Part shown: piece by piece, positions 1-64,000 of the stretch
How positions within the stretch are numbered: the first letter of the stretch is position 1
Layout of the letters: each line of letters opens with the position of its first letter
Assembly (NCBI GenBank): GCA_039619475.1
Contig: CM077115.1
Span: 510,652,815 to 510,716,814 of the forward strand
Length of the DNA: 64,000 nt
Direction of reading: 5' to 3'
DNA from: Icerya purchasi
Lineage: Eukaryota; Arthropoda; Insecta; Hemiptera; Monophlebidae
Notes under the pieces: model-generated
Told to the model about the DNA's origin: nothing
Database searches by the model: none
Seen by the model: only the letters and a program-made list of their open reading frames with translations
Made by a program: the position numbers and the translations under genes

Positions 1-3000
1 GAATCTGTTTTTCTTATTACTGTGAAATATGACCTACATAAACCAGAATTCGTTTTTAAAACATGCAAAAACATTAGTAATAAAATTAACATAACTAAGT
101 AACAAAAATTTTCCGATTTTTAAACAACTATTTGACATTCTTAAAAGTATATATTTATTTTATAACCGTTATATGTAATTATTTTAGAAAACAAGTAAAT
201 GTCGATCGCTAGTGAGTATTCCTAAAAAATACAACAGCGCTAAAAGCATATATGCGGAAAATAATTTTATGGATATATTGTAAACTGCTCATATTTCTCA
301 AACGGGCGTCAATTTTTTTTGTCGGTTTGGTTCTCACCATGGGAGATTTCCTGTGAGTGACTGAATAGAGGTAATGAATAGGACCTCGAATATTTTACAA
401 TATGCGAATCCGTAGGAATAAAAAAAGAAGCAAAAGTGATAAAATCGTCATGGAAAAAATCGTATATTTTTCTTGGAATTGACTATAAGTTTATTGTAAA
501 GCAGTTGTTATTATTTCGGCGGAAGAAGAATTACTAGAATATTTTTCGAATAGACTATTCTTAATAATGACCGTAGTACGGAAAATTAACGAATGAAACT
601 GTTTTCTGTAAATAAGTGTAGTGCTTTAGTTTGTTTATTTTACCAAATCCTGAATAGCTTTATAAGAGGTGAAATTTATTTACCTGCATTGTTCATAACC
701 CGTACTATTGGCTATTCGGTTTTAAATTTCTAAGAAAATGGTTAATTTTCCTAACAGAAGACCATAACAAAATGTGCAATAAATGCGTGTAAAACATGCC
801 ATTACTGTTATTTTTACTTTTCTGTTCCGAAAAAACAAAAGAATGCCGCAAAGGATGTTGACATATAATGGTTTCTGTCATTCGTCTATGAACGTGATAT
901 AATATCAAAAAAATAAAGAAAACATAGTCTTATTGATAAAAGCAACCAAGTAAAAAAAAAAAAAAATATGTCGATTGCGACAAATGTTTGTTGAAAGTCG
1001 AAACAAATTATAATCAGCTTCAGCTTGAAGATTATCTTCGTGGTGTACCACATAATGTAATTAGTTAACTTTAGTGTTTGCATGTATTATAGGTACTATT
1101 ATTATTACTTATATGTAAGATTTCGATATCGTTTATTTCTATATTTGTAATTAATGCTATTATTATTATATTATAATTGCAAACTCTTATTTTGTTGGGA
1201 AAACCTGAAAGAGGAAAAACATAATTTCTAATTCGACTAGCTGTATGAACACTGGTTGTACCTTGTAGGTATATATAGTTTAAGAAATTATCATTCCTGT
1301 GGAAAGGGGCGGATAATTTTTTTGCGACAGTTTTATCGCAATACATACCTACTATAGGTTTCAAATTGTTGGTAACTTAAATATTGTTTGTGCGTGTTAC
1401 AGAAAATACCTATTTATTAAATAAAACTGTATCCATTTCATATAAGAAAGATTGATTCCTTATCGAAGAATAATGAAGATATTGTTCCAATTTTTGTGGT
1501 TTTTGAAAATTTCAGTTATTACTAAACGACCAAACATTGTAATTTGTGTAGTATGCTGTAAGCTAATTTAACAGGCTCAACTTGATATCGGCACAGTTGT
1601 GTTTAAGCCGTATGTGAAAAAAAGAAACAAAAAAAACGACGGACTAGAATATTATTTTTCTTATAAATATGTATGTTCAAAATTTATCCTCTTCTCTCTT
1701 TCATGCCTACTTCATGCGACATTTTATGTTTTCGTTTACTACAAAACATGCACGCAGGAGCAAGTTCACTTTTTCATAAATATTAAACATTTTTTTCTTT
1801 CTGTGCATTTTACTGAGGTTAAATCTGAAAAAGCAACTTAAAGGAATCGAACAAAAATAAAAACAAACATACTAAGGCTAACTGACGAATCATTCTGAAT
1901 AAATTAATGAAATAACTATATAAAAACAAATAGACGATCGTGCTCATTTTAACAATTACTCATTTATTGTTTTGATCACATTTTGCCTCAACGGGACTTT
2001 TCTGTTCAGCAAATACAAAAAGAAAACAAGCAAGCGTACGGATAATTTCGAATTTGCAACAACACATCAAAAGTACCGAAATGCAAACCGGGTAAAGGTC
2101 CTTGATTGACGTGACCAAATAAATAAGTAAGACTGAGGTCGAAAAAAGTAATTCTCATTTAGGTTTTGCAGTCATTACCAATGAGCAGCTCCTTTCATAT
2201 TATTCACTACCGTCACTAAAGAATTTTTTTTTTTCGAAATAAAACCAAAAAACATTTAGTGAAGAAAGCCGGTATGATAAGAAACAGAAGAAAAAAAAGT
2301 TATTATTATAAATATTCAATGTAAATTGATAGAACAATGATTCGAATAACGAATACCTGCAAATTATTCCTTTTAAAGCTTTGTGTTACTCAAATCCAAC
2401 CCAGCTGAACTGACCATATTTAGAAAGTATTGTTGCAATTTAGTGTGATAAGTTAGTAAAAAAACGAAATTCTAGAAAAAAAAATTCTGTTAAAACGCGT
2501 TTTGTAACTAACAAACGTGTAAATTACAAAGTGGTTGTAGCCATTGACGGTTCTTTTCCTATTTTTATTAAACACTATTTCACAGTGGAAAATTACTTAA
2601 TCGCTTTTATTTCTCAACTTATTTCGTTACTTTTTTCTTTTCCCCTACAAAACACGCATCGAGTATTGCCGAGTCGACTTTTCTAATTATTATAATTTTT
2701 TTATGAGTCGCTCGCTTTATTATTAAACGAAACAAGAAAAGCTTCTTGCTTATTGGTTTTATTAAAATTTTTATGAAAATAATATTAGTCCAGTGTTTTG
2801 AAGATTGAAAATTTTTCTAAACGAACTAAAAAAAAAAAGAGAAGTTAGCCGACAGGATGTTTCATGTACTGAACATTCTGTGAGTTAATTTAAAGATTAC
2901 CATAATTTACATTTACATAATATTAAATTCAAAACAAAGATATTTAATTTTTAATTTGAAATATCGTATATATTTCTCGCCCAGTATTAACATAAATGTG

Positions 3001-4229
3001 TTTATGTTTAAAAATTGTTGCGCCTTTGCTTGTCATTTTCGATATTTTTTTGAAACCAGGGTTGGATCGCCAAGGAATTAAATATATAATTAAAATCGTA
3101 GATAACAGAAAAAACTTCAATAAACGTATCCTCAAATAAATTTGCTAGATACGAATAAAAGAAAAAGATAATATAAGGAATATGTATCAGAAGCAAATTC
3201 AATCCAGTTATGTTACACTTTAAATGGCGTAGAGTTGATAGTTTGTAATTTTTTAAATACAGTTGACTATACATTAGCAAAAAAAAAAAAAATGAAGGAA
3301 ACCGACAATCCATTTGACCGATAATTAATATTAATAATTTTCGTCTGTTTCGTATCACTATTGCTAACAGAACTCTTAAATTTACATCGCGAAAGTCTGT
3401 TTATGAGTATTTCACGCTGAAGTCGTTATTTCAAAAAAAAAAAAATAGAACATATTTTAAAAAAGCGAATAACCAAATAAAATCATTTAAAATATGTGTT
3501 TTGTGATTATATATGCATATATAACATGCTATACGCGCCGAAAAACCAAATCGCTAACGAAGAACGGTATTTTTTGGACGGAATTTCTGATTCTCACTAA
3601 TACAGATGATAACGTTTAACGGATGATACCTGAAAATCACCGTAGGTGGTCTGTAAAAAGGTCTGAGTTCGCCTGCGCCCGAAAGAGGCTGACCCCAGCT
3701 GCATTCCTACGGGATCAAATCGCGCACTTGTCGCCGTAGTTTCTAAATATTTTCAATTGTGTCTTTACTGCACAATTCTTATGCCAGGTCCAATCTTTCT
3801 TTGCAGAGTTACTTCGTATTTTCTAATATTGTCTCGTTGTGATGGCAAAGTCAACACAGTGCGGTTTCCCCCAATATCGGTACGACGAAAACAAAAAAAA
3901 AAACACTTTTATACATGCAGAACCCCAACGAATGTGTAGTGGAATTTCAAAAATTACCGAACGAATAACTCTGTACACGTGAAAATGATAAAGTAAAAGG
4001 CAAGACTAATCACTGCATTAGAAACTCTATTCGAGAAAAAATTCAAAAATCATCGAACACAAGATTTTAAGCAAATCTAAGCAAGTGGCAGGCCTATTCA
4101 CGATAGCTAGGCTGCTAGAAATGACTAAATCAGCGGAGTCTTGAATTTAAGTATTAGTGCTGTCTAGTAGAAGTTATTAAAAACAAAAGACTCGCGTTAA
4201 TAGCTGTTCGAATGATAATTCCGCATGCG
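1..4229. other. Left flank of the palindrome, no gene supported
   Basis: AT-rich DNA with many stops in all frames and homopolymer runs. Reading both strands I found no run of exons with matching phases. A GC-richer block near 3640-3740 carries a B-box-like string (GATTTGATCCC on the minus strand) and may be a short mobile-element remnant, but I cannot classify it. The stretch could be intron or intergenic. Confidence 0.6.
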
Positions 4230-4235
4230 CACCAT
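4230..4235. repeat. Left 6-bp target site duplication CACCAT
   Basis: CACCAT lies directly outside the left end of the palindrome and recurs directly outside the right end at 23154-23159, in the same orientation. Six base pairs is the duplication size made by Polinton/Maverick integrases. A perfect 6-bp match at exactly the two symmetry-defined edges is unlikely by chance. Confidence 0.92.
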
Positions 4236-4559
4236 AGTAGTCATTTATAGAGAGATCTGGCCGTTCCGCTAATCCGAACCCCAATTCCTGTCCCGGAGTC
4301 GAAAATTCACCCCAGACCGCTAATCCGAACACGAAATTCACCCCAATTCATGTCCAGGTGGTCAAAATTCACCCAAGTTTCCCCCGATTCCTCCGAGTTT
4401 CCCCCGGACGGTTTCCGTACATATCCGATAAACCGAACGTCCAAACAGTGTCCCGAGGTCAATAAACTGTCCAAAGTGTTATTCGGGGGGCGCAAGTAAC
4501 CCCAATTAGTGTCCAGGTGCTGAAAGTTCCCCCAAGTTCCCCAAATTTCTCCGAAATTC

Positions 4560-5450
4560 CTCCGTAAGCGTCCCGCTCGTTTCCGATAAACCGAACCGAT
4601 TATTAATTAACATAAGTATATTAATTAATGTCCGAAAGTAACCCAAGTCTCCGATCGCCCCGCCCGCCCGCTCCGTTATCGCATTTTTTTTTTTCAAAAT
4701 TCAGGCCCTAAGTATGAAAATTCTAAAATTTAACCCCAATATATTATTTAAAGCGTAAATCTAACCCAACACCTCCGTTACACCTCTCACATGTATATTT
4801 CGTTACCGCGCACGCTCCGGTCGCGGCCGCGAAAGCGCACGCGCCGATCCCACGCATATTCCGATCTCCACCGCTATATCACACCCACACACACGCACAC
4901 ACACACACACGCTCCGTCTCCAAAATTCCCCTGTACGCGTCCTGCTCGTTTCTGATAAACAGAACCGATTATTAATTATCATAAGTATATTAATTAATGT
5001 CTGAAAATAACCCAAGCCCCCGCTGGTCCCTCCCGCCACTGCGTTACCGCAATTTTTTCAAAATTCCAAGCCTAAGTAAGAAAATTCCAAAATGTAACCC
5101 AAGTATATTATTTAAAGCTAAAATCTAACCTATAACTCCAGTTCACACCTCTCACACGCATATTTCGTTCCCGCGCACGCGCCGGTCCCACGCATACCCC
5201 GATCTCCGCCGTGATATCCCCGCGCACACACGCGCTCCGTTCCCGATACCGCGATTAGTTCTTTAATATTTCAAAGCCTAAGTATACATAATATAAAATT
5301 AGCCGAAGTATATTTTTTTATTTTCCTGATTCTCCGATCTTACTACCATATGCTAAAGCGCACGTCCCGATCCCGCGCATATATCTAACATAGCGTTAGC
5401 TGCGTGGAAGCGCACGCGCTGTTCCCACGCACGTGTCCTCCGTTTACGCT
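4560..5450. repeat. GC-richer subterminal tandem repeat, about three units
   Basis: Units of ~325-360 bp start near 4560, 4920 and 5245; the third is partial. Each contains a TTTC-GATAAAC-GAACCGATTA segment, a TATTAATTAATGTC segment, an AAGCCTAAGTA segment, an AATATATTATTTAAAGC segment and a CGCGCACGC/CCGATC segment. Outside them, 4250-4500 holds shorter repeats of CTAATCCGAAC and AATTCACCCCAATTC. The zone is clearly richer in GC than the surrounding DNA. Function unknown; subterminal repeats can bind transposition or replication proteins. Confidence 0.75.
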
Positions 5451-7509
5451 GCCACAATTTTTTTTAATTATTATTTTTTTTCACATAATAACCCAACCCC
5501 TTCTCTGTTGTCTAAACCTAACCGGTTATCTAAAACATTTACAAATTAACAAATCAAGTATTTCTATAGTTTAAAACTATCCTTAGTCTCCTTTACCCCT
5601 TCCACCCTCTTTTCCGATCGATTCAGTTGTTTTAATATCGAATATATCGCATTCTATTTACTTTTACTACGACCATTTCGACGCTCCCGACGCCTCCGTC
5701 ATTTCATATTGAGAGGTAATTATTTTTTTATGTGACCGCTATGAATGCACACCGTCCATTCCCGTACACCCATCTGATGTCGTTAGTTCACATACCGTTC
5801 ATAATAACTTTTATTCAACTCCAAGTATTATGGAATTATTCCAATTATATATTTTCTACACTTCCGATCATTTCTTCTGACCGTTCATAATATTTTTATT
5901 TTCCTCCGGTTCTAAAAATAAATCCTACAATGTCTTCAACGCGATGAATGTGCACACACTCATCTGCTACCGTTAGATCCCATATCGTTCTTAATAGTTT
6001 TTCGAGCCTAAATATTATAGAAATAGCCGAAGTATATTTTTTTCGTTTCTGATCATTTCTTTCGACCGTTCATATTTTTTTTCCAGACATATGTATTCAA
6101 AAATGAAATCGAGTATAATTTTATTTAACACGGTTTCATAATTTCCCTCTCCATCCCCTATTCATCCTACACAAATTACAATTCTTTCATAATATATGTT
6201 CTAGACCCAGTCAAACAATCAACTCTCGCAGAAGTGTAGACGTTGCCTCCAACACCCATTTTACTATCAATTATTGTATATTATTGTTAGATTATTTTTC
6301 CAAAAAGTCTTTTGAAATTTTTTTCCGTTCGTACATTTTTTTTTGATTTTATTTGCACGACATCCATTTCCATACATTCACGTTTCGCTAGCAATTATAA
6401 TATGTTTTATTTATTTTTCAACTCCTCCCAGACTTACACACACGCCATATTGTCACACTCACAGATAGGTTCCTTATTAATCGTGAACATTTTTTTTTTC
6501 TGTATTAGCCGCGGGAGCATATCACATCAGACCCTCACATATACCACACACAGTTATTATATTTAATTTTTAATTATCGATCTTTAATTATTTTTACTGC
6601 TATTATTTTTCTGACACATTCACCCCGTCTTACATACTTTACATCTTTTAACATTTTGATAGAGAAAATCTCAGGGCACTAAATAATTTTTATCAACATC
6701 GTAACTAAGTTTAATATTATACACATCTCAGTATAATTATTAAACGAAGGAACTATTATTTTCATTGACGATATTGTTGCTACAAACATTAATCGTCCTT
6801 TTCCAGGTATAGTCAACCTCTTCATGTATTCGTCTCGTCTTTCTATCAACCTTTGACCGCTTAATACTCCCCCGCTATTTACCGTTATTCGCTAGAGGAA
6901 TATTTTTTTAGACTCGTTCAAATACACACATGCACATAAAAAAATCGACATCAACGTCATCGAACACTGATCTCGACATTTCCAAGAAATTCAATCGCTG
7001 CTCCACAGTCTAAGATGTCTCCGCCCGCCTCAACAGTCGTTTGTATCATTATTGAAGCGCTTGTCATGTACCGTTATTTACGACCTTTTACAACATACAA
7101 ATTCACGACATGTATACACCTTTTCTAGAAAGCATGGTGAAAATGGACAATCTCTCCCGATGAAAACCAGCTTGAATGATGTACCGTTATTTCATTCATT
7201 TTGCAGAAGGTTAATTTAAGGCGTCCATGCATCTTTTCTACTAATAAATAAGCAAATGTAATCTTTAAACCTTTCTACCTTTTTGCAATCAATTTACTGA
7301 TTGTACATACTTTTTATATTTTTTCCACATACCCCTTGATCGTCACAACCACCACAAAAGCGCACCATCCATTCGCACACACTCATCTGCTACCGTTAGA
7401 TCTCATATCATTCATAATAATTTTTTCGATTCTATTAGTTTAAGAATATTTCATTTTTTTTTGTTGTTTTTTTCTAACTGTAACATTTTTTTTTTCGAAA
7501 TCTTTCGTA
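5451..7509. other. Noncoding arm segment with a recurring module
   Basis: No gene seen. A module recurs in diverged form: CATCTGCTACCGTTAGATC (5960, 7383), CATAYCGTTCATAAT-like strings (5791, 5991, 7406), a TATTATAGAAAT-like string, then GACCATTTCTTCCGACCGTTCATAA-like strings (5880, 6065; another at 9639). Spacing between copies is about 100-200 bp where they cluster. The repeated ACCGTT core may be a protein-binding site, but that is inference. Confidence 0.5.
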
Positions 7510-7967
7510 TTATATTTTTTCTCCCATATGGCTGTCACGTAGTCGTAGCGAAAAATGCTCCGTTCATAACCTTACATGCATGCTGCCACACCGTTGTATT
7601 AGATCGAGCGACAATGTTATAGAGTCTGCTGAAACAGGTTCTTCCCTTTCATATCTTTTGTAGAAAACGGTTTACATGTACACACCTACACACAAACACG
7701 CATATCTTCATCTCTCCTTGACGACGTCTTTCAAACACCTCTATAACCAAAGGAATGTGGTTTTTCTGGTACAACCCTCCCTTTTCAAAGGCATGCATTG
7801 AGGTAGATTGTTGAACGGATCTGATCGTGCAGGCAGTATTAGTTTTATGTTAAACGTGTTCATTTTGTAGAATCTGTGTTCTTCACGCATTATTAAAAAT
7901 TTACTGTAACGGTAAAAGTAATAATTTTCTATTTTTTAGTAGAAAGTTAAAAAAACAGTAATCAAAC
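7510..7967 (+). promoter_or_regulatory. Upstream region of the 334-aa gene, shared with the 282-aa gene
   Basis: The region is clearly homologous to 9655-10213 upstream of the second gene. Shared blocks include CATAACCTTACATGCATG, CCGTTGTATTAGATCG, ACAATGTTATAGAGTCTGCTG, ACATGTACACACCTACACAC and GATCTGATCGTGCAGGCAG. It ends with a pyrimidine tract and AG (TTTTTTAG at 7932-7939), 28 nt before the ATG, and the second gene has the same arrangement. A 3' splice site closing a 5'UTR intron is a reasonable reading. No TATA box stands out. Confidence 0.6.
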
Positions 7968-8972
7968 ATGAATAACAATACCGAATCGAATGTCGATAAT
8001 GTCGCGGATTTCATTCAGAATTCCTTTTCGAGTGATAGCGACTCGCATACGTCTTCTTCACCTCCAACACCGCAAAATGATGATGGTTATACATCAGAAC
8101 AATCAACATCCCTTGTACGTAAAATCGTTGGTCCTGTATTATTATCAGAACAAGTGGATATAGCGGAATATTTTGTAGATATCAGCGTCCATATAGATTG
8201 TGATTATGGGTTTCGAGTAACTGAACTAGCAATGATTGATATGTCTGGAGGGAAGTGTTTGCATACGTTGTATAAGCCAAGCAGAGCATGGCATGCATCA
8301 AAAATGCCACATTTACAATGTTCTTCAGTGAGTTATTACTTGAAGAACCCTTCATTATTTCCCTGTCGTGAAGAAATATTCATCGCACGCGATATATTCA
8401 CGATATTGTCCCAAAAACCGAGGGCTCGCGTATATGTTTTAACAGTATATGCTAAACTTACACTAATAGAACTTAACGAAAAGTCTGAATTGTTGCGTGA
8501 TTTAGACTACGAAATCGTTAATATGGATCAAGTCTTTCGATTATCTAGTATTGAGAATCTACATGAAGAGTATTTTGGTATAAGCAATTTGATAACTTGT
8601 AAACACCATAATGAGAATGATAGTTTTCATTGTGCGGTGAAAAACGTTATGGTGATGAAGGCATGGTACGATCATGTCATCCGTCCGCTGAAGCTTATGA
8701 ATAATCTCAATATAAATGATTTAAGTCAGTTGTTCATTACAACCACCAAAGAAATGATAATTACGTTATTTCCAAGTTGTGTTGGAGACATTTATACATT
8801 TTTACCAGATAGACTAAAACAGGATGATACGATAAAATCACTTCTACCATGTTTTGAACATGAGAATGATGAAGAATATTATTTCGATGACGATATATTT
8901 CTGCATAGTACTCGAAATTGTATGAAAGTAAAAGATTGTATCGACTGCCAACGTACAATTCGCGCAGATTAA
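7968..8972 (+). CDS. 334-aa protein, degenerate DEDD-exonuclease-like layout, left arm
   Basis: Intact ORF. Residues 1-18 (MNNNTESNVDNVADFIQN) are shared with the 282-aa protein of the same arm. Residues 20-48 are Ser/Thr/Pro-rich and probably disordered. Residues 68-104 (FVD at 69-71, then GFRVTELAMIDMSGG and LHTLYKP) resemble the first strands of a DEDDh exonuclease, but the usual D-x-E lacks its Glu. Residues 155-170 (VYVLTVYAKLTLIEL) sit where motif II lies, and H221-C-A-V with CKHH at 211-214 sits where the HxAxxD motif lies. The spacing resembles a family of uncharacterised arthropod proteins I recall by their KELA...F-KPP and CxxH...CA-x-N patterns. The C-terminus is acidic (299-309) and ends with C318, C324 and C327. 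The ATG starts the shared leader and lies after a possible splice acceptor. Catalytic loss is inferred; an unrelated fold is possible. Confidence 0.8.
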   Translation: MNNNTESNVDNVADFIQNSFSSDSDSHTSSSPPTPQNDDGYTSEQSTSLVRKIVGPVLLSEQVDIAEYFVDISVHIDCDYGFRVTELAMIDMSGGKCLHTLYKPSRAWHASKMPHLQCSSVSYYLKNPSLFPCREEIFIARDIFTILSQKPRARVYVLTVYAKLTLIELNEKSELLRDLDYEIVNMDQVFRLSSIENLHEEYFGISNLITCKHHNENDSFHCAVKNVMVMKAWYDHVIRPLKLMNNLNINDLSQLFITTTKEMIITLFPSCVGDIYTFLPDRLKQDDTIKSLLPCFEHENDEEYYFDDDIFLHSTRNCMKVKDCIDCQRTIRAD

Positions 8973-9654
8973 AAATTCATTAATTCGATCGTTTTTAACA
9001 ATTTTGTATATTTTTTCTGTATATTTTTGTGTGTATTTGTACATATATATTTTTTTTTCAGACCGTTCGTTTTTATGTTTTCTTTAAAATTTTTTAAATA
9101 TATTTTTATACACATGTAAATACTGTTTTGTATATATTTTGTATATATTTTTTCCCTCAATATCTATTCATTCTCATATTGTATATATTTTTTTGCTAAT
9201 TATTTTTTCATCTTTTTCCGATCCTTTCCGATTTCTGTTTATTTAATTTATTTAGCGATCTATCCTTCTCTCCCCCTCTTAACTTAAAGTACTGGTAATG
9301 ACGAAATTTTCAAAAATCTGAACCAGTCGAGTATAATGTATATATAATTATTTAATTTTCGAATATATTTCCACATAATTTGTTCATATCTGTTTAGATT
9401 AAAAAATTAGATTTTTGTCTGTAATACACCGTTTTTTTTTTTATGTTTTTGTGTGTAATAAGCGAATTCAACTGTTATACTTTTTCACGTACATCGCGTA
9501 CTTCCACAGCTGTGAGAGTTTTCATCTGTTTCTAAGATACAACCTCTGACTCTAAATGTTCTCTAAATATTTTTTTTGAGCTTAAATATTATAGAATTAT
9601 TCTAACTATATTTTTTTCGCTTCTGACCATTTCTTCCGACCGTTCATAATTTTG
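8973..9654 (+). other. Intergenic stretch between the two arm genes
   Basis: Very T-rich 3' flank of the 334-aa gene. It contains several TATATTTTT strings, a run of C/T near 9260-9280, and a copy of the ACCGTTCATAAT module ending at 9650. No gene is supported. The mirror is 17735-18416. Confidence 0.6.
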
Positions 9655-10213
9655 TATTTTTTCTCCAATATGTATGCTCACTATCGTAGCGTAAATGTGC
9701 GTCGCTCATAACCTTACATGCATGTTGCCATACCGTTGTATTAGATCGTGCGACAATGTTATAGAGTCTGCTGGAACAGGTTCTTACCCTTTATATTTTC
9801 TGTAGAAACAGGCTCACATGTACACACCTACACACACATACACACACATATAACCCAAAGAACACCTGCAAACTTCGTTCAGACACACCTGCATCCAACT
9901 TTCACCAAAGGAATGTGGTTTTTTCTGATGCAACCCCCCCTTTTCAAAGGCATGCTTCGAGCTCGAATGTCGAACGGATCTGATCGTGCAGGCAGTATTA
10001 GTGTTATGTTAAACGTGTGGAATTTGTTGAAGTTGTGTTCTTCACGCGTTATTAAAATATTCTCAAGAACGATAAAGTCTGTAATTTCCTACGCCTTTTC
10101 TCTTTTTCGTTCGCTCTTTATTTTCTGTCTTTTTTCTCTCTTATTGCACGTTATTCTTTTCGCTCTTATTTTCTCTCATTTTTTTAGTATAAATATTACA
10201 ATAATAATCGAAT
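9655..10213 (+). promoter_or_regulatory. Upstream region of the 282-aa gene
   Basis: Diverged duplicate of 7510-7967, about 100 bp longer because of extra CA-rich and CT-rich sequence. A long pyrimidine tract (10095-10185) ends in TTTTTTAG at 10180-10187, a strong 3' splice site 26 nt before the ATG. TATAAATA at 10188-10195 lies right after it and could instead be a TATA-like element. A 157-codon ORF running through this region is low complexity and probably not a gene. Confidence 0.6.
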
Positions 10214-11062
10214 ATGAATAACAATACCGAATCGAATGTCGATAATGTCGCGGATTTCATTCAAAATTTTTTCGTAAATGATAATGATAATGCAATGTTT
10301 CCGGACGATTTTCCAAATATACATATGCCGCCACCACCACCACCAGCAGAAGAAACATCATTACAAGGGCCTTCGCTACATTCATTCTCAGATTTCATTC
10401 CATTGGCTACATCAACACCTTTAGCATCACCGGTAATGTCACAAGATTTGCAAACTCCGTCGTTAATGCAAGTACCTTTGGTACATGATGAAAAAGAATA
10501 TAGCACAACAATGTTGGAATTACCCAAAGAAATATTTAACCGAAAAGCAGTCGTCTATGTTAAAGACCCTAACGATCCAGAAAATAAAAATAGTTTCATG
10601 TATGCGGTTTTAGCAAAATTTACATCAAAACCGTCATCGATGTGGCAGTACAATATTCTACAGAAAGTATACGATTTCAGCTTTATTCACTTACCGATCC
10701 AATCGCTGGCTGATATTGAAACGTTTGAAAGAATAAACGCTGTATCAATCAACTTATACAAGCTGATAGAAACCGACTATACAGATCAAAGTACATTCAA
10801 CTACAAAATAAAAGTCGTGTACGCCTTCCGAAAAAATCACAGTTTGTTAAATTATAAACATCACACAAACATATTATATTGGGGATCTAATGGAAATTAT
10901 CAATTCGCATGGATAAAAAAATTCAGTCGATTGTTGCGGATCCAGTCGCCGAAAGCGAAATTTGTATGCTGGTCATGTCTCGATCCCATGAATACCGATT
11001 ACGAACATAATAATACTCACAGATGTGACGCAGTCAGTTGGCGTAATATGCACTATATGTAA
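10214..11062 (+). CDS. 282-aa protein resembling the N-terminal region of Polinton-type PolB, left arm
   Basis: Intact ORF. Residues 1-18 equal those of the 334-aa protein. Residues 38-44 are a Pro run in a disordered linker (20-100). From residue 112 the layout matches, as I recall it, the region before the exonuclease and polymerase domains of arthropod Polinton-type DNA polymerase B proteins: VVYVKDPNDPENKNSFMYAVLA (113-134), a FIHLPIQSLADIETFERIN segment (157-175) followed by VSINLY, then HTNILYW (217-223), WIKKFSRLL (233-241), and a terminal zinc knuckle C252-x2-C255 with H265/H269 and C271. The protein ends 11 residues later, so there is no exonuclease or polymerase palm. AATAAA at 11066-11071 lies just after the stop. 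It may bind DNA or a polymerase; that role is inferred. Confidence 0.82.
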   Translation: MNNNTESNVDNVADFIQNFFVNDNDNAMFPDDFPNIHMPPPPPPAEETSLQGPSLHSFSDFIPLATSTPLASPVMSQDLQTPSLMQVPLVHDEKEYSTTMLELPKEIFNRKAVVYVKDPNDPENKNSFMYAVLAKFTSKPSSMWQYNILQKVYDFSFIHLPIQSLADIETFERINAVSINLYKLIETDYTDQSTFNYKIKVVYAFRKNHSLLNYKHHTNILYWGSNGNYQFAWIKKFSRLLRIQSPKAKFVCWSCLDPMNTDYEHNNTHRCDAVSWRNMHYM

Positions 11063-13323
11063 TTAAATAAAGACGTATTTTTCGTATTCATAGATGTATT
11101 TTTATTTTTCAAAAAATCTTTTTACATTGTTTCATACAAATTAATGTAATCTATATAATATAATAAATATTTTCATATGTATACATTTTTGTTTTTATTT
11201 TCCATAAACTTAAAATTCCAATTTTACTATTGTTGTTAATATATTCCAAACTCCAGTTTGTATTAAATCCTCTCGTTCCTTATGTTGAACAGACGAATCA
11301 ATATTATTTAACTGTTCAGTTAAGTATGCAGAGTCTTTTTATCTTGCTTAACTTTAAAGATATATGATAGATTCTTTTTTCATTTGACAGTGTAAACGTT
11401 TTCTTCTTTTACAATTTTCTTATGCTTTATCACTATTACAACATTTTTCATCATTTTCTAACTAATTGTAAACATTTTTTCACTATTTCGTAACATGTTC
11501 TTATGTTTTTGAACTTTTTACGCTACTTTTTTCACCAATTTATACTATTTCGAAGCGTTTCATATGACTGAACGCTACTTAAGAAGTTTTTCGATAATTA
11601 TCACCATTCCTCGCAATATTCATATGTTTTAACGCTTTTTACACTATTTTTCACAAATTCATGATATTTCGCTTCATTTCTAATGTTTGAACGACTCATA
11701 TGCAGTTTTTCGACAATTTTTCACCGTTCATCACTATATTTTTTTATGTTGTATCACCTTTTATGAAGTCTTCATCAAATTTTACCTTCATTCAACAATA
11801 TTTTCGTTATTGTACCCCTTTGAACTGTTGTTTTACCCTAAAAGCGAGTGTATATCTAATTTGTTATAATTAAGAAAGAATGTAATGTATATTACAAATT
11901 TCCTTTCCTGGGAGTATGATTGTGTGTGCAGAATAATAAACTCTGGTAAGAAGCAGACTGTATCCACCATCAAGCAGGGTGTGTAAAGCGTGGTAATTAA
12001 CTCTGGCATTGCACATATTGCAAGGTAGTTATGATATGTTTGAGCATAAATTAGTTGTTGTATATCATTCATGTTAGTCATTAAATGTTCACACTGAGAG
12101 ATGCAAGGGGGGCGTCATCATATGAACCATTACGATTTTTATAATTATAATATACACTAAGCATGTATGTATTACAACGACCACATCAACTCTGTTAAGG
12201 ACGGTAATGTTTGGGGGTAGATAGTGAACCTTTACATTAGAAGAGGAACATGGGTACATACATGGAAACATCATTAGCGATATTACATCACATGTATGTC
12301 ATCAAATTTAACTAAAATATTGCGTCCAATAGTAAAAAATGCGAGGATTTTTCCTAAGAGGTTAAATTTTATGTCTAAGATGGCGAATATAATAAAATTG
12401 ATGCGATTTTAGCTGAAGATGGTGTATTTTACACTAAAATCGTTGTTTTACACCTAAAGTGAGATTATTTGGGGAGATAAACGGTCTTTTTTCATATAAA
12501 ATTTTATGTTTTTTCTAAATTTGGCTATTTTTTGTCCTAAATGGAGTAATTTCTGTGTGAATGGCACTTTTTAGACTGGCCTATATACTTCTTGATGTGA
12601 TATTCCATTCATTGTGAAGCTATGCTTTGAAAGGGTTTGTGTCTGGTTGTGGGAAGTTTCCAAACTTTTCTGATGCATCGATTATAGTATAATAGTTGTT
12701 GTGTGTTAGTGAGTTGATGGTGTTTGGATGGGGATAATAAATAGGGGTAAGAGGTGGAGTGTACCACATCAAGCAAGGAGAGTACTGTTTGATAATTAAC
12801 TCTATCATTTAAACACATTGCAAGTCAGTTATAATATGTTAAGTCAAAATTAGTTGTTGTATCTCGTTCAGGATTTTACATTAAACGATCACACTGAGAG
12901 ACGCGATGGACTCGTCATCATCAAGATCCATGCAATCATTACATTATTTTTCACTAATTTGTAATCACCATTTTTTTTTTATGTTTTGAACGACTCTTAT
13001 AATGTTTTTTGATAATTTCCATGGTACAAGGTTCATAATGTAAAGTAATTTTAATTATTTCAACAGTCTTTACACACAAATAAAGCAATATATCTTAAGC
13101 ACACTCAACATAATACAAATTTTTACAAACAGAAGTAAACAAAAGATTTACTTAGAAATTTTAATAAAATTTAAGAATCATATTATATATGAAGTTGCTT
13201 GTTTTTTCAATCAATGATCCAAACTAGCAGGTTTAGAATTATATCAGACCTCGAGTAAAAACCCCAAATTATTTAATGTGTATATCTTTGCTACTTTTTA
13301 CCTCATATATGTGAATATACATA
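11063..13323. other. Inner noncoding zone of the left arm
   Basis: No gene supported. From 11400 to 11830 there is a degenerate short-unit repeat built on strings such as TTTTTCACTATTT, ATATGTTTTAACGC and TTTTTCGATAATTTTCACC; a related patch recurs at 12940-13020. A ~210-bp module occurs twice (see the separate entry). The final 300 bp hold most of the arm differences. Confidence 0.6.
11925..12945. repeat. Duplicated ~210-bp module within the left arm
   Basis: 11925-12135 and 12725-12945 are diverged direct copies. Both contain a GAATAATAAA/GATAATAAA string, CATCAAGCA, GTGGTAATTAACTCT/GATAATTAACTCT, CACATTGCAAG, TTAGTTGTTGTAT and CACACTGAGAGA, in the same order and spacing. The mirror copies are 15254-15464 and 14444-14664. 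The role is unknown. Confidence 0.7.
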
Positions 13324-14065
13324 TCTACACATATTCATATATATCCACATATATACATATATCCATAAATATCTACATACATATATATATCTACATATAT
13401 GCATATATATCTACATATACACATATATATCTACATATACACATATATATCTACATATGCACATATATATCTACATATATTCATATATATCTACACATAT
13501 ACATATATCCATAAATATCTACATACATATATATATCTACATATATACATATATATCTACATATACACATATATATCTACATATATACATATATATCTAC
13601 ATATATTCATATATATCTACATATATGCATATATATCTACATATATACATATATATCTACATACATACATATATATCTACATATACACATATATATCTAC
13701 ATATATACATATATATCTACATATATACATATATATCTACATATATTCATATATATCTGCATATATGCATATATATCTACATATATACATATATATCTAC
13801 ATATATACATATATATCTACATATATACATATATATCTACATATATACATATATATCTACATATATTCATATATATATCTACATATATACATATATCTAT
13901 AAATATCTACATACATATATATATCTACATATATGCATATATATCTACATATATACATATATATCTACATATATACATATATATCTACATATATACATAT
14001 ATATCTACATATATACATATATATCTACATATATACATATATATCTACATATATTCATATATATC
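13324..14065. repeat. Central 20-bp AT-rich satellite, about 37 units
   Basis: The unit is ATATATCTACATATATACAT with single-base variants. All TCTAC strings run in the same direction, so this is the only part of the element that is not symmetric. A longer variant containing CATAAATATCTACATACATA (with CTATAAATATC in one case) recurs near 13350, 13507 and 13890, giving a higher-order pattern. Long Tyr/Ile/His-rich ORFs here are repeat translation, not genes. The array joins the two arms. Confidence 0.95.
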
Positions 14066-16326
14066 TATGTATATTCACATATATAAGGTAAAAAGTAGCA
14101 AAGATATACACATTAAATAATTTGGGGTTTTTACTAGAGGTCTGATATAATTCTAAACCTGCTAGTCTGGATCATTGATTGAAAAAACAAGCAATTTCAT
14201 ATATAATATGATTCTTAAGTTTTATTAAAATTTCTAGGTAAATCCGTTGTTTACTTCTGTTTGTAAAAATTTGTATTATGTTGAGTGTGCTTAAGATATA
14301 TTGCTTTATTTGTGTGTAAAGACTGTTGAAATAATTAAAATTACTTTACATTATGAACCTTGTACCATGAAAATTATCAAAAAACATTATAAGAGTCGTT
14401 CAAAACATAAAAAAAAAATGGTGATTACAAATTAGTGAAAAATAATGTAATGATTGCATGGATCTTGATGATGACGAGTCCATCGCGTCTCTCAGTGTGA
14501 TCGTTTAATGTAAAATCCTGAACGAGATACAACAACTAATTTTGACTTAACATATTATAACTGACTTGCAATGTGTTTAAATGATAGAGTTAATTATCAA
14601 ACAGTACTCTCCTTGCTTGATGTGGTACACTCCACCTCTTACCCCTATTTATTATCCCCATCCAAACACCATCAACTCACTAACACACAACAACTATTAT
14701 ACTATAATCGATGCATCAGAAAAGTTTGGAAACTTCCCACAACCAGACACAAACCCTTTCAAAGCATAGCTTCACAATGAATGGAATATCACATCAAGAA
14801 GTATATAGGCCAGTCTAAAAAGTGCCATTCACACAGAAATTACTCCATTTAGGACAAAAAATAGCCAAATTTAGAAAAAACATAAAATTTTATATGAAAA
14901 AAGACCGTTTATCTCCCCAAATAATCTCACTTTAGGTGTAAAACAACGATTTTAGTGTAAAATACACCATCTTCAGCTAAAATCGCATCAATTTTATTAT
15001 ATTCGCCATCTTAGACATAAAATTTAACCTCTTAGGAAAAATCCTCGCATTTTTTACTATTGGACGCAATATTTTAGTTAAATTTGATGACATACATGTG
15101 ATGTAATATCGCTAATGATGTTTCCATGTATGTACCCATGTTCCTCTTCTAATGTAAAGGTTCACTATCTACCCCCAAACATTACCGTCCTTAACAGAGT
15201 TGATGTGGTCGTTGTAATACATACATGCTTAGTGTATATTATAATTATAAAAATCGTAATGGTTCATATGATGACGCCCCCCTTGCATCTCTCAGTGTGA
15301 ACATTTAATGACTAACATGAATGATATACAACAACTAATTTATGCTCAAACATATCATAACTACCTTGCAATATGTGCAATGCCAGAGTTAATTACCACG
15401 CTTTACACACCCTGCTTGATGGTGGATACAGTCTGCTTCTTACCAGAGTTTATTATTCTGCACACACAATCATACTCCCAGGAAAGGAAATTTGTAATAT
15501 ACATTACATTCTTTCTTAATTATAACAAATTAGATATACACTCGCTTTTAGGGTAAAACAACAGTTCAAAGGGGTACAATAACGAAAATATTGTTGAATG
15601 AAGGTAAAATTTGATGAAGACTTCATAAAAGGTGATACAACATAAAAAAATATAGTGATGAACGGTGAAAAATTGTCGAAAAACTGCATATGAGTCGTTC
15701 AAACATTAGAAATGAAGCGAAATATCATGAATTTGTGAAAAATAGTGTAAAAAGCGTTAAAACATATGAATATTGCGAGGAATGGTGATAATTATCGAAA
15801 AACTTCTTAAGTAGCGTTCAGTCATATGAAACGCTTCGAAATAGTATAAATTGGTGAAAAAAGTAGCGTAAAAAGTTCAAAAACATAAGAACATGTTACG
15901 AAATAGTGAAAAAATGTTTACAATTAGTTAGAAAATGATGAAAAATGTTGTAATAGTGATAAAGCATAAGAAAATTGTAAAAGAAGAAAACGTTTACACT
16001 GTCAAATGAAAAAAGAATCTATCATATATCTTTAAAGTTAAGCAAGATAAAAAGACTCTGCATACTTAACTGAACAGTTAAATAATATTGATTCGTCTGT
16101 TCAACATAAGGAACGAGAGGATTTAATACAAACTGGAGTTTGGAATATATTAACAACAATAGTAAAATTGGAATTTTAAGTTTATGGAAAATAAAAACAA
16201 AAATGTATACATATGAAAATATTTATTATATTATATAGATTACATTAATTTGTATGAAACAATGTAAAAAGATTTTTTGAAAAATAAAAATACATCTATG
16301 AATACGAAAAATACGTCTTTATTTAA
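14066..16326. other. Inner noncoding zone of the right arm
   Basis: Mirror of 11063-13323, with the same repeats in reverse and no gene supported. Confidence 0.6.
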
Positions 16327-17175
16327 TTACATATAGTGCATATTACGCCAACTGACTGCGTCACATCTGTGAGTATTATTATGTTCGTAATCGGTATTCA
16401 TGGGATCGAGACATGACCAGCATACAAATTTCGCTTTCGGCGACTGGATCCGCAACAATCGACTGAATTTTTTTATCCATGCGAATTGATAATTTCCATT
16501 AGATCCCCAATATAATATGTTTGTGTGATGTTTATAATTTAACAAACTGTGATTTTTTCGGAAGGCGTACACGACTTTTATTTTGTAGTTGAATGTACTT
16601 TGATCTGTATAGTCGGTTTCTATCAGCTTGTATAAGTTGATTGATACAGCGTTTATTCTTTCAAACGTTTCAATATCAGCCAGCGATTGGATCGGTAAGT
16701 GAATAAAGCTGAAATCGTATACTTTCTGTAGAATATTGTACTGCCACATCGATGACGGTTTTGATGTAAATTTTGCTAAAACCGCATACATGAAACTATT
16801 TTTATTTTCTGGATCGTTAGGGTCTTTAACATAGACGACTGCTTTTCGGTTAAATATTTCTTTGGGTAATTCCAACATTGTTGTGCTATATTCTTTTTCA
16901 TCATGTACCAAAGGTACTTGCATTAACGACGGAGTTTGCAAATCTTGTGACATTACCGGTGATGCTAAAGGTGTTGATGTAGCCAATGGAATGAAATCTG
17001 AGAATGAATGTAGCGAAGGCCCTTGTAATGATGTTTCTTCTGCTGGTGGTGGTGGTGGCGGCATATGTATATTTGGAAAATCGTCCGGAAACATTGCATT
17101 ATCATTATCATTTACGAAAAAATTTTGAATGAAATCCGCGACATTATCGACATTCGATTCGGTATTGTTATTCAT
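16327..17175 (-). CDS. 282-aa protein resembling the N-terminal region of Polinton-type PolB, right arm
   Basis: Identical protein copy on the right arm, also transcribed toward the centre. All features of the left copy are kept, including the Pro run, the WIKKFSRLL segment and the C-terminal C-x2-C...H...C knuckle. The poly(A) signal mirrors to 16318-16323. Confidence 0.82.
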   Translation of the reverse strand: MNNNTESNVDNVADFIQNFFVNDNDNAMFPDDFPNIHMPPPPPPAEETSLQGPSLHSFSDFIPLATSTPLASPVMSQDLQTPSLMQVPLVHDEKEYSTTMLELPKEIFNRKAVVYVKDPNDPENKNSFMYAVLAKFTSKPSSMWQYNILQKVYDFSFIHLPIQSLADIETFERINAVSINLYKLIETDYTDQSTFNYKIKVVYAFRKNHSLLNYKHHTNILYWGSNGNYQFAWIKKFSRLLRIQSPKAKFVCWSCLDPMNTDYEHNNTHRCDAVSWRNMHYM

Positions 17176-17734
17176 ATTCGATTATTATTGTAATATTTAT
17201 ACTAAAAAAATGAGAGAAAATAAGAGCGAAAAGAATAACGTGCAATAAGAGAGAAAAAAGACAGAAAATAAAGAGCGAACGAAAAAGAGAAAAGGCGTAG
17301 GAAATTACAGACTTTATCGTTCTTGAGAATATTTTAATAACGCGTGAAGAACACAACTTCAACAAATTCCACACGTTTAACATAACACTAATACTGCCTG
17401 CACGATCAGATCCGTTCGACATTCGAGCTCGAAGCATGCCTTTGAAAAGGGGGGGTTGCATCAGAAAAAACCACATTCCTTTGGTGAAAGTTGGATGCAG
17501 GTGTGTCTGAACGAAGTTTGCAGGTGTTCTTTGGGTTATATGTGTGTGTATGTGTGTGTAGGTGTGTACATGTGAGCCTGTTTCTACAGAAAATATAAAG
17601 GGTAAGAACCTGTTCCAGCAGACTCTATAACATTGTCGCACGATCTAATACAACGGTATGGCAACATGCATGTAAGGTTATGAGCGACGCACATTTACGC
17701 TACGATAGTGAGCATACATATTGGAGAAAAAATA
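17176..17734 (-). promoter_or_regulatory. Upstream region of the 282-aa gene, right arm
   Basis: Mirror of 9655-10213, with pyrimidine tract and acceptor-like AG at 17202-17203 on the minus strand. Confidence 0.6.
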
Positions 17735-18416
17735 CAAAATTATGAACGGTCGGAAGAAATGGTCAGAAGCGAAAAAAATATAGTTAGAATAATTCTATAA
17801 TATTTAAGCTCAAAAAAAATATTTAGAGAACATTTAGAGTCAGAGGTTGTATCTTAGAAACAGATGAAAACTCTCACAGCTGTGGAAGTACGCGATGTAC
17901 GTGAAAAAGTATAACAGTTGAATTCGCTTATTACACACAAAAACATAAAAAAAAAAACGGTGTATTACAGACAAAAATCTAATTTTTTAATCTAAACAGA
18001 TATGAACAAATTATGTGGAAATATATTCGAAAATTAAATAATTATATATACATTATACTCGACTGGTTCAGATTTTTGAAAATTTCGTCATTACCAGTAC
18101 TTTAAGTTAAGAGGGGGAGAGAAGGATAGATCGCTAAATAAATTAAATAAACAGAAATCGGAAAGGATCGGAAAAAGATGAAAAAATAATTAGCAAAAAA
18201 ATATATACAATATGAGAATGAATAGATATTGAGGGAAAAAATATATACAAAATATATACAAAACAGTATTTACATGTGTATAAAAATATATTTAAAAAAT
18301 TTTAAAGAAAACATAAAAACGAACGGTCTGAAAAAAAAATATATATGTACAAATACACACAAAAATATACAGAAAAAATATACAAAATTGTTAAAAACGA
18401 TCGAATTAATGAATTT
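17735..18416 (-). other. Intergenic stretch between the two arm genes, right arm
   Basis: Mirror of 8973-9654: A-rich on the plus strand with no gene supported. Confidence 0.6.
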
Positions 18417-19421
18417 TTAATCTGCGCGAATTGTACGTTGGCAGTCGATACAATCTTTTACTTTCATACAATTTCGAGTACTATGCAGAAATATATCGTC
18501 ATCGAAATAATATTCTTCATCATTCTCATGTTCAAAACATGGTAGAAGTGATTTTATCGTATCATCCTGTTTTAGTCTATCTGGTAAAAATGTATAAATG
18601 TCTCCAACACAACTTGGAAATAACGTAATTATCATTTCTTTGGTGGTTGTAATGAACAACTGACTTAAATCATTTATATTGAGATTATTCATAAGCTTCA
18701 GCGGACGGATGACATGATCGTACCATGCCTTCATCACCATAACGTTTTTCACCGCACAATGAAAACTATCATTCTCATTATGGTGTTTACAAGTTATCAA
18801 ATTGCTTATACCAAAATACTCTTCATGTAGATTCTCAATACTAGATAATCGAAAGACTTGATCCATATTAACGATTTCGTAGTCTAAATCACGCAACAAT
18901 TCAGACTTTTCGTTAAGTTCTATTAGTGTAAGTTTAGCATATACTGTTAAAACATATACGCGAGCCCTCGGTTTTTGGGACAATATCGTGAATATATCGC
19001 GTGCGATGAATATTTCTTCACGACAGGGAAATAATGAAGGGTTCTTCAAGTAATAACTCACTGAAGAACATTGTAAATGTGGCATTTTTGATGCATGCCA
19101 TGCTCTGCTTGGCTTATACAACGTATGCAAACACTTCCCTCCAGACATATCAATCATTGCTAGTTCAGTTACTCGAAACCCATAATCACAATCTATATGG
19201 ACGCTGATATCTACAAAATATTCCGCTATATCCACTTGTTCTGATAATAATACAGGACCAACGATTTTACGTACAAGGGATGTTGATTGTTCTGATGTAT
19301 AACCATCATCATTTTGCGGTGTTGGAGGTGAAGAAGACGTATGCGAGTCGCTATCACTCGAAAAGGAATTCTGAATGAAATCCGCGACATTATCGACATT
19401 CGATTCGGTATTGTTATTCAT
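18417..19421 (-). CDS. 334-aa protein, degenerate DEDD-exonuclease-like layout, right arm
   Basis: Second copy with a protein sequence identical to the left-arm gene and transcribed toward the element centre from the other side. Complete identity of a 334-codon gene in the two arms, while arm tips and centre have diverged, points to recent duplication or gene conversion. Same domain reading: shared 18-residue leader, low-complexity linker, exonuclease-like core with missing acidic residues, acidic Cys-containing tail. Confidence 0.8.
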   Translation of the reverse strand: MNNNTESNVDNVADFIQNSFSSDSDSHTSSSPPTPQNDDGYTSEQSTSLVRKIVGPVLLSEQVDIAEYFVDISVHIDCDYGFRVTELAMIDMSGGKCLHTLYKPSRAWHASKMPHLQCSSVSYYLKNPSLFPCREEIFIARDIFTILSQKPRARVYVLTVYAKLTLIELNEKSELLRDLDYEIVNMDQVFRLSSIENLHEEYFGISNLITCKHHNENDSFHCAVKNVMVMKAWYDHVIRPLKLMNNLNINDLSQLFITTTKEMIITLFPSCVGDIYTFLPDRLKQDDTIKSLLPCFEHENDEEYYFDDDIFLHSTRNCMKVKDCIDCQRTIRAD

Positions 19422-19879
19422 GTTTGATTACTGTTTTTTTAACTTTCTACTAAAAAATAGAAAATTATTACTTTTACCGTTACAGTAAATTTTTAATAAT
19501 GCGTGAAGAACACAGATTCTACAAAATGAACACGTTTAACATAAAACTAATACTGCCTGCACGATCAGATCCGTTCAACAATCTACCTCAATGCATGCCT
19601 TTGAAAAGGGAGGGTTGTACCAGAAAAACCACATTCCTTTGGTTATAGAGGTGTTTGAAAGACGTCGTCAAGGAGAGATGAAGATATGCGTGTTTGTGTG
19701 TAGGTGTGTACATGTAAACCGTTTTCTACAAAAGATATGAAAGGGAAGAACCTGTTTCAGCAGACTCTATAACATTGTCGCTCGATCTAATACAACGGTG
19801 TGGCAGCATGCATGTAAGGTTATGAACGGAGCATTTTTCGCTACGACTACGTGACAGCCATATGGGAGAAAAAATATAA
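19422..19879 (-). promoter_or_regulatory. Upstream region of the 334-aa gene, right arm
   Basis: Mirror of 7510-7967, with the possible splice acceptor AG at 19450-19451 on the minus strand. Confidence 0.6.
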
Positions 19880-21938
19880 TACGAAAGATTTCGAAAAAAA
19901 AAATGTTACAGTTAGAAAAAAACAACAAAAAAAAATGAAATATTCTTAAACTAATAGAATCGAAAAAATTATTATGAATGATATGAGATCTAACGGTAGC
20001 AGATGAGTGTGTGCGAATGGATGGTGCGCTTTTGTGGTGGTTGTGACGATCAAGGGGTATGTGGAAAAAATATAAAAAGTATGTACAATCAGTAAATTGA
20101 TTGCAAAAAGGTAGAAAGGTTTAAAGATTACATTTGCTTATTTATTAGTAGAAAAGATGCATGGACGCCTTAAATTAACCTTCTGCAAAATGAATGAAAT
20201 AACGGTACATCATTCAAGCTGGTTTTCATCGGGAGAGATTGTCCATTTTCACCATGCTTTCTAGAAAAGGTGTATACATGTCGTGAATTTGTATGTTGTA
20301 AAAGGTCGTAAATAACGGTACATGACAAGCGCTTCAATAATGATACAAACGACTGTTGAGGCGGGCGGAGACATCTTAGACTGTGGAGCAGCGATTGAAT
20401 TTCTTGGAAATGTCGAGATCAGTGTTCGATGACGTTGATGTCGATTTTTTTATGTGCATGTGTGTATTTGAACGAGTCTAAAAAAATATTCCTCTAGCGA
20501 ATAACGGTAAATAGCGGGGGAGTATTAAGCGGTCAAAGGTTGATAGAAAGACGAGACGAATACATGAAGAGGTTGACTATACCTGGAAAAGGACGATTAA
20601 TGTTTGTAGCAACAATATCGTCAATGAAAATAATAGTTCCTTCGTTTAATAATTATACTGAGATGTGTATAATATTAAACTTAGTTACGATGTTGATAAA
20701 AATTATTTAGTGCCCTGAGATTTTCTCTATCAAAATGTTAAAAGATGTAAAGTATGTAAGACGGGGTGAATGTGTCAGAAAAATAATAGCAGTAAAAATA
20801 ATTAAAGATCGATAATTAAAAATTAAATATAATAACTGTGTGTGGTATATGTGAGGGTCTGATGTGATATGCTCCCGCGGCTAATACAGAAAAAAAAAAT
20901 GTTCACGATTAATAAGGAACCTATCTGTGAGTGTGACAATATGGCGTGTGTGTAAGTCTGGGAGGAGTTGAAAAATAAATAAAACATATTATAATTGCTA
21001 GCGAAACGTGAATGTATGGAAATGGATGTCGTGCAAATAAAATCAAAAAAAAATGTACGAACGGAAAAAAATTTCAAAAGACTTTTTGGAAAAATAATCT
21101 AACAATAATATACAATAATTGATAGTAAAATGGGTGTTGGAGGCAACGTCTACACTTCTGCGAGAGTTGATTGTTTGACTGGGTCTAGAACATATATTAT
21201 GAAAGAATTGTAATTTGTGTAGGATGAATAGGGGATGGAGAGGGAAATTATGAAACCGTGTTAAATAAAATTATACTCGATTTCATTTTTGAATACATAT
21301 GTCTGGAAAAAAAATATGAACGGTCGAAAGAAATGATCAGAAACGAAAAAAATATACTTCGGCTATTTCTATAATATTTAGGCTCGAAAAACTATTAAGA
21401 ACGATATGGGATCTAACGGTAGCAGATGAGTGTGTGCACATTCATCGCGTTGAAGACATTGTAGGATTTATTTTTAGAACCGGAGGAAAATAAAAATATT
21501 ATGAACGGTCAGAAGAAATGATCGGAAGTGTAGAAAATATATAATTGGAATAATTCCATAATACTTGGAGTTGAATAAAAGTTATTATGAACGGTATGTG
21601 AACTAACGACATCAGATGGGTGTACGGGAATGGACGGTGTGCATTCATAGCGGTCACATAAAAAAATAATTACCTCTCAATATGAAATGACGGAGGCGTC
21701 GGGAGCGTCGAAATGGTCGTAGTAAAAGTAAATAGAATGCGATATATTCGATATTAAAACAACTGAATCGATCGGAAAAGAGGGTGGAAGGGGTAAAGGA
21801 GACTAAGGATAGTTTTAAACTATAGAAATACTTGATTTGTTAATTTGTAAATGTTTTAGATAACCGGTTAGGTTTAGACAACAGAGAAGGGGTTGGGTTA
21901 TTATGTGAAAAAAAATAATAATTAAAAAAAATTGTGGC
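19880..21938. other. Noncoding arm segment with recurring module, right arm
   Basis: Mirror of 5451-7509, with the same module copies in reverse orientation. No gene seen. Confidence 0.5.
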
Positions 21939-22829
21939 AGCGTAAACGGAGGACACGTGCGTGGGAACAGCGCGTGCGCTTCCACGCAGCTAACGCTATG
22001 TTAGATATATGCGCGGGATCGGGACGTGCGCTTTAGCATATGGTAGTAAGATCGGAGAATCAGGAAAATAAAAAAATATACTTCGGCTAATTTTATATTA
22101 TGTATACTTAGGCTTTGAAATATTAAAGAACTAATCGCGGTATCGGGAACGGAGCGCGTGTGTGCGCGGGGATATCACGGCGGAGATCGGGGTATGCGTG
22201 GGACCGGCGCGTGCGCGGGAACGAAATATGCGTGTGAGAGGTGTGAACTGGAGTTATAGGTTAGATTTTAGCTTTAAATAATATACTTGGGTTACATTTT
22301 GGAATTTTCTTACTTAGGCTTGGAATTTTGAAAAAATTGCGGTAACGCAGTGGCGGGAGGGACCAGCGGGGGCTTGGGTTATTTTCAGACATTAATTAAT
22401 ATACTTATGATAATTAATAATCGGTTCTGTTTATCAGAAACGAGCAGGACGCGTACAGGGGAATTTTGGAGACGGAGCGTGTGTGTGTGTGTGCGTGTGT
22501 GTGGGTGTGATATAGCGGTGGAGATCGGAATATGCGTGGGATCGGCGCGTGCGCTTTCGCGGCCGCGACCGGAGCGTGCGCGGTAACGAAATATACATGT
22601 GAGAGGTGTAACGGAGGTGTTGGGTTAGATTTACGCTTTAAATAATATATTGGGGTTAAATTTTAGAATTTTCATACTTAGGGCCTGAATTTTGAAAAAA
22701 AAAAATGCGATAACGGAGCGGGCGGGCGGGGCGATCGGAGACTTGGGTTACTTTCGGACATTAATTAATATACTTATGTTAATTAATAATCGGTTCGGTT
22801 TATTGGAAACGAGCGGGACGCTTACGGAG
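21939..22829. repeat. GC-richer subterminal tandem repeat, right-arm copy
   Basis: Exact mirror of the block at 4560-5450 apart from the G/A difference at 4585 versus 22804. The further T/C difference (4414 versus 22975) lies in the tip repeats outside the units. Confidence 0.75.
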
Positions 22830-23153
22830 GAATTTCGGAGAAATTTGGGGAACTTGGGGGAACTTTCAGCACCTGGACACTAATTGGGGTTACTTGCGCC
22901 CCCCGAATAACACTTTGGACAGTTTATTGACCTCGGGACACTGTTTGGACGTTCGGTTTATCGGATATGTACGGGAACCGTCCGGGGGAAACTCGGAGGA
23001 ATCGGGGGAAACTTGGGTGAATTTTGACCACCTGGACATGAATTGGGGTGAATTTCGTGTTCGGATTAGCGGTCTGGGGTGAATTTTCGACTCCGGGACA
23101 GGAATTGGGGTTCGGATTAGCGGAACGGCCAGATCTCTCTATAAATGACTACT

Positions 23154-23159
23154 CACCAT
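23154..23159. repeat. Right 6-bp target site duplication CACCAT
   Basis: Direct copy of the hexamer at 4230-4235, directly outside the last base of the right arm (the arm ends ...ATGACTACT). Confidence 0.92.
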
Positions 23160-23243
23160 CTTAATGTTATGTGATACCTGGGTATTTGGGCAGCAGTTGT
23201 AGTGATAATGGCTAAAAATCAAACATTTACAATCAGCCTTTAC

Positions 23244-23398
23244 GGTGTAGTTTTGCGTACCCAACCACGTTGCATATGGTGTAGGATGTGCTCGAACAGT
23301 ATGACTATACAGACCTGCAGCCAAAACGGGCCAAGCAGGATTATTACTTCCTTTAGCTAACACCAATTTTAATTTGTAATTTATTTTAAATTTTTGAT
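23244..23398 (-). CDS. Candidate single exon, PWWP-like
   Basis: On the minus strand a CAG acceptor (23399-23401) opens a stop-free segment closed by GTAAAG (23243 down to 23238). Its translation includes LKLVLAKGSNNPAWPVLAAG and, ~15 residues on, YATWLGTQNYT. An L-V-x-A-K...P-x-W-P-x-x followed by a W-L-G-T strand is the pattern of a PWWP chromatin-binding domain. It sits about 90 bp outside the palindrome. I found no convincing neighbouring exons, so this could be an exon of a gene whose intron took the insertion, a relic, or chance. Confidence 0.3.
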
Positions 23399-23565
23399 CT
23401 GTTTTTTATAATTGTCTTTTTGTATAAAACGATCGCAAAACTGCGTTTGATAAAAAGCAATTAATTTTAGTTTTTTTTTTTATTAAAATTTCAACATAAG
23501 CGCTAATTTCGAAGAAAATTTAGGGAAGGAAAAAATATATATACATACACATATATACATATATA

Positions 23566-24718
23566 TATAACTCGGCCATTTTGCCCTCACAAGGGGCTGT
23601 GCCCCTTGACCCTTCTTGTTTTCATTTCTGTCTCTTTCTCTTCTATACTTTGTATAAAATGATCAAAATTTACAACGTAATTCTTACTGGCATCAACACA
23701 AAAAAAATAACAATCATAAAAATCCTATCCTAACATTTAACTTTCATTATATAAAATTAAGACATTTTTTCGTTACATATTTCGTTACATACAATTGTGA
23801 CGAAATTTTTAAAATAACAATAACAAAAATCCTACAAAATATAACAAACGTCACATAAAAATGGGACATTTTTTTGGGACATTTGGCGTTACATAAAATT
23901 GGAACATTTTTTCTAAAGGGGGGTAGCCTAAGAATTACGTTGTAATTAATATATACACAGTGCGTTCTAGAATAATGTTATCAGTTAAAGAGCGATTTCA
24001 TTATAAACGGTCGGGAGAGGGGCAGGGTGCGTTTTTGGGTTTTGGTGTAAACGCACGAAATGTAGCTGGAACCTTGCTCTAGACAATGTCGCCAAGAGAG
24101 TGAGGCTGCCGGGCACAGGAAAAAACAGACGACAAAAAAAATATAAGAGAAAAGACAATGCAAAGCGTGTGAAAAACGTACTTACTAAAAAAATGGAAAT
24201 GCTCCACAGAAAAACGAAGGATTAGGTGCGCGTGACGTTTTTCTTCGGAGGATTTCCAATATATATTTATATATATATATATATATATATATTAATTACA
24301 ACATAATTCTTAGGTTACCCCCCATTAGAAAAAATGTCTCAATTTTATGTAACGCCAAATGTCCCAATTTTATGTAACGCAAAATGTCCCAATTTTATGT
24401 AACGCAAAATGTCCCAATTTTATGTAACGTTTGTTATATTTTATAGGATTTTTGTTATTGTTATTTAAAAAATGACACAATTTTATGTAACGAAATATGT
24501 AACGAAAAATGTAACGAAACAATGTCTTAATTTTATATAATGAAAGTTAAATGTTAGGATAGGATTTTTGTGATTATATTATTCTTTTTGTGTTGATGCC
24601 AGTAAGAATTACGTTGTAAATTTTGATCATTTTATACAAAGTATAGAAGAGAAAGAGACAGAAATGAAAGCAAGAAGGGTCAAGGGGCATAGTCCCTTGC
24701 GAGGCCAAAATGACCGAG

Positions 24719-24725
<7 letters not shown>
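23566..24725. repeat. Inverted pair of an unnamed ~0.4-kb repeat
   Basis: 23566-23956 and 24290-24725 are inverted copies. Each runs from ATTAATTACAACRTAATTCTTAGG through an ACCCCC tract, several ATGTCCCAATTTTATGTAACGC units (period ~25 bp, four in the right copy), AAATGTTAGGATAGGATTTTTGTGATT, AAATTTTGATCATTTTATAC, AGAGAAAGAGACAGAAATG and GAGGCCAAAATGACCGAGTT, ending in TA repeats. The ~330 bp between the copies (23957-24289) are not repeated. A third copy, split by a LINE, is at 27726-31498. Short ORFs inside are not convincing. The pair may be one foldback-type element. Confidence 0.75.
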
Positions 24726-24747
<22 letters not shown>

Positions 24748-24754
<7 letters not shown>

Positions 24755-24813
24755 GATTAGACACTGATACATATATATATACATATATATGTATCAGTGT
24801 CGAATCTTGATTT
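24748..24813. repeat. Short perfect-stem hairpin
   Basis: TCAAGATTAGACACTGATAC pairs with GTATCAGTGTCGAATCTTGA across a TA-rich loop, with one mismatch. It abuts the TA run that ends the repeat at 24725 and looks like a minimal foldback element. Confidence 0.6.
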
Positions 24814-27725
24814 TTTCCCCCGATACATCTTTAAAACAGAAAAATATTGAAATAGAATTAACTCGACATACAATCGCAAGCATTACAACACAAACAAAAC
24901 CAAATTAAGAATCCACTTTTTTTTTTAATTTCAAAAAATAAATTTATGTCACGGAAACATGACATTTAAATTCTGATAAAGGAAATAATTTGTGAACAAC
25001 AAAAAGTAATAGTGCAAAATTAATTGAAAAATTAAATAAATAAATAAAAAGGATCATTAAATGATTTTAAGAACTATTAAGTGAATTATATGCAGCGCTT
25101 TGGTCTTATGATTAAAAAATGTTAAAATATATTATTTAGAAGAGAACTACAACCGCATTTAGAAATCTATTCACAAGGTAATACGTCTGTTCGCATTAAT
25201 AAACTTTTCTAAAATACCGATCTCATAATCGCTACATTACGCTTCTATACCACTTTTTGTTCGCCACAGTCGACAAATTACCGCTAGCGGCATATATTTC
25301 GCCAAGCGTATTTATTAATTAGGTGTATAAACTTCATTTCGCTGTGATAAAATAGCGGTAACATAACCACAGATTCGCAGCGAAAAATGTTCAGTCTACA
25401 ACGCGTATCTTAAAGTAGAGAAGTACTTAGTACTCGTCATATGCTTCGAACTGTTTGCCTGGGTACACTGTTGTTTTAAATGTGTGTATGCTCCCCGATT
25501 AGTTCTTAGTTACTCGCTAACTTTGGAGAAGTACTCGTGGCGCCTGGTGAACAAAATATGAAATCATCATATTAACAAATCAAAATTTACTACAACTCGA
25601 TACCAATTTGCGATTAATGTTTTGCACATTAAATATTTGTCTCCGCATTGACTTCCGGCATTTCTACTGGCAAACACAAAAACCGCTTCTTTAGACGGGT
25701 TAATCTCTGCTTCCAGAGAAGTAATGGCAGATTTTTTTCTTTTATAACCCAAAGTACTTGACGATTCGCCACTGACATATTACATATATATATATATACA
25801 AATAAAATCGGTTATAACGGAATTAAAGGGGGTAAATTAATCTGGTCGTTCGTCGATATAACCGATGTGAGATAAAGTATTACAATTTTCTAAACTGCAG
25901 AATTTACTGTTTCTCAACAGTAGCTGCGTTATAAACCTTTTATAAAATATTTTGTGATTTTTGAGATAAATAATCATTTATTTATAATTACAGCTACACG
26001 TGCTTTCTACTAACTTCAAAGGCTCGAGCACCGTTTTTTATACCTAACACAGTGCGATGATAAAAAAAATGAAACGGAAATTAATATAAAATAAAAAAGA
26101 GAAAAAAAGTGACAATGTTAAAACGGAACAGGTTCAATGTAGCAACATAAGCATAACAAAAAATAACAAAGCTTATCTGTTTGTATAAACTTTATTTTTT
26201 CATAGGAAAAGATCATAGCAGTTATTTTTTTGTTGTTATTTCATCTGCGAAAACCTTTTGAAGTCAAAAGTTATGCGTCATATCGTTATAGACGATATTT
26301 TTTATCTGCGAACCAAAATTTTGGTTGTAATAACCACTTTGTCGACATAGTCGAAGTCGTCATAACCGATCAACGTGTAGTTTTATGAAATTTTGCTGGT
26401 TTTAACAATATTCGTCTTTATAACCGATGTCGTTATAATCAATTTCCACTGTGTCTATCTTATAAAACTGCAAGGCCAAAAATCGTACAGCACGTTCTGT
26501 AATAGCTAGAAAGCTATTCCTTTTTAATCAACATATAAAAAAATTATGAAACTCCAAAAAGTACAAAAATTAAAAGGTCCAAATTTGAAAAAAGTAAAAT
26601 TCCAATTTTAAGAAAAAAATTTAAAAAATTCTACAGTAGTTATGGAATAGGTTGTATTTTTTAACCCCCGTATTTTTGTTTGCGGAATACTGCAAAAATA
26701 CACAAGTCCGAAAGTTTCGAGATAAAAGGGCCCAAATTTGTGAAAATGTATATCTAAAGCGATAAACGAAAACTAAGAAAAAGTCCACAGCCCTTTGCAT
26801 AGGAACTAGTAAGTTAAATTCTTTAAATTACGTATTTTTATAACTAAAATATACGAAAAATATAAGACTTCCACAATTTTAATGTTAAGGGGTTCTATAT
26901 TGAAATAATTGAAATATATGAAAATGTTACAAAAAAAAAAAAAAAAAATCAATTTCAACTGTCATATTTTTGTTATTAGAATATAGGAAAAATACGAAAC
27001 TCCCAAACTGTTAAATTTGTGCGTACAAACTTTTGGATTCAGGTTGGTGACCAATAACTTAAAATATTATTGTTTAAATGCTAAAAACGGAAACGAATTT
27101 TATCCATTGCAACCTAAATTGTATGAAATGAATATTGGCATCGTGTCTCTACAAAAATTAACGTGTTTTACATCCGACAAATAACTGTACTTATCAATTT
27201 CGACCAAAAAAATAACTCTTTTTATGAAGATTTATAATGAAACGTAGATAAACCGGCAAGAGCGCATTATCATTCTAGGGACGATTTTGACATACAAATA
27301 GGATGTAATACAACGATAAGGAGGAACACAGTAGGATTTCAGTCAGACAAAAATAGAGATCGGAGTTTTAAGAACTCGCTCGATCACACTTTAGTACGTT
27401 CGAAGTTTAGGTTTAAGACGAGCTTAACACTAAAAAATTAAGAAACAAACAACCAAAAACCCTATAAAACCATTCGTACACTTAGAAACAAGCAAATAAA
27501 AGATAAATTTACAATATATATGAAAATATATCAGTATTAACTCCTACAAGCACCATACTACATAGCCTTGGAAAAGGTATGAAAGATGAAATCAATAAAA
27601 TCTGTAAAAAATTGTCTTGTGTCACAGAAAGTACAAATGAAAAATAAGTTTATTGAAACGTCCGAAAAAGTAAAGGAAATTATTGCGGAAAGATATAGGT
27701 TTGACTGGCAAGCTGATATATTAAT
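24814..27725. other. Repeat-poor flank without supported genes
   Basis: AT-rich. A minus-strand open segment at 25567-25760 (with SGESSSTLGYKRKKSAITS) is preceded by a CAG acceptor and might be an exon upstream of the PWWP-like segment, but its donor is unclear. 25810-26450 contains ATAACCGATGT and CGTTATAAC strings and ends in ATTTCCACTG, like the end of a pogo/Tigger-type nonautonomous element. Around 26530-27030 are loosely repeated lines of TACGAAAAATA and ACTTCC type. Nothing else is recognised. Confidence 0.45.
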
Positions 27726-28561
27726 TACAACGTAATTCTTAGGCCGGCCTCCATTAGATTTTGTAATGTCTCAACTTTACACAACGAAAGTTAAATGTTA
27801 GGATAAGATTTTTGTGATTATGTTATTTTTTTTGTATCGATGCCGGTAAGAATGACGTAAATTTTGATCATTTCATGCAATGTGTTGTAAAAAAAATATT
27901 AGGAAACAAAGAGCATAAAATACGAGAATTAAACGTAAACAATAATAAATTAACCGTAGATGATAATAAATACGAGGTTGCATGCAGCTTTAACAACTAT
28001 TTCTCAAATTCTGTTCCAGATCTTTTACGAAATGAAAGCTTTCTCCCCTACCTTGCGACAGGGTCATCAATTTCTGAGTCGTTTGGATTCACAGATTTTT
28101 TAGAGGATGAAATAAAGAATGTAATAATGTCTTTCCCATGCAAAGCTTCGTTTGGCTCGGACGGGTTATCAATAATATTAATAAAAGAAAATATAAAATT
28201 TTTTGTCAAACCTCTAACATACCTTTTCAATAAATCTATAAAAAGTGGTACATTTCCTAGTATTTTAAAATTAGGTACAATTACTCCAGTATATAAAGGT
28301 GAGGACAAATGCGAAATGATGAATTATAGACCAATATGTATACTGCCCACAATATCAAAAATTTTTGAAAAGTGTGTTAAAAAGCGGATTATGAACTTTT
28401 TATGCCGAAATGAGTTCTTTAGTATAAATCAGTATGGATTCTTAGAGGGAAAAGGCACTGACATTGCATTATTTAAGCATATATCTTACATCACTGAACA
28501 TACTGAAACCGGTAAATCGTGTCTAGCTGTATATTTTGATCTAAGAAAAGCATTTGATATA

Positions 28562-29879
28562 CACCCTGTCAAGAAAGTATCGGGAATTGTTAAATAAAAC
28601 GAACAATTTTTAATTTTCATCCAAATTTATTTTGACACCTTCAAAATAACATCCATTCGAAGCGATGCACATATGCCAACGCTTTTTCCACTCGGCAAAG
28701 CACTTCTGATAGGCGGTTTCCGGGATGGCCTTTAGCTCTCGCGTCGCATTCGTCTTGATGTCATCAATCGATTCGAAGCGCATTCCCCGTAGCGGAAATT
28801 TGAGTTTTGAGAATAGGAAGAAGTCGCAGGGTGCTAAATCTGGTGAATACGGCGGTTGTTCGATGATATTTACCGAGTGTTTGGCCAAAAACTCATTCAC
28901 AATTATGGCTTTGTGAGACGGCGCATTATCGTGATAGAGAATCCAAGAATTGTCGACCCACAAATCGTTACGTTTACGACGGATTGCCTCTCTCAAACGT
29001 CTCAAAACACTTAAGTAAAACTCTTTGGTGACTGTCTGTCCGGCTGGCACATATTCATAGTGTACCACGCCTCGAATATCGAAGAAAACAATCAACATGA
29101 TCTTCACTTTCGATCGGCTTTGGCGAGGTTTTTTCGGCTTTGGCGCGCCAATTGGCCGCCATTCGGACGATTGCTGGTTCGTAAGCGTGTCGTACTCGTA
29201 CACCCATGTCTCGTCACCAGTAATTATCTTTTCCAAGAAGGTAGGATCCAAATTGGCTCGATCCAGCATGTCTGCAGCTACCTGTTCTCGGTACTTTTTT
29301 TGAAAGAAATTCAGGTCTTTCGGAACAAGCCGAGCCGCAACGCGTTGCATACCCAATTTTTCGTGCACAATCGTACGTACGCTCTCGTGTGACATGCCCA
29401 ATCCATGAGCCATCTCTCTCAAGCTCACATGACAATTTTCAGCAACGATTTCCTTGATTTTATCGACGTTATCATCGGTCACACTCGTTGAAGGCCGTCC
29501 AGAGCGAGGCATGTCTTCGACCGTCTCCCGACCATCCTTGAACGCTCTGTACCACTCGTAAACCCGCGTTTTTGATAAAGCAGATTCACCAAAAGCCTTC
29601 TGTAACATTTTCAGTGTATGGGCACAAGAAATTTCGTTCGAAACACAGAATTTAACACAAGTACGTTGTTCAATATTTTCACTCATTGTAAAACTTCGAC
29701 AAAACCTTCAAGGTCGACTGATTTTAACAGCTGCTGTAAACACACTGGTTGACAGATCGCGCTAAAAATAGGCATCATAATACAAAACAGTTGTACCAAC
29801 CTGGAAAAAAAAAATTATCTGCCTAGCTATTACCCGGGAGATTTAAATTGACAATTCCCGATACTTTCTTGACAGGGTG
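28562..29879 (-). mobile_element. Complete mariner element, 1318 bp
   Basis: Terminal inverted repeats match over 29 bp (28562-28590 and 29851-29879) and begin CACCCTGTCAAGAAAGTATC. The element sits between TA dinucleotides (28560-28561, 29880-29881), the duplication made by Tc1/mariner elements, and splits the LINE FD-x-VDH motif. The transposase ORF is intact and the repeats are near perfect, so this copy is young and may be active. Confidence 0.97.
28610..29686 (-). CDS. Mariner transposase, 358 aa, intact
   Basis: It cuts and pastes mariner DNA at TA targets. Residues 1-110 hold the two helix-turn-helix DNA-binding units (SLREMAHGLGMSHESVRTI in the second) separated by the GRPS linker (RSGRPSTS, 61-68). 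Residues 119-125 (RLVPKDL) replace the usual WVPHEL. Catalytic residues are D158 (TGDETW), D253 (YHDNAPSH) and D288 (SPDLAPCDFF), with 34 residues between the last two: the D,D34D signature of true mariners. Length is typical (about 345-360). No stop or frameshift was found. The start is the first Met, in a context used by many relatives (MSENIEQRTC). Confidence 0.96.
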   Translation of the reverse strand: MSENIEQRTCVKFCVSNEISCAHTLKMLQKAFGESALSKTRVYEWYRAFKDGRETVEDMPRSGRPSTSVTDDNVDKIKEIVAENCHVSLREMAHGLGMSHESVRTIVHEKLGMQRVAARLVPKDLNFFQKKYREQVAADMLDRANLDPTFLEKIITGDETWVYEYDTLTNQQSSEWRPIGAPKPKKPRQSRSKVKIMLIVFFDIRGVVHYEYVPAGQTVTKEFYLSVLRRLREAIRRKRNDLWVDNSWILYHDNAPSHKAIIVNEFLAKHSVNIIEQPPYSPDLAPCDFFLFSKLKFPLRGMRFESIDDIKTNATRELKAIPETAYQKCFAEWKKRWHMCIASNGCYFEGVKINLDEN

Positions 29880-31498
29880 TAGTAGATCACAAACTCCTCT
29901 TGGCAAAATTGTATTCGTATGGATTTAGGGGCTTCATATATAATTGGTTCGAATCATATCTGAGTAACAGAAAATATATAACTAAAATTAATGGAGTATA
30001 CAGTAATACCACAACACAGCAGTTTGGGGTGCCCCAAGGTAGCATATTGGGTCCCATTCTGTTTCTCATTTATATTAATGAATTATGTAACCTAAAAATA
30101 TCTGGAAAAATATTCACATATACGGATGATACAGTAATTGTATTAAGTTCACGTTATACCCACATTTTGCAACAGCTAGCTTATAGAGACATTAAAATTG
30201 TAGTAGATTGGTTTAGGACAAACAGATTGGTAGTAAATTTAAAAAAAACAAAATTTATGATATACAGCCATGTAACACATTTCATGAGCGATTTCAATAA
30301 GATCTGTTTAGATAATAACTTTGAAATTGAAAGAGTGTTTGAGGTAAAGTACTTAGGAATAAAGCTGGATTACAAATTGACATGGAATAAGCACACAGAT
30401 TTCCTTGCGGCTAAATTAAGAAAACTAAATTATATTTTTTATTACTTATCTGAGCACTTCAGCGAGGAACATATGTATCAGTTATACAATTCCCTGTATA
30501 AGCCTGTGCTAATATATGGGCTGATGCACTGGGGTAATGCAGCCAAATATATTACAACACAGATAAATTATTTGCATAATAAAATCGGGAGACTTATTAA
30601 TAAAAATAAATGTAGGCAATTTAACCATACTTTCCCAAATGTTCAAACATTATACAAAACACAGTTATTACTATTTATGCTAAAATACAATAATGAATTT
30701 AACTTATTGATAAAAGAAGGTAGTACAAGGAGTTATGGAAAAGAAATGGCCATCATGCCCAAACTAATGAAATTCCATTCAAGGAACCAAGCTTTATATA
30801 TGGCCCCCTTAATATTTAACCTTTTGCCGCATCACATTAAGAATGATTTAAAAAATTACAAAAAAAGACGGAAGTGTTTATTAGAGTACTTTTCTGATCT
30901 CATAGATAACAAATGATAATTTGATGCGTCCATTTAAGTTACATTATTTGATTTTCCTATCATTCCTATACTCTCCTACATCTATTCCTTTTCTTCACTT
31001 AAATCCTTGCCGTTCAGTTATAAATCAGTCGACTTTACTTTATTTTATTTTATTTCAATTTATCTTATTTATTGTAATTTATCTTATTGTACATTTCAGC
31101 TTAAACCTACATTTCTTTTTAAATCTTTATTACACACGCCCGGCATAATGTATTAACAGTTTATCCCCCTTACGTTAACCGCCATTTTGCGTTAAAAGCA
31201 TAGAAAAGTTTTATTTTCTTTTTTCTTTTGTAGAACTTTAATTTGTTCAAAATTATCTTTTTCTTTTCTTTTCACTTTTCAATGTTATTTTTATTGTTTT
31301 TATTACTCCATCGCTCGCGCAATTTCTGCGCATAGATGGAAATTTGTACAATAATAATAATAATAAACTATTTGATTTGAAAAAAAAAAAAAATAAAAAA
31401 ATATAGAAGAGAAAGAGATAGAAATGTAAGCAAAAAGGATGAAGGAGCAGAGCCTCTTGCGAGGCCAAAGTGACTGAGTTATATATATATATATATAT

Positions 31499-31610
31499 TT
31501 ACATCAAACAAATGAAACAACGCCAGAAGTATTTGCAAAATAAAAATGGCAAACTCAACAAGAAACTAGAAGATTAAAAAATCAACGATGGCTTAATAAG
31601 ATTTATAGAT
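31499..31610. other. Short spacer
   Basis: AT-rich, with no feature recognised. Confidence 0.5.
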
Positions 31611-31795
31611 ATAATAAAAACCAACTTTAATAACAGACAAATATAAAGGGTAAAAATAATTTATAACAATAAATTAAATAAATACCTTATTTAATTTATT
31701 GTTATAAATTATTTTTACCCTTTATATTTGTTTGTTATTAAAGTTGGTTTTTATTATATATTTTATAACAAACAGGCATGCATTCACCTACAAGA
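31611..31795. mobile_element. Foldback MITE with ~70-bp arms
   Basis: 31611-31757 is a nearly perfect hairpin (coordinate sum 63368) with a 5-bp loop; the arms begin ATAATAAAAACCAACTTTAA. Its sequence matches the outer 80 bp of the larger foldback element at 62178-62835, so it is an internally deleted relative. On one side both copies are followed by the same AACAGGCATGCATTCACCTA-type sequence, suggesting that this short flank belongs to the element. Confidence 0.8.
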
Positions 31796-31997
31796 TTAAT
31801 AGAATACAAGCACTATTTTAGAATCGATACAGTGCTATAATGATTCTAAATAACAGTGTAAAACAGCTGCAAGAGATGCAAATGGTAACTTACTAAAGAT
31901 GTACGGGGCACATGGAAACAATACTATCAAAATCTGTTAAACTTTGCCATATACACACTGACCACACCCGTAAGACTCGTAATAGGTAGAGAACTCT

Positions 31998-32965
31998 GTT
32001 TTTTTTTTTTTTTACCCCCCTTGGGTTTGCTACCAGAGAGCATTAGCCCAGCAAAAAGGAATAGATGCATGGAATAGAATAGAAATTATATTTTTATTTT
32101 GTCGACAATGGAATCAAGGAACACCCCTAGGACAGGAACAACAGAGAGAATAGGTAGAGAAGGAACATAAGAGGCGTTGAAAGGAGCAGGAAGACCAAGC
32201 TTTAAAACGCGAGATAAACCGGAGCACTCGAAGAACACGTGATTCGCATCACAAACATACTGAGAACCTTCAGGATTCAATGGATAATTAGGAGATGCAG
32301 CCAAGAAAATGCGATTTAGAGAAGAAGGAAGGTGACTATGCGAGAAACGGAGGCGAGATAATTTAGTAATTATGGACCGCCGCAAACTAGGTTAATCATA
32401 ATCAAGAGATAAAAGGAATTAGGATTAGCGAAAAGAGAAACATAAACAGAGTGGCTAAGATGGCAGGATTTAGTTGGAAGAAGAATATTGTGTGCTGGAA
32501 CCCTACTAATAAAATTTCCATTGGAAACAGCAGCTTTAGCAAGGAGGTCGACGGCTACATTTCCATCAATGCCTGAATGTCCGGGAATCCAAAAAGAAAG
32601 TCAATCTGGGTAGACGTCAATGAGGATAGATCATGGAGAAGAGAACGAATAGAAAAGATAATAGCATCAGTGGAAGGAGAAAGGGAAGGTGGAGATGGCG
32701 CCAGAAGAGAACACTTAAAGAGTCAGAAACAATAAAGAATTTGGAAGGACTTGCAGAAGAGGAAATATAAATAATGGCTTGTAGAATGGCGACAGATTCT
32801 GCAGTAAAGACAAAACAAAAGGACGGAAGTCTAAAGGACTGAGAATGAAAGAACTGAGGGCACAAGAATGCCGCCCCAACTCCGCTCGGGCTCTTCGATC
32901 CGTCAGTAAAAATTAAAGAGTGATCACGGAAAGAACTCTGAATTGATTATAGTCTTTAATGATGT
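31998..32965 (-). pseudogene. LINE fragment with RNase H domain and 3' end
   Basis: Minus-strand reading gives FTDGSKSPSGVGAAF, then TAESVAILQAI, then VSDSLSVL, then IPGHSGIDGNVAVD, the four acidic stations of RNase H. A C-terminal HVFFECS-type segment follows. Frameshifts and stops break it into 32086-32385 and 32617-32865 pieces. The 3' end is the A tract read as T at 31999-32014. The RNase H placement fits I/R1/Jockey-type LINEs. Confidence 0.8.
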
Positions 32966-33289
32966 TCATCGTTCAAAATTGTTTTGTTCGTGTTTTTTTT
33001 TGTTTTTTTTATATCGTTCAAAACACCCGGCACATTTATGAACTTTTCTAAATTATCGATTTTACGTGCTCATTTTTTTATATCATTCAGTAGTACGGTT
33101 AAAAAATGGTAATGACGTACTGGGGAAAACGGGGGGAGGGGGGCTGGTCTAGTAAATGTATTTTAAATTTCAACATTATAAAATCCGCAAATCTTAAATT
33201 TACTATTATCCGTTCCGCGTTTATTTTGTTCGCAAAAATACAAATTACACCCGTGCGTATATTTCATATAATACTTTAAAATGAAAAAA

Positions 33290-33910
33290 TTATCACTTGG
33301 TGAAGAATGTTTACAATAAAAAAGCAATGAGCATAGGAGCAAAACTAAGACATTACGCTACAGTTGTAAAACCAGAAGGGTTATATGCATCAAAAACGTT
33401 AAATCTAAAGAAGAAAATATTAACAAATCAATTAGAAATAAGGGAACGGAGAATCCTGAGAAAGATTATAGGAGTTAAATGGAATGAGATGGACAGTTCA
33501 AATGGGTTTCGAACTATAAACTATATAGCAAAATTGAACAATTGTCCGTATCAATAAGGAAAAGAAGATTATTATTTTACGGGCATATTACCAGAATGCA
33601 TGAGGACGGGTTAACCAAGAGAATTTATGAATTCATGAAAACGAAGAAAATAAGACCAGCATGGTTCAATGAAAGTGAAAAGGATATATGGAATTAATAG
33701 ATGTTACTGAAACACAAATGTGTTTAATAAGGGGAATGATTTCATAAAACAGTTGCGACGTCAATCTTTAAAATAGAACAAGTTAACCGGAAGAGGTCGC
33801 TTTCGATAAGCCATAAAAATGCCTTGATGGAGGGTCTCAAGAAATACTGGAAAGATGTTTTAAGGAAGGAAGAAGGAAAAGATGTAAAATGAAAACTTAG
33901 TTGTTTAGCG
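33290..33910 (+). pseudogene. LINE 3' fragment, copy A
   Basis: 33297-33557 encodes KLRHYATVVKPEGLYASKTL followed by RERRILRKIIG, the post-RT thumb segment found in several LINE clades. The DNA after its stop continues as a broken frame with LLFYGHITRMHEDGLTKRI. Homologous to 41160-41790 over its whole length, including the final TTAGTTGTTTAGCGTAGTCC-type string, so both are old copies of one family. Confidence 0.7.
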
Positions 33911-35561
33911 TAGTCCATAGAGGCTGAAATCGAAGAAAAAATGAAAAAATGAAAGTTATTAATAAGCACATGTAACCGGTTTCTAAACAGGATACAGGCA
34001 TCATTAAAGCAATAATTACGAAGAATTATCATGTAAACCGTGCAAATGTATTTTATCACAGTTATCGGTTCTATTTATTAAAATTGCGGACAGATATTCG
34101 AAAGCTATAAATTTTCGTTATACCGTTAAATACTATTTCGCCATTTTGTAACTGCAGTAACAAAATAAATTTGTCACGCTCCGTCCGAAAAATAAATCAA
34201 AGACTAATAACGTACGTGCGGACAAATCTAAATTTATTTACTAATCATATTATATTGTTTAAAAATATGTAAAGCCCATTATTAATAAATAAATATATTG
34301 TAAACAACTATTAGCTCCCAAAAATTTATTTTAAACATTACATTAGGTATTCGGCTTATTACGTTAAACTTAAGGGTGCTTATATAGAATTATTATACCT
34401 CAAAAAAGTATTATTAGTATTATTTCTTTCGAAATTTTCGGAATTACGGAATACATCAATAACAGAGGAGAATTTTAAGATGGAAACACATTTCTGGAAA
34501 AAGTATTAACTAACTACCGACATACACTAAAACATTTTCAATTAATAATCTGATTTTGTAATGTTTTTAATCCCCCCCCCCTTTTTTAAAAATAATTACA
34601 ACTATTTAGTTTTTTGTATATATATATACATATGGAATATATTAAAATAACTGAAATTAAAAGTTAATTTTTCAATTTTTAAGTACCACTTTTATTATAG
34701 AGATCTTTTATTAGTAAACGATTAATATATAAGTATTTCATACGTTCCAAGTGATTTTCGAAGTAAACTATTAAAAAATAATATACGATAAAAGACAAAT
34801 TTCAAAACGGTAAAATACGTGTATTGCTTAACAGAAATAAGGTAACAATAACTTAAACAATAACCTACAATACGTAAACAATTCACAATCAAACATCAAC
34901 AAAAAAAAAAAAATAGGAGCAAACTATGATATGTCTTCAGAACTGGTCATTGATAAATTAATATGTTTAAATGCAGGCCGCGGACACTGAATCAGATCAC
35001 GCTTCCCAAATCTTTTCATTTCCGAGTTTGTACTTTGCAAATTTACAAATTTGTGCAATTTACGTTCGCACGATAAAAAAAAAAAAACTTAAAATTTTAT
35101 GATCGGTAATAAGCGGTATTTGTTCTTTAAAATTATACATCGTGTAGTAGAATTTTCTAGAAAATATTATTACGAAAAAATTTAATGAAACCAAAATTAA
35201 CACCATGTTCTTACTTTTTGGCACGAATTCGATCCACCGTTGGGATTTTATAATTCAATGAAAATTAAGAAAAAAAAAAAGGAAAAATCTTCTAATAAGT
35301 TTTTCGATAAAAATCATATTCGGCCGGACAGCTTTTCTCGTCGCATTGGCTCGTCGTCTAATTTTCAGAAAAATCGGTGTTCAATTTCTACGCTTTTCGA
35401 TAGACTATCGTGATTGTGCGCATTTGGATTCTTAAAATTACGGCATACAGCAGATAGCAAATTGTGCAGATGCGGAGATAAATTTTCAACAGGACTCAAT
35501 TTGGAAATTTTTCATTGCAGTAATTTCGGCAGCACACGTTGCTAATTTTACGCGGGTACTT
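33911..35561. other. 3' flank of the PDE6D-like gene
   Basis: AT-rich with a C run near 34573 and an A-rich stretch near 34904. A minus-strand open segment near 34930-35075 (KRFGKRDLIQCPRPAFKHI) is short and has no clear acceptor, so I did not call it. Part of 35100-35561 is probably the 3' UTR of the gene to the right. Confidence 0.5.
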
Positions 35562-44591
<9,030 letters not shown>

Positions 44592-45324
44592 AATTGACTT
44601 TATTGGTATACTTAATAAAATGCTTTTGCAATATTTAAAAGTCTAAACACATTAAATATCGAAAGGAAAAATTAAATATAACCATAACAACGGCAAAACA
44701 TTAGCATTTTCTGTTAATTCTATTTAAAAATTGTTTATTATTTTCTACATTATAAAACGATGTTTATAATCGATACCGAAATCGTGATTTAAGGTACGTT
44801 TTGATTTGTTTATTTTTTTATAGTAGTTTCTAATGTAATATTGTTTTTATATCTGAATTTTTAATAAATTTAAAAAATAACTAGCGCTAACGTTATATTA
44901 ATAATAATGTAATAATAACTGCAAAAAAAGTAAGATAACAATTAAACATAAATAATAAGTTGACACAAAGTAGAGTTTGATTTTTTTTTGTTTTTATTAT
45001 TACTAAAAACGTCTTTATTAATAAATGAAAAATTGTTATATTTTTTGCAGTTTCAAGAACTTTTTGGTCATACCGCGATAACAGTTTATCGATTTTGTAT
45101 TCAACTGCTGTGTTTTAAAAATAAATTACACGCATAAAACGTCAACACTGATATTTCAACTACCCTTGTGTTTTGTATTAGGGATGATTCTCAGGTGATA
45201 AAAATTAGGTCAAAACTGTGTTATATTATGAAATAGAGAGATGCTGCAATTTTTGGGTGTACACAAGATATTAAGTGTTCCAGTCTCCTTTTTATTACAT
45301 TAATCTCCCTTTTGTTTTATCAAA
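44592..45324. promoter_or_regulatory. Shared upstream region of the PDE6D- and RNF207-like genes
   Basis: The two start codons face away from each other across 733 bp, so a bidirectional promoter is likely. The region is AT-rich with no CpG-rich core and no clear TATA box at a fixed distance. The 5' UTR of the right gene probably begins within the last 100-150 bp. Confidence 0.5.
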
Positions 45325-45521
45325 ATGAATATAATTAATTGTGAAACAGTTAATAGTGAAACACAAGAAAATGGCACGAATCCAAATCGTCCGCCAATCA
45401 TTTGTTTCATTTGTGATGATTTTTACAACGATCCGTGCATATTATCCTGTTATCACAGCTTTTGCTGTCGCTGTATTGAAAATAGAATTGTTAATGATCA
45501 AATTTTATGCCCTATATGCGG
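45325..45521 (+). CDS. RNF207: RNF207-like exon 1 (RING)
   Basis: ATG after ...TTTTATCAAA; carries the whole RING finger, ends CCCTATATGCGG with donor GTAAGT. Confidence 0.93.
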
Positions 45522-48500
45522 GTAAGTTAGCTTAAGACTTAGACAAGTACTTTTGATGGTATTGTCGTTTGTTTTTTTGTTTTTTTTTAAATGAATTAAA
45601 AAAATTATTGTTGAATGTCATTTTTTTTTTTATTCAGATTACATACAGAATGTAAAAATACAAAACCTCCGTCAGACCCCTTGATGAATAAATTAATAGA
45701 GTTAGTGAACATTGAAAACCCTCCATGTTCTAACTGTGACAAACGTAATCGCTCTTCAATGTATTTCTGTTCAACATGCAGTAAGTAATATTAAATGATT
45801 TACTGTGTTCGTGTATAGAATGTAAGGAATACATCTATTATTAATTTTAATTATAGAAAATTCATCACTCAATTCGCTACTAATAATAGAAATTATTTCA
45901 AACTGTTCAATTAAATTTTTAAGGTTTTTCAAAGTTATAATTTATTCTGATGATATTTAACTTAAATGTATCAGATTTTCTATCTCAAGATAAATTTCAT
46001 TGAAAAAAAACAACAACAATAAAAGCGGAAAAAGAAAAACTTAATATTAATAATATGTACATTATATAAATATAGTCATTTCTTCGACGTTTCGAATATT
46101 TTTAATCACGGAAATAACTGTAAATTATGATAATTCTGTGAAATAAAGTATACGTACACCGATCTGTATCTCAATCATACACACTAAGGGACTGGCTTTT
46201 TAGGACGCACCGGGAAAATTCAGAGGTGAAAGGACGCTTTACAGCAAAGGGGCAGAGGCGGTGATAAAATTTTGAGAAAATTAGGGCGCAAAAGATAAAT
46301 TAAATGCTCGGGCGCACCGGGCAAATGCCAGTTTGCCCGCATAGCCAGTCCATCAGTGATCATACAGTTAATGTAATGGATTTGGAATTACTCAAGAAAT
46401 GAAGGGATATTTCGCAAACTTTTCGTTTATAACGTATTCTATTTTTATAATAAATAAAATGAAATTAATGATTATTCCATTTCATTATTATTATTTTGCT
46501 TATGTTTTTTTTTTAACATGCTGACTAGCACCCCGCATGGGCGTAGTTAGCACATTTCACTAAATTAATATAACTTTTATAAATTCTAATAGTAGTTTTA
46601 TCATGTAGTTTAAAAGAAATGCAACTACCTAGATTTCAAAAAAATAAATCATTAAATTATATATTTACTTATTTATTTATTTTTGACTTTGAACATCAAA
46701 GATGTAAATTTACACTTTTAATGATTTAAAAAAATTGGTATATTTGTTAACTTGTCAGTCTAATGTTAGATAATTGTACCATTTTTTAAAAATCATTTTA
46801 CATGAAAATCCTCAAGAAGGACGAGGATATTTTTTTAGACTATTAAATTTTTCATTATTAATCATTGTCGACCAAGACGATTCTTATGATAGAAAAAAAC
46901 GTAATATACACTTACACTTTAATTAAGGAAGCCGACAAAATTACTGTTTTACAGAGGTTTAGATGTTAAAGTTATTTGTTTTAATTAGTAAGGTACTGAC
47001 AGTGTCAAATGAAACAAAGAATTATTTGAATATAAGATGTTAGATGTATATTTTATACCAAAAAGAAATACAGTGTATGGGCACTATCTATTGCGACAAA
47101 GTGAAGAGGAGAAAATTTTAATATTTTTATAATAGTACTTTTGAAAATTTACAATTATAGAAACGAAGGAAATAAATTTAAATGTAGTGAAATTATAAAT
47201 GCACGATCATCGGTTAAATTAAAAAAATAGTTGTGTAAAAAAAGATAAAAACAATGGAATAAATTACGGTAACGTTGATGTATCAGCAACAGAGGCGGCG
47301 TGAAGCGTGGGCGATGTGGGCGACCGCCTACGGTCGTGCGGTCCAAGGGGCCTCGCCCCTCAACGGTTTATGCATTAAGTAATTAAAAGGCATGATAGAA
47401 ACGAAAAAATTTTACTCGACATAAAACGATAAATATAATTAGCAATTCTCCGAACTGTCAACTTTTTTTTCTAGTTCAATTTTAATGAAGTACAAGAGAT
47501 AGTTGTCCCGACATATCGAATTTGGGTGTTGCTCTGTCAGTCGTTGATTCATGATCATTTTGGGCTGCCAGAGTAAACTAATCAAATATATAGATCACAA
47601 TAGAAGAAAACTTTATTGTATTTCTTGCTGTCACTTAAACGATTGAAGAATATTTAACTAATGCAATACTGGGAGAGCTTAAAAAAAAGTGGCTCAAATA
47701 TTCAAAATTGTCATGGCCAAGGATACGACAATGGTGTAAATATAGCAGGCGTAAATGGTAGAGTTAAAAGTCGAATATTAAATATTAATACCAGGGCATT
47801 TTTTACAACCTGCAGTTGTCATAGTTTGAATCTGCTGCTGTTGATAGACGTACAAAATTCTTCTGTGGCAGCGAAAACCTTTTGGTTTTATTCAGAGAAT
47901 TTATTTGCTATTTTCAAGTTCCAGCAAACGCTGGAAATTAATCAAAAAGACAAATTAAAGTTTACTATGAAGCCTTTATCAGACACAAGGTGGTAAAGCA
48001 GAATCGAAACATTGAAGGCCGTATTATTGCAATTTGATGATGTTATTGAACGCATCGAAAGCTTAAAAAATCGAATAATCTGGTACACTCAGTTATTGCG
48101 ATTCGGTTTTAAACGAAATGTTTAATTCAGAATTTATATCATATCATTACACGTATGGTATGAGCTATTATTGCGAGTTAAAGTCATAAGCAAATTATGG
48201 CAATTTGTACATGTCCATTTAAGCATTGCTCTTGAATATTTGCGTACATTTTGTGACTGGGTCAAAGAATACCGACAAACTGGATTCGAAAAATGCTTGT
48301 CTGATGCTCGTCAATTTATTGAGAAGAGCAGTTATGATCTCTACCAAAGGACTTTAAAAATAAAAGGGTAGCCAAAAAGAAATTATCGATTATGAAGGCG
48401 GCGATTAACCTGTACGGTCTCCCAAAAGTCAGTATGAAATAGATTTCTTTTTGAATATCATGATTGATTCTATAATAAGCAATACGGATTCGAGATTTAT

Positions 48501-51500
48501 TTCTTTTAATCAACGTTTTGAAAATTTTGGTTTTCTATATGATCTAAACAAGTTAAAAATTGTACTCCCAAAGAGCAATTAGTAGAAAACTGTCAAGATT
48601 TACACACTGACCTGTAAGTGGGTGAGAGCAGCCACTTCCAACCTTTCAAATTGTATGAAGAATTAATAACAATGCTCTCCCAAATTTACGCAACTTCATG
48701 TGAAACATCAGCTGCAATACATAACGGAAAATAGCTTAAAAGAAATTTACCCAAATATTTACGTAGTCGTTCGAATTTTGCTAACAATACTGGTAAAAAG
48801 TCCGCTGAAAGGAGCTTTTCAAAATTAAAACTAATTAAAAATTATTTAAGAAATACAATGGGTAAGGAAAGACTTAGCTTTGGCAGTTTTATCTATTGAA
48901 GCAGATATAGTATCTAAACTGAATTACGATACTATTATTAAGGAATTCAGTAAGGCTAAAAGTAAGAAATTTCTGTTTCTTTAATTCATTTATTTTATTT
49001 TTTGTCAAATGAATAAAAATTGGACAATTACAATAGTTTTCTGTTGTATAAAATCCGTCTTCTTACGCCGCAGAGGGCCTCGCAAAAAGGAATCTTGCCC
49101 ACATAAAATTTAGCTCTTGCCCCGCCACTGATCAGCAAATATACATGTAAAGCACTAATACAGATTATATCCCAGAAATAAATTGAGTTAATATTAACAA
49201 TGAAAATGTAAAAAAGGACATAATAATATAAGACGAAATTAATGAAGTACAAATTAACAATAATTCTTACATACAAACAATAAAAATAATCAAAATGTAA
49301 ATTGTATTTGTGATAGAAGAATAAAGAAAAACGGAAAATAACATTGTTAGGAATAATTGAGGAAGTGTTTGGTCTGTTTAATTCAGATCATTCTTGCGAT
49401 TCTATATCATAAAAAATATTATATAATGCAATTTAATTTATATGCAATTGCAGACGAAGTAATATTAGAAAATCGTATGCCTAACATAAAACCTAAATGA
49501 ATTGTGAAAAAAATCGAGAGAAATATCAACTTTTAATGCCCATACCGATCTGTAGAAATTTAAAGTGTGTACCGGAAATGTTTTAGAAATTTCGAGAAAA
49601 ATTGATACGCAATGTGACTAGCGTATTTAATTACGCGGATGATATTTTGGTCTATAGAAAAAAGTGCAAAGTTTTTTATTTGCGTTACTATTTTCGTTTA
49701 GGAACTTTTTTTTTTTTTTTTTTTTTTTTTTGGCGCGATAGTAAAGATCCTATAACTAGAAGCAATATAAAGAGGAAAGAATCAATAGTTAAGATAAATA
49801 ATAAAAAAGAATCAAGTACAGAAATGACGAGATATATGAAGTACAGTAAGGAGCAGGGACGTGAAGTGCTAGGAGTCGAGTGTAAAAAATAGATTGTTCA
49901 TTTGCGAGGGATAAACACTCAAAACAAATATGGTTGAAATCACAAAAAGCCTTATCGTTCTAATGAAGAAGGCAGAACGGAGAAGATGTTAAGGAAAAAC
50001 GAAAACAAGAAGAATGTAACGCAGTAAATAGTTAAGGCGTAAGCAAATAATGGAAACGATGGCAGAATGTCGAAGTAAGGGGAAATCAAGGAACCACTGG
50101 TTGGAAGGAAGCGAAGGTTGAACCAGTCAGGTAGTGAGATAAATTACTAGAAAAGAACGGAGCATAGATGTCAGACCAGTGTTTGGAATAAAGTTTTTTG
50201 AAAAGAATTAGAAGATTCGAACTTGGAATTTTAGAGAAGAAAGTGGGGAGAAAGATACACTATAAAATATCCGCTCAATGCTTATAAAAAAGGAGTATTA
50301 TCGCAGTGTTTCAAACGAAACCGAAATAAACTTTGGAGTGTGTATATTTTCTTTTAATTCTACTTTTTCCAATAAGGGTTCATGGGATAGCTTTTCCCAC
50401 GGTGAAAAAAGTTTATAAACCAGAAAATCCGGTGTTTTCTTTTTGCCGGATAAAAATTTCATATTTTTACCGTTCATTCCACCAGGGCCGTATCTGAGGG
50501 GGGTTTTGACGGGTTCAAACCCTCCCCGAAATGTCTGCGAAATAGGGGAACTGCTTGAATTAAATAGACCGAAATTCAGAATGCATTTATTTCTTTTCAA
50601 TTTTTGACAAACGATAAGAAAATTGAAATTTTTATGAGTTCTATGGAAACGACTATTTTTTATTTGTTTTTATTGTAGTGTTCAAATGATTGCATATATA
50701 ATAATTGACTACAAGGCTTTAGTGTACTACTTATAAATAAATATATTTCACGATAACACACGCACACACATATATACATATATATTTATATTTATAAAAA
50801 TATTTTCGTACCCCTCCCGAAATTTTGGTCTAGATACGCCCTGCATTCCACAGTACCTCTTAATTTACTTTTTGTGGGTAACAATCCTCTTCGAAATTTA
50901 AAACTAACACCAACCACCAGGAATTCGACCTAATTTCCAAGTTTTTCTGTTTGAGAAAATCTAAATTAGCTCTCGTTTGAATAAATTCTATTAATAATTA
51001 TGTGTTTATAAGATCAGATTTTTAAATTCTGTATCAGTTGAAATCAATAACATTTTATATAGTAGTTTCTGTTCAATGTAAAATGGATGTTACTTTATTT
51101 AATGCTTTTCACGCTAAGATACAAATAAACGAAATATATAAATATCCTTTCTTTTTTTTGTTTGTTTTTTTTTTTTTTTCAGGGCAAGCATTATGTAGTC
51201 AGTGTAGAGAAAATATTCACAAAGCTAAAATGTTTTCTACTCATGAAATTCTTCCCATGTCTGAATTTTCACAAGATGGCTTAAAAAAGGTATATAAATA
51301 TACGTATGTACGTATATAGTGTTTTTTTATTTTTAGTCAAAAATACAATTGATTTGTTCTTTTTTCTTTCATTTTAAATACTGGAGAAGAAAGAAATACA
51401 TGTTATAAACTGACAAACATAGAGCTTTAATTTTATGCAATGAAATGGTAATCAATATTTTTTTTGTAAAAATTTGACGAATAGATAAGTAAACATTAAT

Positions 51501-53276
51501 ATTTACTTTGACTTGTAATTATTTAAATTAATTTAACGCTTATTCATATAGTGTAACCTACACGGAGAACCGTATATTATGTATTCCAATTCGCAACATA
51601 TTATGTTATGTATAAACTGTTTTCGTGACATATCAGCTGATTACCGCCACCAATGTATGGACATCGATACCGCTTATGCTCAAAATGCAATGAAACTGGA
51701 ATCGTGCATATTAGTTAGTATTATTTAGTATAATTAATTTTCAAATGTTAGTGAATCAATATCTCTTTCATTTTATCTTTCTTTAATATGTGTGCGTGTG
51801 TGTGTGCGTGTACGCGCGCATCGATGTGTAGTGGCTACTTTCTTACAGTTAAATTTATTCATATTTCGATTGTTATACACTTTTTATACATTTATAAGTT
51901 ACTTTTTTTTATTTGTTTGTTTCGTATTGATACAATTTTCTACTTGGGACTCTCTTTTCCTACTTAACTCCTTCCTTTGTAACAATTAATAACATTTTAT
52001 AATGCAGACTGCATGCGATGTACAAAAGTCTATTCGAGACGGAATTGTACAGTGCAAAAGCCAGTTGGACGAATTGAATCATTATTCGGAATCGGAGAAA
52101 ATGACGGTTCATGATTTCGCGCAGGATTTACGGGAAGCAATTAACAAGACTCAAAGTAATATTTTGTTAGAGATTCAACGGTAATTGATTTTACAGTAAT
52201 TATTTCTTAAGTTATTATTTTCAATTTTTTTTTTTTAACATTAACGAAATGTTTTCGTTAATGTTAAATTCGTCAGCATTCGCATTTGTTTTCGGTACAA
52301 TATTTTAGGCGGGGTCACGTTAAATTAATTTTTGTTTTATTTTTTAGACAGTACGAAACTAAAGAACGCACGTTTCATAATCAGTTAGTTCATTTAAGTT
52401 CAAGTTTACCGATTATTCAACAATACGTGAACTTGTGTCAGAATTTCGCTACAAATCTTAATAAGTTCCAATTTCTTGAGGTGGCGATGTTAATGATCGA
52501 TCGACTTAAAGTAGTGTCGAAATTATCTCAACCAATTAGGTATAATCCTTAATAATTTAATCAACGATTACTATTAATCTTATCGGTTTATTTCATTATT
52601 ATCGATATTAATTCTTTTTTTTTTTTTGCTTTGGCAAAACGGACCAACTCCGTTATTTTATTGTTATTATTTAAAAAAAGGTTTTAGAAGTTTCAGGAGG
52701 CAGAAAATTCGATATATCGGTGGAGAACCATAAAGTTACTAAGTATTTAAAATTAAATTTCCAAACGCATTAATGAAAAGAAAAAAAAGAGCTAAAATAT
52801 TTGCTTATGTATATTTTATATGTGTAATCCCAAAATAGAATTAATTTCATATAATATACGGTAAACTACAATCACACCTAAATGTCATCTATTTTTATTA
52901 TTTTTAAACAATTTTTTTTTCTTTGTTAATAACTGTTAAGTGGCAATTATTTATTAATGTAATTGCATTTTTCGAAATTTAAATCACGTTCAACAACTAA
53001 AAAAAAAGTAACAAGTTATTTTTTAAATACACTGGTTTATTTTTCATTAAGAAAAAAATTGTTTAATATTAATAAGGTTCCGCGAATTTTTTTGAAGAGT
53101 AGAAAAAATATTTCGGCTACTATTACAGCTAAATTGTTTATAAGAATGCTTTAATATATTGTAGCAACGTAAAATAATCTCGTTAATTTTGTTTCGCCTA
53201 AATTGTCAATTTAATTTAAAATTATTTCTTTTTTTCTACTTATTATTGTTTATTTTAAAACATCTTTCTCCAATTA

Positions 53277-53328
<52 letters not shown>

Positions 53329-56300
53329 TAGCCTCCCGATCAACCGAGTTAATCGAGACGAGGGAAACTCGGATACCAGAAAAAGCCCCGGTTAAGCCGG
53401 AGTGATATTTTTTAAAAGAAAAAATGTACCCTTGATAGAGAAGTACCCCTATAAAACGTTTATTCTTAAAAAAAAAAAAAAAAAAAAAAATATACAAACA
53501 ATAAGAAGACAAAAAATGAATTCTTCTTTAAAAAGTCAGTCAAAACGGTTTGTTTTTTCGATGAAAAACCTTTAAAAATCGGCAACGTCTCTCCACTTCC
53601 GCAAAATTAAAATTCCACACGCTGTTACGCCTGGCTGCCTTTCAGTGAAGTCCAACGATGTTTGTAAAGCCCCGAATACGCGTGACCAGGTGAAATTTTC
53701 AACTCATTTTCTTCTTGAAGATCTTCCAATGAGCGGTTCTCTTCAGATAACACGGTTGCCACGATTTCTTGGTCACTCGTCATTAATTCAGGCTCATCTT
53801 CGGTCACCCATTTTTCAATGTCATCAGAAGTAACGTCACTAGAACCGGGTATTTTTTTCATAAATTTCTCCAATTTTGGATGGTCTTTTTCGATCGGTTC
53901 ATCTTCGTAACTGATATCATCCGGAAAAGGACACCGTGCTTTTCGAAGGCAAAATACAGTAACTGCGTTCCGCGCATCAGCTGCCCAGAAAACGACGTCT
54001 TCCATATTGATTTTTTTCAAGCAGTTAGTCAAATTAACGTAATTTTCGTCGGAATTCAATAAAATTTCTTGAAGAAGGTTTGTTCGATAATGTCCTTTGA
54101 ACGAAACAATAATTCCTTGGTCTACTGGCTGAATAATACTCGTTGTGTTTGATGGTAAATCACAACGGTAATTCCTTGGCTTTCTAACGAGTGAATTGAG
54201 GAATGTGACGGCGCATTATCAATCAATAAAACAGGTTTTTGAGGAAGGTCACGCTCTTTCAAAAATTTCTTGATGAGTGGTACAAATTGTTGAAAAAACC
54301 AAGTCTCAAAAAGTTGAACATCCATCCATGCAAACTTTTGATTTTTGTAGAGTACCGGTAATGAGTTGAAATCCATATGCTATAACGCTCGAGTGCTGGC
54401 AGATTTACCAATTATCATTAGAGGTAAGCGAGAAGAGCCGGATGCGTTAGCGCACGACATTACACGTTCTGTAAACATTTGCTCCAGGAGCTTCCTTCTC
54501 ACCTTTCGATGCCAACGTTTTATCGGGCAGCATATTATAGTCCCGTCTCGTCAGCGTTAAAAATCTGGTCCAGACAATAGCCACCATCGTAAATTAAATT
54601 TCCTAATTCATCGCAAAACAATGTCGCCGATATTTCGTCAGCAGATAACTTTTCGCCACAAACATTTAACTATCGAATTCCATAGAAAGCTTTCCATCTG
54701 TTTACTCAACCCTCACTAGCTGTAAAATTCTCACCTTCTTCTGGAAAATTCTTGGAAAAGATTCGAACTTTCTCTTTGATGATAAATCTTGATGTAGGGA
54801 GTCATCGGCCTCTCTAGGAGTAGAACCGCAAATAAACAGCTTCATTCGTTTTTGGAAAAGAAGAGAATTTCACGGTTTTTCTGTCAATGCCAATTACTGC
54901 ACTATTAGCGACGAATCTTTCAATTTTTTTACGATTTCAGCGCCAATCCGTGTTGCTAGGAACATTGTACGAGGCAGCGACTACACTTAGGTCTTTCTCC
55001 TCGATCAAGTCTTTTGATGGTTTCGAGTTTTTCATCGATAGAGACGACGACTCGCTTACGTTAAGATTTTGTCGAGATTTCGGTTTTTTTTGTTAATAGA
55101 TTTAGTTTTCGATTTGGCATCCATTTTTCAAACACGGTAAAAAACCAAAAACGAAATTAAAAACACGCAACTTTTTAACCGATAGACTAGAAAAAACACA
55201 TTATGGAAACAGAAAAAACGTTCCACATCGTGTATTAATTTTGCCCACGCAACTACTCAACAAAAAACATCTTACTCGAATATAATGATTAATACGTATA
55301 ATGGGAGAAGATGACAGTTTTATTCCTCACCTACACCCGTCGTGCCGTTTCGATATTAACATAATCAGTGGTGCCATGTTAAGATAAGCGTTCTTTAATC
55401 GTTCACAATCGTTTTTACGTAGTTAAGTACGAAAATAATGATTAAATCGGATAAAAAAAAATTAACCGACTTCTTTACATCGGTTAAACCGAAAATCGGA
55501 TAATCAGGAGGCTACTGAATATACACATTTTATTTGCATATTTATTTTATAAATAACAATACATATTTCATATTATCAATATTAAATATGGAAACGTAAT
55601 TTTAAAACATGAAAATATTATCAATGATAATTATCACGGATAAATTCGATTCGAATAAAGAAAATGAATTTAGCGCTATTTTTTAGCTTGCCACTTTTAA
55701 AAAAGTTGATTTTTAACAATATAAAAAAATTTAGGTATTATGTTAAAAATTGCGAAATAAGATGCTCTTTTTTAAAAAAAATACTGACTTCAAGATTTAC
55801 TATAAACATTTAATGAAAATACACTAACAAGTAAAAAATAATTATCAATAAAAAATAATATATTTTACGGTAAAATATACCTTAAGGTGGTGATATTATA
55901 ATAATTTTTAAATAACATTAATACTTTAATTAGAGTTTCAGTACACCAAATGGAAATTACAGAAAATAATTAAAAACCGCATGAAATATTCATTACGTTT
56001 CCAATACTCGAATTATAGAAAAAAGGAACAACGATATTATTATATTCATTAAATTGTTTCTAGATATTGCAATATTTTTGTGCCGTCTCTAATAGGTATT
56101 AATGTTATTGAGGAATTATCATAATATCACCTTAAGATATATTAGTCTGTAATGTATTGTTTTTTACTTTTTAGTGCATTGTTATTAAATTTTTACTTTT
56201 CTGCGCATTTTTATTACATTTTTATAGTAAATTTTGAAGTCGGCATTTTTTTTTAAACATTTTATTTTTAGTTTTTTCTGCTCTTAATAGTTGCTACTTT

Positions 56301-59300
56301 ATATAATTGAGGCGTATAAGTAGCGATAGAAAATTACGAACTACGGCAATGCCGATGGTATACATTTTCGTTACACACAAAAAAAAATATTAATGCAAAT
56401 ACCACGAAAAATATCTGCGCCCATTATTATTTAAACGACTAAAAACGATTCTACGGCCATAAAGTACTCGTAATGTCGGGATCTAAAAGTGTTTCGCAAG
56501 CTATCACATCGTCTCTTCCTCCTTCCTCTTATACGCTTCTTCATACATGATCTTTTTCTCTTTCACTCGATTGAGATCGGTCTTCTGTGGATTCGTAATC
56601 ATTTAGGCATTGAAGGCAATGTGATAGTGGATTCCTTATCCCGTTCTTCCATTTCCAGTTACAGATATTTGGGCACATTTTCAGCTCATAATATTGCTTT
56701 TCTTTTCTTAAATGACTCATTTCAGACTATGGATCAACTCCTACTCTACTACACTTTCGAATCCTGCTTCGTTTGATCTCTCTATTCAGCCATCTCTTCC
56801 TTCCCGTCCGTGGTTTTCTAGATACTTCCTTTTTCTCCTAAACACTTCACAATCTCAGCTATTTATCGCTTTCTCCGCAATCATAGTCTCCTTCCTGCAT
56901 CATTTTCTCGGTTTTCATCTGCTTCTATTCCATTTTGTCTTTTTCATCCTCCTTCCACATACTTTCCTTGTGATCCTGATATCATATTTTATTTCAATAT
57001 TCGGCCTTTTCTGCTGAACAATCGCCCTTCTACTCTTCTAACTCGGTATCCCTACTCCTTTTATCGGTGCTTCTTGTATTCTCTCTTTTTCTTCTGCTTC
57101 TGTTATTCGTGCCATCGAACTATATTTTTATCCTCTGTCCTTAAACGTTTAAGAATTTTATTTTCTTCTTCCCATTCCTTGGGTTAATGTCTTCATTGAC
57201 GGAGTCCCATTGAAAAGAAAAAAGAAAAAAAAAGAAACATTAATATTTGTGATAAATATGTGAACATTCATTCATCTTCGAAATATTTTTAACTCTTCTG
57301 ACATCCGAACTTACTAAAATATTCGACAACCCAGATTTCCTGCTATTTTTTCCTCAGAAATATTGGAATAACATATGCTATTAGTACTTTTAACACCTAC
57401 ATACATATTTAAATGATTGAACATTTCGATTTGTTAATTGCAGAACAATAAGCTCAAGTCAAATTCAGACCAATCATACATCGGAATTCGCTCTTTCATT
57501 GGAGCCACTGATAGGGAAGCTGATGAAAACATCTGTTGCTCCGCCTGCTGAAGAAAGAAGTACGTATGTGTTTGAATTCGGTTATTCGTAATTTTTCTCC
57601 ACTTTTTTTTATCTTATTTAAAATGTCTTTCGCTTATGCACATTTGAACTGCAGTTATTTAAGAGCTATGTAAACATTTGGTTCAAGAAATAATACGTCT
57701 TCATATAGAAAATGCAAATTAGTTATTTGTGAGTTTTTCAATTTTTTTAATACACAATGTTTTTAAAATATGTATTGTAGTGGCTTTCTATAAGCAACTG
57801 ACAGTTAAGTTTACCCTGAACTTTTTGAAAAAACATTGAGATGGATAAAACTCCATAAGAGCAGACCGATATTTCATAATTCTCATTTATCAATTAAGAT
57901 CAGCTCGAGAACTACATTAAAGAAATTAATTTTTACCTTCTGCGCATTATACGGTTAAATTTAATACTGCTAAGTAGGGAACATGAGGCATTACAGACAT
58001 ATATAGAAATGAAAATTGAGGATAGAAGAGAAAAATTTCTCATTTTTCTTCATTTCTGTATATGTCTGTAATGTCTCATCGCTCCCTACTTAGCAGTATT
58101 AAATTTAACCGTATCGGTTCTAAGTATATCCTTTTTCGAGTTCATGTAAATCTGATTTTTCACTTACGTCAATCTAACCGATTTTTATTTGAATATATAC
58201 ATTTATCGTTCTATCTTTCGGTGCCTCCGCGGAGTGTTTTAAATACGAAAACGATTAAAATAAACAGAGAAGCAGATAACGCAACGATTTTACACAAGAT
58301 TATCTAGTGATTCTTGAGATCTTCTTTGTTTGCTCGACATTTAGTATTTTTTCGCATTGAAATTCCTCGTACATTAGTGTAATTATTCTAGAAATCGGTT
58401 AGAATTTTATTTTCATGTTAAAATCGGTTCTTCAACATGTGGCCGCATGGCCATAGGCAGAAGGGAGGTTTAGGTGGTCCAAACTGCCCCCCGAAATGTT
58501 TTGGATTTTTATTTATTTTTTTTTATTTAGAAAGAAATTACAATATTTGATATTTACAGAAAAACAAATAAAAGAACAAAAACATTTGCTACACAAATTG
58601 AAACAAATTTGCACAGATTATAAACGCAATATCAATTTAATGTAAGATGGTTAGACCAATATAATTGGCTACTATATTCAAAACGAGAGGATAGTTCGTA
58701 CTGTAAATATTGTGCTCTTCTTTTTGCCATGGATACTGCAGGAAAAGAGACTCATCAGGAACTTGAATCACTCGTTAAAAAAGGATTCCGCAATTGGAAG
58801 AAGGCGAAGGAGGAATTTGGAAAGCACGTCCTTTTAAGTTATCATATAAAAACAACCGAAATGGCTGAAAACTTCGTATCAATATATGATGGTAAAACGG
58901 AGAACATCCAGGAAAAAATTTACTCTGAATTAGCCGAAAAATCTTTAGAAAACAAAGCCAAATTAACCTCTGTTGTCAAAACCATCATATTATGTGGTCG
59001 CCAAGAACTCTACCCTTGCGAGGAACATCCGATATCATGGAAATGTTTTAGAGGAAAAAATGAAGAATGACACGGAATATTTCGTGCTCCTTTAAGAGAT
59101 ATAGAGTCGACGCAGGAGATATAACTTTAACAAACATAGTTAGAAACCGGTAACAGAAATTTTCAGTACACCAGCGCTTCTGTACACAAAACAAAATTAT
59201 TAGTATTTGTAGAGACATCATTAAAGAGAATCTACTGTGGAAAAAGTCAATCGCTCCTTGGTTTTTTCAGTTCTCATTGATGAAACCAGCGACTCATTCA

Positions 59301-62147
59301 GAACTGAACAAATGTAATTTTGCCTCAGATACATTGACCCTGGCAACAAGGCTTTGCGAGAAGACTTTTTAGAATTTGTTCCCCTTCGTGATTTCACTGG
59401 AGAAAGCATTGCATCATCTATGATCGACCAGCTGCAACTAAACGGAATAAACAGTAAAATTGGGTTTGCCGAACAAGGATATGATGGTGCGCATTGTCAA
59501 TGAGTGGATGCACTCAAGGTGCTCGAGCCATAATAAAAAGAAAGTATCCATTAGCATTATACATACATTGTAGTGCCCATCCGCTGAATCTGGCCATCGC
59601 AGGTACTTGAAAAGTGCAGAGTTTGGCCAATTGTTTAGGCACTGTAAAGTCTGTTGGAATTTTTTTTTCGAACATCGGCATTACGTTCGACAATGCTATA
59701 AAAAAAATTAATTGAAAAGCAAATGGCTGATTGTAGGAAAACGACGTTAATATGCGAAACTCGGTCGGTCCAAAAACACGACAGTGTAATGCGGTTTAAT
59801 GAAATCCTCTTGCCTATTGCGGTTACTCTGAAAGAAATGAAGACTTCAGGAAATAATGAGACTTCATAAGCGGCTAATCAGTTGCTAGTTGCGATTCAAT
59901 GCGAAGAATTTCTCATTAATCTGAACATTGCCAGCAAGCTCTTCTTTGTGACAATTAATCTGCGTGAATTTTTACAAAGCTCTAACTGCGATCACGCAAC
60001 GGCCTGTCATCAAGCCGACGATATAATAAATGCTCTCGATACAATGAGGACGCAAGCAGAGACTCAGGACTCAGTAATATACAGATAAGCTAAGAAGGAT
60101 CAGGCAAGATAACTGAATGGCGATGACTTCACAATATCTATGCCACGACGAGTAGAGTGCCAACCGCATCGAAGTAATATCAAGGCCGAAACTTCAGAGG
60201 AATACTATAGACGTGCTTTATTTATTCCGATTATTGACCGTATTATTAGTCATCCGGAGGAACGGTGTTAGTTAACCACAAGTCGGTTATGGGGTGTCTG
60301 TCGTTGCTAATGCCGCACATGCTTCCCGTCAACACCGGCGAACTTCAGAGCGCAGTACAATTTTAAGGGCCACTTCTCTGCGATGCAACCAGTTTTGAAG
60401 AAGAGTTCGCGGTTTGGAAATCAAACTGGTCAAAAATAGAGGTTGCGAAATTGTCCATCACACGGATAGAAGTGCTGGATAATTGCAGCCCAGATATTTT
60501 TCCGATGATTCACAAGCTGCTTTCAATACTTGTGATTCTACCTGTGTTGTTGACGGCGACACCAGAGCGGATTTTTTCTTCATTGAGAAGGCTGAAAACA
60601 TGTCTGAGAAACAGCATGGGACAGGAGTGGCTCAGTGGATTGGCGCTGATGAGCATTCATTGTGATATCGAGATCGATCCAGAGGTAGTTGTCAGGCGTT
60701 TTACTTCTCAAGAGCATCATCGTCGGATGCAGTTTTACTAAAATTTATATTTATAGAAATAATTAAATAAAAAATATAAAAAATGTAATATCATGCTATT
60801 TAATGTTACATATTGCGTATTGTGGGGAATCCCCCCTCCCGCCCCAAAATGAATTCCTAGCTACGGCCCTGTGTGACTGATAAAGCGTTTTTATTTATTA
60901 TTCATTACGTCCTTTACACGGACGATGTCTGTTTTATTTCTGAAACATTTGATTCCAATATAGTTACTGAAGTTTGCTTAATTCACACAAAATCCGCGTA
61001 GCTCTGTCCACTCTAAAAAATATCTGAAAAAACTCATTTTAATATGATATTTTTTTATTCGTAATAATTTATCGAATATATGGCCTTACTTGCATGGAAA
61101 ATGTTCTATCTCGCATGTAATCGATAAAATACGCCTTCGATTTTGATATTTGTAAAAAGAAAAATAAACGAAAAAAAAAGTATCACTTCTTAAAATACAT
61201 TGGTATAATGTAACAAATTCTTCCAATTGCCACTCTGGCATAATAGTTTGGTCGTCTGGCAGTTTAATATGCTTGCTCAAACCAAACGTGAAGATCAGAT
61301 ATTTAACGTTTAAGTATTTTTCCGGATTAATAATTTGTTCTCGGCAACAAACTTCAACTGTATTTTCATGTCGGAGATTTTTTTTGCAATCTGAAAGCGC
61401 TTTAAAAAAAAACAATTACCCGGTCAGCCTAAACAATTTCACGTACGCGAAGAGCGCACGAAATTCGCTTTACTTTGAGATACTATGGTAGATTTGCTAA
61501 AAAAATAGAAAACATCTTGCAATATATAATTTTTTGTGTTTCGTGAAATTTTTTAGTTCTAATATTTAAAGTAATTCACTGAGGGAATCATTAAATTTAG
61601 TTTACGAAGCAGTTCCTCGAGGGAATTATTCGTCTATCATACCGCCGCATATTACGGTACAAGCCTCTTTGAAACAACATCCCGCCGTGAAAGCTAAAGC
61701 GTTGGAAGGAGACGGCCCGTTCGCTAACCATTGCAGAAGTTTTAGCACGCAAATAAAGGTACGTAACTAACTTGAATATTTTATCACGGAAGTAAAGTCG
61801 AATATTGTGCCAACACTGCAGTTATAAATCTATCGACTACGGAGTTAAACTTAAGATGAATCTCGTTTGTTGTCTTTTTCAAATTGATGTAAAATGGTCT
61901 TACATGGTTTTTAATCTGTTAACACTTGATGTTCAAATTTTAATGCAATCGATTGCGTTTTTTAAATGATGATTTTTTTCCCTTTAAAATCCTAATAACG
62001 TTCGTGCGTCATTCTTAATTGTTACAGTCATTACAGCTCATCAATCGGGCGAGGATACTAGTTCAAATTTTACCTAGCAAATTTTCTTTCCTAAGGAAAC
62101 CAAGGAAAATTTTTAATCGATTTGGATCACCGGAGAGGCAAAAATAG
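45325..62147 (+). CDS. RNF207: RING/B-box protein of the RNF207 type (nine proposed exons)
   Basis: RNF207 is a RING E3 ligase with B-box and coiled-coil region; in vertebrates it affects cardiac potassium channel levels, and its insect role is not known to me. Exons: 45325-45521, 45638-45780, 51183-51289, 51552-51713, 52008-52180, 52348-52539, 57444-57563, 61572-61758, 62028-62147. All phases agree (1401 nt, 466 aa). The RING is perfect C3HC4: C27, C30, C42, H44, C47, C50, C62, C65. A B-box with C-x2-C pairs follows, then HKAKMFSTHEIL, CNLHGEPYIMYS and LCINCFRDI, then a helical region. Vertebrate RNF207 is about 630 aa, so roughly 170 residues are missing at the C-terminus; exon 9 may be a new tail, mis-joined, or the gene may continue past the window. 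Introns 2, 6 and 7 hold hAT, Tigger, LINE and foldback insertions. Confidence 0.88.
45638..45780 (+). CDS. RNF207: RNF207-like exon 2
   Basis: Acceptor TTTATTCAG, donor GTAAGT. Encodes PPSDPLMNKLIELV and the first B-box cysteines (CSNCDK, YFCSTC). Confidence 0.92.
46190..46355. mobile_element. MITE in RNF207-like intron 2
   Basis: ~165 bp with inverted ends GGACTGGCT...AGCCAGTCC and inner repeats of GGRCGCACCGGG and GGGCGCACCGGGCAAATG. GC-richer than the intron around it. The target duplication is unclear. Confidence 0.65.
46356..47281. other. RNF207-like intron 2, AT-rich part
   Basis: No feature recognised. Confidence 0.5.
47290..49130 (+). mobile_element. hAT element, decayed, with 8-bp duplication
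   Basis: Ends CAGAGGCGG and CCGCCACTG form a short inverted repeat. ATCAGCAA occurs on both sides (47282-47289 and 49131-49138), the 8-bp duplication typical of hAT transposons. Contains a broken transposase gene in the same orientation as the host gene. Confidence 0.93.
47661..48983 (+). pseudogene. hAT transposase (ZMYM1-like), broken
   Basis: NCHGQGYDNGVNIAGVNGRV and FTTCSCHSLNLLLLIDVQNS, then KPLSDTRW, are the RNase H-fold core of ZMYM1-like hAT transposases, with the first catalytic Asp in GYDN. About 800 bp on, SAERSFSKLKLIKN-type and ALAVLSIEADI segments form the C-terminal dimerisation region. Stops and frameshifts intervene. The N-terminal zinc finger is missing. Confidence 0.85.
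49590..50180 (+). pseudogene. Possible retroelement remnant
   Basis: A short NYADDILVY string at 49629-49660 resembles the catalytic box of reverse transcriptases; a later broken frame is of a NHWLEGSEG kind. Nothing else supports it. Confidence 0.3.
50483..50843. mobile_element. hAT-type MITE with 8-bp duplication
   Basis: 361 bp. Ends CAGGGCCGTATCTGAGGGGG and the complement of CAGGGCGTATCTAGACC form imperfect inverted repeats. CATTCCAC is duplicated at 50475-50482 and 50844-50851. No coding capacity. The end sequence resembles that of the hAT element at 58438-60871. Confidence 0.9.
51183..51289 (+). CDS. RNF207: RNF207-like exon 3
   Basis: Preceded by a long T tract and CAG; donor GTATAT. 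Encodes ALCSQCRENIHKAKMFSTHE, the rest of the B-box. Intron 2 before it is 5.4 kb. Confidence 0.93.
51552..51713 (+). CDS. RNF207: RNF207-like exon 4
   Basis: Acceptor CATATAG, donor GTTAGT. Encodes CNLHGEPYIMYS, MLCINCFRDI and CMDIDTAYAQNAMKLES. Confidence 0.92.
52008..52180 (+). CDS. RNF207: RNF207-like exon 5
   Basis: Acceptor ATGCAG, donor GTAATT. Helical segment VQKSIRDGIVQCKSQLDEL to INKTQSNILLEIQ. Confidence 0.92.
52348..52539 (+). CDS. RNF207: RNF207-like exon 6
   Basis: Acceptor TTTTTTAG, donor GTATAA. Helical segment YETKERTFHNQLVHLSSSLP to FLEVAMLMIDRLKVV. Confidence 0.92.
52540..53325. other. RNF207-like intron 6, first part
   Basis: AT-rich, with no gene. Ends in a TA microsatellite (53280-53322) directly before the Tigger element. 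Confidence 0.55.
53326..55517 (-). mobile_element. Tigger/pogo-type element, decayed
   Basis: 2.2 kb. Ends CAGTAGCCTCCCGATCAACC and the complement of CAGTAGCCTCCTGATTATCC are inverted repeats of the Tigger style. The expected TA duplication is not clear on the left, where the element abuts a TA microsatellite. The transposase lies on the minus strand, antisense to the host gene. Confidence 0.88.
53580..55130 (-). pseudogene. Tigger/pogo transposase, broken
   Basis: Near the N-terminus is a VSSLSMKNSKPSKDLIEE-like helix-turn-helix region. The DDE core includes LPVLYKNQKFAWMDVQLFET and VLLIDNAPSH (54122-54376); the C-terminal part is 53625-54059 (KKINMEDVVFWAADA). Several stops and frameshifts. 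It resembles jerky/Tigger proteins, which derive from pogo transposases. Confidence 0.88.
55770..56258. mobile_element. Foldback MITE, ~200-bp imperfect arms
   Basis: CTGACTTCAAGATTTACTAT at the left pairs with ATAGTAAATTTTGAAGTCGG at the right. Inner segments ATATACCTTAAGGTG and CACCTTAAGATATAT pair as well. Mismatches are frequent, so it is older than the other foldbacks here. No ORF. Confidence 0.7.
56470..57237 (+). pseudogene. LINE 3' fragment with RNase H remnant
   Basis: LLWIRNHLGIEGNVIVDSLS is the last RNase H station; shifted frames of the C-terminal region follow and it ends in an A-rich tail at 57216-57237. Similar in style to the fragment at 31998-32965. Confidence 0.7.
57444..57563 (+). 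CDS. RNF207: RNF207-like exon 7
   Basis: Acceptor AATTGCAG. Two donors lie 4 nt apart: GTACGT (after 57559) and GTATGT (after 57563). Only the second keeps exon 8 open; the first leads to an early TGA. Encodes SEFALSLEPLIGKLM. Confidence 0.85.
57951..58112. mobile_element. Foldback MITE, ~75-bp arms
   Basis: ACGGTTAAATTTAATACTGC ... pairs with its complement ending at 58112 (coordinate sum 116063), including CTAAGTAGGGA and ATTACAGACATATA. Loop ~15-20 bp. Near perfect, so young. It lies in intron 7 of the RNF207-like gene. Confidence 0.85.
58438..60871 (+). mobile_element. Second hAT element, decayed
   Basis: The right end is the complement of CAGGGCCGTAGCTAGGAATT, a common ZMYM1-like hAT terminus. 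The left end near 58438 (GTGGCCGCATGGCCATAGG) is altered and no 8-bp duplication could be confirmed. It fills most of intron 7. Confidence 0.8.
58620..60741 (+). pseudogene. hAT transposase (ZMYM1-like), broken
   Basis: An opening YNWLLYSKREDSSYCKYCAL is the TTF-type zinc finger; KKGFRNWKKAKEEFGKH follows, then GYDGAHC and HCSAHPLNLAIA-like strings of the core. The C-terminal ILPVLLTATPERIFSSLRRL and MGQEWLSGLALMSIHCDI (60451-60741) form the dimerisation segment. At least four breaks in frame. More complete than the copy at 47661-48983. Confidence 0.87.
60872..61571. other. RNF207-like intron 7, last part
   Basis: AT-rich. A 109-codon minus ORF at 61086 has no recognisable motif. No feature supported. 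Confidence 0.5.
61572..61758 (+). CDS. RNF207: RNF207-like exon 8
   Basis: Acceptor ...TTTAAAG (61571), a weak but frame-keeping site 14 nt after a better TTTTTTAG that would give a stop; donor GTACGT. Encodes NSLRESLNLVYEAVP and GDGPFANHCRSFSTQIK, matching the post-helical segment of the family. Confidence 0.85.
62028..62147 (+). CDS. RNF207: RNF207-like exon 9 (tentative last exon)
   Basis: Acceptor TTGTTACAG. Encodes SLQLINRARILVQILPSKFS and 19 more residues to TAG. Only the start resembles the family; the rest is basic and unfamiliar. A foldback element begins about 30 bp after the stop. Confidence 0.45.
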   Translation, partial: SLQLINRARILVQILPSKFSFLRKPRKIFNRFGSPERQK

Positions 62148-62177
62148 ATTTATATCTTTTAAATGTAACAAAATCCA

Positions 62178-62835
62178 AGGTAGGTGAATACATGCCTGTT
62201 TGTTAAAACTGTATAATAAAAACAAACATTAATAACAAACAAATATAAGGGTAAAAATAATTTTTAACAATAAATTAGATAAATACCTTATTTAAGAACG
62301 TTTTCAGGTATAATCCATCATCAGCTAAAACTAGCTTAATCAAAATCTTAAAACACACTGGAAAGAATATAAGGAATACATGTGTATATAATATAGTAGA
62401 TGTATAGGAGGAACAAACATAGAAGGTATAAAAATCAATATGGTGAAATTACTAATACTTAATACAAAATATAAAATAAAATAGGAGGACCTAAAGTTAA
62501 ATTGGTTACCAAATAATAATAATCCACTTTTTAATATAAAAATTTAACTTTAGGTTGTTCTATTTTATTTTCGATTTTGTATTAAGTATTAATAATTTCA
62601 CCCTATTGATTTTTATACCTTCTATGTTTGTTCCTCCTATGCAGTTACTATATTATATACACATGTATTCCTTATATTCTTTCCAGTGTGTTTTAAGTTT
62701 TGATTAAGCTAGTTTTAGCTGATGATGGATTATACCCGAAAACGTTCCTAAATAAGGTATTTATCTAATTTATTGTTAAAAATTATTTTTACCCTTATAT
62801 TTATTTGTTATTAAAGTTTGTTTTTATTATACAGT
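62178..62835. mobile_element. Foldback element with ~300-bp arms
   Basis: 62208-62835 is an inverted repeat (sum 125043) whose outer part matches the small MITE at 31611-31757. Inner arms carry AGCTAGTTTTAGCTGATGAT followed by GGATTATACCCGAAAACG on the right arm, and its near-complement on the left. The left 30 bp (GGTGAATACATGCCTGTTTG) is also found beside the 31611 copy. No coding capacity. Confidence 0.85.
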
Positions 62836-62839
62836 AACA

Positions 62840-63170
62840 AAATTCACTACGCCACCGAGAAAATAACTCCTTACTGCATATTTATACTGATGCTTCAAAA
62901 GCAGGACCGCGTATTAGCTCACTCCCAACACAAATCAACATTGAAATTATTTCATTACGTCTAAATAGGAAGCAGAATTGTATGTCATATATAGTATTTT
63001 TTCGAATGTAAAAATAAATAAAAACAGACTATTAATAACCAATTACAAAGAGCTCCGTTATGCAAGAAGTCAGGTAACATATTTATGTTTCTGTCGTGTC
63101 ACATGGGAATCCAAGAAAATGAGCGGGTTTGCTTGGTGTCCAAGCCAGAACTCCTCGCATCAATGCTGTT
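62840..63170 (+). pseudogene. LINE RNase H remnant
   Basis: IYTDASKAG near 62880-62906 and, after a gap, LSCHMGIQENERV near 63090-63130 match the first and last RNase H stations. Too decayed for family assignment. Confidence 0.55.
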
Positions 63171-63379
63171 AGCGCAACTGCACTGATTTGTAAAATAAAG
63201 ACGTATTTAAGAATCATAGCAAAAATGACATGTGGATGGAGGGGGTGTTCTTTCAAATATGTAATTATATGAGACAGCCGCATGACCAACCCGCAAACGA
63301 TTTAAAGAACCATATTCCCTACGCGTAAGACAAAGGGGAGGAAATCATGGTATGAGTTGCTAATTTTATATTTTTTATA

Positions 63380-63880
63380 AAGGATGAGTTCATATGGCAC
63401 ACTGCCTGATCCATTCAGCCGTCGTACAAATACGTCTAACAAGTATCGAAATTTGGCAATTGCGCACCGCCGCAGTCTGGATTAAATCGCGGGCAGTAAT
63501 GAAAAAATGGATCAGGTTAAACGTGCGGAGGTAAATATCAGTGAGGAAAGGAGCACTCACACTAAAGGAATAAGTGCGATATAGACTAAGAATTAAGCGA
63601 AAGGATATGTGATGAATAGGATCGAATGTACTAAGTAACGACTGGCTGCCGAAAAGTACACCTGGCACCTATAATTTAATCTGGAAAATATTGGGGCTTT
63701 ATAAATGGTAACCAGCATCGTGGGGTTTATATTGAGTTTAGGACTAGATAAATATTTTACAATGGATAGGCTTTTTATACATTTATTTCTAAATTTGGTA
63801 AAATGAGGATACCAGGACAGAGTAGAATCAAACACTATAGAACTAGAAATTTCACAGTACTGGAGAAAGAAAGCAGAGAA
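63380..63880 (-). pseudogene. LINE post-RT fragment
   Basis: VFDSTLSWYPHFTKFRNKCI, then MLVTIYKAPIFSRLNYRCQV, is the conserved region after reverse transcriptase (xFDSxLxWxPHI... and YxxxxxSxLxYG). It then runs, with a frameshift, into 63390-63668. Orientation is opposite to the fragment at 62840. Confidence 0.7.
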
Positions 63881-63952
63881 CTACTAAAATGAAGGTTAAT
63901 TTCCTGGTTAATTTTGATTCCTAGTTACCCTACTTTCTCCATCGACGGAATT

Positions 63953-63953
63953 A

Positions 63954-64000
<47 letters not shown>
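63953..64000. repeat. TA microsatellite at the window edge
   Basis: Uninterrupted TA repeats to the last base; it continues beyond the window. Confidence 0.9.

Follow-up and report, generated by a model that had tools for sequence, protein, structure and literature searches.

We asked what kind of element lies at positions 4230..23159 of the window (the whole 64,000-nucleotide stretch of Icerya purchasi DNA analysed here), an element of 18.9 kb nearly all of which is a single giant palindrome, and how its two arms come to be alike. We consider it probable that this is a non-autonomous palindromic derivative of the Polinton/Maverick transposons, moved by Polinton proteins acting in trans, the arms of which are re-matched via a hairpin or gene conversion. 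This reading draws on what was observed: Polinton-type tips and target-site duplications (TSDs), the presence of an ordinary Polinton in this genome, arm genes homologous to Polinton proteins, the occurrence of many copies and the close match between arms.

Structure of the palindrome

The left arm (4236..13323, plus strand, tip AGTAGTCATTTATAGAGAGATCTGG) and the right arm (14066..23153, minus strand) differ at 11 of 9088 bp, a 99.879% inverted match, in a register with coordinate sum 27389 and without any indel. The original prediction of exact symmetry with this sum over approximately 9.09 kb per arm was thus confirmed (99.88%), and the perfect CACCAT duplications that it placed at the edges are present as direct repeats at 4230..4235 (left TSD) and 23154..23159 (right TSD). 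Chance cannot account for an inverted repeat of 9 kb in exact register. When base 13324 is included there are 12 mismatches, 10 of which lie at or beyond position 13019, adjoining the spacer. This central single-copy spacer (13324..14065, 742 bp) is a TACATATATACATATATATC-type microsatellite, belonging to an array with a 20-bp period (TRF, 13318-14084, 38 copies), and the centres of three other copies (E01, E03 and E09) carry the same kind of repeat.

Two genes are found in each arm: ORF1 (334 aa; 7968..8972, plus strand, with its right-arm mirror copy at 18417..19421, minus strand) and ORF2 (282 aa; 10214..11062, plus strand, mirrored at 16327..17175, minus strand), the proteins being identical between arms. 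Upstream of each lies a module (ORF1, 7510..7898, plus strand, mirrored at 19491..19879, minus strand; ORF2, 9652..10057, plus strand, mirrored at 17332..17737, minus strand), and the 81% identity between the two modules suggests a shared promoter or 5' region. A 157-aa open frame with a GTG start overlies the ORF2 module (9748..10221, plus strand, mirrored at 17168-17641); it had no match in a Pfam search and is probably not a gene. Subterminal repeats occupy 4332..5233 of the left arm (plus strand; 4332-4438/4491-4596 and 4548-4822/4917-5187), with their counterpart at 22156..23057 of the right arm (minus strand).

A multi-copy family with Polinton-type ends

The window element is a member of a large multi-copy family in the 1.1-Gb host genome. 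Both ends were read in 12 elements, and each of these had a perfect 6-bp TSD, different in every case, and AGTAGTC tips at both ends, with the variable tip bases agreeing between ends; two further elements, read at one end, had the same type of tip. Copies with AGTAGT tips and 6-bp duplications therefore exist elsewhere in the genome, where the original prediction had proposed looking for them. A search with ORF2 listed 138 matches, 124 of which formed 62 converging pairs, and scores were equal within 53 of these pairs, compared with 1.5% of between-element comparisons. Among the best-scoring matches listed, 133/138 for ORF2 and 115/120 for ORF1 contained no stop. We found no described family with such a layout in the literature searched.

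Genes of the arms

ORF2 appears to correspond to the vOTU-like (D2) and zinc part of Polinton PolB, here as a free-standing protein. One gene had been predicted to resemble a region of this polymerase, and ORF2 does match the N-terminal part of two PolBs encoded in the same genome (BLASTP E = 4e-11 and 2e-12). Ser127 and Gln230 of ORF2 occupy the positions of a PolB Cys and His, the assignment of these positions to the catalytic pair resting on a three-sequence alignment, and ORF2 would thus be the protease-like part of PolB with its presumed catalytic Cys and His replaced. Its dN/dS, computed from a codon alignment, was 0.13 (codon test, P = 0.007; 11 sequences from 10 elements), and it was the least divergent region of the core (0.61% versus 1.7-5.0%). 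We take ORF2 to be a pseudo-protease, a vOTU domain lacking its catalytic pair, that is kept by selection and perhaps binds PolB or the primer-protein junction. Beyond what had been predicted, the other arm gene is also homologous to a Polinton protein: ORF1 matched an uncharacterised protein (BLASTP E = 7e-15, 22% over 228 aa) whose gene lies next to that for the capsid in an ordinary Polinton of this genome. The dN/dS of ORF1 was 0.49 and did not reach significance (codon test, P = 0.30; 11 sequences from 10 elements), and its divergence of 2.29% was close to the rate of non-coding DNA. ORF1 is perhaps a partner of ORF2.

We recognised no catalytic part of PolB and no integrase, ATPase, protease or capsid gene in the arm; the same scan applied to the ordinary Polinton did detect the last three. 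The frames scanned were ORF1, ORF2 and ten others, drawn from 43 stop-to-stop frames of at least 60 aa with the spacer included, and they gave no match to rve or to a transposase. Of protein-primed PolB, the window element holds the N-terminal piece only (ORF2). Queries with ORF1, ORF2 and a padded ORF2 against protein databases found nothing, Pfam, PDB sequence and IMG/VR searches returned nothing of note, and AlphaFold2 models from single sequences were uninformative (mean pLDDT 35.4 and 33.6). An IMG/VR motif scan yielded 13 loci, all judged to be chance matches. The predicted Polinton-like identity thus stands as regards the tips, the 6-bp TSDs and the two Polinton genes, but the element looks like a non-autonomous derivative rather than a Polinton in its own right.

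Polintons and a second palindrome in the same genome

The ordinary Polinton (C2:121158300-121175291, read in part) encodes an integrase, PolB, ATPase, protease and double jelly-roll capsid protein. Its tip is AGTAGTGTCG, which differs from the tips of the palindrome family beyond AGTAGT. No ordinary Polinton with exactly the tips of the family was identified, and we therefore infer the trans-acting partner.

A second palindrome, of approximately 20 kb (C1:475533444-475553252, TSD GGCGAG), has AGTAGT tips and genes converging on its centre, with a whole PolB and two F-box genes in each arm and a loop of 53 nt. Its outer 3.3 kb is up to 98% identical to single-arm elements. Its inner part occurs in single copy at six further loci with 95-99% identity, which indicates that this palindrome is young or has recently exchanged sequence. 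At one of these loci the ordinary sequence follows the palindrome collinearly across its right arm and loop (96% over 163 bp) before diverging. The PolB-bearing palindrome is collinear with half an ordinary Polinton, as a fold-back duplication would give. By comparison, an element with a single PolB (C1:474726589-474745432) has inverted repeats of about 430 bp. The turn of the palindrome is marked only by a 5-nt complementarity (GATTT/AAATC), weak evidence by itself, and there was no unusual folding at the axis (z = +1.9). We considered and rejected a 34-bp hairpin at the position of this axis in ordinary Polintons, as the sequence is simply collinear through arm and loop.

Agreement between arms and a proposed mechanism

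In a 3.8-kb core, the two arms of the same element were identical in 7 of 11 elements; the other four showed 2, 3, 5 and 46 differing bp, while the mean difference between elements was 2.02% (220 comparisons). Such near-identity implies recent renewal, and the central repeat common to several copies implies that the palindrome does not form anew with every insertion. Of nine simple elements, six (E00, E01, E02, E05, E06 and E10) had arms that matched out to the tips, whereas the arms of E03, E04 and E09 were not matched throughout. In E04 and E09 the outer 2.5-3 kb showed differences of 1-10% per 500 bp, with near-identity further in; in E03 the outer arms differed by up to 24%, with identity only from about 6.5 to 8.5 kb. 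Such a patchy pattern is as compatible with gene conversion or copy choice as with repair of a hairpin. In the window element the mismatches are concentrated at the inner end of the arms.

The supply of PolB and integrase in trans, the hairpin step and the fold-back origin are the proposed parts of our preferred reading. PolB with its built-in primer protein would be provided in trans and would copy the element as linear DNA from two equivalent ends. The displaced single strand could then snap into a hairpin of approximately 9 kb with the microsatellite as its loop, and repair or copying of the stem would make the arms alike again, after which a Polinton-type integrase, also acting in trans, would insert the product with a 6-bp duplication. 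The palindrome may have originated by fold-back copying of one Polinton end (compare the PolB-bearing palindrome). We hold only tentatively, at somewhat under an even chance, that the family is a long-lived lineage of giant hairpin replicons, rematching its arms through a 9-kb self-annealed hairpin in each replication cycle and retaining an inactive protease domain of PolB type with which it parasitises the polymerase of complete Polintons. If so, an insertion could be dated from the divergence of its arms, much as a retrotransposon is dated from its two LTRs.

Alternative explanations

A Polinton-type palindrome could instead have had its arms kept alike after insertion by chromosomal gene conversion, as in large chromosomal palindromes. 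The matched tracts of E04 and E09 cover the inner arm and end sharply about 2.5-3 kb from the tip (gradually in E03), and the spacer is not homogenised, both of which favour conversion; but arms that agree to the tips in six of nine simple elements, with variable tip bases agreeing in 12/12, would need whole-arm conversion in most copies, and we regard this explanation as unlikely, though the most serious of the alternatives. A dead fossil, a palindrome that arose once and spread passively with meaningless genes, would account for the failure to recognise a catalytic replication or integration gene in the arm and for the lack of significant constraint on ORF1. It is hard to reconcile with the frames being open in most copies listed, the dN/dS of ORF2, the separate target site of each of the 12 elements and the recent renewal of the arms, and we judge it improbable.

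About as improbable, and if anything slightly more so, is a foldback DNA transposon unrelated to Polintons, of the type represented by FB, Galileo, Tetris or MULEs, with two captured Polinton gene fragments. Foldback elements bearing long terminal repeats have been described, Tetris and Galileo among them, but the AGTAGT tips with 6-bp TSDs, the two Polinton genes and a second palindrome matching half a Polinton all count against this explanation. Some long-read libraries yield artefactual palindromes, and fold-back chimeric reads could produce one in an assembly. For the window palindrome an assembly quirk is unlikely, because no two of the 12 elements read at both ends share flanks and every one has a perfect duplication of its own; other DNA also bounds this palindrome on either side, and an artefact is by far the least probable of the explanations considered.

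Comparison with known systems

Under our preferred reading as a Polinton derivative, the matched arms may serve as an internal clock and as a natural experiment on how 9-kb palindromes are homogenised, and the free-standing vOTU domain, apparently altered in its catalytic residues and under selection, offers a way to approach the control of Polinton PolB and its primer protein. Intact vertebrate Mavericks have (AGT)2 ends, 6-bp TSDs and inverted repeats of 46-1447 bp (PMC8097293). The window element resembles Polintons/Mavericks in its (AGT)2 tips, 6-bp TSDs, length of about 19 kb and two homologous genes, but where those have a single-copy gene block between short terminal repeats it has 9.1-kb arms around a 742-bp spacer, and none of their PolB, integrase, ATPase, protease or capsid genes was recognised in it. 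It shares its size class, AGTAGT tips, 6-bp TSD and centre-converging genes with the second palindrome, which unlike it has a whole PolB, two F-box genes and a 53-nt loop.

In foldback transposons (FB, Galileo, Tetris), long inverted repeats likewise make up much of the element, but these have other transposase families and TSD lengths, compared with 6 bp in 12/12 elements of the window family, and are not known to have protein-primed relatives. Further parallels are defective palindromic forms of protein-primed replicons, such as adenovirus with a duplicated left end, of which we found no case in the literature searched, and the palindromic or hairpin derivative of the kalilo plasmid reportedly described by Vierula and Bertrand in 1992. 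In these, as proposed for the window family, one half is lost and the other inversely duplicated, leaving both ends the same. Our data suggest that a virus-like transposon group can yield stable palindromic parasites that spread through a genome, and that the window family is the integrated counterpart of such defective viruses and plasmids: whereas the kalilo and adenovirus forms are episomal by-products, this family is integrated and multi-copy and carries a gene under selection.

A palindromic family with Polinton-type ends

The arms of the window palindrome (4236–13323 and 14066–23153) were 99.88% identical, in exact register and without an indel, on either side of a spacer (742 bp, TACATATATATATC-type repeats); ten of the 12 mismatches fell within the 0.3 kb adjoining this spacer. 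Copies of CACCAT bounded the palindrome on either side. Each arm carried two genes reading toward the palindrome centre, ORF1 (334 aa, 7968–8972) and ORF2 (282 aa, 10214–11062), and a third frame (157 aa, GTG start, 9748–10221) that overlay the upstream module of ORF2 and had no Pfam match. The N-terminal residues of ORF1 and ORF2 were nearly identical and their upstream modules were 81% alike, indicating that one 5′ region was duplicated inside the arm. Pfam searches of 12 of the 43 stop-to-stop frames (≥60 aa) in arm and spacer found no polymerase, integrase, ATPase, protease or capsid domain.

The genome from which the window derives (1.103 Gb, 41 contigs) was searched for further copies; as such searches score the best candidates only, all copy counts are lower bounds. 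ORF2 gave at least 138 matches, listed from 2517 first-look candidates, among which 124 formed 62 converging pairs within 12 kb and 14 had no partner in the list. Scores were equal in both arms in 53 of the 62 pairs, versus 1.5% of between-element comparisons. ORF2 was free of internal stops in 133 of the 138 matches listed, and ORF1 in 115 of 120 (from 4026 candidates), although the matches listed are the best-scoring, so these shares are biased toward intact copies.

Both ends were read in 12 elements. Besides the window element, these comprised two from search loci and those represented by the ten best-scoring pairs, whose left and right stretches were retrieved; pairs E07 and E08 proved to belong to a single composite. 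Each of the 12 carried AGTAGTC at its tips and was flanked by a perfect direct target-site duplication of 6 bp (TSD; CACCAT, GTCCAA, ATTATA, TATTAA, GACCTG, TAGAAC, TGTATG, GCCTAC, CATATT, GCAATG, AACGGC and CCTTCA), and the tip was also found in two more elements, each read at a single end. The family elements were inserted as units, with Polinton-type tips and duplications. Intact vertebrate Mavericks share the end motif (AGT)2...(ACT)2, and they have TSDs of 6 bp and terminal repeats 46–1447 bp long (PMC8097293). Near the tips, 14 and 4 variable bases differed between elements and fell into a few types, and the two ends were alike in 12/12. The 14-bp variable block lay directly behind AGTAGTC, between constant blocks, and its few types recurred among the 12 elements. 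The composite (178776639–178808146 on contig C1) contained two inner palindromes in tandem within a single tip pair and a single TSD (GCCTAC), an arrangement resembling the insertion of a whole concatemer.

Other repeats were seen in the window. A 0.4-kb inverted repeat (83%) at 23539–24750 started about 380 bp past the right end of the palindrome, and parts of this MITE-like sequence occurred again at 27716–27883 and 31398–31504. At 27875–30916, a mariner-type transposase ORF (358 aa, 28610–29686, minus strand) had part of a reverse transcriptase gene on each side and was flanked by a 92.5% inverted repeat (28560–28599 and 29842–29881); the arrangement suggests a mariner insertion into a LINE.

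Rematching of the arms

We compared the core, a 3.8-kb arm region containing ORF1 and ORF2, between the arms of 11 elements (E00–E10, with E07 and E08 counted apart). Seven had no difference between their arms, three had differences of 2, 3 and 5 bp, and E03 had 46 bp; mean core divergence between elements was 2.02% (220 comparisons). In the core tree, arms of the same element grouped as sisters in all nine simple elements, with support of 58 in E03 and 96–100 in the other eight, and all four arms of E07/E08 were identical. Matching was not uniform along the arms. In E00, E01, E02, E05, E06 and E10 it extended to the tips, except for the centre-most part, with an inner rearrangement in one arm of E02. 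In E04 and E09, no 500-bp stretch between about 3 and 8.5 kb from the tip contained more than one difference, yet the outer 2.5–3 kb diverged by 1–10% per 500 bp. Outer divergence reached 24% in E03, whose arms were identical at 6.5–8.5 kb only. The central repeat was of the same kind in every copy where seen and was not homogenised. The core identity within elements and the uneven matching along the arms argue that arms were rematched repeatedly, over their whole or partial length. Gene conversion between arms would also give this result and is a plausible second choice. We put first rematching in a hairpin that anneals to itself, the spacer forming its loop, because six of the nine simple elements were matched out to the tips.

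ORF2 is constrained and resembles part of a Polinton polymerase

General searches with ORF1 and ORF2 (protein databases, Pfam, PDB sequence, IMG/VR) found nothing. Within the host genome, ORF1 matched (22% over 228 aa, E 7e-15) an ORF of an ordinary Polinton that adjoins its capsid gene, and ORF2 matched the N-terminal part of two host Polinton-type polymerases (PolBs; 26% over 170 aa, E 4e-11, and 30% over 171 aa, E 2e-12), its C-terminal end falling just past the C..C part. According to a preprint (PMC11071308), the primer-protein domain of polinton PolBs precedes a vOTU-like protease domain, D2, in which a Cys and a His are invariant; in adenovirids and bidnavirids, D2 has lost both. We take ORF2 to correspond to D2. 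Ser127 and Gln230 of ORF2, the same in 10/10 elements, aligned with a Cys and a His of the two PolBs, which we infer to be the catalytic pair. ORF2 is constrained and under selection, with a dN/dS of 0.13 (codon test, p 0.007) and a divergence of 0.61% versus 1.7–5.0% in the remaining core. For ORF1, dN/dS was 0.49 (codon test not significant, p 0.30) and divergence 2.29%.

A putative helper and a PolB-bearing palindrome in the same genome

A PF03175 profile search gave at least 133 matches, with 91 of 638 candidates scored; 44 of these were additional fragments of genes already counted, and dropping them left 89 PolB loci. A putative helper, the ordinary Polinton, is present in the same genome. 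C2:121158300–121165300 encoded an integrase (rve), an A32-type ATPase, a phospholipase A2-like protein, a double jelly-roll capsid protein, the ORF1 homologue and an adenovirus-type protease (E 0.0007, under the Pfam cut-off). PolB lay beyond this stretch, and the PolB end was at C2:121175291, with tip AGTAGTGTCG. We take these genes and this end as one element (C2:121158300–121175291, read in part), because no such tip occurred within the stretch read; the sequence read lay on either side of 121165761–121174699 and took in the PolB end.

A second palindrome, 19.8 kb long (C1:475533444–475553252), had AGTAGT tips and the TSD GGCGAG. Besides a whole PolB, its left arm encoded two F-box proteins and two ORFs, of 135 aa and 82 aa. 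Where read (all but 3.3 kb), the right arm was its mirror image and contained a PolB frame of 1248 aa and the beginning of the 135-aa ORF. Aligned arm pieces were 99.0–99.5% alike, and the subterminal repeats differed in copy number. The tip was shared with C1:474726589–474745432, which has one PolB and an inverted repeat of only about 430 bp. The inner arm occurred singly over the matched length at six other loci (95–99%). At the axis, one of these six, the ordinary Polinton, was collinear with the right arm and 53-nt loop (96% over 163 bp); past the loop it diverged and the palindrome turned back. The single-copy inner arm and this collinearity imply that one half of a Polinton was retained and duplicated in reverse orientation, with the integrase and capsid half lost. 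This palindrome suggests an origin for the family. It is probably not unique, since 12 of the 89 PolB loci formed six converging pairs, although only one such palindrome was read.

Further converging PolB pairs, at C1:427203115/427209192 and 427215823/427221901, C1:284140212/284145383, C1:540609540/540612249 and C2:167996207/167999702, are probably more PolB-bearing palindromes, one doubled in tandem. Elements of 13–21 kb, for example at C2:279752154/279771773, C1:345875050/345894668 and C2:82889769/82909868, shared the first 0.4–1.3 kb of the PolB-palindrome ends on both sides and not the next 2 kb; they are perhaps further families with the same tips. Two F-box proteins encoded beside PolB in a Polinton-type element (L054, 809–1297 and 1741–2217) could tie this element to host protein turnover.

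Proposed mechanism

The family has many copies, matched arms and mostly open genes, and shares its genome with an ordinary Polinton. Protein-primed replication would be supplied in trans and start at two equivalent ends; the displaced strand would form a hairpin, in whose stem the arms would be rematched, and integration would likewise occur in trans. The dead vOTU domain may have a binding role. This layout was not found in the titles and abstract starts of the listed open-licence Polinton papers on palindromes, inverted duplications, foldback and non-autonomous forms. Palindromic defective forms are known for other protein-primed systems, namely adenoviruses and linear plasmids, kalilo among the latter.
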